A program made the position numbers and the translations under genes. A stretch of DNA of 47,978 nucleotides, from contig JAOZPG010000020.1 in assembly GCA_029932855.1 (NCBI GenBank), positions 1-47,978 on the forward strand, in the 5' to 3' direction. The notes under the pieces are model-generated. The model made no database searches. It saw nothing but the letters and a program-made list of their open reading frames with translations, and was not told the DNA's origin. The DNA is from Bacteroidales bacterium (GTDB lineage Bacteria > Bacteroidota > Bacteroidia > Bacteroidales > VadinHA17). Positions 1-47,978 of this stretch are shown piece by piece (position 1 is the first letter of the stretch; each line of letters begins with the position of its first letter).

Positions 1-92
1 TGAAAGAATGAAAGAAAACAGTAAAAACAAAAGAGCAGGATATTTACTTTTCATAAACTTTAGATTTTTAGCTTGTAAATATAATTAATCTG

Positions 93-100
93 TATTTTTG
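93..100 (+). promoter_or_regulatory. Bacteroidota -7 promoter element (TAnnTTTG)
   Basis: TATTTTTG is an exact match to the TAnnTTTG -7 element of the Bacteroidota primary sigma factor. It lies 23 bases before the start codon of the cysteate synthase-like gene. A TTG at about 73-75 could be the upstream element, though its spacing is slightly short. Assignment is by consensus only. Confidence 0.5.
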
Positions 101-123
101 CATGATCATTTAAATTTAATAAT

Positions 124-1413
124 ATGGATTTCAGAGCTACAAAATATTTGCTTGAGTCTGTTTTAAGCGGAAAACAATTTCATGATGAAGGCTGGATGCT
201 TGAAGCGCCGGGTGAGGAGGGAAAAACACTTATAAGAGCTGTTTACGAAAATAAACAGCTTAATTACGGGAATGAATCTATGGGTTTATACAGGTTTGCC
301 GACTGGATGCCCGTGAAAAGGACATTGCATGGATCATCTGCTCCGGTTACATATAAATCAACGGGACTGGCAAAAATACTGGGATTAAATAACTTATGGA
401 TAACCTTCAGCGGCTACTGGCCTGAAAAGGGAGCCATGATGAAAACCTGTTCCTTTAAGGAGACAGAGGCTTATACGGTATGCGGCAGGATGGGTCCGGA
501 GAACAAAAACGTGCTTATTGTTGCTTCGGCAGGTAATACCGCCCGTTCTTTTGCAAGGGTTTGTTCGGATAACAATATCCCCCTTTTGCTTTGTGTTCCT
601 GAAGATTATATAAAGACCCAGTGGTTCGACCGTGAGCTGAATCCCTCGGTAAAGCTGGTGGCCAGCAGGAAGGGGAGTGATTATTTTGATGCTATTCATC
701 TTTCAAATATTGCTGCTCAATTACCCGGATTTGTGCCTGAAGGAGGTGCTAAGAACGTGGCCAGGCGTGAAGGCATGGGAACCACGGTATTGTCGGCAGC
801 AACAAGCATAGGCAGGATCCCCGACTTTTATTTCCAGGCTGTGGGGAGTTCCACAGGAGCTGTTTCTGCCTGGGAAGCAAACCTGAGGCTGATTGAAGAC
901 GGACGCTTCGGGACAAATAAGATGAAGCTAATGGTTTCGCAAAACATACCATTTATACCATTGAAGGAAGCCTGGGATATACGCTCGAGGGAAATGCTTC
1001 CCATGGATGATGATAAAGCCAGGAAAGATGTTGAAGAAGTATGGTCAAAGGTACTTACCAACCGCCGGCCGGTTTACAGTATAGCCGGGGGACTGTTCGA
1101 TGCCCTAAGTGATACCAATGGTGAAGTGCTTATCTGCACCAATAAAGAGGCTGAAAAGGCTGCTCAACTCTTTGAGCAGACAGAAGGAAATGATATTCAT
1201 TCTGCAGCAGCTGTGGCAACAGCTTCACTTGTGCAGGCTGTTAAAGGAAAGAAGGTAGGGAAGGATGACCTTATAATGCTTAACATTACAGGTGGAGGTG
1301 AGAAGTTGTTTGCCAGGGAGAATGAGCTGCACTACCTGCAACCTGAGATCATTTTTGATATCAATCCCGATCCGGAAGAGGTGAAAGCAAAGATAAAAGC
1401 TCTTTTTAGTTAG
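124..1413 (+). CDS. Cysteate synthase-like PLP enzyme (threonine synthase superfamily)
   Basis: This 429-residue protein belongs to the fold-type II PLP enzymes related to threonine synthase. The PLP lysine is K112 in a CSFKE motif, the cofactor/substrate loop is SAGNTA at about 135-140, and a glycine-rich phosphate loop (TGGGEKLF) lies near the C-terminus. The region around TLHGSSAPVTYKSTGLA and the early YWPEKGA stretch resembles cysteate synthase of methanogens, which converts O-phosphoserine and sulfite to cysteate and phosphate, more than true threonine synthase. Many Bacteroidota use cysteate for sulfonolipids, so a role in capnine/sulfobacin head-group supply is plausible. It is monocistronic with its own -7 element. 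It could alternatively be a divergent threonine synthase; the substrate assignment is from family memory, not proven. Confidence 0.72.
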   Translation: MDFRATKYLLESVLSGKQFHDEGWMLEAPGEEGKTLIRAVYENKQLNYGNESMGLYRFADWMPVKRTLHGSSAPVTYKSTGLAKILGLNNLWITFSGYWPEKGAMMKTCSFKETEAYTVCGRMGPENKNVLIVASAGNTARSFARVCSDNNIPLLLCVPEDYIKTQWFDRELNPSVKLVASRKGSDYFDAIHLSNIAAQLPGFVPEGGAKNVARREGMGTTVLSAATSIGRIPDFYFQAVGSSTGAVSAWEANLRLIEDGRFGTNKMKLMVSQNIPFIPLKEAWDIRSREMLPMDDDKARKDVEEVWSKVLTNRRPVYSIAGGLFDALSDTNGEVLICTNKEAEKAAQLFEQTEGNDIHSAAAVATASLVQAVKGKKVGKDDLIMLNITGGGEKLFARENELHYLQPEIIFDINPDPEEVKAKIKALFS

Positions 1414-1520
1414 CTCTTTTATCGACTTGCTTTCTTGTGTCTTTTTAGGACAATAAATATTGACAGGGAAGATAATAGCTATTCTGTGTATCTTTACATT
1501 TGAAAATTAGAGTCAGAATT

Positions 1521-1925
1521 ATGAAAACATCTTTTGCATATATCTTGTTTTTATCAGTAATTGTTTTGTGGACTTCCTGTGCCAAGGAGGACTATTCCGA
1601 ACGATTCATGTTACTGACAGCTCATACATGGCAATCAGATAGTTTACTGGCAGACGGGACGGATGCTTCAAATGAAGGGGAGCTTCTGGAAGGATTTGCA
1701 GGACAGGCAATGTTCAGGATAGATGGCTCGGGATATGTAGGCCTGTACACCGGCAAGTGGAGCTTTTCAAATAATGAGACAGAGATCACTATTAATACAG
1801 ATTCACTGGCTCTTCCCATCACTGCAAACATAGAAGAACTTACTGACAATACTTTTAAGATCACTACAAGTTATCCTGCGTTCAACAGGCCGCCCATTGC
1901 CGTAAGGATGACTTTCATTGAATAA
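1521..1925 (+). CDS. Small exported lipoprotein of unknown function
   Basis: The protein has 134 residues from the ATG at 1521; an in-frame TTG at 1500 would add seven residues in front of a good signal peptide and is less likely. The N-terminus (MKTSFAYILFLSVIVLWTSC) is a type II signal peptide with lipobox WTSC, so a lipid-anchored mature protein of about 115 residues is expected. The mature part contains a short beta-rich lipocalin-like pattern with a YTGKWSF segment typical of small Bacteroidota lipoproteins, but I do not recognise a named family. Its stop codon is 5 bases before the TonB-dependent receptor gene, so the two are almost certainly co-transcribed; it may be a surface partner of that receptor. 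Confidence 0.8.
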   Translation: MKTSFAYILFLSVIVLWTSCAKEDYSERFMLLTAHTWQSDSLLADGTDASNEGELLEGFAGQAMFRIDGSGYVGLYTGKWSFSNNETEITINTDSLALPITANIEELTDNTFKITTSYPAFNRPPIAVRMTFIE

Positions 1926-1930
1926 TAATA

Positions 1931-4180
1931 ATGAGACTGAGCATCAGTTTCCTTTTCCTGCTTTTCTGGTTTAGCATTAGTAATGCCCAGGAAAGTTTTA
2001 TGCTGAGAGGAATAGTCAAAGATGCTTTAACATCCGGGCCCCTTCCCGGTGTACATATCAGCTTCGGCATAGAAAAAGGCACTGTGTCTGATAGCAGGGG
2101 ACAGTTTGAACTCAGCTATACAGGCCCCGGTATTAAAATTGAATTCAGTTATGTAGGCTACGAAAAGCTGGTATATGAATACAAGACGGCTAATGACAGT
2201 TCTGTGCTTGAGATATTATTAAAACCAGAAATAAGAGAGATAGAGGAAATAGTAGTTAGCCCGGGAAAGACCGAACAGAAACTATCAGAGCTTACTGTTT
2301 CAACAAGTCTTATCAAAGCACGGCAGATTGTTGAGAATCATGTCCTTAATGCCGACGAACTGCTGAAGCAGGCGCCGGGAGTGGAAGTAATGGATGGGCA
2401 GGCTTCAATAAGGGGCGGTAGTGGTTATAGCTATGGTGCCGGAAGCAGGGTGCTTGCCCTTATTGACGGAATGCCGGCCCTGTCGGCCGATGCTTCTAAC
2501 ATCAAGTGGCAGTTCCTGCCGCTGGAGATGTTGTCACAGATGGAGATCATTAAGGGTGCTTCTTCGGTGCTTTATGGTTCCTCGGCACTTAATGGAATAA
2601 TAAATATCCGTACAATGGAAGCCGGACCAAAAGCAATAACACGGCTTACAGTGCTTTCAGGCCTGTACGGTAATCCATCGAGGAAGGAATGGAAGTGGTG
2701 GAGCTCACCCAGATTTTTTGCAAAGACCACATTCATGCACTTAAGGAAAATAAGAAATACGGAACTGGGTATTAGCGGCAGGCTGCTTACAGATCAGGGC
2801 TATCGTAAAGACAATGAAGATAAATACGGGGGATTCAATATTAAGTTAAAGAGGCATAGTACAAAAAATGAAAAACTCAACTATGGATTTTTGTTTAGCA
2901 CAGGATTAAATAAGAAGACCGACTTCCTGCTATGGGATAATGCCATTACAGGGGGACTGGTGCAAAATCCGGCTACAGCCATGAAGTTCAGGGGTAGTAT
3001 GCTCTCTTTCGATCCGTATATAAGCCTGGAAGAAAAGGATAGATATAAGCATGAGCTGAGGGCAAGGTTACAACATACAGATAATAAGCTCCCCGATAAT
3101 CCTGCCAATAACAGCAGGGCATTATCATATTACACTGAATACCAGGGCTGGTACAGGCTTTTTGAGAAACTGGATATACTATTTGGAACTTCCCTGTATT
3201 GGAGTAAAATAAATTCAGAGTTTCACGGCAACCACAGCTCTCTTTCAACTGCGGTATATAGCCAGGCTGAACTAAGGCCTTTTAGCAGGCTTAAGATAAC
3301 TGCCGGCATACGGCTTGAAACCAACAAAACAGACTCTCTGGATGGAGGATTCATTCCTATATTCCGTTCAGGCATAAATTACAGGGCTGCTGAGTTTACT
3401 TACCTGAGGGCCTCATTTGGGCAGGGTTACCGTTATCCCTCAATTGCTGAGAAATATGCAAGCACTACCACCGGGGGAGTTATAATAATTCCAAATCCGG
3501 AACTTGGCTCAGAATCAGGCTGGAGCGCAGAACTGGGCCTTAAGCAGGGATTGTCATTTGCCGGTTTCAGGGGACTTACAGACCTGTCCCTGTTCTATAC
3601 AAGGAACCAGGACCTGATAGAATATATCTACGGTATTTACCCATTGCCCGGCAGGCCCGGAGAGTTTGACCTGGGTTTCAGGGCGCATAATATTGAGAAT
3701 TCCAGGCTATACGGACTGGAATGGGAGTACAGCCTGTTAAAGAGATTTGATGCATTGAGAGTTGGTGTTAGCGGAGGTTATACTTATACTTTCCCGGTAG
3801 AATTTAATCCTGTAAGCGGTATGAACACAGATGTGTTTCTGAAGTACAGGAGAAAACATTCTTTTTTATTTTTAACTACAGCATCTTTCAGAAGCATGGA
3901 ACTTGGTATAAATATTTATGCAAAGTCAAAGATACTGAACATAGACGATGTATTTCTTGATCCGCTAACAGGCGAGAAAATACTGCCCGGATTTCCGGAC
4001 TACTGGAAAGAAAACAATAAGGCTTATTATATTGTTGACCTGCAGGCAGCATTTAAACCGGGAAGTAAATATTCTGTTTCAGCTTCCATAAAGAACCTGT
4101 TTAATGTTGAATATATGGGCAGGCCCGGTGACATAATGCCCCAGAGGAATTACAGCCTGCAGTTCAATGCTGATTTTTAG
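1931..4180 (+). CDS. TonB-dependent outer-membrane receptor with carboxypeptidase-regulatory N-domain
   Basis: The 749-residue protein begins with a Sec signal peptide cut after SNAQ (about residue 19). A CarboxypepD_reg-like beta-sandwich follows at about 23-105 (GIVKD..., VSDSRGQFEL, FSYVGYEKL), then a TonB-box-like segment (EEIVVSPGK), a plug domain at about 130-240 (LIDGMPALS, IIKGASSVLYGSSALNGIINIRT split by conserved glycines) and a C-terminal barrel of about 500 residues ending in aromatic F. This is a TonB/ExbBD-driven importer; the substrate cannot be told, and no SusD partner is present, so a metal chelate, cobalamin-like ligand or peptide is as likely as a glycan. It follows the small lipoprotein gene by 5 bases. 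Confidence 0.93.
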   Translation: MRLSISFLFLLFWFSISNAQESFMLRGIVKDALTSGPLPGVHISFGIEKGTVSDSRGQFELSYTGPGIKIEFSYVGYEKLVYEYKTANDSSVLEILLKPEIREIEEIVVSPGKTEQKLSELTVSTSLIKARQIVENHVLNADELLKQAPGVEVMDGQASIRGGSGYSYGAGSRVLALIDGMPALSADASNIKWQFLPLEMLSQMEIIKGASSVLYGSSALNGIINIRTMEAGPKAITRLTVLSGLYGNPSRKEWKWWSSPRFFAKTTFMHLRKIRNTELGISGRLLTDQGYRKDNEDKYGGFNIKLKRHSTKNEKLNYGFLFSTGLNKKTDFLLWDNAITGGLVQNPATAMKFRGSMLSFDPYISLEEKDRYKHELRARLQHTDNKLPDNPANNSRALSYYTEYQGWYRLFEKLDILFGTSLYWSKINSEFHGNHSSLSTAVYSQAELRPFSRLKITAGIRLETNKTDSLDGGFIPIFRSGINYRAAEFTYLRASFGQGYRYPSIAEKYASTTTGGVIIIPNPELGSESGWSAELGLKQGLSFAGFRGLTDLSLFYTRNQDLIEYIYGIYPLPGRPGEFDLGFRAHNIENSRLYGLEWEYSLLKRFDALRVGVSGGYTYTFPVEFNPVSGMNTDVFLKYRRKHSFLFLTTASFRSMELGINIYAKSKILNIDDVFLDPLTGEKILPGFPDYWKENNKAYYIVDLQAAFKPGSKYSVSASIKNLFNVEYMGRPGDIMPQRNYSLQFNADF

Positions 4181-4203
4181 TGAAAAAAATCAATACGATT
4201 AGT

Positions 4204-4211
4204 TAACTTTA
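4204..4211 (+). promoter_or_regulatory. Possible -7 element of the AraC-family gene
   Basis: TAACTTTA differs from TAnnTTTG only in the last base and lies five bases before the ATG at 4216. If used, transcription would start at or within the first codons and give an almost leaderless message, so this is a weak assignment. Confidence 0.25.
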
Positions 4212-4215
4212 TTAC

Positions 4216-5304
4216 ATGGAAACAGTTGTTTGGGTTGGATTTTCTATATCATTATTTGCAGGAGTATTAACTATAACAAAAAAACAGTTAAGCATTTCGG
4301 ATAAACTCCTTTCTGCCTGGCTGTTTTTGCTGGCAATTGATTATGTGAATATTGCCATCACCTATTTATCTTTTGATTTTACTATTATTCCTTCTTCATT
4401 CTTCCTGTTTAATCCCGCATTTTATTTATACTCCAAATCTCTTACCGATGATAAATTCAGACTAAAATGGCTGCAATTATTACATCTTATCCCTTACCTG
4501 TTTTTTGAATTTAGTAATCATTATTTCAGCCTTACATTTAATATTGATATGTTCTTTATTGAAGATAAAGGTCTGTGGATAAGATTATTATACTCTATGT
4601 CATTCATTGTATCCCTGGTAGTATATAACGCACTCAGCATATTTGCCGTGCATAAACACAGGATCAACTTAAAAAATGAATTTTCAAATATCAGTCAGAA
4701 TCAAAAACTAAGCTGGTTGTTATTTATTGTTGTATTGTATAATGTGTATATATGTACGGCAACAATATTTGGCTTTTTGGGCTTTATATATAACAATTTT
4801 GAGGCATCAAACCTGTTTAACTATTCAGCTACATTAGCCGTAAGCATTATATTGGGTTATTATGGTATCAGGCAGGATGAGATATATAAAAGAAACAATA
4901 AGAATGCTGATCTTCAGCTACCGGAAGAGCGATATAAGAAAACAAAATTAACAAATGATAAAAAGGAGGAAATAAAAGACCTGTTATTAACATACTTCAG
5001 AGATGAAGTCCCGTTTCTTAATCCCGAACTCAGTATGCAGATACTTTCCGGGGAATTAAATATCCCCAAACACCAGCTCACAGAAGTCCTCAATACTACT
5101 ATTGGCAAGAATTTCTTTCAGTTTGTAAATGAATACAGGGTTGAAGCAGTAAAACAAAAACTATCTGACCCGGCTTATAATAAGTTTACAATAGAAGTAA
5201 TTGCTTACGATTGCGGTTTTAGCAGTAAATCTTCTTTCTTCTCGGTATTTAAGAATATAACCGGACAAACACCTTTACAGTTTAAAAATTCTATTCACCG
5301 GTAA
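4216..5304 (+). CDS. Membrane-anchored AraC-family transcriptional regulator
   Basis: The 362-residue protein has an N-terminal half (about 1-220) made of about seven hydrophobic helices and a cytoplasmic C-terminal AraC/XylS-type double helix-turn-helix at about 265-362. The conserved second-helix region is visible as AYDCGFSSKSSFFSVFKNITGQTP, given here only as a landmark at about 330-352, with the usual GxTPxxFK ending. A basic linker (YKRNNKN...KKTKLTND) joins the two. This 7TM-AraC layout is common in Bacteroidota and suggests a regulator that senses a membrane or extracellular signal and acts at a nearby promoter. It sits between the receptor gene and the barrel/MMPL/LolA operon, both on the same strand; regulation of either is only an inference from proximity. 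Confidence 0.9.
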   Translation: METVVWVGFSISLFAGVLTITKKQLSISDKLLSAWLFLLAIDYVNIAITYLSFDFTIIPSSFFLFNPAFYLYSKSLTDDKFRLKWLQLLHLIPYLFFEFSNHYFSLTFNIDMFFIEDKGLWIRLLYSMSFIVSLVVYNALSIFAVHKHRINLKNEFSNISQNQKLSWLLFIVVLYNVYICTATIFGFLGFIYNNFEASNLFNYSATLAVSIILGYYGIRQDEIYKRNNKNADLQLPEERYKKTKLTNDKKEEIKDLLLTYFRDEVPFLNPELSMQILSGELNIPKHQLTEVLNTTIGKNFFQFVNEYRVEAVKQKLSDPAYNKFTIEVIAYDCGFSSKSSFFSVFKNITGQTPLQFKNSIHR

Positions 5305-5696
5305 ATTTTAAGGCTTTATTGTCAATCCCCCTGGCAGAAAATGAAATATATCCGGCATTCGCTATTCGGACAGAAATAGCAATGCCTGTGAGTACTTTAA
5401 GAGTCCGGATAAAAAAATACAAAGTTTGCACTTACACTTTTTGTCCAAAGTTTAAAACCAGAACCATATCCTGCTATCTAAGCATTTAATTGTACTGGTG
5501 ATAAGTTAATCGTCATTGACAGGGCTTCTTATTCCTGATCGTATTCGGGAGCTGTCTCCTGGCAAACAGATGCTGAGATCCTTTCCTGCCGGATTGTCGT
5601 GAACTCAGCATGACGCTGGTAATAACAGACCCGGGCGGTAGGTAGTACCTGACAGACCTGACAGGATAGCGGAAATTTAATACTACAGATACAGAT
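5305..5696. other. Non-coding gap upstream of the export operon
   Basis: This 392-base gap holds no credible gene. It contains two AAAGTTT half-sites about 22 bases apart near 5418-5455, an 8-base inverted repeat at 5570-5611 described separately, and a short direct repeat CCTGACAG at about 5648-5664. It probably carries the promoter of the downstream three-gene operon, but I could not locate an exact TAnnTTTG element at a convincing position. Confidence 0.6.
5570..5611. repeat. Dispersed inverted-repeat element with GTCATGCTGA ends
   Basis: ATGCTGAG at 5570-5577 pairs exactly with CTCAGCAT at 5604-5611 around a 26-base spacer. Read on the minus strand the element begins CGTCATGCTGAG and ends CTCAGCATCTG, a form I recall as a frequent intergenic repeat in Bacteroidota genomes. 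A second, degenerate copy sits at 10222-10245 next to the end of mnmE and shares TCAGCATGAC. It may be a miniature mobile repeat or a hairpin in the transcript; no terminal T-run is present. Confidence 0.5.
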
Positions 5697-7046
5697 ATGA
5701 GTAAATTATACTTGTTAATAATCTTAAGCCTGATTGCAGGAACTGCAGGCAGGGGACAGGGATTGTTTGAAAGTGCACAGACAGACCTTGATAAGAGTGC
5801 AAATAAAGGAATTGAATTGAATGGATTTGCCAGGGGATCGGCATATGGGGCCGGTGAGTTATTTGATTATTCATCAGTTTTTGGAGAGTTTTGCCTGCAA
5901 ACTGAGTTTAATAAGGCTAATGCATATTTATATAGCGACCTGCGATTTCGCGGAGGGGTGAATTTTGATGACCACTATACTGAGTTTCAGCTTAAAGAGC
6001 TTTATGCAGGATATAAGTCTGCCGGATTCGATCTGTTTCTTGGAAACCAGATTATTACATGGGGACGTAGCGATGGCTTTAATCCAACAAATAATATTAC
6101 TCCTAATGACTACTTCTTTTTGACCTCTGATATGGATGACCAGAAATTATCCAACTTCATGTTGAGAATGAAGTATCGTATAAACCCTGTTATTGATATT
6201 GAGCTGATAGCTATTCCAGTTTATTCTCCTTCAAATTACAGGTTCGATCTGTTTGATATGGGTGAAGGAGTAAGTTTTGGTGATGTCAATATGCCCGAAA
6301 TATCATTCGGGAATGCTTCTCTTGCAACACGATTGAACTTTGAACTTCCGGGTATAGGCTTTTCTGTATCCTGGTTCAGGGGATACGATCCATTTTACGG
6401 CTTTAATGTTAAGTCAATTGATTGGAGCACAGGTGAACCGGTAATAACAAACACAGCAAGCCCATACTTAAAAAACACAATAGGTTTTGATTTTGCTTTG
6501 CCGGTAAAGTCGTGGATTCTCAGGACTGAAGCCGCATATAACATAAGCAGGGATTATGAGCAGAATATGCATATTCCAAACCCCGGTATTACATGTGTGA
6601 TCGGGGTGGAACATGCTTTTTGGGGAATAACAACTATCCTGCAATACATAGGCAGATTCACATTTGATTTTACCGAATTACCATTGCCTGTACTTACCGA
6701 CTCACTCGATCCTTTGGCCCAAATGCAGTTTACCAATGAAATGATAGAATATGAATCGGCCCTGTTTAACAGGAAAATGTTTTACCAGCAGGAAGAAAGC
6801 AATCATGCTTTTGCATTAGTTCTTAGCAAAGACCTGGCTTACGATAGCTGGAATATAGAGATGGGGGGATATTATAATCTTACATCTGAAGAATTCCTGA
6901 TACGTCTCAGGCTGACATGGAAAATAAACGATGCTCTTGCTGCTTCAGTTGGAGAGTCTTTTATGAGCGGACCGGATAAGTCAGTATTCGATTATTCAGG
7001 ACCAGTATTGAACGGAGTATTTCTGGAATTAAAAACAAGCTTCTGA
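5697..7046 (+). CDS. Outer-membrane beta-barrel protein of an MMPL export operon
   Basis: The 449-residue protein has a Sec signal peptide ending near AGRGQG (about residue 21). The rest alternates short hydrophobic and polar stretches with many aromatic girdle residues and ends in a terminal phenylalanine (LKTSF), as expected of an outer-membrane barrel. I recognise no strict family; the size and gene partners recall the DUF1302-type barrels that accompany RND/MMPL exporters in Proteobacteria. It is first in a three-gene operon: the exporter gene starts 14 bases downstream and a LolA-like gene follows. It could be the outer-membrane acceptor or conduit for the exported lipid or lipoprotein-like cargo. 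The role is inferred from context. Confidence 0.82.
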   Translation: MSKLYLLIILSLIAGTAGRGQGLFESAQTDLDKSANKGIELNGFARGSAYGAGELFDYSSVFGEFCLQTEFNKANAYLYSDLRFRGGVNFDDHYTEFQLKELYAGYKSAGFDLFLGNQIITWGRSDGFNPTNNITPNDYFFLTSDMDDQKLSNFMLRMKYRINPVIDIELIAIPVYSPSNYRFDLFDMGEGVSFGDVNMPEISFGNASLATRLNFELPGIGFSVSWFRGYDPFYGFNVKSIDWSTGEPVITNTASPYLKNTIGFDFALPVKSWILRTEAAYNISRDYEQNMHIPNPGITCVIGVEHAFWGITTILQYIGRFTFDFTELPLPVLTDSLDPLAQMQFTNEMIEYESALFNRKMFYQQEESNHAFALVLSKDLAYDSWNIEMGGYYNLTSEEFLIRLRLTWKINDALAASVGESFMSGPDKSVFDYSGPVLNGVFLELKTSF

Positions 7047-7060
7047 TTTCTTAAAATATA

Positions 7061-9325
7061 ATGATGAATAAAGGGATGTTCATAATAAGACATAAATGGC
7101 TGATAATAACTCTGGCAGCAGTGATAGTAATTTCCTGCATCTTTCCACTGATGAATATGAGCATTAATTCTGATTTAACGTCATATATGCCTGATGATAT
7201 GCCATCAAAGATTAACAATGATAAGATTGAACAGGTTTTTGGTAAAAGCGATCCCTTACTGATTGTATTTGAAACTGATGATGTGTTAAATGATTCTACC
7301 CTGAGGCGCATCAAGGCCCTGAGCAAAGAGTTTAACCGCATGAAGGACTTTGATATGGTAATGTCGCTTTTCGATACAAAAAGTATTAAAGGAGAAGATG
7401 GTGCAATGATTGTTAATCCGGTGATTAAAAGAATTCCAAAATCTGATAGCCAGCGGGAGAAGCTCAGGGAAGAGATAAAAACAAATGAGCTTGCTTATAA
7501 ACTGGTTGTATCCGAAGATTTCAGATATAGCATAATAATGCTCAATTCTGTTACTGATAAGACAGATAGTGACTTAATGACTTCAATATTTGACTTACTG
7601 GATAAATATCCCGGCAGAGAAACTGTTTATATTTATGGGCAGGCATTTTTAAGAGCAGAAGCAAATGAAAAGATCTCACGTGATTTTATGTTATTATTGC
7701 CAATAGGCATGTTAATAATGTTAATCTTTCTATGGTTTTCCTTCAGAGAGAAAAGAGGTGTTTTTTTACCGGCTATTGTTGTTTTTATATCAATTATGAT
7801 ATCCATGGCACTGATCCCTTTACTTGGCTGGCAACTGAGTATAATAGGGGTTTTGGTTCCTATAATGATGATTGCAATTGCAAATGACTATGGCATACAT
7901 TTTATAGCCAGGTACCAGGAACTAAATGTCTTACACCCCGGGATGACAATGAATGAGATTGTACGGGATACTACCAATTATTTAAAAAAGCCTATTATTT
8001 TAACCGGGATAACAACAATTGTAGGGATAAGCGGACTTGTTAGCCATGTGTTGTTGCCTGCCAAGCAAATGGGTGTAGTAACCTCTGTTGGGATAGCTTC
8101 TGCCATAATATTAAGTTTAACATTCATTCCTGCTGTGATGGTATTCTTAAAGAAGGGAATAGTACTGAGAAGCCTTTCATCAAATCAGGCAAAACCCGGA
8201 TTTTTAAACAGACTTCTGTTCAGATTATCCAATACAGTGGTAAAATACCCGGGAAAAATTATTTATTCTTTTATCGGATTTGTAATCATTGTATCATTAG
8301 GCTTTTCTCATTTTAAAGTAGCATCGGATTTCGACAGCATTTTGCCAGAAAATCATTCGTATAACAAATCATTAAATGTTGCAAATAAATATTTCGGAGG
8401 TACCAAGAATATCGCTATAATGTTTAAGGGCGATATGAAAGATCCAAAGATCCTGAAAAGAATGGATTATTATGAGCATGAACTTGAGAAAATGCCTGAG
8501 ATAGGGAGTGTTAATTCAATTGCTACTATGATACGGATAATGAGCAGGGCTGTTAACGATCCGGGCGATGAATTTTACGATAAAATACCGGACACACGTG
8601 CAGCGGTAGCCCAGTATCTCGAACTATACTCAATGAGCGGGGATCCTGCCGATTTTGATGACTTTGTTGATTTTGACTATACAAAAGCGCTTATCCTTAT
8701 TCAGTACAGGGCAGACGATATTAAAACAATTGACAGGATTATTGATAATGTAAAACAGTTAACGGCCAAAGATAAAAATCTATCGGTTGTTGGTGGTATC
8801 AGCCTGATTGAAAAAGATATCAGTAAGGCAATTGCCACTGGGCAAAGAAATTCACTGATCTTTGCATTCTTTGCAATTTTGATACTTCTAATGATAATAT
8901 TTAAAGGCATAAGTGCTGGCTTAATTGGTAGCATCCCGCTTTTATTTGCCTTAATAAGCACATTCGGTTTAATGGGATGGCTGGGAATAGAGCTTAATAT
9001 TGTTACAGCATTGCTATCATCTATATCAATTGGCCTGGGTGTTGATTACACTATTCATATTTTCTGGCGATTAAAAAGCGAATTAAAAATGAAAGATTCA
9101 TATTCAGAGGCAATCAGAAAAAGCCTGACAGCAACAGGACGAGGAATAATCATTAATGCTTTTTCGGTAATTATTGGTTTTTCGGTACTGTTTTTTTCAG
9201 CCTTTCCTTTAATCCGGTCTTTTGCCTTTCTCATTATAATATCAATACTGCTTTGTTTGTTATCCGCATTAATATTAATACCTGCCATTTGTGTATTAAT
9301 TAAACCTGAATTTCTTAAAAAATAA
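7061..9325 (+). CDS. MMPL/RND-superfamily exporter
   Basis: The 754-residue inner-membrane protein has the twofold RND architecture: TM1, a periplasmic loop of about 160 residues, a cluster of five helices, then the same plan again. The family's fourth-helix motif occurs in both halves as ANDYGIHF (encoded near 7879-7902) and GVDYTIHI (near 9037-9060), with the acidic residues that carry proton relay. Such MMPL-type proteins move lipids or hydrophobic molecules (mycobacterial MmpL, hopanoid transporter HpnN). It ends 5 bases before the LolA-like gene and starts 14 bases after the barrel gene. There is no membrane-fusion protein, so it is unlikely to be a classical tripartite drug pump. A start three bases later (second ATG) is possible. 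Confidence 0.92.
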   Translation: MMNKGMFIIRHKWLIITLAAVIVISCIFPLMNMSINSDLTSYMPDDMPSKINNDKIEQVFGKSDPLLIVFETDDVLNDSTLRRIKALSKEFNRMKDFDMVMSLFDTKSIKGEDGAMIVNPVIKRIPKSDSQREKLREEIKTNELAYKLVVSEDFRYSIIMLNSVTDKTDSDLMTSIFDLLDKYPGRETVYIYGQAFLRAEANEKISRDFMLLLPIGMLIMLIFLWFSFREKRGVFLPAIVVFISIMISMALIPLLGWQLSIIGVLVPIMMIAIANDYGIHFIARYQELNVLHPGMTMNEIVRDTTNYLKKPIILTGITTIVGISGLVSHVLLPAKQMGVVTSVGIASAIILSLTFIPAVMVFLKKGIVLRSLSSNQAKPGFLNRLLFRLSNTVVKYPGKIIYSFIGFVIIVSLGFSHFKVASDFDSILPENHSYNKSLNVANKYFGGTKNIAIMFKGDMKDPKILKRMDYYEHELEKMPEIGSVNSIATMIRIMSRAVNDPGDEFYDKIPDTRAAVAQYLELYSMSGDPADFDDFVDFDYTKALILIQYRADDIKTIDRIIDNVKQLTAKDKNLSVVGGISLIEKDISKAIATGQRNSLIFAFFAILILLMIIFKGISAGLIGSIPLLFALISTFGLMGWLGIELNIVTALLSSISIGLGVDYTIHIFWRLKSELKMKDSYSEAIRKSLTATGRGIIINAFSVIIGFSVLFFSAFPLIRSFAFLIIISILLCLLSALILIPAICVLIKPEFLKK

Positions 9326-9330
9326 ATACT

Positions 9331-10104
9331 ATGAAGATTAAACATATTTTATTGTTTGTATCCCTGATTGTTTCAGCATCAGGAGTTTTTGCCCAAACAG
9401 CAAGAGAAATCAGTGATAAGTCATCCGCACAGATAGATTTTGAAGCCCTGGAAATGACTCTGACTTTAAAAATTTACGATGCAAAAGGGCGTGAACGTAT
9501 TCGTAAGATTGCGACAGCAAGTAAAAAGTTCGGTGAAATAAATAAGACAATCATGAAATTTACAGCTCCTGCCGATGTTAAAGGAACGTCGATTCTTATA
9601 TATGACTACAAAAACAAAGATGACGATATGTGGATATATATGCCGGCCTTACGCAAAATACGGAGAATTATAAGTAGCGAAAAAGGAAAAAGTTTTATGG
9701 GCTCGGAATTTACTAATACGGATATGAGTAAGCCAAACATGAACGATTTCGATTACAGGATCCTTTCAACAGATACATACAATAAGCATTTGTGCTGGAA
9801 GATTGAGACCAGCTGTAAAAATGAAGATATAGAAGATGAAAACGGATACAGTAAAAAGATAGTCTGGATAGATAAGTCAGATTATCTGTGCCATAAAATA
9901 GAATTCTATGATTTTGACGGCGGATTATATAAAATACAATCAATTGAGCAATATAAGAAGCAGTCGAATGGCCGCTATTTTGCCTATTATATGAAGGTTG
10001 AGAACATAGAAAATGGCAGGAAATCGATTATGAATATTGATAAGTTCCAGATTGGATCAAGACTTACAGAAAGCACTTTCTCTCCGGCAATGCTGGAGAA
10101 ATAG
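9331..10104 (+). CDS. LolA-like outer-membrane lipoprotein-sorting protein
   Basis: The 257-residue protein has a Sec signal peptide cut after VFAQ (about residue 22). The mature part matches the LolA-like family usually labelled outer membrane lipoprotein-sorting protein: a WIYMPALRKIRRI strand followed by KGKSFMGSEFT is its hallmark. LolA-fold proteins are open beta half-barrels that carry acyl chains across the periplasm. Lying 5 bases after an MMPL exporter and in the same transcript as a barrel, it probably hands a lipid from the inner-membrane pump to the outer membrane. It is not the housekeeping LolA, which lacks this motif. Confidence 0.88.
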   Translation: MKIKHILLFVSLIVSASGVFAQTAREISDKSSAQIDFEALEMTLTLKIYDAKGRERIRKIATASKKFGEINKTIMKFTAPADVKGTSILIYDYKNKDDDMWIYMPALRKIRRIISSEKGKSFMGSEFTNTDMSKPNMNDFDYRILSTDTYNKHLCWKIETSCKNEDIEDENGYSKKIVWIDKSDYLCHKIEFYDFDGGLYKIQSIEQYKKQSNGRYFAYYMKVENIENGRKSIMNIDKFQIGSRLTESTFSPAMLEK

Positions 10105-10221
10105 GACGCTCTGGCAACACGCTGCGCGAATTATCCTTTGGGACATACAGATTTATTCACAGGCTAGGGGACAAATGAAATCATTGCTTCAGGGCAAAAC
10201 CGGATAGTACAGGTGAAAAGC

Positions 10222-10245
10222 AGGATGAACTTGTATCAGCATGAC
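10222..10245. repeat. Degenerate second copy of the GTCATGCTGA inverted repeat
   Basis: Reading the minus strand, GTCATGCTGATACAAGTTCA is directly adjacent to the stop codon of mnmE; it carries the GTCATGCTGA end also seen at 5605-5614 and an imperfect partner GATGAAC. It may be a relic of the same intergenic repeat family, possibly acting as a 3' hairpin for mnmE. Confidence 0.4.
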
Positions 10246-11658
10246 TTATTTTCCGATACAGAATTTCGAGAAAATATTACCGAGTATTTCGTCGGTGGTG
10301 ATTTCGCCTGTAATTTCCCCAAGGTAGTGCAGTACTTCCCTGATATCCATTGCCATCAGGTCGGGGCTAAGTTTCGTTTCAAGTCCATCGGAAGCCCTGC
10401 CGAGAGCTTCACCGGCTTTTATAAGTGCTTCGTAATGCCTTATATTGGTAATTATCAGCTCGTGAGAGTTTGCCTGTTCTGACTTTATTATGCCGGCCAG
10501 CAAAGCCGAGAGTTTGCTTATATCAGAACTGTTTTTTGCAGACATAAATACCAGCCTGTCATCTTTGTCAAGGTTTTTATACCGGCCGGGGTCATTCCTT
10601 TGCTTCAACTGTGTATCGGAAAGCTTATCTGACTTGTTCATTAGCAGGACAAGTTTCTGCTTTTTCCCTTTCAGCCTCTTTTTGATCTTCCCGATGAGCC
10701 TGTCTGTCTCCTCAATTGGCCCGGTGGCATCTACCAGGTATAAGACTATATATGCATCTTCGATTTTCTGAAATGCTTTCTTTATTCCTATGCTTTCAAT
10801 GCTGTCATCTGTTTTTCTGAGTCCCGCGGTATCAATAAACCGAAAATTTATGCCTTCAATATTAATTACATCTTCTATTGCATCCCTGGTAGTGCCGGCA
10901 ATATCCGAAACTATAGCTCTTTCTTCATGCAAAAGGGAATTTAACAGGGTAGATTTGCCTACATTGGTTTTTCCTGATATGGCTACAGGAACCCCGTTTT
11001 TCAATACATTGCCTGCATTAAAAGAATCAGCCAGTCGGTTGATGTTGAGGGAAAGCTCTTTCATCAGGCTTTTCAGTTGAGACCTGTCGGCAAATACCAC
11101 ATCTTCTTCACCGAAATCAAGTTCCAGTTCAATCAGGGATATGAAGTTCAGGAGTTTTTCCCTGAGCTTTTTCAGTTCATCAGAAAAACCACCTTTCATC
11201 TGGGTGATGGCCAGACGGTGTGAGGCTTCCGAGTCGGAAGCAATCAGATCGGCCACTGCTTCGGCCTGTGAAAGATCTAACTTCCCGTTAAGAAAGGCAC
11301 GTTTGGTAAATTCTCCGGGAGCAGCAGTCACTGCTCCATGACTGATGCATAAAGCCATTATCTGCTGTTGTATAAATTCCGATCCGTGACAGGATATCTC
11401 AATCATATCTTCTCCGGTATAGGAGTTTGGTGCTTTAAAAATGCTTAGCAGCACTTCATCAATAATATTTTCATTGTCCTTTAACCTGCCAAAGTGGATA
11501 GTGTTGGCTTTGTATTTTGCCAGATGTTTTTTTACTCCGGCCGGGAAAAATATCCTGTCTGTAATTGTAAAAGCTTCCGGTCCTGATAAACGGATTATTG
11601 CAATGGCCCCGTTACCCGGTGGGGTGGATATGGCACATATGGTATTATCATTCTGCAT
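10246..11658 (-). CDS. mnmE: tRNA modification GTPase MnmE
   Basis: The 470-residue protein is full length for MnmE, which with MnmG installs the carboxymethylaminomethyl (cmnm5) group on U34 of certain tRNAs. It has the N-terminal formyl-THF-binding domain (about 1-120, with NGAIAIIRLSG and PGEFTKRAFLNGKLDL), a helical domain, and an inserted G domain with P-loop GKTNVGKS at 229-236, G2 DIAGTTRD, G3 DTAGL and G4 NKSD. It ends in the diagnostic CIGK with the catalytic cysteine. It is monocistronic on the minus strand and converges with the LolA-like gene. Confidence 0.97.
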   Translation of the reverse strand: MQNDNTICAISTPPGNGAIAIIRLSGPEAFTITDRIFFPAGVKKHLAKYKANTIHFGRLKDNENIIDEVLLSIFKAPNSYTGEDMIEISCHGSEFIQQQIMALCISHGAVTAAPGEFTKRAFLNGKLDLSQAEAVADLIASDSEASHRLAITQMKGGFSDELKKLREKLLNFISLIELELDFGEEDVVFADRSQLKSLMKELSLNINRLADSFNAGNVLKNGVPVAISGKTNVGKSTLLNSLLHEERAIVSDIAGTTRDAIEDVINIEGINFRFIDTAGLRKTDDSIESIGIKKAFQKIEDAYIVLYLVDATGPIEETDRLIGKIKKRLKGKKQKLVLLMNKSDKLSDTQLKQRNDPGRYKNLDKDDRLVFMSAKNSSDISKLSALLAGIIKSEQANSHELIITNIRHYEALIKAGEALGRASDGLETKLSPDLMAMDIREVLHYLGEITGEITTDEILGNIFSKFCIGK

Positions 11659-11783
11659 ACTAACTTAGCTTCTTATAATCATAAAATATAATAGTTGTGT
11701 TAACCTGTATGTTCATTCCGCGAAACATTAGGTACATATTATTAATCAAAATTTCTTGATACAGGTAAATATAAACAAATTTC

Positions 11784-11791
11784 TTACTTTG
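11784..11791 (+). promoter_or_regulatory. Likely -7 element of sucD
   Basis: TTACTTTG lies close to the TAnnTTTG consensus (one mismatch). A transcript from here would begin near 11798, after an in-frame ATG at 11794, which supports the ATG at 11851 as the real sucD start. Confidence 0.35.
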
Positions 11792-11850
11792 ATATGAGCA
11801 TTAAAAAAATTACTTTTGGTGAGATTTTACCAACATTAAGAATAATAAAA

Positions 11851-12720
11851 ATGAGCGTATTAGTAAATAAGGATTCAAAAGTAATAGTCCAGGGTTTTAC
11901 CGGAGGTGAAGGAACTTTTCATGCCAGCCAGATGATTGAATATGGAACCAATGTTGTTGGAGGTGTTACTCCCGGCAAAGGTGGACAAAGGCACCTGGAC
12001 AGACCGGTTTTTAATACTGTTGAAGATGCAGTAAAAGAAACAGCTGCAGATGTAAGCGTGATTTTCGTGCCTCCCGCCTTTGCGGCAGATGCCATAATGG
12101 AAGCAGCAGATGCAGGTATTAAGGTAATAGTAACAATTACAGAAGGAATTCCCACTTCAGACATGGTTAAGGTGAAAGAGTATATTGATGGAATGGACCT
12201 GAGAATGGTTGGTCCTAATTGTCCCGGTGTTATTACCCCGGGTGAAGCTAAGGTTGGGATAATGCCGGGCTTCATTCATAAAAAAGGCGGTATAGGTATA
12301 ATTTCGCGCTCAGGTACTTTAACTTATGAGGCCGTTGACCAGATAACCAAGACAGGTCTGGGGCAATCAACCTGTATTGGTATAGGTGGTGATCCTATAA
12401 TTGGTACCACAACTCTTGATGCAGTAAAAATGTTAATGGATGATCCAGAGACCGATGGTATAATAATGATAGGTGAGATAGGTGGCAGCATGGAAGCCGA
12501 TGCGGCATACTGGATTAAGGATAATGCTACAAAGCCGGTTGTTGGGTTTATTGCGGGACAAACAGCTCCCAAAGGGAAAAGAATGGGACATGCCGGAGCC
12601 ATTATTGGTGGTAAGGCTGATACAGCAGCAGCTAAGATGGAAATAATGAATGAATGCGGGATACATGTAGTTGAGTCTCCTGCCGACATAGGAACAACAA
12701 TGGCCGAGCTTGTAAAATAG
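11851..12720 (+). CDS. sucD: Succinate-CoA ligase (ADP-forming) alpha subunit
   Basis: From the ATG at 11851 the protein has 289 residues, the normal length of SucD; an in-frame ATG at 11794 would add 19 residues not found in the family and lies at the apparent transcription start. It has the CoA-binding Rossmann domain ([11 protein letters not shown] at 14-24, [10 protein letters not shown]), the ligase domain with GPNCPG, and the phospho-histidine H247 in RMGHAGAI. With SucC it makes succinate and ATP from succinyl-CoA in the TCA cycle. The beta-subunit gene sucC is not adjacent, which is common in Bacteroidota. A strong terminator follows immediately. Confidence 0.96.
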
Positions 12721-12745
12721 TACGCAGCCATTTGAAAATATTAAG

Positions 12746-12780
12746 AACCGGTTGTGACTAAAACAACCGGTTTTTATTTT
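12746..12780 (+). terminator. Rho-independent terminator of sucD
   Basis: A perfect 10-base stem (AACCGGTTGT at 12746-12755 with ACAACCGGTT at 12763-12772) around a 7-base loop GACTAAA is followed by TTTATTTTTT. This is a textbook intrinsic terminator 25 bases after the sucD stop. Confidence 0.92.
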
Positions 12781-12811
12781 TTATTATTTATGTACCAATA
12801 GGTATTTTACA

Positions 12812-13552
12812 GTGAAAGACAGCATAAGAGAAGCAGCAGAAATACTGAAGAACTCCAGGCATACAACTGCTTTTACCGGGGCAGGTATTTCTGTTGAAAG
12901 CGGTATTCCTCCTTTCAGGGGGGAAACGGGGCTTTGGAGCAAATATGATCCCATTGTTCTCGACATAGATTATTTCCATACAAATTCCAGGCAGTCGTGG
13001 GAAGTAATTAAGGAGATCTTCTATGACTTCTTTGGTGCTGCCAAACCAAATGCTGCACATTTTTTTCTGGCTGAACTGGAAGCAAAAGGATTACTCTCAT
13101 CTGTTATCACACAGAATATCGATAACCTTCACCAGGAGGCAGGAAGTAAAACTGTTTATGAGTATCATGGTAACTCAAGGAGACTTGTATGTACTAAGTG
13201 TGGTACAGTTTATGGGGCTGATGATATAGATTTAAGCAATCTTCCCCCGAGATGTGAAAAGGAAGGGGGACTGTTAAAGCCCGATTTTGTTTTTTTTGGT
13301 GAGCAAATACCTGAAAAAGCTCAGCAGGCATCTTATGACGAAGCAATGAATTCGGAGGTCTTTTTACTGATTGGGACAACAGGTGAAATAATGCCTGCTT
13401 CCCTGATTCCGGGCATGGCAAAGAGAAATGGTGCCACAATAATTGAGATTAATGTTGAACCAAGCAATTACACAGGAGATATCACGGATATATTCCTTAA
13501 AGGCAGGGCTACGGAGCTGTGTAATATGCTTAAGGAACAAATTCTTAAATGA
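12812..13552 (+). CDS. Sir2-family NAD-dependent protein deacylase with altered zinc site
   Basis: The 246-residue sirtuin starts at GTG 12812; the nearest upstream ATG (12790) runs into a stop after three codons. It has the NAD motif GAGISVESGIPPFRG at 23-37, TQNIDNLH at 100-107 and catalytic His119 in YEYHGN, then KPDFVFFGE after the zinc module. It would remove acetyl or other acyl groups from protein lysines using NAD. The structural zinc site is unusual: C127 and C130 (CTKC) and C148 are present, but the position of the fourth cysteine is E151 (CEKE instead of CxxC). The gene is monocistronic between the sucD terminator and fabG. Confidence 0.93.
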   Translation: MKDSIREAAEILKNSRHTTAFTGAGISVESGIPPFRGETGLWSKYDPIVLDIDYFHTNSRQSWEVIKEIFYDFFGAAKPNAAHFFLAELEAKGLLSSVITQNIDNLHQEAGSKTVYEYHGNSRRLVCTKCGTVYGADDIDLSNLPPRCEKEGGLLKPDFVFFGEQIPEKAQQASYDEAMNSEVFLLIGTTGEIMPASLIPGMAKRNGATIIEINVEPSNYTGDITDIFLKGRATELCNMLKEQILK

Positions 13553-13705
13553 GCTGTCGCATATGCCGATTGCGGATTAAATGGATTACTTATATATTTA
13601 GGAACTTTTTCAATATAAGCCGGTAATTCATTTTTAACATTGATTACTGATAGAATAATACATAATTTAACGAATACTATTTTATAATAATAAATTTTTT
13701 AAGCA

Positions 13706-14452
13706 ATGAAATTACTTGAAGGGAAAACGGCTGTAATAACAGGTGCTGCAAGAGGGATAGGAGCTGCAATAGCAAGGAAATATGCTTCTGAAGGTGCTAA
13801 TATTGCAGTTACCGACCTTGTTGTAAATGAAGCAGCTGAGGCACTGATAAAAGAGCTTGAGGGATATGGAGTTAAGGCAAAGGCCTATGCTTCGGATGCC
13901 AGCAATTTTCAGCAGACCGACGAGATAGTAAAGGAGATAATGAACGATTTTGGACAAATTGATGTTCTTGTAAACAACGCCGGAATAACAAAGGATACAC
14001 TGCTCATGAGGATGACCGAGGAGCAATGGGATGCAGTGATAACTGTTAATCTGAAATCTGTTTTTAATTTTACCAAAGCGGTGCAAACGGTAATGCTCAA
14101 GCAGAGGTCTGGCTCTATTGTAAATATGAGCTCGGTAGTGGGAGTTAGCGGAAATGCCGGTCAGTCAAACTATTCAGCTTCAAAGGCAGGAATGATAGGC
14201 TTTACTAAATCGGTAGCAAAGGAAATAGGATCAAGGGGAATTCGTTGTAATGCAATTGCCCCGGGTTATATTGAGACAGATATGACGGCCAAGCTTCCTG
14301 AAGATGTCAGGAAAACATGGATACAACAGATACCCCTGAGAAGGGGAGGTAAACCTGAAGATGTTGCAAATACTGCTGTCTTTCTTGCTTCAGACCTGTC
14401 GTCATATGTAACCGGACAGGTTATTCATGTTTGCGGAGGGATGAATACCTGA
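13706..14452 (+). CDS. fabG: 3-oxoacyl-ACP reductase
   Basis: The 248-residue short-chain dehydrogenase has the NADP-binding TGAARGIG at 13-20, NNAG at 90-93, and a complete catalytic tetrad: N115, S142/S143, Y156 and K160 in YSASK. Length and the ending YVTGQVIHVCGGM match FabG, which reduces 3-oxoacyl-ACP to 3-hydroxyacyl-ACP in fatty acid synthesis. It stands alone here, away from other fab genes, so a paralogue acting in another reductive pathway is possible, but the sequence is typical of FabG proper. The preceding 150 bases are AT-rich and presumably hold its promoter. Confidence 0.93.
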   Translation: MKLLEGKTAVITGAARGIGAAIARKYASEGANIAVTDLVVNEAAEALIKELEGYGVKAKAYASDASNFQQTDEIVKEIMNDFGQIDVLVNNAGITKDTLLMRMTEEQWDAVITVNLKSVFNFTKAVQTVMLKQRSGSIVNMSSVVGVSGNAGQSNYSASKAGMIGFTKSVAKEIGSRGIRCNAIAPGYIETDMTAKLPEDVRKTWIQQIPLRRGGKPEDVANTAVFLASDLSSYVTGQVIHVCGGMNT

Positions 14453-14508
14453 CAATACAGAGCAAAATAAATTAAGCATTGAGATACAGGAGACAGGCCA
14501 GGGATATC

Positions 14509-17148
14509 CTACCAGAGATCCCTCCACTGTCCGCCGTCCCATACACGTAGTTTATTTGAAGCATCATCATAATAAACTGTACCCCTTACAGGATCTGCAG
14601 GTTCACCACTGGGTTCAAGAACCATAAAATCCCTGATATTGACTTGTGCGTTTAGCCTGATCTTGTTCGTGTCGAATTCTCCATATATAAGGGTCTGACT
14701 GCTGTCGGAGCTCCAGTTGGTGATATACAACCTGTTTGATCCCTGTTCCTGAAATCCTGCTTCGTTACCAATAAAAACATTGTTAACTCCACTTATGTTG
14801 CTCATGCCGGTATTCATACCCAGATAAACATTATTAGATCCGGTTTGATTATTATATCCGGCATAAGCACCCATGAATATATTATTATCGCCTTCTGTAT
14901 TATTATGGGCTGTTTCATGTCCTATAAATGTGTTGTTACCTCCCGAGGTATTCTGGTTTCCTGTCCGGTTACCTAAGAATACATTACCCTGCCCGGAATC
15001 ATTCTTATTTCCACTGGCATTGCCAATAAATATATTGGAATTAGCTGTATCACTATAAGCTCCGGCATACTGGCCGATAAATATATTATCAGCACCTGTT
15101 GTATTATAATAACCTGAACTTTTTCCAATGAAGATATTCGCATTTCCTGTATTATTATATGCACCAGCTGTTCTGCCTAAGAAAACATTGTCAGATCCAT
15201 TCGTATTCCTCCAGCCTGCAGCATTTCCAATAAATACATTTTTTACTCCGCCTGTGTTGTTTTTTCCCGACCATTCACCAATAAATACATTTGCATAACC
15301 ATCAGTGTTATCCATTCCTGTTTTTGAGCCAATAAACACATTCCATCTTCCGTTTGTATTAAAAGTACCTGCCGAGTCGCCGATAAAAACATTATTGTCT
15401 CCCGAGTTGTTCATATATCCGGCATAATTTCCAATAAACACATTGGAATTAGCATTGCCGTTAAAAAAACCACTGTATTCACCCATAAATATATTATTAG
15501 AACCTTCAGCATTATGTTTCCCGCTAAAAGGACCAAAGAAAATGTTTCTCTCACCCAGGGTATTTCCCTGACCGGCTTCCTGGCCGATAAATACATTGGA
15601 ACTGCCCTCAGAGTTGGTCATTCCTGAATTTACGCCAATAAATACATTATGAATACCACTTGTATTGAAAAAACCTGAAGAGTCGCCTACAAAAACATTT
15701 TCATAACCTGCAGCGTTATGCCGGCCTGAATTATTTCCAATAAATATATTTGAACTACTGCTTTCGTTTAGAAGTCCTGCCCATTTACCAATGAAAATAT
15801 TATCAGCCCCGGTAGTATTATAGAACCCGCAACTTCTGCCAATAAATATATTTGCGTTTCCATCAGTGTTACTAATACCCGAAGCTCTTCCAAGGAAAAC
15901 ATTTGAATTTCCTTCTGTGTTGCTCCAGCCCGAATATGTTCCAATAAAAACATTTCTTTCTCCGGTGGTATTGCTATGACCAGCTTCGTCTCCCAGGAAA
16001 ACATTCTGGAATCCACCCGTATTGTTCGTGCCTGCCCTGCTACCAATAAAAACATTACGATAGCCTCCAATATTGGCGTAGCCCGATGAGTCACCTATAA
16101 ATAAATTCTTGTAACCATCCACATTGGAATAGCCTGAATAATGCCCCATAAATATATTCTTGTTTCCAATGGTATTGCTGTAACCAGCCTGGTAGCCGAA
16201 GAAAGTATTATAAATACCTTCTGTATTATTTTGGCCTGCCCGGTGACCAATAAAGTAATTGTAAAGTCCCATATACATCAGATCTTCTGCATCACCCTTG
16301 CCGGGAGTAAATCCTCCTACAGCAAAACCTCCGTTGCTGCCTTTTGTAGCTGTATTGTTTATATACACCCTGGTACTATCCTCTGTAACTCTCAGGTATT
16401 CCTGTTCCATTCCCTTGCCGGGAGTGAAGCCGCCTACTGCAAAGCCTCCACGACTTCCCTTTGTTGCGGTATTATCAAGATATATACGCACACTGTCTGG
16501 TGTTACCCTGAAATATTCTCCTGTTGGTACTGATGCTTTTCCCGGTCTGAATCCTCCCACGGCAAAGCCTCCGCGACTGCTGCCTTTCCCTTCTCCCTCT
16601 TCAACATATATCCTTACTCCTGAATTATAAACAGCAAACACTGTTTGTCCGTCATTTCGCTTAACCTCAAACAGTGCAGAATCGGGATCCATCCCTGCAT
16701 CTCCCCTGATGCCCAGTTTATCAAGTGAAGAAACCGACTGGCTATTCAGGGCATAGGGAACAGACAGAAGCTCTGAACTTCCAAAATCCAGGAAACCTGT
16801 CCCGTCCGGATCAAACTGTATATTCAGGAAATAGGGTCCGTCTGCCCAATCGAAATCAAAGGGCGTTATACTGCCTAGCTTTAAACTAAACAGGCCCAGT
16901 GAATTTGTAACTACCCCGCTGTGTGTTTCTGTCCATACTGCTATGCCCTGGTCTGTACCTTGCAATATCTCAAATTTCACATCTATGGTGGCATCATTAA
17001 GAACAATATCCCCATTCCTGGCTACCGCCTGGTAGTTGAACTCTTTTGGTGCCTGGGCAAACAAAGTGTTGACTTGTGAGTATTGACTTGTGAGTGAGAA
17101 GAAAATAACATAGAATATGAAAAAGTAAATTCTGTTTTGTTTTTTCAT
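14509..17148 (-). CDS. Large secreted repeat protein (17-residue repeat fibre), paralogue 1
   Basis: The 879-residue protein has a long signal peptide cut near LFAQ (about residue 32). A domain starting FNYQAVARNGD follows (about 38-160), which many Bacteroidota cell-surface and fibre proteins carry. Next are three units of about 37 residues with the core GGFAVGGFTPGKG (about 170-290), then 30 consecutive 17-residue units of pattern N-V-F-I-G-x-x-A/S-G-x-x-N-T-x-G-x-x without a single insertion or deletion, and a short C-terminal region ending YYDDASNKLRVWDGGQWRDLW (last about 20 residues). The regular repeats predict a beta-solenoid or trimeric stalk. No S74 chaperone and no recognisable type IX sorting domain are present, unlike the neighbouring paralogue. 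Probably a surface adhesin or fibre; function not established. Confidence 0.9.
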   Translation of the reverse strand: MKKQNRIYFFIFYVIFFSLTSQYSQVNTLFAQAPKEFNYQAVARNGDIVLNDATIDVKFEILQGTDQGIAVWTETHSGVVTNSLGLFSLKLGSITPFDFDWADGPYFLNIQFDPDGTGFLDFGSSELLSVPYALNSQSVSSLDKLGIRGDAGMDPDSALFEVKRNDGQTVFAVYNSGVRIYVEEGEGKGSSRGGFAVGGFRPGKASVPTGEYFRVTPDSVRIYLDNTATKGSRGGFAVGGFTPGKGMEQEYLRVTEDSTRVYINNTATKGSNGGFAVGGFTPGKGDAEDLMYMGLYNYFIGHRAGQNNTEGIYNTFFGYQAGYSNTIGNKNIFMGHYSGYSNVDGYKNLFIGDSSGYANIGGYRNVFIGSRAGTNNTGGFQNVFLGDEAGHSNTTGERNVFIGTYSGWSNTEGNSNVFLGRASGISNTDGNANIFIGRSCGFYNTTGADNIFIGKWAGLLNESSSSNIFIGNNSGRHNAAGYENVFVGDSSGFFNTSGIHNVFIGVNSGMTNSEGSSNVFIGQEAGQGNTLGERNIFFGPFSGKHNAEGSNNIFMGEYSGFFNGNANSNVFIGNYAGYMNNSGDNNVFIGDSAGTFNTNGRWNVFIGSKTGMDNTDGYANVFIGEWSGKNNTGGVKNVFIGNAAGWRNTNGSDNVFLGRTAGAYNNTGNANIFIGKSSGYYNTTGADNIFIGQYAGAYSDTANSNIFIGNASGNKNDSGQGNVFLGNRTGNQNTSGGNNTFIGHETAHNNTEGDNNIFMGAYAGYNNQTGSNNVYLGMNTGMSNISGVNNVFIGNEAGFQEQGSNRLYITNWSSDSSQTLIYGEFDTNKIRLNAQVNIRDFMVLEPSGEPADPVRGTVYYDDASNKLRVWDGGQWRDLW
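14731..16260 (-). repeat. Thirty in-frame 51-bp tandem repeats
   Basis: Units start at 16260 and step down by exactly 51 bases to 14731; the first-codon landmark AAT-GTT or AAT-ATT recurs every 51 bases, for example at 16260, 15189 and 14781. Each encodes a 17-residue unit beginning N(V/I)F(I/L)G. Copies are diverged in DNA, so this is an old array kept in phase by selection. Units 8-11 (15700-15903) resemble units 22-25 (14986-15189) more than their neighbours, which indicates a past 14-unit block duplication. Confidence 0.93.
16394..16779 (-). repeat. Near-identical paralogue segment, copy A
   Basis: This 386-base segment matches 18946-19331 base for base at a constant offset of 2552 with only scattered differences. 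It covers the GGFAVGGF repeats and the conserved LGIRGDAGMDPDSALFEVKR region of both adhesin genes. A second shared block lies at about 16971-17082 (signal peptide end and FNYQAVARN), against 19523-19634, also at offset 2552. The sequence between the blocks is clearly more diverged. Confidence 0.9.
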
Positions 17149-17294
17149 GACTCAGGTATTAATAGTTATTGGATTTAGATATGTAGATTATTTCTATGAA
17201 CTATTCTAAATTATTTCTAATGAAAAATATAATAAAAGCCAGGAGTATTTTTTAGCTTAGCTGATCAATATAGAACTAATAGTTAATAAACAGA

Positions 17295-19697
17295 TTAGTC
17301 ATGCTTCATGCTGCTGAGCATAGTTTTTAATTCTTCTATTTCCTGCATTAATTGCAATATCTCAGCCTGTTGTTCCTGCATTCCTTTTATCAGTACCGGC
17401 ACCAGCTTTTCATAATTCATACTCCAAAGATCATTGTCGGGGTTTTCTGGTTTAGAGGCCACCTCAGGGATCACTTCAAATACATCCTGGGCAAAAAGGC
17501 CTATTTCCCTTTTATAGTCATTAGTAAAATCAATAATTCCATCCTTGATTTCAGCACTGTACTGATCATAGCTTAATGGAGTTAAAAGCATTATGTCTTT
17601 AAGGCCATATTCAAGGGGACTGGCATTTTTCTTTATCCTTTTATCGGAATATGTTACCCAGGCAAATGCTCTGCCATATCCCATTGTAGTGCTGGAATTA
17701 TTAGGTAATTCGAGGGCATATGTAGGATAACCATCATTAATACCTACAAATCCAAATATTCCAAGACTATAGTCTTTACTGATGGTTCTTGTTGTACCGG
17801 CACAGTTCAGGCCTATGGCATTCCTTCCACTTGCTGTAATAAATGCTCCAAAGGCCATACTCTGGAAACCGGATGCAGTGGCATTCCTGCCAATGGCAAC
17901 ACTGTAGCTGCTGTTTGCTTCACTGGAATAACCAAGTGCTACTGCACCCGTTCCCCTGGTGATGTTATTATAGCCTGCGGCAAAGGAGTAGGAACCTGTT
18001 GCACTACTCTTGTATCCGGCTGCTAATGAACCATAGCCGGATGCATCAGAATCATAGCCTAAAGCAGTGGCAAACTGGTTGGTTGCCTGAACCAGGTTCC
18101 CAATGGCAGTGGCATTTTCCGCATTAGCAAGCGGGGCATATGCTCCAATAGCCGTAGAATAATCGGCATCAGCCAATGCCCTGTATCCAATAGCATTAGA
18201 TTGATTTCCGTATGCCCTGGCAATGAATCCCAATGCAACTGAGCCTCTTCCGCTGGCAGTTGACCATTGTCCTGAGGCAAATGAAGAATAACCGCTTGCC
18301 GTAGAGCCAAAGCCCAGTGCCGTTGCATACTGATTACTGGCTACAGACTCATAGCCCATGGCCAGGGATGAAATGCCGGAAGCTTCCACATTTGTGCCAA
18401 TTGCATATGATGAAACTTTTGTTGCTTTTGCCCCAAGTCCTATAGCTACAGAATGATTACCTATAGAAGTTGTTGGGTTGTTTGTTAAATTACCAAGTGT
18501 ATCCCGGCCAATCGAGCCAATGGCATAAGAACCAATACCCTTAGAGATGGCCCCTTCTCCAAGTGCAAAAGAAGTAGCCCCTATGGATTGTGCATAGTTA
18601 CCTATAGCTGTTGAACTGTGACCAAAAGACCTGGATTTATAACCAAAGGCCTGTGAATAATTACCTATTGATTTTGACTCAAAGCCTGTGGCCATGGAGT
18701 TAAATCCAACGCTGTCAGGATGTTCTATAAGAACCCTCCCGCTTAAAAAAGCTTCTTTTTTTGGATACCAAAGAATACGTGGCTGGCTGGGATTAATAAT
18801 TTCGGCTTCATTATGGGTTGATATTGCAAGATAGTTATCAACCGGACCCTTTCCGGGAGTAAATCCTCCTATGGCAAATCCACCACGACTTTTTTTTGTA
18901 TCTGTATTGTTTATATAAACCCTTGTACTGTCTTTTGTAACTTTAAGGTATTCCTGTTCCATTCCCTTGCCGGGTGTAAAGCCGCCTACTGCAAAGCCTC
19001 CACGACTTCCCTTTGTTGCGGTATTATCAAGATATATACGCACACTGTCTGGTGTTACCCTGAAATATTCACCTGTTGGTACTGAGGCTTTTCCAGGCTT
19101 AAAACCACCTACGGCAAAGCCTCCGCGACTGTTGCCTTTTCCTTCTCCTTCTTCAACATATATCCTTACTCCGGAGTTATAAACAGCAAACACTGTTTGT
19201 CCGTCGTTTCGCTTAACCTCAAACAGTGCAGAATCGGGATCCATCCCTGCATCTCCCCTGATGCCCAGTTTATCAAGTGAAGAAACCGACTGGCTATTCA
19301 GGGCATAGGGAACAGACAGAAGCTCTGAACTGCCAAAATCCTGAAAGCCGCTACCCAGGTTAAGCTGAACTTTTAAAAAATATGGCCCTGCTGTCCAGTC
19401 AATATCATCAAGGGCTGCTATACTTCCTACTTTTACACTAAATAAACCAAGTGAACTGGTAGCTACATTAGTGTGTGTCTCGTTCCAAACCGAAATACCC
19501 GGATTTTCGCCACGAAAAATATCAAATTTCACATCTATGGTGGCATCATTAAGAACAATATCCCCATTCCTGGCTACCGCCTGGTAATTGAACTGTTGTG
19601 GCGTCTGGGCATATAAAGTGTTGACTTGTGAGTGCCGGGTAGTGAATATGAGGAGAATGAATACAAGAAACTTCAGGGTTTTAAATTGAACTTTCAT
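17295..19697 (-). CDS. Large secreted fibre protein with YadA-head repeats and S74 chaperone domain, paralogue 2
   Basis: The 800-residue protein opens with a signal peptide and the same FNYQAVARN domain as its neighbour. Four GGFAVGGFxPGKG units follow (encoded near 18845-19190), then about 22 YadA-head-like repeats of roughly 14 residues (S-x-A-x-G patterns such as SSAIGN, YATALGF; encoded about 17790-18720). The C-terminus is a peptidase-S74 intramolecular chaperone: the self-cleavage/Ser-Lys motif SDKRIKKN, then GLFAQDVFEVIPE, MNYEKLVPVLIKGMQEQQ and a short coiled coil. S74 domains drive trimer folding of phage tail spikes and bacterial fibres and then cut themselves off before the serine. 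The protein is therefore probably a homotrimeric surface fibre. The gene lies 146 bases upstream of paralogue 1 on the same strand. Confidence 0.92.
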   Translation of the reverse strand: MKVQFKTLKFLVFILLIFTTRHSQVNTLYAQTPQQFNYQAVARNGDIVLNDATIDVKFDIFRGENPGISVWNETHTNVATSSLGLFSVKVGSIAALDDIDWTAGPYFLKVQLNLGSGFQDFGSSELLSVPYALNSQSVSSLDKLGIRGDAGMDPDSALFEVKRNDGQTVFAVYNSGVRIYVEEGEGKGNSRGGFAVGGFKPGKASVPTGEYFRVTPDSVRIYLDNTATKGSRGGFAVGGFTPGKGMEQEYLKVTKDSTRVYINNTDTKKSRGGFAIGGFTPGKGPVDNYLAISTHNEAEIINPSQPRILWYPKKEAFLSGRVLIEHPDSVGFNSMATGFESKSIGNYSQAFGYKSRSFGHSSTAIGNYAQSIGATSFALGEGAISKGIGSYAIGSIGRDTLGNLTNNPTTSIGNHSVAIGLGAKATKVSSYAIGTNVEASGISSLAMGYESVASNQYATALGFGSTASGYSSFASGQWSTASGRGSVALGFIARAYGNQSNAIGYRALADADYSTAIGAYAPLANAENATAIGNLVQATNQFATALGYDSDASGYGSLAAGYKSSATGSYSFAAGYNNITRGTGAVALGYSSEANSSYSVAIGRNATASGFQSMAFGAFITASGRNAIGLNCAGTTRTISKDYSLGIFGFVGINDGYPTYALELPNNSSTTMGYGRAFAWVTYSDKRIKKNASPLEYGLKDIMLLTPLSYDQYSAEIKDGIIDFTNDYKREIGLFAQDVFEVIPEVASKPENPDNDLWSMNYEKLVPVLIKGMQEQQAEILQLMQEIEELKTMLSSMKHD
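17790..18720 (-). repeat. YadA-head-like in-frame repeats of about 42 bp
   Basis: The stretch encodes tandem 14-residue units with the S-x-A-x-G signature of YadA-type trimeric head domains. One longer insertion (the GRDTLGNLTNNP segment near 18480-18510) interrupts the regular spacing. It is coding and not a CRISPR. Confidence 0.85.
18946..19331 (-). repeat. Near-identical paralogue segment, copy B
   Basis: Partner of 16394-16779 at constant offset 2552; see that entry. The near identity here, against divergence of the flanking parts, points to recent duplication or gene conversion. Confidence 0.9.
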
Positions 19698-19891
19698 GAC
19701 TTTGTTTTTTTAATAATACATATTCATACTGATTGTATAAGTTACAAAAACATGTTAATACTGCCAAAGCTTTTTTGATAAGCCTCGGTTTTATGAATAG
19801 AATAGTGATCATTCATGGCTTAAGTATTTCTGTTTTAAGAGTATTATGATAAATGGTATGGATTTTGCTATGAAGCATCCAAAATAATGTG

Positions 19892-19899
19892 TACTTTTG
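19892..19899 (+). promoter_or_regulatory. -7 promoter element of typA
   Basis: TACTTTTG exactly matches TAnnTTTG and lies 21 bases before the typA ATG. TTTG at 19864-19867 may be the upstream element, with spacing a few bases longer than ideal. Confidence 0.55.
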
Positions 19900-19919
19900 C
19901 GGCTTAAATTTTCTATCAC

Positions 19920-21680
19920 ATGCAATCAATAAGGAACATAGCAATTATAGCCCATGTCGATCATGGGAAAACCACGCTGGTTGACAGGATAATACAGGAA
20001 TGCAAGGTTTTTGACGAGCGCAGTGACCATGGTGAACTTATACTTGACAGTAATGATCTGGAAAGGGAACGCGGGATCACAATTTTGTCAAAAAATGTCG
20101 CAGTTGAATATAAAGGCGTTAAGATAAATATTATTGATACTCCCGGTCACGCCGATTTTGGGGGCGAGGTGGAAAGGGTCCTTAAGATGGCTGACGGGGT
20201 TCTTTTGCTTGTTGATGCTTTTGAAGGCCCCATGCCACAAACCAGGTTCGTGCTGGGAAAAGCGATTGCGCTGGGGCTAAAGCCAGTGGTGGTGATAAAT
20301 AAAGTTGATAAGCCTAATTGCAAACCGGATGATGTTGAGCAGGATGTTTTTGAACTGATGTTTAATCTTGAAGCCAGTGAAGACCAGCTTGATTTCGAGA
20401 CTATATTCGGATCTTCGAAGCAGGGTTGGATGAGCAGGGACTGGAAAAAGCCGGCAGATGATATCAGTGAATTGCTGGATACAATAATTAAAGTTATACC
20501 CGAGGCGCCTTATAATGAAGGAAGCCCACAGTTGCAGATAACTTCTCTTGATTACTCAAGCTTTGTGGGAAGGATAGCCATTGGCAGGATATTCAGAGGT
20601 GATTTAAGGGAAGGTGGAGAGTATAGCCTGTGTAGCAAAGACGGCGAGGTTAAGAGGGTGAAAGTCAAAGAGTTATATCTATTTGAGGGACTGGGACGTA
20701 TCAGGGTAAAAGAGGTCAGGGCAGGGGATATTTGCGCCATTGTAGGCGTTAACAGTTTTGATATAGGTGATACCATTGCCGATAAGGATAAGCCGGAAGT
20801 CCTGCCAAGGATTAAGATTGATGAGCCCACTATGAGCATGTTGTTCACCATTAATAATTCACCCTTTTACGGGAAGGAAGGAAAATACGTTACATCAAGG
20901 CATTTGAGAGACAGGCTGTTGCTTGAGACCGATAAGAACCTGGCAATGCGTGTGGAGGGGACCAGTTCTGAAGATAAGTTTATTGTGTTCGGGAGGGGAA
21001 TACTTCATCTTTCAATTCTTATTGAGACAATGAGAAGAGAAGGTTATGAGCTGCAGGTAGGCAAACCTAAAGTAATACTTAAAGAAATAGAAGGTGTACT
21101 TTGCGAACCATATGAGACTCTTGTTATTGATGTGCCGGAGCAGTACTCCGGAAAAGCCATTGAGCTTGTTACACAGCGTAAAGGAAACCTTCTTGTAATG
21201 GAGCCAAAAGAAGATCTGTTGCACCTGGAGTTTGACATTCCCTCACGGGGCCTTATAGGTTTAAGAAACAATCTGCTTACCGCTACTGCCGGAGAAGCTG
21301 TTATGAACCATCTGTTCAGGGCCTACGAGGCATTCAAGGGAGAAATAAGAGACAGGCATAACGGATCTCTGGTGTCGCTTGATACAGGCCAGGCCCTGGC
21401 TTATGCAATAGACAGGTTGCAGGACAGGGGCAGATTTTTCATTGAGCCGGGTGAGCAGGTATATAAGGGCCAGGTAATTGGTGAGTACACCAGGGATAGC
21501 GATCTTGAAGTAAATGTTTTGAAAGGAAAGAAGCTAACAAATATGCGTGCCTCAGGTACAGATGTTAGTGTTAAATTAGCTCCCCGTATTAATTTCTCTC
21601 TCGAGGAAGCCATGGAATATATTAAGGATGATGAATATCTTGAGGTTACTCCAAAAAACCTCAGGATGAGGAAAGTCTAG
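19920..21680 (+). CDS. typA: Ribosome-associated translational GTPase TypA/BipA
   Basis: The 586-residue GTPase has P-loop AHVDHGKTT (11-19), switch I RERGITI, switch II DTPGHADFGGEVER and G4 NKVDKP, then the EF-G-like domains and the TypA-specific C-terminal domain ending LEVTPKNLRMRK. The IPSRGLIGLRN segment is typical of TypA. It assists 50S subunit assembly and translation under stress such as cold. It is slightly shorter than many homologues (about 600-615) but all domains are present. It is transcribed divergently from the adhesin pair and has its own promoter. Confidence 0.96.
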   Translation: MQSIRNIAIIAHVDHGKTTLVDRIIQECKVFDERSDHGELILDSNDLERERGITILSKNVAVEYKGVKINIIDTPGHADFGGEVERVLKMADGVLLLVDAFEGPMPQTRFVLGKAIALGLKPVVVINKVDKPNCKPDDVEQDVFELMFNLEASEDQLDFETIFGSSKQGWMSRDWKKPADDISELLDTIIKVIPEAPYNEGSPQLQITSLDYSSFVGRIAIGRIFRGDLREGGEYSLCSKDGEVKRVKVKELYLFEGLGRIRVKEVRAGDICAIVGVNSFDIGDTIADKDKPEVLPRIKIDEPTMSMLFTINNSPFYGKEGKYVTSRHLRDRLLLETDKNLAMRVEGTSSEDKFIVFGRGILHLSILIETMRREGYELQVGKPKVILKEIEGVLCEPYETLVIDVPEQYSGKAIELVTQRKGNLLVMEPKEDLLHLEFDIPSRGLIGLRNNLLTATAGEAVMNHLFRAYEAFKGEIRDRHNGSLVSLDTGQALAYAIDRLQDRGRFFIEPGEQVYKGQVIGEYTRDSDLEVNVLKGKKLTNMRASGTDVSVKLAPRINFSLEEAMEYIKDDEYLEVTPKNLRMRKV

Positions 21681-21735
21681 CTCTTTTACCATTATTTGTC
21701 AGAATTTCCGGTAATAGCATAACTTGCTGATATCT

Positions 21736-21841
21736 ACTTTGCAATTCTAACCGGTTTGTGGACTTTGCAGTTCTAACCGGCTTATCTTCTTTGTAATTCT
21801 AATTCAGCATATAAACTTTGTGATTCTGCCCGCTTGTCATT
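21736..21841 (+). repeat. Four imperfect 26-bp tandem repeats between typA and the next gene
   Basis: The motif ACTTTGnnATTCTAACCGG recurs at 21736, 21762, 21788 (starting TCTTTG) and 21815, with spacings of 26, 26 and 27. The first two copies are nearly identical; the last two are degraded. The array lies in the 260-base gap after typA, about 100 bases before the next start codon. It has no coding potential; it could be a regulatory repeat, or a variable-number tandem repeat. Confidence 0.8.
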
Positions 21842-21939
21842 GCTTGTTAAATCACACATATTTTTTGCCGGAGTGTTAGCTTTCCTGGTCATTTTTTTGT
21901 ATCTTATAGCTAAATACAAAACCAGTAATATTAATAGTT

Positions 21940-23244
21940 ATGAATAAGTTGATGAGGTTTAAAAGACGGTACTTGATGGCTAGCTTTATTATTTTAATAT
22001 TGTTATCATCTCAATACTTTGCTGCCTTTGCTTATAATCCGCCGGACAGCCTGAGATATATAAGCATTAAGGCATTGGTGATAAGTGCTGAGGATAATAG
22101 TCCTCTTGTGTTTGCATCAGTATATCTTGAACCTGGAAATATTGGAACTGTTACAAACTCAGAGGGGATCTTTCTTTTGAAGATACCTTATCATTACAGT
22201 GAATCGAACATAGTAATCAAAAGCCTTGGCTTTAAGAAAAGAATGCTTAGTATAAATGAGCTGTCGGAAGAAACAAACATTATCAGGATGGATCCTGCCC
22301 TGATACCAATAGAAGAGGTTACGATCAGCCTGCTTGATCCCAAGGCCATATTGGCTGATGCAATTAAATCAATAGCTGATAATTATTCCAGGACAGCTGT
22401 TGAAATGAATGGTTTTTACAGGGAATCAATAAGGAAAAATAATAAATATTTATCCGTAGGAGAAGCTGTGATTGATATATATAAAGCCTCATATACAAAA
22501 ATTACGGATTCCGACAGGATAAGGATACTTAAAGGGAGAAAAGCCCAGAACATAAAAAACAGTGATACACTTATCATGAAGTTCCAGGGAGGTCCGCTTC
22601 TATTGTCAGAACTTGATCTGATTAAGCATCCTGGCATTATCCTGACAGAGAGCGAATTTTTACATTACAATTATGTTCTGGAGGGGATGGTGGAAATAGG
22701 GGAGCAGCATTGCTATAAGATAGGCTTTGCTCCAAAAAATGATGAAGAGGGCTACCTTTATTGCGGAAATATATATATAGATGTTGAATCTTCTGCCATA
22801 GTGAATATTGAGCTTGAAGTGTGCCAGGGACATAAAGAAGAAGCTGTAAGCTGGTTTATTAAAAAGAAACCATTCGGTTTGAAGATGTACCTGCTTAACG
22901 CAAAATATATCGTTTCCTATCGAATAATGGATGATAAATGGTATATTCATTATATACGTACAGAACTTTCCTTTAAATCCAGGTGGAAAAAGAAACTGTT
23001 TTCTTCCAACTTCTATATCACATCCGAGACAGCTGTAACCGGCATAGATAAGTCAGCGGTAAGTAAGCCAAAAGCAAAGGAAGCATTCAGTTATCATGAT
23101 GTATTTTCTGAGCAGGTAAGTGACTTTTCTGATCCCGATTTCTGGGGGGTGTCAAATGTAATTGAGCCGGAGAGATCTATACAGGAAGCTATCTCTAAAA
23201 TAAGCCGGAAACTAAACAGGAAACAAAAGTCTTTATTTAAATAA
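21940..23244 (+). CDS. Exported protein with CarboxypepD_reg-like domain
   Basis: The 434-residue protein has a basic N-terminus and signal peptide cut near FAAFA (about residue 31); an ATG five codons in is an alternative start. A CarboxypepD_reg-like beta-sandwich spans about 42-125 (ALVISAEDNSPLVFASVYLEP, VTNSEGIFLLKIP with conserved G, KSLGFKKR). It is followed by a conserved region (DAIKSIADNYSRTAVEMNGFYRES at about 145-170) found in Bacteroidota periplasmic or outer-membrane proteins often labelled carboxypeptidase-like regulatory. No barrel and no TonB plug are present. Its role is unknown; a cell-envelope structural or binding function is likely. The branching-enzyme gene starts 21 bases downstream, so they may be co-transcribed. 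Confidence 0.8.
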   Translation: MNKLMRFKRRYLMASFIILILLSSQYFAAFAYNPPDSLRYISIKALVISAEDNSPLVFASVYLEPGNIGTVTNSEGIFLLKIPYHYSESNIVIKSLGFKKRMLSINELSEETNIIRMDPALIPIEEVTISLLDPKAILADAIKSIADNYSRTAVEMNGFYRESIRKNNKYLSVGEAVIDIYKASYTKITDSDRIRILKGRKAQNIKNSDTLIMKFQGGPLLLSELDLIKHPGIILTESEFLHYNYVLEGMVEIGEQHCYKIGFAPKNDEEGYLYCGNIYIDVESSAIVNIELEVCQGHKEEAVSWFIKKKPFGLKMYLLNAKYIVSYRIMDDKWYIHYIRTELSFKSRWKKKLFSSNFYITSETAVTGIDKSAVSKPKAKEAFSYHDVFSEQVSDFSDPDFWGVSNVIEPERSIQEAISKISRKLNRKQKSLFK

Positions 23245-23265
23245 TATTTAATAATTTAGTGGATA

Positions 23266-25284
23266 ATGTCAGACATTTACCCACTAATAGAAAATGATCC
23301 CTGGCTAGAGCCTTATTCATCTGTAATTCAACAGCGTATACAAAGGGCAACTGCAAAGGAAAAGGAAATTACAGGAGGCAGGTCACTTAGTGATTTTGCT
23401 AATGGGCATCATTATTTCGGGGTTCACAGGTCAGGAGATGAGTGGGTCCTGAGGGAATGGGCTCCAAATGCCACAAATATCTTCCTTATTGGTGATTTTT
23501 CTGACTGGAAAGAACTTCCTGCTTATAAATTTACATGTCTTGATAATGCTGTTTGGGAACTTAAGATTCCTGTTTCTGCATTTAAACACGGTATGTTATA
23601 CAGCCTTTCAGTTTATTGGGAAGGAGGAAAGGGTAAAAGGATACCTGCCTGGGCTACCAGGGTGGTTCAGGACCCTGAGAGTCTTATATTCAATGCTCAG
23701 CTGTGGGATCCGGAAGATAAATATCTTTGGAGGATACCTGATTTCCAGGCTGCATCTGAAAACCCTATAGTTTATGAAGCCCATATAGGTATGGCTGCTG
23801 AAGACGAAAAGATAGGGACATACGAGGAGTTCAGGATAAATGTATTGCCACATATTAAAGAGCTTGGATATAATACCCTGCAGCTGATGGCAATTATGGA
23901 ACATCCTTTCTATGGCTCTTTTGGTTACCATGTTTCAAATTTCTTTGCTGCTTCATCCCGCTTTGGTACGCCTGAGCAATTAAAAGCCCTTGTTGATGAA
24001 GCTCATGCGGCAGGCCTGGCTGTAATAATGGATATAGTACATTCACACTCGGTTAAGAACGAGGTGGAGGGACTGGCAAAATATGATGGTACTGTTTACC
24101 AGTTTTTTCATGATGGGAGCAGGGGCCTTCACCCCGCATGGGATTCACTTTGTTTTAACTATGCCAGGAATGAGGTTATTCACTTTCTTCTGTCAAATTG
24201 CAAATACTGGCTTGAGGAATATAAATTCGACGGCTTCAGGTTTGATGGAGTTACCAGCATGATATACCTTGATCATGGCCTGTCAAGAGATTTTACATCA
24301 TATGATAATTATTTTGATGGCCAGGAAGATGAAGATGCCCTGGTATATATGATGCTGGCAAATAAACTGATCAATGATATTAATCCCTATTCAATAAGGA
24401 TAGCTGAAGAAATGAGCGGCATGCCGGGACTTGCAACTCCGCTGGAACAGGGAGGTTATGGCTTTACCCACAGGCTGGCCATGGGTACTCCTGACTACTG
24501 GATAAAACTTATAAAAGAAGTACCGGACGAGCAATGGAACGTAGGTCAGCTTTATCACGAGCTAAGTAATCACAGGGTGGACGAAAAGACTATTGCTTAC
24601 AGTGAATCGCATGACCAGGCACTGGTAGGTGACAAGACCATAATCTTCAGGCTTATGGATAAGGAGATGTATTATCATATGCATAAGACAAGTAATAACC
24701 TTATTGTTGAAAGGGGTATGGCCCTGCATAAGATGATACGGCTTATTAGTTTTGCTACTAACGGGGGTGGTTATCTAAACTTTATGGGTAATGAATTCGG
24801 ACATCCCGAATGGATTGATTTTCCACGCGAAGGCAACCAGTGGTCTTATAAATATGCAAGAAGACAATGGTCATTAATTAATAACAGGGAGCTGAGATAT
24901 CATTTACTGAATGACTTCGACAGGGAAATGATAAAACTTCTGAAAAACAGTGATTTGTTTCATGATGCTTTTCCTTATAAATGGCTGGCCAATGAAAGCG
25001 ACCAGGTACTGGCCTTCAGTCGTGGCGATCTCTTGTTCCTGTTTAATTTTAATCCTACTCAATCATTTAGCAATTATGGAATAAATGTTCCTACAGCTAA
25101 ATACAGCCTTGTACTGAACACCGACTCCAGGCGCTTTGGGGGATTTGGAAATATTAAAGATGAACAGACGATATTTACAAAAAGCATATCGGGTCCTTCC
25201 GGAAATACCGGTATGCTCTATTTTTACCTGCCCAGCCGTACTGCTGCAGTATTGAGGAGAGTAAAGACAAAAAGTTTTAATTAG
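23266..25284 (+). CDS. glgB: 1,4-alpha-glucan branching enzyme (GH13, eukaryote-type subfamily)
   Basis: The 672-residue enzyme has an N-terminal CBM48-like domain (about 48-140, VLREWAPNATNIFLIGDFSDW), a GH13 barrel and a C-terminal beta domain. Conserved positions are YGSFGYHVSNFFA (about 216-228), the nucleophile D327 in DGFRFDGVTSM, the acid/base E381 in IAEEMSG and D450 in SESHDQALVGD. The FDGVTSM and SESHDQALVGDKT signatures belong to the eukaryote-type GH13_8 branching enzymes also found in Bacteroidota. It moves alpha-1,4 chains to alpha-1,6 positions in glycogen. It lies apart from, but only 2 kb from, the minus-strand glucan operon that supplies its substrate. Confidence 0.96.
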   Translation: MSDIYPLIENDPWLEPYSSVIQQRIQRATAKEKEITGGRSLSDFANGHHYFGVHRSGDEWVLREWAPNATNIFLIGDFSDWKELPAYKFTCLDNAVWELKIPVSAFKHGMLYSLSVYWEGGKGKRIPAWATRVVQDPESLIFNAQLWDPEDKYLWRIPDFQAASENPIVYEAHIGMAAEDEKIGTYEEFRINVLPHIKELGYNTLQLMAIMEHPFYGSFGYHVSNFFAASSRFGTPEQLKALVDEAHAAGLAVIMDIVHSHSVKNEVEGLAKYDGTVYQFFHDGSRGLHPAWDSLCFNYARNEVIHFLLSNCKYWLEEYKFDGFRFDGVTSMIYLDHGLSRDFTSYDNYFDGQEDEDALVYMMLANKLINDINPYSIRIAEEMSGMPGLATPLEQGGYGFTHRLAMGTPDYWIKLIKEVPDEQWNVGQLYHELSNHRVDEKTIAYSESHDQALVGDKTIIFRLMDKEMYYHMHKTSNNLIVERGMALHKMIRLISFATNGGGYLNFMGNEFGHPEWIDFPREGNQWSYKYARRQWSLINNRELRYHLLNDFDREMIKLLKNSDLFHDAFPYKWLANESDQVLAFSRGDLLFLFNFNPTQSFSNYGINVPTAKYSLVLNTDSRRFGGFGNIKDEQTIFTKSISGPSGNTGMLYFYLPSRTAAVLRRVKTKSFN

Positions 25285-25347
25285 TACCAGGGGATATGGC
25301 CGGAGAGTGATGAGAGAGAATTATTATTTACTTAATAATTATACGAT

Positions 25348-26907
25348 ATGAGGATTGTTATTTTTTTTATTCTAAATATTTTTCTTTTTTCATGTTCTTC
25401 AAAATACGACCTTGTAATTGATGGTGGCACCATATACGACGGATTAGGGAATGAGGCTTTTACTGCAAATATTGCTGTAAAAGACGGAGAAATTGTAAAA
25501 ATCGGAAATTTTAAACCCAGAGCACAGAAGATAATAAATGCCAAAGGAATGATTGTTTCGCCGGGTTTTATAGATGTGCATACACACATAGATGGTGGTA
25601 TAGTAAGCCGGGAAGGTTCCAGTGTTAAAAATTATCTTACCCAGGGGGTAAGCACGGTAGTAACCGGTAATTGTGGTTCGGGAACATGGAAGCTTGATGA
25701 TTATTTTGGCAGGCTTGATTCCATTGGCATCGGACCTAATGTTATACATCTTGTGGGACATGGTAGCCTTAGAAAGGCAGTTATGGGAACAGAATACAGA
25801 GCTCCAACTCCTGAGGAACTGAAGAAAATGAAAACTATGCTGGCAGATGGGATGGAAGAAGGTGCATTGGGCTTATCAACCGGTTTATTCTATGTTCCGG
25901 CAAGCTATGCAAAGACAGAAGAGATTATTTCGATTGCAGATACGTTAAAGCAATATAATGGTATTTACGCCACACATACTCGTGATGAAGGAAGTTACAA
26001 CATAGGTCTTATTGAGTCGGTAAAAGAAGCAATTGAAATTGGAGAAGAAGCAGGAGTTCAGATTGAGATATCTCATATTAAGGCGCTTGGCACAAAGGTC
26101 TGGGGCAAGTCAGTCGAGGTTTGTTCTCTTATTGAGGATGCCAGAAAAAGGGGAGTGAGTATTATGGCTGATCAGTATCCGTATATTGCATCCAATACCG
26201 GGCTTTCAGCAGCTGTTGTTCCGGCATGGGTAAGAGAAGGTGGCAAGATGAGGGAGAGGTTTGCAGACAAAAGTCTTTACCCGAAGATAGAGGCAGAAAT
26301 TCGTGAAAACTGCAAAATGCGTGGCGGACCTGAATCATTGATAATAGTATCATATCAGCCAAATCATAATTTTGATGGCCTTAACATTTCAGAGATAGCC
26401 GGGATTATGGAAATAACTCCTGTTGAAGCTATTATTGAACTATTAAGAAATGCATCCCCGGCTGTGATATCATATAATATGAACCCGGCTGATGTAGAGT
26501 ATTTTATGAAAAAGGATTATGTAATGACATGTTCGGATGGTCATGTTCAGTTCCCGGGTATAGGAAATCCACATCCTCGAAACTATGGTACATTTCCCAG
26601 GAAGATTCGAAAATATGTAATGGAAGATAGTTTAATAAGTATGGAATTTGCTATTCGTGCTGCTACATCTCTGCCGGCAAAAATGTTGGGCCTGAGTGAC
26701 AGAGGCCAGATTAGTGAGGGATATGTTGCAGATATTGTTGTATTTGATCCGGAAACCATCAGGGATATTGCTACTTTTACTGACCCTCATCAATATAGCA
26801 AGGGCATCATTTACCTATTGGTGAACGGACAGATAGTAATTGAAGACGAAGTATACAATGGAGTGCTTGCAGGAAAGACCTTGAGGATGTTTGATTACCG
26901 GAATTAA
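25348..26907 (+). CDS. N-acyl-D-amino-acid deacylase/D-aminoacylase-like lipoprotein
   Basis: The 519-residue amidohydrolase has a lipoprotein signal peptide (lipobox FLFSC, cysteine at about residue 16), so it is probably periplasm-facing or surface anchored. The metallo-hydrolase core is clear: GGTIYDGLG, SPGFIDVHTHIDGG with the metal-binding HxH (about 78-80), VVTGNCGSG, a later THTRDEG and SHIKALG, and CSDGHV near the end, followed by the PAKMLGLSDRGQI and ADIVVFD region. This fits D-aminoacylase-type enzymes that cleave N-acyl-D-amino acids or related peptides. The exact substrate is unknown; peptidoglycan or D-peptide scavenging would fit. The gene converges with the glucan operon. Confidence 0.9.
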   Translation: MRIVIFFILNIFLFSCSSKYDLVIDGGTIYDGLGNEAFTANIAVKDGEIVKIGNFKPRAQKIINAKGMIVSPGFIDVHTHIDGGIVSREGSSVKNYLTQGVSTVVTGNCGSGTWKLDDYFGRLDSIGIGPNVIHLVGHGSLRKAVMGTEYRAPTPEELKKMKTMLADGMEEGALGLSTGLFYVPASYAKTEEIISIADTLKQYNGIYATHTRDEGSYNIGLIESVKEAIEIGEEAGVQIEISHIKALGTKVWGKSVEVCSLIEDARKRGVSIMADQYPYIASNTGLSAAVVPAWVREGGKMRERFADKSLYPKIEAEIRENCKMRGGPESLIIVSYQPNHNFDGLNISEIAGIMEITPVEAIIELLRNASPAVISYNMNPADVEYFMKKDYVMTCSDGHVQFPGIGNPHPRNYGTFPRKIRKYVMEDSLISMEFAIRAATSLPAKMLGLSDRGQISEGYVADIVVFDPETIRDIATFTDPHQYSKGIIYLLVNGQIVIEDEVYNGVLAGKTLRMFDYRN

Positions 26908-27006
26908 AATAGCTCTTAAATATAAATGAGCTGTCTCCGAAATCTTAATTAGCACCAAAAAATAAGAATGCAAATTCCACAGTCGTAGTCCTGAACCAGC
27001 TTTATG

Positions 27007-30000
27007 CTATATCCATAAGTTTAAGGCAAATTCCTGGTCATGCCCCAGTAGGGGATGATGCGGAACAAGCCTGAACCCGTAATTAAATCCTCCCGAATAA
27101 GTTGGAGTTATTTTAATATTATAATGGGCTATGCTTCCTTCCGTTTTAACAAGATTAAACTCCTTCTTGTAAACAAGCTCAGGCGATTCTTCCGGTCCCC
27201 TTGAAAATATCAGTTCAAGCTTAACATCTTCGGGCACAAGTCCTTTCAGGTCTAAGGATAACTTTCCGGAATATTCCTTTCCACCCTTATACTCATTTCT
27301 TGCATCCATGGGCATGCTTACGGACAGAACCTCTATCTGCTGCCAGTTTTGTCTTAGCTTTTCTTTCCATTTTGCTACCTGCCTGGCCTTTTCATACTGG
27401 TCTTTTGAGAATTCCTTTGAACGTTTTTCAAGATCCAGGTAAAATCTTTTCATGTAATCGTTCATCATCCTCTCTGTTGTAAACTCAGGTGCCACCTCAG
27501 CCATGGTTTTCTTAATATGACTTACCCATTCTGCAGGTACACCATTTTTGTTCCTTGTATAATATGCAGGTATTATCTCATTCTCCAGCAACTGGTAAAT
27601 GGTCTCTGCATCCATTTCATCCTGGTAATCCTGGTATTCATAAGTCCTCTTTTCAGATAATGCCCATCCTGCTCCCTGTCTGTATCCTTCCACCCACCAT
27701 CCGTCAAGCACGCTGAAATGAAGTGTTCCGTTCATTACTGCTTTCTCTCCACTTGTCCCTGACGCCTCCAGTGGCCTGGTAGGAGTGTTCATCCATACAT
27801 CAACCCCTCTAACAAGTCTGGTGGCCAATGCTATGTCATAGTTTTGCAGAAAGACTATTTTTCCAATAAATTCGGGCCTTTTGGATATGGTAACTATATC
27901 CCTGATCATATCCTGTCCGGCCTTATCCTGGGGATGTGCTTTACCTGCAAAGATGAGCTGGACAGGATGCTCAGGATGATTTACTATCTGTGAGAGCCTG
28001 TCGAGGTTCTTAAACAGTAAGTGAGCACGCTTATAAGTAGCAAATCTTCTTGCAAAACCAATTGTTAAGGGTTGGGACCGGAGCTTTTCGCATATCTCAA
28101 CAATATACCTGGGATTCTCATTCCTTTGCGTCCAGTTTTGCTTTAACCTTTCTTTCAGCTTCTCTATCATAGAAGCTTTGATGCCCTGTTTTATTTCCCA
28201 TATTTTCCCGTCATCAACATCATTTATCTTTTTCCAGTCTTTATCTTTTCCCTGCCTGCCTATGTTTTCATAAAGCTCTGTCCATTCCTGGGCGGCCCAT
28301 GATTTGTAATGCACACCATTGGTTACATATCCTATTGATGATTCGTCTTCCAGGAATCCTGGCCATATACCTGCAAAAAGCTTCCTGCTCACCTGTCCGT
28401 GTAGCTTACTGACGCCGTTAGTAAACAGTGCAAGCCTTGCAGCAAGGAAACTCATATTGAATTTATCGGCATGACCGGCATCAGTTTTTCTGCCCAGTGA
28501 CAACAGCTGCTCCCAGCTTATTTTTAAGCGTTCGGGGTAATGGCCCATATATGTCCTTAAAATATCTTCGGGGAACTGGTCGTGACCAGCAGGAACGGGT
28601 GTGTGTGTTGTGAACAGGGTAGAGGCACGAACCATTTCAAGTGCTTCGTTAAATGTGAGGTTTTTCTCCCTTACCAGGCTCGCTAATCGCTCTATTCCGC
28701 TAAATGCAGAATGTCCCTCATTACTATGGAATATATCGGGATCAAGTCCCAGTTTATAAATGGCCCTGATACCTCCAATGCCAAGAAGTATTTCTTGTTT
28801 TATCCTGTTCTCAAGGTCACCTCCATAGAGGCTGTGGGTTATGGCCCTGTCCTGGTGCTGGTTTTCTTTATGATCGACATCCAGAAGGTAAAGCTTTACC
28901 CTGCCTACGTTTACCTGCCACAAATAGGCTGTTAAGCTTCTTCCCGGGAAAGCGATGTTTATACTTAGCCAGTTAGAATCTTTATCCAGCACAGGGAATG
29001 CAGGAATTTTTGAAAATTGCTCAGCATTGTAGCTAGCGGTCTGTTCCCCGTTAAGTGTAAGTACCTGTTTGAAATAACCATGTCTGTACAGAAGTCCGAA
29101 TGCAGTGATATTCACATTCGAATCACTTGCCTCTTTCAGGAAATCACCGGCAAGTATTCCCAGTCCGCCTGAAAAGATCTTGAGGCTGTCGTGAATACCA
29201 TATTCCATACTGAAATATGCTATCTCAGGACCTTTCCCTTTGCTATTCATATAGTTGTGAAATTCTTTTTCCACCTCGTTTAACAGCTTTATGAATTCCT
29301 TATCCTTACTGAGAATAAGAAGCCTTTTATAGTTTATCTCTTCAAGTAATACAATAGGATTATTTTCGCATTTCTCCCATAATGCAGGATCAACCTTTTC
29401 CCATAGCTGTATTGCTTTAAAGTTCCATGACCACCACAGGTTTTTAGAAAGTTCTTTTAAGAAATTCAGCTTCTCAGGAACATTGGATTCTACAAAGAGT
29501 TTTTTCCATACCGGTTGATAATCACTGGGTGCAGGGGGTACATAAGTTATTTCACCCGGTCGCGGCAGATCGAGTTCCTTTATCCTTTCCTCAGAGCTGC
29601 TGATCGCTATATCGTAAATATCAAAATACTTGCTTACCAGTTCTTTCCATAGTGCAGTTCTTGATATTTCAAATGCCTTTTTCCTGGCTTCTTTCATTTC
29701 TTCATCAGAAAGAGCCGCATAATGCATTATTTCTTCAGAAAGCTCTATTGCAGTTTCATCAAAATTATCGTCAGTTCGTTTAAGTACCCTGATCCCATTG
29801 CCCTGGTCGGGTATCAGGTCATTAACCCATTTACCGAATCCGGCAAGTGTGCTTGTAATAGTGGGTATATAAAATGCAAGGCTTTCCATAGGGGTATAGC
29901 CCCATGGCTCATAATAACTTGGAAATATGCTAAGGTCGAAGCCAATAAGCAGGTCGTAATAAGAGATATTAAAAAGGCCATCCTGACCGTTGAGGTAGGA

Positions 30001-31212
30001 GGGAATGAATATAAGTTTTACCTTGCTGTCATTGCCGGATGCCAGTCCGGTTGACCTGCAATAGTTAAGCACGGGATCATTGGCCGGATCACTGAGGTAG
30101 TGGGTTGTATATCTTGATCCTGCTTCATCATAGTCTGATCTTACTGCTGCCTGTTCAGGCCTGACCAGCTCCTGGCGGGGACCCGATATACCGGCAGGGA
30201 CAAGTATGAAAGCCAAGATATCTTTTTCCGGATTTTTGTCCTCTATCTTCCTGAGGGCTTCAAGAAAAACATCAATCCCCTTGTTTTTGTATTCGTAGCG
30301 GCCACTTGTTGCAACAAGAAAACTATTACTGGAAACATCATGGCCCATAGACCTGGCAAGATCAATAAGCCTTTTTCTTGAATTTGTTCTTTGCTCCCGG
30401 AACTTAGATTCATCAGGAACAAATGAGTCTTCAAAACCATTTGGTGTTACAATATCCGGTTCCTTCCCAAAGAACTGCTTACATTCCAGTGCCGTAATCT
30501 CACTAACTGTAGAATATGCATCAGCATTTATTGCTGAGAGGCTTTCCATGGATTGCTTGGAAATAACTCCAAGTTCTGATGCTGAGCGTTCGGGATCGAA
30601 CTGGTTCAATTTGCTGTACAGTGGCCTGCCATTACCGGCAAGTGCCCTTCCAAGTGATGTGGCATGAGTGGTAAATATAGTTCCTACAAAGGGTGCATGT
30701 TTCTTGAGATGTAGTATTCCTGCACCGGTCATCCATTCATGGAAATGAGCCAGTGCTCCATGCCTGAAATCTTCATAGAACAGGCACATATCCTGTATTA
30801 GTTCTCCTGCTGCCGTTCCAAACAGGGCAGGCTCAATATAGTCCCACTGGCCACTTATAGAGTCAAGCTTATAATCTTCCCAGTACTTGCTGAATATTTC
30901 ATCTTTTCTGGAAATAAGTGAGTAAAAATCTATTAGCATGGCCTTTGGCCTGCCGGGTATCTTCCATCTTCCTGTTTTAACAGAAAAAGCCTTGTTCTGG
31001 AATTGCTCCTTCCAGTCTTTAAAGAGTTCAGGATCGGGTTCAAATTCGGGGTTCTCACCTTCATCTCTCCACAGGTCGGGACCAATAAGTATATATTCAA
31101 AATCTGATTGATCAAGTATTGACTTTGCTTTTGTTGAAATGACAGTGTGAATTCCTCCTACTTTATTACAAACTTCCCAGCTGGTTTCAAATAATATCTG
31201 TGTTTTCTTCAT
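27007..31212 (-). CDS. Glycogen synthase (GT3) - alpha-glucan phosphorylase (GT35) fusion
   Basis: The 1401-residue protein joins two enzymes of opposite direction. Residues 1 to about 560 are a eukaryote-type glycogen synthase: ETSWEVCNKVGGIHTV at the start, IFTTHATSLGR, and the E-x7-E motif EPWGYTPMESL. Residues about 575-1401 are an alpha-glucan phosphorylase of the archaeal-bacterial type: the DUF3417 N-domain with NLWWSWN, then FSMEYGIHDSL, HSNEGHSAF, and the PLP lysine motif TSGEK followed by LDGWWVEGY. It would elongate glycogen from NDP-glucose and release glucose-1-phosphate. A fusion of this size occurs in Bacteroidota, so it is an established arrangement rather than a frameshift artefact. 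It is the last gene of the minus-strand operon. Confidence 0.95.
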   Translation of the reverse strand: MKKTQILFETSWEVCNKVGGIHTVISTKAKSILDQSDFEYILIGPDLWRDEGENPEFEPDPELFKDWKEQFQNKAFSVKTGRWKIPGRPKAMLIDFYSLISRKDEIFSKYWEDYKLDSISGQWDYIEPALFGTAAGELIQDMCLFYEDFRHGALAHFHEWMTGAGILHLKKHAPFVGTIFTTHATSLGRALAGNGRPLYSKLNQFDPERSASELGVISKQSMESLSAINADAYSTVSEITALECKQFFGKEPDIVTPNGFEDSFVPDESKFREQRTNSRKRLIDLARSMGHDVSSNSFLVATSGRYEYKNKGIDVFLEALRKIEDKNPEKDILAFILVPAGISGPRQELVRPEQAAVRSDYDEAGSRYTTHYLSDPANDPVLNYCRSTGLASGNDSKVKLIFIPSYLNGQDGLFNISYYDLLIGFDLSIFPSYYEPWGYTPMESLAFYIPTITSTLAGFGKWVNDLIPDQGNGIRVLKRTDDNFDETAIELSEEIMHYAALSDEEMKEARKKAFEISRTALWKELVSKYFDIYDIAISSSEERIKELDLPRPGEITYVPPAPSDYQPVWKKLFVESNVPEKLNFLKELSKNLWWSWNFKAIQLWEKVDPALWEKCENNPIVLLEEINYKRLLILSKDKEFIKLLNEVEKEFHNYMNSKGKGPEIAYFSMEYGIHDSLKIFSGGLGILAGDFLKEASDSNVNITAFGLLYRHGYFKQVLTLNGEQTASYNAEQFSKIPAFPVLDKDSNWLSINIAFPGRSLTAYLWQVNVGRVKLYLLDVDHKENQHQDRAITHSLYGGDLENRIKQEILLGIGGIRAIYKLGLDPDIFHSNEGHSAFSGIERLASLVREKNLTFNEALEMVRASTLFTTHTPVPAGHDQFPEDILRTYMGHYPERLKISWEQLLSLGRKTDAGHADKFNMSFLAARLALFTNGVSKLHGQVSRKLFAGIWPGFLEDESSIGYVTNGVHYKSWAAQEWTELYENIGRQGKDKDWKKINDVDDGKIWEIKQGIKASMIEKLKERLKQNWTQRNENPRYIVEICEKLRSQPLTIGFARRFATYKRAHLLFKNLDRLSQIVNHPEHPVQLIFAGKAHPQDKAGQDMIRDIVTISKRPEFIGKIVFLQNYDIALATRLVRGVDVWMNTPTRPLEASGTSGEKAVMNGTLHFSVLDGWWVEGYRQGAGWALSEKRTYEYQDYQDEMDAETIYQLLENEIIPAYYTRNKNGVPAEWVSHIKKTMAEVAPEFTTERMMNDYMKRFYLDLEKRSKEFSKDQYEKARQVAKWKEKLRQNWQQIEVLSVSMPMDARNEYKGGKEYSGKLSLDLKGLVPEDVKLELIFSRGPEESPELVYKKEFNLVKTEGSIAHYNIKITPTYSGGFNYGFRLVPHHPLLGHDQEFALNLWI

Positions 31213-31302
31213 GTGTATTCAAATAATTTAATTCATATCTTCTACCACATCCTGTTATTTACGGATGTAGTTATAATAATCTAAATGGATCTGATAAATC
31301 CT

Positions 31303-32760
31303 TTACTTTTTCTTTCTGCTTGTTGTTTTGGCTTTAGTTGCAGGTATTTTAGATGAGGCCGGCTTTTTCTTTCTGCTTGTTGTTTTAGTTTTAGTTGCAG
31401 CTTTTTTAGATATAGGGGCCCTGGATCCTGTACCGGTTGCCGGCTTTCTGCCTGGCTTGACTTTTGCCTGCTCACTTTTCTTAAGGCGTTCTATCTGATT
31501 CTTAAGTTTTTCAATTTCTTTTTCCTGTTTTGAAATACGCAAGTTCAATTCTGTGCTGTCTTCACTTTCAGGAGCTAAGTTCGCTTTTACCCTCAGTATG
31601 AAGTCGCTGAGAATATTCATATAGTTTATAAATGCATCGTAGGGAGAATCAAAAGGACTGAAATAAGAATGAACCTCTCCGTCGGAGAAAAACTTGGTGC
31701 ACATATAGTAAAAATGGTCGCTTGTTTGAAGGTTAAGCCAGTCGCGCTTTATATCATCCCTGTTAATCTTCATTACCATATCCTCTATGCTGTAAAGCTT
31801 ATTATATGCTTCTTCCTGTAGTTCATTACCCAACCATGCCGTAAGGTCTTTTTCTTCATCAGCCCATGATATAGGATTTGGAACATGAATAGGAGCAATG
31901 ACCTGCTTATCTCTTATGATATCTGATGGGGTAGAGAAAGAAATCCCCTTTTTCTCCTGAATAATGGCAGGCAGCTTCTCCAGAAAAGAGAATATCCCGG
32001 TTTCTTTCCACTGGTGTTCTCCGAATGTCTCGTAGTCCATGAATATATTAACTACTTCTTCATTTTCTGGTATGTTGTCTATCCATGATACAAATTTTTC
32101 AGCAGTCAGAGGCCATTCATTCCATGACTCATCAGAAAACCTGAATGCTATATCATCACTTAATTTAAAATTCCGGACAAGGACTTTTAATTTAGGATTT
32201 ATTGCATTACAATACAGGTGATTAGGACTCTTCCAACCTAGGATATGTTTGGCCCCTTCTGTAAGCATAGCTTTGTATCCCATTTTTGCCACATCATTGC
32301 CTATATCATCTGAATAGATCAATTCGGTATTCCTGAAGACTTCCGGTTTTACTCCAAAAAGTTCTTTTACAAGCTTTTCATGCATTTTTACCTGCCTGAC
32401 AAATTCATCCCGGCTCTTAAAAAAAGCAAGTGAATGGGCATAGCTCTCTGCCAGTATTTCAACTGAATCGGAAGAAGCAAGTTGCTTAAATGATTCAAGC
32501 ACATCTTCACCGTATAACTTAAACTGTTCCAGTATCATGCCTGAAAATGAAAAACTGACCTTGAACTGACCTTTGTACTTATCTATAAGATCGAGGATTA
32601 GCTTATTGGCAGGCAGGTAGCTTTTCTCAGCAACCTTTCTCAATATTGACTCATTGGTATAATCATCGTAATAATAATGGTCCGATCCTATCTCAAAAAA
32701 ACGATATCGTTTTAAACGAAAAGGCTGATGTACCTGGAAATACAAACAAATATTTTTCAT
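31303..32760 (-). CDS. Glycoside hydrolase family 57 alpha-amylase/glucanotransferase
   Basis: The 485-residue enzyme opens with the GH57 motif YFQVHQPFRLKR (7-18). The nucleophile E146 lies in FRNTELIYSDD and the acid/base D242 in FMDYETFGEH. It acts on alpha-1,4-glucans, probably shortening or rearranging malto-oligosaccharides during glycogen turnover. The last about 75 residues are not part of the enzyme: a short coiled coil (KQEKEIEKLKNQIERLKK) followed by a Lys/Ala/Thr-rich histone H1-like tail with a duplicated TTSRKKK unit. The gene lies between the GT4 and fusion genes, 50 and 90 bases away. Confidence 0.94.
   Translation of the reverse strand: MKNICLYFQVHQPFRLKRYRFFEIGSDHYYYDDYTNESILRKVAEKSYLPANKLILDLIDKYKGQFKVSFSFSGMILEQFKLYGEDVLESFKQLASSDSVEILAESYAHSLAFFKSRDEFVRQVKMHEKLVKELFGVKPEVFRNTELIYSDDIGNDVAKMGYKAMLTEGAKHILGWKSPNHLYCNAINPKLKVLVRNFKLSDDIAFRFSDESWNEWPLTAEKFVSWIDNIPENEEVVNIFMDYETFGEHQWKETGIFSFLEKLPAIIQEKKGISFSTPSDIIRDKQVIAPIHVPNPISWADEEKDLTAWLGNELQEEAYNKLYSIEDMVMKINRDDIKRDWLNLQTSDHFYYMCTKFFSDGEVHSYFSPFDSPYDAFINYMNILSDFILRVKANLAPESEDSTELNLRISKQEKEIEKLKNQIERLKKSEQAKVKPGRKPATGTGSRAPISKKAATKTKTTSRKKKPASSKIPATKAKTTSRKKK
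31306..31413 (-). repeat. 57-bp direct repeat encoding the basic tail of the GH57 protein
   Basis: A 24-base run is identical at 31306-31329 and 31363-31386, and similarity continues for about 50 bases. The period is 57 bases or 19 residues, giving ATKTKTTSRKKK and ATKAKTTSRKKK. It is a recent in-frame tandem duplication and a likely site of length variation. Confidence 0.85.
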
Positions 32761-32810
32761 ATTTTATTTAAGTGTTTGTTTATCTTTTTATAAATAATCA
32801 TATATAATAT

Positions 32811-34097
32811 TTATACTAGTTCTTTATATATCTCTAAAAGCTGCCTTGCAGAATTTTCCCATTTTAGGTCATCAACTTCTGCCTTACCATGTTTGCGGAA
32901 CATTTTATAAAGTGCCGGGTATTTCAAAATGCCGTAAATAGCATCCGACATTGCATCAATATCCCAGTAATTAACTTTTATTGCATGCGTAAGTATCTCA
33001 GCTACTCCCGACTGGTGAGATATTATTACCGGCACATTAGACTGCATTGCTTCAAGGGGGGATATGCCGAATGGTTCGGATACAGATGGCATTATATATA
33101 CATCGCTGTATTCCAGCATTTTATATACATCATCACCTCTAAGGAAGCCGGTAAAGTGGAAGCGGTCCATAATGTTTTTTGATGCAGCAAGCTTTATCAT
33201 ATCAGTCATCATATCACCACTGCCGGCCATAACAAATCTTACATCTTTAGTCCTTTCCAGTACCCTGCTGGCTGCTTCAACAAAATATTCAGGGCCTTTT
33301 TGCATAGTTATCCTGCCAAGAAAGGTCACTATTTTCTCATTCGATCCATTTAAGAGTTTTCTCTTTTCTTTTTCACGTTCAAGTGGTTCAACGGCATTAT
33401 ATACAGTGCTTACTTTTTCAGCAGGGATATTATATTTCTCAATTACCGTTTGCCGTGTAAGGTTGCTTACAGTAATTATCCTGTCGGCAGTATCCATACC
33501 TTTTTTCTCAATCGCATAAACGTCGGGGTTTACTTTGCCTCCGCTTCTGTCGAAATCTGTAGCATGAACATGAATAACAAGAGGTTTACCCGATACTTCC
33601 TTTGCTGCTATTCCTGCCGGATATGCCAGCCAGTCGTGGGCATGAATGATATCGAATGATTCATTGTCTGCAATTACCCCGGCAACAATGGCATAATTTG
33701 CAATTTCCTGCATGAGGTTTTCAGTATACTTGCCACTGAAGTTTATCTTTCCATGCTCATCTGTCTGGATGAACTTATAATCTGAGGAAACTTCTTTGCT
33801 TTTGAGTCTCCAGAAATCCTCAGGATCAGTATATGGTACTATTTTGGAGCTTACTTCTATATAATCGAGTTTAGATCTGCCTTTACCAAGATTGATCTTC
33901 TTTCTTGTAACAGGAATATTACTGGCACCGATTATCCTGGCAATGCTATTGTCTTCATCACCATAAGCTTTTGGTACCACGAACAGGAGTTCGTTGGATC
34001 CCAGTGCAGAAAATCCCTTTGCAAGACCGTAACTGGCCGTTCCAAGTCCCCCGGAAATATGTGGTGGAAATTCCCACCCGAACATTAGTACCCTCAT
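32811..34097 (-). CDS. GT4-family glycosyltransferase of the glycogen operon
   Basis: The 428-residue GT-B glycosyltransferase has the N-terminal glycogen-synthase-like loop FGWEFPPHISGGLGTASYGL (residues 6-25), AHDWLA, the nucleotide-binding VYNAVEP region and FLGRITMQKGPEY, and the E-x7-E motif EPFGISPLE. Homologues sit beside the synthase-phosphorylase fusion, GH57 and debranching genes in Bacteroides-type genomes. It probably transfers glucose from a nucleotide sugar to an alpha-glucan or makes a glucan primer; donor and acceptor are not visible from sequence. It starts 6 bases after the debranching-enzyme stop, so the two are tightly coupled. Confidence 0.92.
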   Translation of the reverse strand: MRVLMFGWEFPPHISGGLGTASYGLAKGFSALGSNELLFVVPKAYGDEDNSIARIIGASNIPVTRKKINLGKGRSKLDYIEVSSKIVPYTDPEDFWRLKSKEVSSDYKFIQTDEHGKINFSGKYTENLMQEIANYAIVAGVIADNESFDIIHAHDWLAYPAGIAAKEVSGKPLVIHVHATDFDRSGGKVNPDVYAIEKKGMDTADRIITVSNLTRQTVIEKYNIPAEKVSTVYNAVEPLEREKEKRKLLNGSNEKIVTFLGRITMQKGPEYFVEAASRVLERTKDVRFVMAGSGDMMTDMIKLAASKNIMDRFHFTGFLRGDDVYKMLEYSDVYIMPSVSEPFGISPLEAMQSNVPVIISHQSGVAEILTHAIKVNYWDIDAMSDAIYGILKYPALYKMFRKHGKAEVDDLKWENSARQLLEIYKELV

Positions 34098-34103
34098 GTT
34101 GTG

Positions 34104-36047
34104 TTAATTAAAATCATCAAGCATCTTCATTACCCGTAGTAATTCAGCAACGCTCCAGGCCTGTGAGATAGTCCCCCTGCCATGATGAGGCGGATTACCG
34201 TCATATATTTCCGATATAGATCCTATACCGTCATTTTCCATTTCTTCCTCATAAACATCCAGCAGGCTTTGTATTCTGCGAACACCACTTTGCTTGTTAA
34301 GCTTAAGGTATGCTTCTGCAAAGTGTCCGAATAGCCATGGCCAGGCCGTTCCCTGGTGATATGCACTATCTCTTTCTTCCTGGTTACCAACACACATCCC
34401 TTTATACTTGGGATCGGCCGGAGAGAGTGTACGCAAGCCCCTTGTGGTAAGCAGTTCTTTTTCAATCAGATCAAGAACAGATTTCTTTATCTCATCCTCA
34501 AGCGGGGAGTAGGGTAGAGAAAGTGCAAATACCTGGTTGGGCCTTATATCCCAGTCTTTATAATCGCCATTAACATAATCTGCAAGATATCCTTTCTCAG
34601 GGTCCCAGAATGTGTTTACGAAGTTCTCCCTTATCTTCTCTGGTAAATCTTTCCAGTCATCAGGGCTTTTATCCTTTCCTGCCTTTCCTGCCAGTTCAAT
34701 GTAAAAAGAAATGGCATTATACCAGAGGGCATTGATCTCTACATTATAACCAATTCTTGGTGTAAGGGCTTTCCCGTTTACTATAGCATCCATCCATGTA
34801 AGTGCTTTGCCTTCCTGTCCGGCATAAATAAGGGAGTTATCATGCATTTTGATATTGAACTCAGTTCCTTTCCTGTAGGCTTCAAGTATGTTTGAAATGG
34901 TTTTATTATAACTTTTCCAGACAGATACCGGATCATTAACATATTCGGCATACTGCTGAATTGCCCATATAAACCACAAGGGTGCATCAACAGAATTAAA
35001 AGCATGACCTTCGCTTCCCTCTATATTGGGGAATAAACCCCCTTTCATTTTTTTAAGCTGGGTATCAAGAACAGCTTTACATTTTTTGGGGTTATCAAGT
35101 GCCAGCGTAAGGCCCGGCAGTGATATAAAAGTATCACGGCCCCATACTCCAAACCATGGGAAGCCGGCAATTATATTTATCTGGCCTTTATTTTTTACAA
35201 AAAATTGTTTGGCCGAGTTAACAAGGCAATTCCTGAAGCATGTTCTTGGATTCCTGTCCCTGGTTTCCCATCTGAATTTTTGCTTAAGACCTGAAGGATT
35301 AATGCTTTTTGTGCTTGCCGATAATATTATGCTTTCACCCTTTTTAATTGGTATTTCAAAATAGCCGGGTACAAAAAGATCTTCGGTATAATCATATCCT
35401 CTTTCCATCTCTTTCTGGTAAACAATATTATTGTACCAGTCGGGGACTGAAACATATTCAGCCGCTTTGTTAAACTGAATGCTAAGCCATGGATATCCCT
35501 CATATAACCTGAACTTTACTCCGTTTTCAACTTCCTCGAATTTTGAAGAAACAAACATATTGGCTTTTGATAACTTGTGGTATTCCCTGAAAGCAAGGAA
35601 AGGTTGCAGTTTAAGTCTAGTGTCTGATTGTGCTTCAAGAAGAGTGTATTTAATAAGGATCTGTTCCTGGTTTTTTGCCAGTACGCGTTCCCTTGATAGC
35701 ACAACCCCACCTACACGAACTATAGTTGAAGGGAGCTTGTCTGCATTGAATTCGCGCAGATATTTATGACCTCTTGGTTCAAAATGATCGGCATTATACT
35801 GGTGTATCCCTATGTTAAAAGACCTATCGTGCTGAATAATAGTCTCATCAATTGAAGAAAGCAAAACATGATGTGTTCCGCCAAACTGTTCCAGGGGACA
35901 AACAAGCAAACCATGGTATTTTCTTGTATTACATCCGGCCAGGGTAGTAAGTGCATAAGAACCGGCACGGTTAGTCCTGAGCACTTCCCTGTTAAGAGAA
36001 TGCTTCAGGTTAACAAGTTTGGCTTTATCGAAAAATAAATAACTCAT
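34104..36047 (-). CDS. Glycogen debranching enzyme (amylo-alpha-1,6-glucosidase type)
   Basis: The 647-residue protein has the GDE N-terminal beta-sandwich (LNREVLRTNRAGSYALTTL at about 18-36, NTRKYHGLLV) and the C-terminal alpha/alpha-barrel glucosidase domain (FPWFGVWGRDTFISLPGL, LTWMDA, PNQVFALSLP, HQGTAWPWLFG). This matches the bacterial/archaeal GDE-type amylo-alpha-1,6-glucosidase that hydrolyses branch points of glycogen. It is the first gene of the four-gene minus-strand operon. Confidence 0.95.
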   Translation of the reverse strand: MSYLFFDKAKLVNLKHSLNREVLRTNRAGSYALTTLAGCNTRKYHGLLVCPLEQFGGTHHVLLSSIDETIIQHDRSFNIGIHQYNADHFEPRGHKYLREFNADKLPSTIVRVGGVVLSRERVLAKNQEQILIKYTLLEAQSDTRLKLQPFLAFREYHKLSKANMFVSSKFEEVENGVKFRLYEGYPWLSIQFNKAAEYVSVPDWYNNIVYQKEMERGYDYTEDLFVPGYFEIPIKKGESIILSASTKSINPSGLKQKFRWETRDRNPRTCFRNCLVNSAKQFFVKNKGQINIIAGFPWFGVWGRDTFISLPGLTLALDNPKKCKAVLDTQLKKMKGGLFPNIEGSEGHAFNSVDAPLWFIWAIQQYAEYVNDPVSVWKSYNKTISNILEAYRKGTEFNIKMHDNSLIYAGQEGKALTWMDAIVNGKALTPRIGYNVEINALWYNAISFYIELAGKAGKDKSPDDWKDLPEKIRENFVNTFWDPEKGYLADYVNGDYKDWDIRPNQVFALSLPYSPLEDEIKKSVLDLIEKELLTTRGLRTLSPADPKYKGMCVGNQEERDSAYHQGTAWPWLFGHFAEAYLKLNKQSGVRRIQSLLDVYEEEMENDGIGSISEIYDGNPPHHGRGTISQAWSVAELLRVMKMLDDFN

Positions 36048-36083
36048 CTAATAGTCTGATTTTCAATTGTTTCTAAAATACTA

Positions 36084-36113
36084 AGGTCTTGGCTGACCTG
36101 AGCCACAAATATG
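36084..36113 (-). promoter_or_regulatory. Candidate promoter and operator of the glucan operon
   Basis: On the minus strand CATATTTG (36113-36106) is one base off the -7 consensus. Just downstream lies a dyad AGGTC-N6-GACCT (36099-36084), which would overlap the transcription start in front of the debranching gene at 36047. The dyad is a plausible repressor or activator site; the protein that binds is unknown. Confidence 0.35.
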
Positions 36114-36301
36114 AGGAAAAATGCTGGTAAAACATAAGGCATTTATGATCATTATTTAACAAATTATCAAGTCCGGTTAATTCTGTATGTTGCTTTCCAG
36201 CCAGGCAGGCTAGTGATTCCTCCAGGGAAGACTAAAAAAACCCCCGTTATTATATTATTTGTTTTTATGACAGGTAAAGCCGGTAAAAGAAAGGAATGAT
36301 A

Positions 36302-36700
36302 CTAAACTTCTTCTTCTTCTGTAATGCCTGCCTGCTTCTGAGCTTCTATTAGTTTATCTAATTTTTCTGCTATTTCATCCTGCTTTCTGCTAAGTTTCAC
36401 CAGGTCTTCTGTACTATGGTCGTGGAGAGCTGCTTTAACTGACTGTATATCTGAATCCTTTTTTCTCAAATTCCTTTCTGTGTTAATCTCGCCAAGGTAA
36501 TAAAACAAGAGTTGTAACAGAAGGAATATTAGTCCCAGTGATAATGACATGGCTACAACAGGGAACTGTATGATTGAGAATCCTATATTGACCTTAATAA
36601 TCACAGAGAATACAGGCCAGTTAAACAAAGCAAAATATGCAATGATAAAAAGATATATTATAATAATGACCAGGTGTGTTTTTTTTAATATCTGCCTCAT
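36302..36700 (-). CDS. Small membrane protein with LapA-like double helix and coiled coil
   Basis: The 132-residue protein has two transmembrane helices (about 10-30 and 46-70, ending FYYLGEINTERNLRKK) followed by a charged coiled-coil tail with EIAEKLDKLIEAQKQ and an acidic end EEEEV. The layout resembles LapA-domain (lipopolysaccharide assembly protein A) small membrane proteins. The function is unknown. It lies 63 bases downstream of the next gene on the same strand and may be part of that transcript. Confidence 0.75.
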   Translation of the reverse strand: MRQILKKTHLVIIIIYLFIIAYFALFNWPVFSVIIKVNIGFSIIQFPVVAMSLSLGLIFLLLQLLFYYLGEINTERNLRKKDSDIQSVKAALHDHSTEDLVKLSRKQDEIAEKLDKLIEAQKQAGITEEEEV

Positions 36701-36763
36701 AGTTTTTTATAATAAGTTTATAATATATAGCATGTATAAGTAATGAATCAAATGGTTTGAGCC

Positions 36764-37225
36764 TTATTTGTCCTGGTTTTCTCCAAGTTTAATTATTTCC
36801 CTGTCTGTTTTCCTGATATCGGAGATCAGCTGCTTAAGTTTCTCATTATCTTCTATCTTGTTTTTCAGGCTTCTTCCGGATTTTAGTTTCAGGTATACCA
36901 GGCGCCCCAGTAGATTGATCTTTTCTTCTCTTTCTTTGCTCAGCTTTTTCATTTCTGAACGGTTTTTGAATTTGTCAAGATAATCCTGGGCAGTATCGCT
37001 AATTTCCTCAATAGCTTTCCTGGCAGTTGATATGGCTTCATTGCCGGGTTCTTTAACCTCTTCTTTAAGCCTGTCTTTGATGCCTGTTGTAGCATCAGAT
37101 ATATTTGATGCCAGTTTTGAAGCTTTTTTACTTATAATGCGGACACCCGATTCAATATTCTCTGCTGCTTCAGAAATAAAATCTTTGCTGCTTTTCACTT
37201 TTGTTTTCTTGTCTTTATCACTCAT
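36764..37225 (-). CDS. Small coiled-coil protein of unknown function
   Basis: From the ATG at 37225 the protein has 153 residues; an upstream ATG at 37279 would add 18 residues and lies deep inside the preceding gene. It has no signal peptide or membrane span, is highly charged and is predicted helical throughout, with an amphipathic apolipoprotein-like middle part (ISKKASKLASNISDATTGIKD) and a C-terminal LLGRLVYLKLKSG segment. It overlaps the end of the preceding gene by 8 bases, indicating translational coupling. It may bind membranes or a partner helix; no family is recognised. Confidence 0.75.
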   Translation of the reverse strand: MSDKDKKTKVKSSKDFISEAAENIESGVRIISKKASKLASNISDATTGIKDRLKEEVKEPGNEAISTARKAIEEISDTAQDYLDKFKNRSEMKKLSKEREEKINLLGRLVYLKLKSGRSLKNKIEDNEKLKQLISDIRKTDREIIKLGENQDK

Positions 37226-38015
37226 TTTGATTGGCTTTTGTATTTCTGTTCGATCTGCCCAGGAAATATAGTAAAACAATAAGTACTACTACAACAATGC
37301 TGAGAATAGCAATAAATCTACCAAATGAAACATTTCCCTCATTGCCCGATCTATTACTGCTGCCTATGGCTTTATCAAGTTGCTCTTCTGTAAGTTCCTG
37401 CTTAGTGTCAGCCGACTTATCAGCAATAAGCATAAGCCTGTTTGCCGGTTCAGTTTCCTGTCCTGTAAGTTCCTTTTCTTTAATTTTCTTTCTCTTAAGC
37501 GGTTTTGCTTCTGTATTTTTTCTTTCAAGACTGTCGAGCAGATGTTCAATAAGATATATCTTCCTGTTTATAAGTTCTTTTTTTGTTTTTAGCTCTGCAA
37601 GCTCACTTTCAAGCTCCTGCAGGCTTGTTAATCTTGTAGCAGGTACTGATATTTCCGGCTGTCCGGCTTTTAAATCTGTACTGTTATTCTTAATTCCAGT
37701 TATCAGACTTCTAAGCTGTATAATCCTGTTTTCTTCATTTTCTATATAAGAATTCAGTTCATTAATATTCTCCTGTGCCCTGGCCAGCGCATTATGCATG
37801 GTTGTATCAGCTTTAAGATGAGCTTCCTGCTTATTGAAGAAAACCAGTTCTTCCTGGTAGCTTAATATCATCCTTCTTGCCAGGGCTATTTCATTGTTCA
37901 AAGAATCAATCTTTGCCCCGGCTGTCTTACTGATTTTGTTGTAGTCTTCCCCTCCATGAAAAAGATTAGCACTAAGCAGCAAAATAGAAATAATTAAACT
38001 TATAATGGCATTCAT
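37218..38015 (-). CDS. Exported coiled-coil protein with C-terminal membrane anchor
   Basis: From the ATG at 38015 the protein has 265 residues and starts with a signal peptide (MNAIISLIISILLLSANLF); a longer start at 38093 puts 26 extra residues ahead of that signal and is unlikely. Two long heptad-rich helices follow (about 35-85 and 90-185), then a basic stretch and a single transmembrane helix near the end (FIAILSIVVVVLIVLLYFLG). It would be a periplasmic coiled-coil rod anchored by its C-terminus. Function unknown. It is the first gene of a three-gene unit. Confidence 0.78.
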   Translation of the reverse strand: MNAIISLIISILLLSANLFHGGEDYNKISKTAGAKIDSLNNEIALARRMILSYQEELVFFNKQEAHLKADTTMHNALARAQENINELNSYIENEENRIIQLRSLITGIKNNSTDLKAGQPEISVPATRLTSLQELESELAELKTKKELINRKIYLIEHLLDSLERKNTEAKPLKRKKIKEKELTGQETEPANRLMLIADKSADTKQELTEEQLDKAIGSSNRSGNEGNVSFGRFIAILSIVVVVLIVLLYFLGRSNRNTKANQNE

Positions 38016-38136
38016 TAGTCTGTTTTTATTGGGTTTTCGTGAATAGCTATATATACAAATATAGTTTAAAAATAAATCTTTTCCAAGCATCACAGCCTGT
38101 ACTAAAATTCATTTTTTTTAATTAATTTGGCATTCT

Positions 38137-40311
38137 ATGATATTTAATTTTCCAACAATAAAGATACCCGGGCTAAAGGGAAAATCATTATTTTCTTTGG
38201 CTGCCGACAATAAAAAGTTTGGTGTTTTTGGTGGAGTGTTCACTCCGAATACATTAACAATACTTGGTATAATAATGTATTTAAGGCTGGGCTGGGTAGT
38301 TGGAAATGCAGGAATACTTGGCGCCATAGCAATAATTATCATATCGAAGAGCATATCTGTATGTACGGCATTGTCTATGTCTTCTATTACCACGAATATA
38401 AAGATTGGGGCAGGGGGAGCATATTCAATTATTTCCAAGTCACTGGGACTTGAAGCCGGTGGCAGCATAGGCATCCCCTTTTACATATCGCTTATGCTTT
38501 CGGCCGCCCTGTACATCATGGGTTTTACAGAAGGATGGCTGCGTATTTTTCCCAATCACCCGGCTATGCTGGTAACTTTTAGTGCCTGGGCGGTTTTACT
38601 TGTAATATCCTATATAAGTGCGCATTTTGCCATAAGGGTGCAATATCTTATCATGGTGATAGTTGGCTTTTCTATACTATCCTTTTTTCTTACAAAGAAT
38701 GAGCCTGTAAGCACTGCACAACTAATAGGTGATTTTGAAGATGCCGGTTTCTGGAAGGTATTTGCAATATTCTTTCCTGCAGTAACAGGGATAATGGCAG
38801 GGGCAAACATGTCGGGCGATCTGAAGAATCCCAGAAGGGCAATCCCCCTTGGGACACTGAGTTCTATCGGGATAACCATGCTGATCTACATAGGCATAGC
38901 CTTTGTGGCTTACCGATATATCTCGCCTGAAGAACTCAGGTCCAACCAAATGGCCATAGTTGATAATTCCAGGTGGAACTCAGTGGTAATAGCAGGAATT
39001 CTTGCTGCCACATTTTCATCTGCACTGGGAACCATGGTAGGTGCTCCCAGGGTATTACAGGCTCTTGCCGAGCACAAGATAGTCCCATTTCACAAAAGCT
39101 TTGCAAAAAAGACCAGCTCCTCAGAACCCCGGAATGCCATAATATTTACAGGGGCCAGTATTGCTCTTGTTTTGTTAGCAGGTAATCTCAATGCACTGGC
39201 AAGCCTTATCACCATGTTTTTTCTTATTACATATGGAATGATAAACATTGTGACTTTTATTCCCCAGAGCATGAAGATCATCAGCTTCAGACCCAGCTTT
39301 AAGATTCCCAGGTTTGTTTCTCTTTTCGGCGCGTTAGGGTCTGTAGTGATCATGTTTTTGATAAATCCTGTTTTCAGCCTGGTTGCCTTATCTGTGATAA
39401 TTATACTTTATATATGGCTGGTAAAAAGGGGACTCAAATCAGACTGGGGTGATATTAGGGGAGGTATGTTTCTTGCCCTGGCAGAAAGGGCCTCGCAGGT
39501 AGCATTACGTTTCCCCAGGCACCAGGTGTCATGGAAACCCGATCTGTTATTACCTGTAGAAGATCCCAGAGCCTGGTCGGGCTCATTACTTTTCATCAAG
39601 AATATTGCATATCCGTCAGGCAGTATTTTTGCATTTACCGTAAAAAAGGAGAAAACCGAAGAGACTGAAAAAGACCTGCATAATTTTCTCGAACCCCTGA
39701 AAGATGGGACCATACTTGTTAATTCAACAATACTGGAGGATAAATCCTTTCTGAACGTTGCCAAGCTGGTTATACAAACCCTTAACTCGGGAGCCCTCAG
39801 GCCTAATACTCTTTTCCTTACAATGAGCAGGGAAAGAAAAAAGGATTCAACAATAAAAACACTTCTGGGTCATTCCAGCAGGAATGGCATGGGGACCATT
39901 ATCTTAAGGATACATCCCCGGCTGTCTTTCGGAATGCAAAAAACAGTGAACCTGTGGTTAAGGGATAAGAGTCCCAACTGGCATATGTCTGTGCTTATTG
40001 CCTTGCAGCTTATAAGGAACTGGGACGGAAAGCTGAACCTGGTAAGTTCAACGCCTGATCCTGATAAGAAAAACTATATATCCGGTTTTTTGCAACATCT
40101 GAGCGACCAGGCCAGGCTGCCTGATACAACTAACTTTTATGTACTGACAGGGGATTTTATGAAATGTATGAAAGATGCACCGCCGGCAGACTTAAATATA
40201 TTTGGAATAGCCGAGGATCCTGATTTCAGATTTATGAGGAAAGCTCCGGATGAGATTAATTCTTCCTGTCTTTTTATTAAAGATTCAGGATCGGAAAATG
40301 CACTTGTCTGA
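38137..40311 (+). CDS. SLC12-like cation-chloride cotransporter
   Basis: The 724-residue protein has an APC-fold membrane domain of about 12 helices (residues 25-440), beginning GVFGGVFTPNTLTILGIIMYLRLGWVVG in the first helix, followed by a large soluble C-terminal domain with the SLC12 pattern (VNSTILEDKSFLNVAKLVIQ, and the region around MGTIILRIHPR). The GANMSGDLKNPRRAIPLGT stretch is diagnostic of the NKCC/KCC family. Bacterial homologues are proposed to move chloride with Na or K across the inner membrane. It is divergent from the coiled-coil gene unit. Confidence 0.9.
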   Translation: MIFNFPTIKIPGLKGKSLFSLAADNKKFGVFGGVFTPNTLTILGIIMYLRLGWVVGNAGILGAIAIIIISKSISVCTALSMSSITTNIKIGAGGAYSIISKSLGLEAGGSIGIPFYISLMLSAALYIMGFTEGWLRIFPNHPAMLVTFSAWAVLLVISYISAHFAIRVQYLIMVIVGFSILSFFLTKNEPVSTAQLIGDFEDAGFWKVFAIFFPAVTGIMAGANMSGDLKNPRRAIPLGTLSSIGITMLIYIGIAFVAYRYISPEELRSNQMAIVDNSRWNSVVIAGILAATFSSALGTMVGAPRVLQALAEHKIVPFHKSFAKKTSSSEPRNAIIFTGASIALVLLAGNLNALASLITMFFLITYGMINIVTFIPQSMKIISFRPSFKIPRFVSLFGALGSVVIMFLINPVFSLVALSVIIILYIWLVKRGLKSDWGDIRGGMFLALAERASQVALRFPRHQVSWKPDLLLPVEDPRAWSGSLLFIKNIAYPSGSIFAFTVKKEKTEETEKDLHNFLEPLKDGTILVNSTILEDKSFLNVAKLVIQTLNSGALRPNTLFLTMSRERKKDSTIKTLLGHSSRNGMGTIILRIHPRLSFGMQKTVNLWLRDKSPNWHMSVLIALQLIRNWDGKLNLVSSTPDPDKKNYISGFLQHLSDQARLPDTTNFYVLTGDFMKCMKDAPPADLNIFGIAEDPDFRFMRKAPDEINSSCLFIKDSGSENALV

Positions 40312-40326
40312 TTTGCAGGAGTTTTT

Positions 40327-41223
40327 TTAAACCAGAACTTCTATCTCGCGGGGAAGCATTTTTACGTGAATAGGTGTATTCCCAACTATTTCACCGTCAA
40401 TATTCAGAACGTGGTCTTCAATAGGAATTATTGAAAATTCCTTTGCCTGGTGGTATTGTACTACCGGGTCGCCAACATGTGCACCTTTAAAAATCTTTGT
40501 GAACAGGGAAAGTAGCTTTAACCTGCCTGCTTTTCTTACTATCAGAAGGTCTATCAATCCATCATCTATCTGTGCCAGGGGAGCCATCTTCATGGCATTA
40601 CCTGTATGTATGGTGTTACACCCAAGGATAAAACCATAGTCACCGGCAATTGTTTGTCCGTCAATCTTCAGTTTGGCAAGCCTCCTTGTATTCCTGACCA
40701 CTTCTATCAGAGAGGCCATGTTATACCTTTGTCCTCCAAGAAATCTCATTTTATCGGCAAGAATATTTATATCTGTGGGAAGGCCCCAGCCAACAATATT
40801 GAATCCGTAAATAATCTCTCCTGCAGCATCAACCCTGGCAATATCCAGCTTTCGTTTTTCACAGTTAACTATTCTTCTTGCAGCTTCAAGTGGATCCAGG
40901 CAGTTAAGATCATGCATAAATGCATTTCCCGTACCGGCTGTAATAAGTCCTATTGGAATTCTTTTCCCGTCTTTTCTGGAAAGCATTCCATTAATCACTT
41001 CATGCATGGTTCCGTCTCCGCCAACAGCACAAAAGCCATCATAACCATCCAGGTCAATAGTATTGATCATATGTCTTGCATGCCCGGCATATCTGGTTTC
41101 CTTAATATTCACCTCGGCACCTGATTCCTCAAAAATGGGAAGAACCCTTCTTAATATCTCCATACCATCTTTGGAACCTCCTGCAGGGTTGATTGCTATA
41201 TAGAATTTCTTAGTGGCTTTCAA
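40327..41223 (-). CDS. Diacylglycerol-kinase-family lipid kinase
   Basis: The 298-residue protein has the DAGK catalytic fold: NPAGGSKDG (9-16), GGDGTMHEVINGM at about 67-79 with the nucleotide-binding GGDGT, and GTGNAFMHDL. It resembles YegS/DgkB-type soluble lipid kinases that phosphorylate diacylglycerol or a sphingoid/lipid substrate with ATP. It converges closely (15 bases) with the cotransporter gene. Confidence 0.93.
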   Translation of the reverse strand: MKATKKFYIAINPAGGSKDGMEILRRVLPIFEESGAEVNIKETRYAGHARHMINTIDLDGYDGFCAVGGDGTMHEVINGMLSRKDGKRIPIGLITAGTGNAFMHDLNCLDPLEAARRIVNCEKRKLDIARVDAAGEIIYGFNIVGWGLPTDINILADKMRFLGGQRYNMASLIEVVRNTRRLAKLKIDGQTIAGDYGFILGCNTIHTGNAMKMAPLAQIDDGLIDLLIVRKAGRLKLLSLFTKIFKGAHVGDPVVQYHQAKEFSIIPIEDHVLNIDGEIVGNTPIHVKMLPREIEVLV

Positions 41224-41349
41224 TTTTTGATTTATTAAATTAGCTTACTAAGTTAATTATAATTTGACTTCAATCTTCTATTGTTCCTGTTCAAAAGAGA
41301 TATGTTATAGCCAGAAGAGATATCCGGGAGCCATGATCTATCCACATGG

Positions 41350-41404
41350 TAACATAAAACAAGCTGGTATACAGTAGCTTAACACAAGCTTTGTTCTTAT
41401 GTTA
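41350..41404. other. Possible structured RNA hairpin
   Basis: TAACATAAAACAAGCT (41350-41365) can pair with AAGCTTTGTTCTTATGTTA (41386-41404) over 16 base pairs with two single-base bulges and a 20-base loop. No T-run follows on either strand, so it is not a standard terminator. It could be an untranslated-region structure or small RNA, or a binding site for a dimeric regulator. Confidence 0.35.
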
Positions 41405-41527
41405 GTAATACATAAACCATAACAAAGGCCCGGGATATTTTTTTCTGCCAGGCTTGATGGGGAAATAAAATTTACGGGCAGGAAAAGATTTTCTTATAAT
41501 TTATTTAGTTGGATCACTAGGGAATGA

Positions 41528-41535
41528 TAACTTTG
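41528..41535 (+). promoter_or_regulatory. -7 promoter element of the START-like gene
   Basis: TAACTTTG exactly matches TAnnTTTG and lies 35 bases before the ATG at 41571. TTG at 41509-41511 may be the upstream element, with slightly short spacing. Confidence 0.55.
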
Positions 41536-41570
41536 TTTATAGAGTGTATTAAATATATAACGAAACAGAT

Positions 41571-41948
41571 ATGAAAGATTTTAAGAAATATTACATAGTA
41601 CCTGCCAGTCCCGAAGAAGTTTATCTTGCACTGACAACTGCTACAACCATACATTTATGGTCGGGTGAGCCTGCTGTGATGAGTTCTGAGCCGGGAACTG
41701 AGTTCTCAATGTGGGATGGCAGCATAGTGGGGAAGAACCTGGAATTTGAGAAGAACAGGAAAATTATACAACAATGGTATTTCGGAGAGCAGGAAACAGC
41801 CTCAATAGTAAGTTTGATCTTTCATGATCATAAGAAAGGGACCTCTGTAGAATTAAAGCATACAAATATTCCTGATGATGATTACGAAGATGTTATTGAG
41901 GGATGGAATGAGTCGTACTTCGCAGCCCTGATTGAATTCTATCAATAG
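41571..41948 (+). CDS. START-like (SRPBCC/AHSA1-type) domain protein
   Basis: The 125-residue cytoplasmic protein fits the small START-like fold: N-terminal KYYIVPASPEEVYLALTTATT helix-grip start, a central W-rich part and a C-terminal helix (EGWNESYFAALIEFY) as in Aha1-type SRPBCC proteins. These bind hydrophobic ligands or act as chaperone cofactors; the ligand is unknown. It is monocistronic and converges with the heme-copper oxidase operon. Confidence 0.85.
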   Translation: MKDFKKYYIVPASPEEVYLALTTATTIHLWSGEPAVMSSEPGTEFSMWDGSIVGKNLEFEKNRKIIQQWYFGEQETASIVSLIFHDHKKGTSVELKHTNIPDDDYEDVIEGWNESYFAALIEFYQ

Positions 41949-41981
41949 CTGATATTCAGGGGAACGGACTGCCTGGTGAAC

Positions 41982-42021
41982 AAAAAAGAGGGCTGTATCA
42001 TGAGTGGTTTTGATACAGCCC
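41982..42021 (-). terminator. Intrinsic terminator of the heme-copper oxidase operon
   Basis: A perfect 11-base stem, GGGCTGTATCA at 41990-42000 with TGATACAGCCC at 42011-42021, encloses a 10-base loop. Read on the minus strand it is followed by TCTTTTTTG (41989 down to 41981), so it terminates the minus-strand operon ending at 42042; there is no T-run on the plus side. Confidence 0.88.
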
Positions 42022-42041
42022 CTTCAGATTAGCATACAGGT

Positions 42042-43664
42042 CTAAGCAGGTAATGCTTCCCGTGTATCAAGTTTCGACTTTTTGAATATTCCAAGTGCCC
42101 CGTTTATCCCTACGGTCATTACAATGTTTACAAAGAACACAAGGAATGATATAAGGAGCAGTGCACCACAGATACCGGCCAGTATCATGTACAAGTTATA
42201 TTCTCCTTCAAAATAGATTGTCCGGCGCAGCATTCCTTTCAGGCCTGCCATACCCATAAAGGCTCCCATTCCTATACCACCGATGAGATGTCCCCAGAAA
42301 TGTATGTTAGCAAGTTTATTGCTGTACCATTTTCCCCCATTGGTAAGAATTGGCAAGAGTATATATATGGCTGAATACAGGGTCATTGACAGGCCAATAA
42401 GAATAGCTACATGAACATGAGGCCCGATTATCCATTGAGTATTATGAAGAATGCGGTTCAGGCCGAGGTCTGCTTGCATTATACCTGCAGGAACAGCCAG
42501 TGCAAAGCCGAGAAGCCCTCCCAGGAGGAATTTCAGGGGATTTGTCATTTTTAACGGCCTGGCACTCCAGAGGGTTGCCAGAACTATAAAGAAAGCAAGT
42601 CCCTGGGTAATAAGCTCAAAAGCAGTTACCATCTCACCGGAAAATACCTTTAAAAAGCCCGGCTGGGCCTGGTCAGACATAAGGTGATGCGACCATACTG
42701 TCCAGGAAACAACAAGTTCAAGGAGTAAGGCGGCACGTGCTATATTCTGCATAAACAGTTGTTTTCCGGTAATAAGTGTGGCCAGTAAATACCATGTTCC
42801 TGCAACAAATATCAATACAAGTCCGTCGGCTACAAGGTCCAGACCCCACCAGAACCAGTTTTTATAAAGCAGGGCATCAATAGCACTCTCCTTTAGGTCG
42901 TAGCCCAATATTGCAGCTACCATATATACAAGGATAAGAACCCCTGTAAAAAGGATTATCCCCGAGTTTAAGGCAACATCAACAGTCCCCCTTGCAATAG
43001 CAGCAACGGGAAGAGAAACAAGATGTTCCTTTCTTTTATTTTTTCGTTTGAAAATATTCTCAACACCACTCACCCCCAGGGCAGAAGCCAGCAGTGACCT
43101 TGAAGGCTGCTTCTCCCATCCTTCAGGCGTGTACATAATGGTTTTGAATATATTTATTACAAAAAACACTGCACCTACCATTAAAATGGCTATTCCCAGA
43201 ATGAATATTGTACCGCCGACAACGCTGAACTGTTCAAAATCTGCGGGCAATGGCCAGTAAAGAGTATACAGAGGTGCGTAATGGGAAATAAATCCTGCAG
43301 TCCAGAATATAAAAGTTCCGATAGTTATAAGCAGGAATGTCCAGTTTGCAAGCTTAATGCTCCAGATAGGTTTTTTCATAAGAAAGGGAACCAGGAAGAG
43401 AAAGGCCCCGAAAACTATATTATAGGTTGACCCGAATATACCGACCAGTGGATGGGCGGTCATTATGGCGAAGAACTGTTTAGGTTCTATCTGGGAAATT
43501 GGTTCTATCTGGTATATTCTCATTATCATTCCTTCAACTGCAGTCATAAGGTAAAAGATAAGTCCGAAAATCACCATCCTGAGAGCAATTTTTTGCAGAC
43601 TGGTTTGTGAATCAGGCTTAAATGTCCCCCCTTCACCATTCATTAATGTATTTATGAAACTCAT
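42042..43664 (-). CDS. Heme-copper oxidase superfamily subunit I with altered active site (candidate nitric-oxide reductase)
   Basis: The 540-residue protein has about 12-13 membrane helices. Heme ligands of the superfamily are present: H71 in TAHPL (low-spin heme), and H416 and H418 in PHVHVA. Two of the three CuB/FeB histidines are present as H326-H327 in WSHHL. In the helix where the third histidine should sit, the motif is WWGLDLVADG: D276 takes the place of the histidine and D280 that of the acidic residue in cytochrome-c NO reductase (WWxxHLWVEG). There is no tyrosine in the HPxVY pattern of oxygen reductases. Together with a CuA-less subunit II and an NsrR-like gene, this suggests a non-canonical NO reductase rather than an oxidase. 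It is last in a three-gene operon. Confidence 0.87.
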   Translation of the reverse strand: MSFINTLMNGEGGTFKPDSQTSLQKIALRMVIFGLIFYLMTAVEGMIMRIYQIEPISQIEPKQFFAIMTAHPLVGIFGSTYNIVFGAFLFLVPFLMKKPIWSIKLANWTFLLITIGTFIFWTAGFISHYAPLYTLYWPLPADFEQFSVVGGTIFILGIAILMVGAVFFVINIFKTIMYTPEGWEKQPSRSLLASALGVSGVENIFKRKNKRKEHLVSLPVAAIARGTVDVALNSGIILFTGVLILVYMVAAILGYDLKESAIDALLYKNWFWWGLDLVADGLVLIFVAGTWYLLATLITGKQLFMQNIARAALLLELVVSWTVWSHHLMSDQAQPGFLKVFSGEMVTAFELITQGLAFFIVLATLWSARPLKMTNPLKFLLGGLLGFALAVPAGIMQADLGLNRILHNTQWIIGPHVHVAILIGLSMTLYSAIYILLPILTNGGKWYSNKLANIHFWGHLIGGIGMGAFMGMAGLKGMLRRTIYFEGEYNLYMILAGICGALLLISFLVFFVNIVMTVGINGALGIFKKSKLDTREALPA

Positions 43665-43697
43665 GGTTATTGTATTTAATTAAGTTTTGATTTTGAT

Positions 43698-44267
43698 TTA
43701 TTCAGCCGGTCTGTTCTCCGGCTCTTTTACCACCACCACATTTTTTTCTATCATCTGTATACCGGCGGGACCGGAATATTCGGTAGACCTGATAGAATAA
43801 ATTCCGGGTTTAACAAATTGCCACATGATATCATTCAGGTGGCCCGGGACTACCTGCATCTGGAAAAGCATGGAATTATCTTCCCTGAATAATCCAAATC
43901 CGTAAGTAAGATCATTTGATCTGACATTGAACATTACCTTGTCACCTACATCAATAATAAGTTTCCCGGAAGGCAGTATATATTTGTGGTTTTCTACACT
44001 GATATCAAAAGTCTTATCAGCTGTTATCTCTGCCCTGTTTAAATCCATATGTTTCCATGGAATTGTATGTGCTGTGGCAATATGAAGAGAAACACCGAGA
44101 ACCACGAGAAAGCCAACCCATACATAGAAAATGGCAGGCTTAACAATAGTGCTTTTGCCTTTTTTTGTTACAGCCACTGCAAACCATGCCATTATAGACA
44201 TAATGGCTATGGTATAGGCCGTGTAGGCGATTGTTTGTCCGTTAAGAACAAGAGTTGAATCAACCAT
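43698..44267 (-). CDS. Subunit-II-like membrane cupredoxin without CuA ligands
   Basis: The 189-residue protein has two transmembrane helices (about 11-34 and 44-66) followed by a periplasmic cupredoxin-fold domain of the cytochrome-oxidase subunit II type (VENHKYILPSGKLIIDVGDKV, FVKPGIYSI). All expected CuA ligands but two are replaced: Y122 for His, S161 and S165 for the two cysteines, G169 for His; E163 and M172 are kept. It cannot bind CuA in the usual way, so electrons probably come from quinol or directly from another carrier to subunit I. The start is fixed by an unusually strong Shine-Dalgarno GGAGG five bases upstream. It is 33 bases upstream of the subunit I gene. Confidence 0.88.
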   Translation of the reverse strand: MVDSTLVLNGQTIAYTAYTIAIMSIMAWFAVAVTKKGKSTIVKPAIFYVWVGFLVVLGVSLHIATAHTIPWKHMDLNRAEITADKTFDISVENHKYILPSGKLIIDVGDKVMFNVRSNDLTYGFGLFREDNSMLFQMQVVPGHLNDIMWQFVKPGIYSIRSTEYSGPAGIQMIEKNVVVVKEPENRPAE

Positions 44268-44272
44268 AATAA

Positions 44273-44277
44273 CCTCC
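44273..44277 (-). promoter_or_regulatory. Shine-Dalgarno of the subunit II gene
   Basis: GGAGG on the minus strand lies five bases before the ATG. Strong Shine-Dalgarno sequences are rare in Bacteroidota, so it stands out and fixes the start. Confidence 0.7.
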
Positions 44278-44315
44278 GGTTTTAGTTAATAATTAATATG
44301 TAATTACAATTTCTT

Positions 44316-44747
44316 TTATCTGTCATTCTTGTTTATATCAAGTCCCTTAATTTTTGTTTTTTGCAGATCTGCCAGGCTTGTACCGGTAAGAGTATCAATG
44401 ATCTTCTTCCTTGTCTCAGCCCATATCTCATGCATGGGACAGGGATTCTCCAGGTCGCACTGGTATCTGCCGAGCAGGCATTTATCAAAACTCTCAAATC
44501 CATCAATTGCACTTATGATATCAGAAAGGTAAATTGACCGGATATCTTTAGCAAAGACAAAGCCTCCCTTTCTGCCCCTGAGGCTTTTAACAAAACCATT
44601 TTTCGCCAGCTTTGACATTATGCGTGCGGTATAGCTATGGGGGATATCCAGTTTTTCGTATAGCAGCTTAGCTGTGTATTGAGGATAATCTTCAGTAGCC
44701 ATGAAGCTGAGGATCTTTAATGAATATTCGCTTGTCTTACTGAGCAT
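44316..44747 (-). CDS. Rrf2-family regulator with three cysteines (NsrR-like)
   Basis: The 143-residue protein has the Rrf2 winged helix: TSEYSLKIL at 5-13, a recognition helix in HSYTARIMSKLAKNGF and the wing with RGRKGGF. Three cysteines C90, C97 and C103 (C-x6-C-x5-CP) are placed as the iron-sulfur ligands of NsrR/IscR-type proteins. Such clusters sense nitric oxide or iron-sulfur status. The gene is the first of the operon with the two oxidase-like genes and 48 bases upstream of subunit II, so auto-regulation and control of NO detoxification is the natural reading. The ligand and exact target are inferred. Confidence 0.9.
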   Translation of the reverse strand: MLSKTSEYSLKILSFMATEDYPQYTAKLLYEKLDIPHSYTARIMSKLAKNGFVKSLRGRKGGFVFAKDIRSIYLSDIISAIDGFESFDKCLLGRYQCDLENPCPMHEIWAETRKKIIDTLTGTSLADLQKTKIKGLDINKNDR

Positions 44748-44748
44748 T

Positions 44749-44778
44749 ATAAAATACCACCTTTAGGTATTATTTTAT
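44749..44778 (-). promoter_or_regulatory. Palindrome overlapping the ribosome-binding region of the Rrf2 gene
   Basis: ATAAAATACC (44749-44758) and GGTATTATTTTAT (44766-44778) form an imperfect inverted repeat with perfect AATACC/GGTATT inner arms and a 7-base spacer. The minus-strand spacer side holds AGGTGG, a possible Shine-Dalgarno, directly before the ATG at 44747. A regulator bound here would block expression, consistent with auto-repression. Confidence 0.5.
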
Positions 44779-44817
44779 AAATATATATTTAATAGCAATT
44801 AAAGAGGCTTATAATAA

Positions 44818-44833
44818 TATGTTATAAAACATA
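44818..44833. promoter_or_regulatory. Perfect palindrome upstream of the Rrf2-oxidase operon
   Basis: TATGTT-ATAA-AACATA is a perfect inverted repeat with 6-base arms and a 4-base spacer, about 70 bases upstream of the Rrf2 start. Its shape suits a dimeric Crp/FNR-family or Rrf2 regulator. The AT-rich composition raises the chance of a random match. Confidence 0.4.
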
Positions 44834-44854
44834 AATAAGTTTGATACATATATA

Positions 44855-47800
44855 TTAGTCGGGTTTTGAAGTTTGGAATTTTTGAGTCCACCACCATGAA
44901 ATAAGAATTACAAACAATATTCCGAGAATTCCCCCGAAAAGGGAAGATGGGATGGCTCCGATAAATATTTCTTTAACAATAGCCGTTATAATATATACAG
45001 CTGCAATATACGGAATCCAGTTATAGTGATATCTGAGGAAGTAAATGTATATCAACAATAAAACTGTACCAATTATAAGGCCGCTGATTATCCAGTATGC
45101 ATATCTTTCCAGGCCATTTACCGACATTAACAGTCCGGTAAGAACAGTAAGACCTCCATAGAGCAGTTTTGACCTGGTCCATTTATTGCTAAACTTATCC
45201 AGTGCAGCATATAATATCAGCAGGAAGCCTGCCGCAGCTATATATGATTGTATTTTGCCTGATCCTATGCTTAAGGCCGGTAATAAATTTCCTGCTGCTG
45301 AATAATCTCCTGTAAGCGGAGCTGTTTTTATTTCGAACTTCATAAGCAAGGACTGTAAACCTACAAGAAAGAATCCAAGACTGACAGCTTTTAGCCAGTC
45401 ATAATTATTAAATGTCAAAGAGATCTTCAGATGGGATGACATACCCCCGATAATCCCATATCCTGCTGAAGAGAATATTGCAGCTATTGCCATTGAAACA
45501 AGTAGCATTGTAATGAAATTGGATAGGGGAATGCTTGTCTGATATGAATACATTATTGAATCCCATCCCAGGAATGTGTCCAAAATAAACAGAATAAAGA
45601 ATGTTATACCGAAATAAATGAATAGAGGGAGAAGGAATTTTTTCCTGGTCCATCGAAAAATTCCCCATACCATTCCTGCAATAAGGATAAGAATGGGAAT
45701 AATGCCCCCGATAGTCCTTAGAATAGTTCTTTTGCTCTGTTCATTTTTATAATTTCTTTCCCAGTCCTCAGGAATATGAACAAAGGCAGAAGCGGCAACA
45801 GCTTCATCCCCATCAATTGTAAGCTTGTATCTGCCCTGTCCTATATCAGGAGTATAATTTAATGTGTCTGCATATACAAAGCTCCAGTTCCTTCTGTTTT
45901 CCAACTTTTCAGGAGTAACGGAAATTTCTTTCAGGCTTTTCCTGTTTAAACCAAAAGTTTCTGTTATTAATGAATCAGCAATAATCTGAGCCTCTGCCTG
46001 TTCAAGGACAGCCCCTTCCCGTTTTTCGGGTATCTTATGATAAAAACTCCATACCTTACCATTTGCATCTATCTCAATGCCGTATTCTTCTGCCCGTTCT
46101 TCTACTCCTCCTGACATTTTAACCAGTCTGAACATCCACCTTGGGGGAGAAAGAAATTTGCCGATAGTTTTATCATATCCTTCCTTACCTGATTCTTTCC
46201 AGATGAATTTTTGTGCAAGACCAGAGCCGGCAGAAACCTGTGACAGAATTTTCCATTCTTCTGCAATAACTCCAAACCTGGATGAGAGTTCATTTACCGC
46301 AATTTCCTTTGCTTCCTGCCCGGATATTTCCAGTTTAGGGGCATCAGCCTTAAAGGGAGTGAAGAGTAACCATAGTACAAGTCCCACAATACCTGCCGGA
46401 ATAAGAAACCTGGAAAGTGATGTTTTTGCAGAATTGATATCAGCTACTTCCTCTTTTTTCTTAAGTTTCTGTGGTGGAGCTTCCCATCCAATATTTCTTA
46501 ACTTGTCGGGTACAACAGTCCATTTTTTATTCTGAAGTCTTCTGAAAAGAACTATCCATAAAGGAATAAACATAATGATCAGTACCAGAATCCTGTCTGT
46601 CCATATTCCCGGTGATTCAGCTACCCATAATGGGAGAGAGAACCAGAAAACGTCGACTGTAAAATGTGCAATAATAATTGGGATAAGTCCATATCCCAGG
46701 TAAATCAGACCCATGATCATAAAGGGTACTACCATCTCAAGTACCCTGGCATAACTTGGTTGTTGAGGGTAATTTGCATGTCCTGCACCAAAAATCAGGG
46801 TCTGAATGAAGAGTACAAGTATTATCCATACATTTTTGTACCTGGATTTACGTGTAAGCAGAACAATTCCTGCAAGAGGGATAGCACGTGCAAGAGTTTC
46901 TTCCCAGAACCCTGCCTGTAGGGATAATGCAATAGAATTGAACCATGGCATATAATTAGCGAGAATATTTGGATCAGACAGTTCTCCGGCAGGACTCCAC
47001 CATCCTACCTTTTTTGTAATTACATAGAATAACACATCTATACCAATCATTATAACCATGAAAAGATATCCTGCCATGGTTTGTCCCAATACGGAAACAG
47101 AGCCCCCGCTCTCTTTACTCCAGCTTTTCCATAATTGTAAATGGCGTGGGAAAGCTTCTCTGCCCAAACCTTCAGCCGACATAAATGTCAAAGCAATGAC
47201 AGCTCCCATAACAAGAGAAAGTAAAAATGAATTTACCAGTGTACTTGATAAGAAGCTGGCAGAACCGGTAGATGTTTCGTAACCAAACCATGACAAGGGG
47301 ATTCCGTTTAATGAAGTAAAAAACACAGATCCCAGTGCAATAGAAATACCCCATATTAAGGCAGGCTTCCATATTAACTTTCTGGTTTTCAATAGAAAAA
47401 AGAGACCGATAAAAACTCCAAAGAAACCGTAAAGCAAAATAAGTCCCATCGTTCCAAAAGAAGCTATGGTATTATTTTTAGATCTCATTTCTGAGTACCT
47501 TCTGTTGAAATCGTCAGGAATCTTTACGAAATATTTTAGTTCGCTAAGCTTATCACCACTTACTTTTAGCTTTAACCTGTATTTCCCATCACCCACAACT
47601 ATATCAGATCTTTCAAAAATGAAACTATGATCTGTTCTGCCACTTTCAACTTCTTCTTTTGAATTCTCAACAAGTTCATAATCTGAAAGATCAAGCTGCC
47701 AGTTTTCAGAAGCTTCCCTTTTTGCTATGGATAATGCAACAGAGTCCTCAAGAGCTGCACCTGCCACAGAATCTGCAATTATTTCAGTAAAACCGTAAGG

Positions 47801-47978
47801 TTCACCTGAGGGAGTGAACCTGAATTCAACCTCGTTAGTTTCATATTCACGAAAGTGTCTCACTTTCCAGATATAGGAACTGTATTTATTTTCAGCCAGT
47901 ATGTTTTTAAACTCCTCAAGTCCACCTGCTTCCAGTTCAACAAAATTCTGAAAAGTATCGTCATTAGTAAAAACAACT
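44855..47978 (-). CDS. Internally duplicated CPBP-family intramembrane protease, 5' end cut by the window
   Basis: The reading frame is open to the window edge: a GTG at 47863 is not the true start, because 38 further in-frame codons without a stop precede it. The visible 1040 residues consist of two copies of the same plan: a periplasmic PepSY-like part, one membrane helix, then a multi-helix membrane domain. The first membrane domain carries the CPBP (Rce1-like) glutamic-protease motifs EETLAR (encoded near 46890-46903), FGAGH (near 46780) and HFTVD (near 46655). The second copy (about 46350 to 44855) keeps the fold pattern but lacks them. CPBP proteins cleave or bind small peptides and prenylated proteins within the membrane. 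The substrate is unknown. Confidence 0.85.
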   Translation of the reverse strand, partial: VVFTNDDTFQNFVELEAGGLEEFKNILAENKYSSYIWKVRHFREYETNEVEFRFTPSGEPYGFTEIIADSVAGAALEDSVALSIAKREASENWQLDLSDYELVENSKEEVESGRTDHSFIFERSDIVVGDGKYRLKLKVSGDKLSELKYFVKIPDDFNRRYSEMRSKNNTIASFGTMGLILLYGFFGVFIGLFFLLKTRKLIWKPALIWGISIALGSVFFTSLNGIPLSWFGYETSTGSASFLSSTLVNSFLLSLVMGAVIALTFMSAEGLGREAFPRHLQLWKSWSKESGGSVSVLGQTMAGYLFMVIMIGIDVLFYVITKKVGWWSPAGELSDPNILANYMPWFNSIALSLQAGFWEETLARAIPLAGIVLLTRKSRYKNVWIILVLFIQTLIFGAGHANYPQQPSYARVLEMVVPFMIMGLIYLGYGLIPIIIAHFTVDVFWFSLPLWVAESPGIWTDRILVLIIMFIPLWIVLFRRLQNKKWTVVPDKLRNIGWEAPPQKLKKKEEVADINSAKTSLSRFLIPAGIVGLVLWLLFTPFKADAPKLEISGQEAKEIAVNELSSRFGVIAEEWKILSQVSAGSGLAQKFIWKESGKEGYDKTIGKFLSPPRWMFRLVKMSGGVEERAEEYGIEIDANGKVWSFYHKIPEKREGAVLEQAEAQIIADSLITETFGLNRKSLKEISVTPEKLENRRNWSFVYADTLNYTPDIGQGRYKLTIDGDEAVAASAFVHIPEDWERNYKNEQSKRTILRTIGGIIPILILIAGMVWGIFRWTRKKFLLPLFIYFGITFFILFILDTFLGWDSIMYSYQTSIPLSNFITMLLVSMAIAAIFSSAGYGIIGGMSSHLKISLTFNNYDWLKAVSLGFFLVGLQSLLMKFEIKTAPLTGDYSAAGNLLPALSIGSGKIQSYIAAAGFLLILYAALDKFSNKWTRSKLLYGGLTVLTGLLMSVNGLERYAYWIISGLIIGTVLLLIYIYFLRYHYNWIPYIAAVYIITAIVKEIFIGAIPSSLFGGILGILFVILISWWWTQKFQTSKPD

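Follow-up and report, generated by a model that had tools for sequence, protein, structure and literature searches.

In gNOR (norGH), a family of heme-copper NO reductases (NORs), the helix-VI His is generally replaced by Asp. The family is reportedly treated in the works of Hemp and Gennis (2008) and Murali (2024). In the passages of PMC11388526 compared here, cNOR, qNOR, bNOR and eNOR appear as the biochemically characterised NORs and gNOR as proposed only, the latter being described as kin of the B-type oxygen reductases. Excerpts from two further sources assign to gNOR the 'active-site residue D' (PMC8756737, Table A4) and describe it as quinone-oxidising, non-electrogenic and encoded by norGH (PMC8906906). 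The organisms from which gNOR is named in the passages compared are Sulfurimonas, Sulfurovum, Persephonella and Methylomirabilis, with no Bacteroidota among them, and Damo_1118-1119 of Ca. Methylomirabilis oxyfera is named in the part of PMC6094997 consulted.

Here we analyse a locus in a stretch of 47,978 nucleotides (contig JAOZPG010000020.1, hereafter the window) from a Bacteroidales bacterium, for which a non-canonical NO reductase under an NsrR-like regulator had been proposed from the DNA alone. As judged by the published features of gNOR, the locus probably encodes a two-subunit, membrane-bound NO reductase of the gNOR type, with NO as the presumed substrate. This reading keeps the original prediction and narrows it to one class, while the argument that had been drawn from the regulator did not hold up.

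Results

The three genes form a genuine operon on the minus strand (44747-42042) in the order Rrf2-family regulator (44316..44747; PF02082, E 7.3e-29), cupredoxin subunit II (43698..44267; TIGR02866, E 1.5e-7) and heme-copper subunit I (42042..43664, 540 aa; COX1 PF00115, 186 bits, E 1.1e-54), the last being the catalytic subunit of the candidate gNOR-type enzyme. On re-checking, the gene coordinates and all residues originally named for the three proteins proved correct. The subunit II gene lies at position -1 of subunit I in 78/78 family loci and an Rrf2 gene at -2 in 52 of the 75 loci having a called gene there; beyond these two, the next neighbour cluster occurs in 10 loci. The flanking genes are mostly unrelated according to a Pfam scan of 135 flanking proteins (complete ORFs of 100-480 aa, three positions per locus), and the 25 families listed of 109 include sulphur transport (8), tRNA pseudouridine synthase (9), Crp-type regulators (3) and hemerythrin domains, which occur in 5/135 of the proteins scanned. 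A promoter-like pair with 9/12 matches (44769..44798, minus strand) overlaps the palindrome described below and is graded weak because the number of such sites in the region is near expectation (11 found vs. 8.2 expected, sd 2.6); a scan of the same region for terminators found none.

The regulator carries the ligand set Cys90-X6-Cys97-X5-Cys103-X2-His106, and this CX6CX5CX2H arrangement is present in 53/53 regulators of the family. The ligands of EcIscR are Cys92, Cys98, Cys104 and His107, and the IscR-type combination of three Cys and a His is found in every one of the 53. The original prediction had placed the regulator in the Rrf2 family with three Cys spaced as in NsrR; the family and Cys90/97/103 stand, but the spacing differs from the Cys93/99/105 (CX5CX5C) given for S. 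coelicolor NsrR in the part of PMC5411485 consulted, the comparison covering that NsrR only. Asp8, the fourth ligand in S. coelicolor-type NsrR, is likewise missing as a mark, its position being variable among the 53 regulators (E 27, S 18, K 6, Q 1, D 1). The NCBIfam models score 69.5 (SUF), 67.2 (IscR) and 40.9 bits (NsrR), all under their equivalog cut-offs (207.55 bits for IscR), and among PDB matches IscR (43 bits) ranks above NsrR (25 bits). By its residues, the ligand set resembles the 3Cys+His of IscR more than that of NsrR. The case for NO reduction that had been built on an NsrR-like regulator is weak, as the scores, the PDB ranking, the Asp8 position and His106 favour IscR/SUF.

The candidate operator of this regulator is a 20-bp palindrome, ATAATACCTAAAGGTGGTAT in minus-strand reading (44754..44773), which at 21.6 bits is the best of three sites above 9 bits in the whole window and was not in the training set. 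Palindromes above 9 bits precede the regulator gene or that of subunit II in 50/52 Rrf2-linked loci by leave-one-out scoring, with the weight model trained on the same related loci and its expression written after the sites had been seen. The corresponding counts are 0/26 for loci without Rrf2, two of which had less than 60 nt to scan, 21/1040 for shuffled loci, which preserve base-to-base transitions only on average, and 16/777 for other upstream regions. In L081, one of the two Rrf2-linked misses, a matching palindrome lies beyond the scan owing to the called start, and the locus was kept as a miss. When 14 genomes were searched with the core pattern at up to 2 mismatches, 37 sites were obtained vs. 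20 for a reversed-pattern control, and because the control was so high only the six sites with 0-1 mismatches were read. Since five of these six lie at the operon (the exception being G026:C2), the regulator looks dedicated rather than global. Cumulatively, the sequences suggest that the Rrf2 regulator and the palindrome are likely a pair of dedicated regulator and candidate operator, and the linkage of the two is a new observation here.

A possible, though by no means favoured, alternative is that the regulator senses Fe-S or iron status in the manner of IscR/SUF, the operon answering iron or oxidative stress and not NO. The invariant set of three Cys and a His and the SUF/IscR regulators that head both the models and the PDB matches are consistent with such a sensor, but the concentration of the strongest palindromes at the operon points to a dedicated-looking regulator, not a global one, and every score of the regulator falls under its equivalog cut-off.

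Subunit I has the general heme-copper fold, its AF2 model (mean pLDDT 81) reaching Z 33.9 to cytochrome oxidase subunit I in a search headed by oxidases in which a nitric-oxide reductase is also listed at Z 30.7. The model is weak at the metal site (mean pLDDT 63-71 for residues 261-290, 53 for 321-340 and 44-64 for 401-420), and the ligands were assigned by alignment and conservation. As originally predicted, the heme ligands His71 of helix II (43452..43454) and His416 and His418 of helix X (42411..42419) are in place together with the two remaining helix-VII metal ligands, His326-His327 (42684..42689; all codons on the minus strand), whereas Asp276 (42837..42839, minus strand) aligns with the helix-VI His metal ligand kept in 22/22 A-, B-, C-type and qNOR subunits. 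Beside D276 a second metal-site residue, absent from the earlier account, is changed: Asp280 (42825..42827, minus strand) occupies the H+4 position, which in the 22-sequence alignment is Tyr in the A and B types, Glu in qNOR and Gly/Ala in the five C-type sequences. According to a passage of PMC8756737, the conserved Tyr of oxygen reductases is involved in cofactor cross-linking. Across 51/51 aligned relatives the five His, like D276 and D280, are unchanged, and the motif GLDL[IV]ADG is found in 119/119 family ORFs above 600 bits (91 distinct sequences), so that neither sequencing error nor chance explains the two Asp residues. The helix-VI third His and the Tyr at H+4 that mark A/B-type oxygen reductases are replaced by D276 and D280, the helix-VI third His that marks the C type (cbb3) is replaced by D276, and the qNOR marks, the HLWVE helix-VI motif and a single long chain, are both lacking, with subunit I outside the qNOR clade.

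Subunit II combines a pair of predicted transmembrane helices with a cupredoxin domain whose fold is kept (model Z 11.2 to 2cua) and whose best sequence match is to the CuA domains of T. thermophilus ba3. When it was aligned to these domains, the Cys/Cys/His/His ligands were seen to be replaced, and the residues by which the loss of CuA had first been recognised (Y122, S161, S165, G169) are the same in 79/79 subunits II. Quinol oxidases, bo3 for example, typically lack CuA as well, and because subunit II is without CuA the quinol pool is the presumed electron donor.

Among the marks of gNOR, the locus has the Asp that in subunit I takes the Tyr/Glu position (D280, 51/51), the cupredoxin second subunit and the absence of CuA ligands (79/79), with quinol use as the probable consequence; the last fits the quinone-oxidising gNOR of the PMC8906906 excerpt. 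The gNOR name rests on published features. In a tree with A, B, C and qNOR references, and without gNOR, nNOR, sNOR, eNOR, bNOR and cNOR, the relatives form a fully supported clade of their own outside all four, on a stem of 1.4 substitutions per site; the deciding split stands at 41% and the clade is not joined to the B references. The tree check suggested with the original prediction, as run with these references, thus places subunit I inside no oxygen-reductase family. Across 395 genomes of the phylum, full-length members score ~1000 bits and other heme-copper proteins ~56 bits at most. Hosts of the family are Bacteroidota, Ignavibacteria/Chlorobi-labelled and some Acidobacteriota-labelled genomes, and the genome-contig scan for relatives comprised the best 80 of 410. 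No relative was among 15 pattern matches in viral contigs, and of 30 plasmid records, all below 60% identity, the six examined were all recognised by motif or model as A- or B-type oxidases and were rejected.

We consider it unlikely that these proteins are a separate heme-copper family, and no named NOR, in which the Asp at the Tyr position arose by convergence and whose substrate may be NO or some other small molecule. The long stem branch, the sharp score gap, the set of NOR references left out of the tree and the hosts from which gNOR is named in the passages compared, Bacteroidota not being among them, would all agree with a separate family, but the gNOR marks that could be checked, the Asp and the CuA-less cupredoxin subunit II, are present.

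The genome carrying the gNOR-type candidate (96% complete) has cytochrome bd, and subunit I is its only PF00115 match, no other heme-copper subunit having been found. Searches of this genome for NosZ, NirK and Hcp found none, and because of this NO reduction is an activity that we infer. The NrfA family (PF02335) gave only a short, weak match in a 769-codon frame (20 bits; 28.8 bits with neighbours, nominally above the 24.1 cut-off), and G026 gave 38.5 bits; in the survey of 60 genomes NrfA was counted from 129 bits up and both weak matches were dropped. The presence of bd together with the failure to find another heme-copper subunit, NosZ, NirK or Hcp makes NO detoxification likelier than denitrification. 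In the survey, cytochrome bd was present in 15/15 genomes with the family vs. 33/45 without (p 0.027, one of seven tests, uncorrected; that of G013, counted among the latter, is a fragment), NosZ in 1/15 vs. 1/45, NrfA in 3/15 vs. 14/45 and Hcp in 3/15 vs. 13/45, while NirK over the cut-off occurred in none of the 60. The denitrification search covered NosZ, NirK, NrfA and Hcp, and genome context across the 60 genomes offers nothing in favour of NO metabolism. With qNOR, A-type and cbb3 assigned by score and length and not one by one, the family subunit I is the only heme-copper subunit found in 8/15 family-bearing genomes.

That the same enzyme serves respiratory denitrification and not detoxification seems to us quite improbable: G002, a member of the same genus, carries the family together with NosZ, but the searches of the present genome for NosZ, NirK and Hcp were negative, PF02335 gave the short, weak match alone, and no association was seen across the 60 relatives. 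That the enzyme is a quinol O2 reductase, modified at its metal site and active at trace O2, is very improbable, and this reading was set aside, since the helix-VI His and the Tyr position are both substituted (D276, D280) and cytochrome bd is already in the genome, although oxidases are the top fold matches, with the nitric-oxide reductase listed below them, and CuA is lost in quinol oxidases such as bo3 as well.

Discussion

We propose that electrons from the quinol pool would enter subunit I, as subunit II is without CuA, and travel by way of a low-spin heme with His71/His418 as ligands to the binuclear site. There a high-spin heme (His416) would be paired with a non-heme metal whose presumed ligands are His326, His327 and Asp276, the last standing where a third His is usual. 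Asp280, which replaces the Tyr/Glu of other families, could carry protons to the NO site, where two NO would yield N2O and water. The regulator, putatively of the Fe-S type, may bind the 20-bp palindrome beside its own start or that of subunit II and would probably keep the operon repressed up to the point where NO, O2 or iron shortage damages or removes its cluster. The enzyme would most likely shield the quinol/cytochrome-bd chain from outside NO. A stronger version, to which we give little credence, would make this a 2-His/1-Asp metal family outside the named NOR families which, paired with an IscR-like Fe-S regulator and its dedicated palindrome, acts by itself as a quinol-driven NO scavenger in non-denitrifying anaerobes.

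From its sequences, the subunit I family is most likely a known class of NO reductase, itself biochemically untried. It offers many close and strongly conserved members, a regulator and a candidate binding site, and with these in hand the questions of 2-His/1-Asp NO reduction and of the operon signal become testable. Should N2O be the enzyme's product, Bacteroidota lacking nir or nos genes would represent a source of this gas that has been overlooked. No joint mention of Rrf2 and gNOR was found in the literature searched.

Compared with known systems, the enzyme shares with gNOR, as judged by description, the Asp at the Tyr/Glu position, a cupredoxin subunit II and the lack of CuA that makes quinol the likely donor, but its hosts here are Bacteroidota, Ignavibacteria/Chlorobi-labelled and some Acidobacteriota-labelled genomes. 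With qNOR it has in common a carboxylate four residues past the helix-VI ligand (Glu in qNOR, Asp280 here), whereas qNOR keeps His (HLWVE) where Asp276 stands and is one longer chain; cNOR differs in using a cytochrome c subunit, according to a passage of PMC8756737. The cupredoxin of subunit II is closest to that of the B-type ba3 oxidase, yet ba3 has CuA, His and Tyr and the tree does not join the two. The regulator shares with both IscR and NsrR the three-Cys set and a palindromic operator, and with IscR also the His; its first loop is one residue longer than in IscR, and its CX6CX5C contrasts with the CX5CX5C of NsrR in the PMC5411485 excerpt. The candidate operator, ATRMTAY-N6-RTAKYAT, is likewise different from the NsrR box gATGyAT-N5-ATrCATc given in the part of PMC1274295 consulted.

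Conserved aspartates at the metal site of subunit I

Re-reading of the DNA placed the three genes where the original prediction had put them, all on the minus strand and in the order Rrf2 regulator (44316–44747), subunit II (43698–44267) and subunit I (42042–43664), and every residue it had named was correct. By these coordinates the regulator and subunit II are 48 bases apart and the two subunits 33 bases apart, and co-transcription of the three genes is therefore likely.

Subunit I belongs to the heme-copper superfamily by both Pfam and NCBIfam, scores far below all equivalog cut-offs displayed and, as a single-sequence query, had a plant COX1 (46 bits) as its sole solved-structure match at E 1 or better. 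We set 11 members of the family against 22 reference subunits taken from other genomes and plasmids, namely 9 A-type, 3 B-type and 5 C-type oxygen reductases and 5 quinol NO reductases (qNOR). In this 33-sequence alignment the canonical ligand positions are taken by His71, His326-327, His416 and His418, and the helix-VI histidine kept in 22/22 references is Asp276 in the family. The norGH-type NO reductase, gNOR, also has Asp in place of this histidine. Beyond the original prediction we found a second aspartate, Asp280, at the H+4 position four residues past Asp276, where the references have Tyr (A and B), Glu (qNOR) or Gly/Ala (C); A and B are offset by one column here, although their spacing from the histidine is identical. 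The feature is real and conserved: all seven residues (five His, Asp276 and Asp280) are invariant in 51 aligned relatives, and GLDL[IV]ADG is present in 119/119 family ORFs above 600 bits, 91 of them distinct.

Assignment to a family and the electron donor

In Table A4 of PMC8756737 the active-site residue is Tyr in oxygen reductases, Glu in cNOR and qNOR, Asn in sNOR, Gln in eNOR and Asp in gNOR. Passages of PMC8906906 describe norGH as the gNOR genes and gNOR as non-electrogenic and quinone-oxidising, while sNOR, gNOR and nNOR appear in sections of PMC11388526 as proposed families, kin of B-type oxidases. By these published marks the enzyme is most probably a quinol NO reductase of gNOR type. 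In a tree of 33 sequences, with references of four families (A, B, C and qNOR), a long branch leads to a clade holding the family alone, separate from the A, B, C and qNOR clades, but the nearest-neighbour split had 41% support. gNOR is a kind already known, though without biochemical characterisation in the literature found.

The model of subunit II comprises two helices and a cupredoxin domain and resembles ba3 oxidase CuA domains (2cua, Z 11.2, rmsd 2.5, 95 residues), in a ranking where most rows listed are tied within 1 Z unit. In sequence alignment, Ser, Ser and Gly stand where the CuA loop has Cys, Cys and His, and Tyr stands at the remaining His. These four replacements are invariant in 79/79 subunits II, so the subunit is without CuA, and we infer, most simply, that the electron donor is quinol. 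Met172 is conserved in 76/79.

Distribution and genome context

Counting the window's own genome, the family occurs in 15 genomes among 60 relatives, with 14 full-length copies and one truncated where its contig stops; two further genomes in a tally of 17 gave weak matches only, to other heme-copper proteins. A scan of genome contigs matched 500 stretches, 410 of them encoding a relative, and the best 80 of these 410 were retained. Titles among the best 80 were mainly Bacteroidales or other Bacteroidota, with some Ignavibacteria and Chlorobi, one Acidobacteriota and one Patescibacteria, the last of which is possibly misbinned; those nearest to the window's organism were titled Bacteroidota and Bacteroidales. 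In the phylum of the Acidobacteriota record, 4/247 genomes carry the family, including that record's own.

The window's own genome (96.1% complete) has no PF00115 match besides the operon's subunit I and encodes a single cytochrome bd; NosZ, NirK and Hcp were looked for there and none was found, and the NrfA family gave a short weak match alone, inside a 769-codon frame. Across the 60 relatives the family was not associated with NosZ, NrfA, Hcp, qNOR, A-type or cbb3 genes, and was weakly associated with cytochrome bd (15/15 vs. 33/45, p 0.027, uncorrected for seven tests). This gene content is easier to reconcile with protection against NO that others produce than with a denitrification chain, NO being the presumed substrate.

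Several neighbouring genes were also recorded. In two relatives' genomes (loci L142 and L141, from the genomes of L087 and L090) a protein of 421–432 aa has weak COX1 similarity and may be an NO-stress neighbour; that of L142 adjoins a DUF2249/DUF1858 protein a few kb from the operon on the same contig. A truncated bacterial globin (PF01152; L003:4030-4494) lies next to the operon of a relative that has no adjoining Rrf2 gene, and at another locus without Rrf2 a 154 aa protein (L086:340-804) with sub-threshold COX1 and NnrS similarity lies immediately 5' of subunit II. Within the window, 44855–47863 encodes a 1002 aa membrane protein without a convincing match in Pfam or NCBIfam, possibly a CPBP-like protease by its EETLAR motif, and 23266–36047 holds a glycogen cluster (branching-enzyme-like protein, alpha-glucan phosphorylase, glycogen-synthase-like glycosyltransferase and archaeal-type debranching enzyme).

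A candidate operator and its Rrf2 regulator

Gene calling recovered subunit I at 79 of the 80 loci, the ORF being present at the other (L096). A called gene occupies the -2 position in 75 of the 79, and in 52/75 it is an Rrf2 homologue. A shared-dyad search upstream of the first gene yielded ATACCT-N2-AGGTAT, which exceeds shuffles in Rrf2-linked loci (7/53 vs. a shuffle maximum of 3 in 30 rounds). An earlier scan, its model trained before Rrf2 only, gave scores above 9 bits in 35/53 Rrf2-linked loci vs. 2/530 shuffles, in 0/24 loci without Rrf2 and in 16/777 upstream regions of other genes, some of them divergent genes on the same shared intergenic region. With a palindromic weight model and leave-one-out scoring, a site above 9 bits was found in 50/52 Rrf2-linked loci, in 21/1040 shuffled loci and in none of 26 loci without Rrf2, two of which had fewer than 60 scannable bases; the operon loci are mutually related, and therefore these counts are not independent events. 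The 50 sites lie before Rrf2 only (33), before subunit II only (9) or before both (8), and this shift between genes argues for selection on the palindrome.

The window's own site, 44754–44773, was excluded from training, scores 21.6 bits, the highest in the window, and stops 6 bases short of the Rrf2 start. Across the 14 genomes that carry the family at full length, the core pattern occurs six times with 0–1 mismatch, five of these at the operon. The palindrome is a strong candidate operator and makes the regulator's signal testable.

Three cysteines spaced like those of NsrR had been predicted in the regulator. The cysteines are present, but their spacing is C-X6-C-X5-C, so that the observation held in part; C-X6-C-X5-C-X2-H is found in 53/53 Rrf2 proteins, the window's included, and this cysteine set supports a putative Fe-S sensor. 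No paper in the literature searched mentions Rrf2 together with gNOR, and on an Rrf2 regulon with NO reductase in Bacteroidetes the listing gave a single review, which deals with flavohaemoglobin. In PMC5411485 the cluster ligands are Cys93/99/105 and Asp8 in NsrR and Cys92/98/104 and His107 in IscR. The NsrR box described in part of PMC1274295 is shorter than, and unlike, the palindrome found here. The NsrR label is unsupported and its correction adds to the original prediction: the position of Asp8 is variable among these regulators, and their ligand set is nearer to that of IscR, which it matches save for one additional residue.
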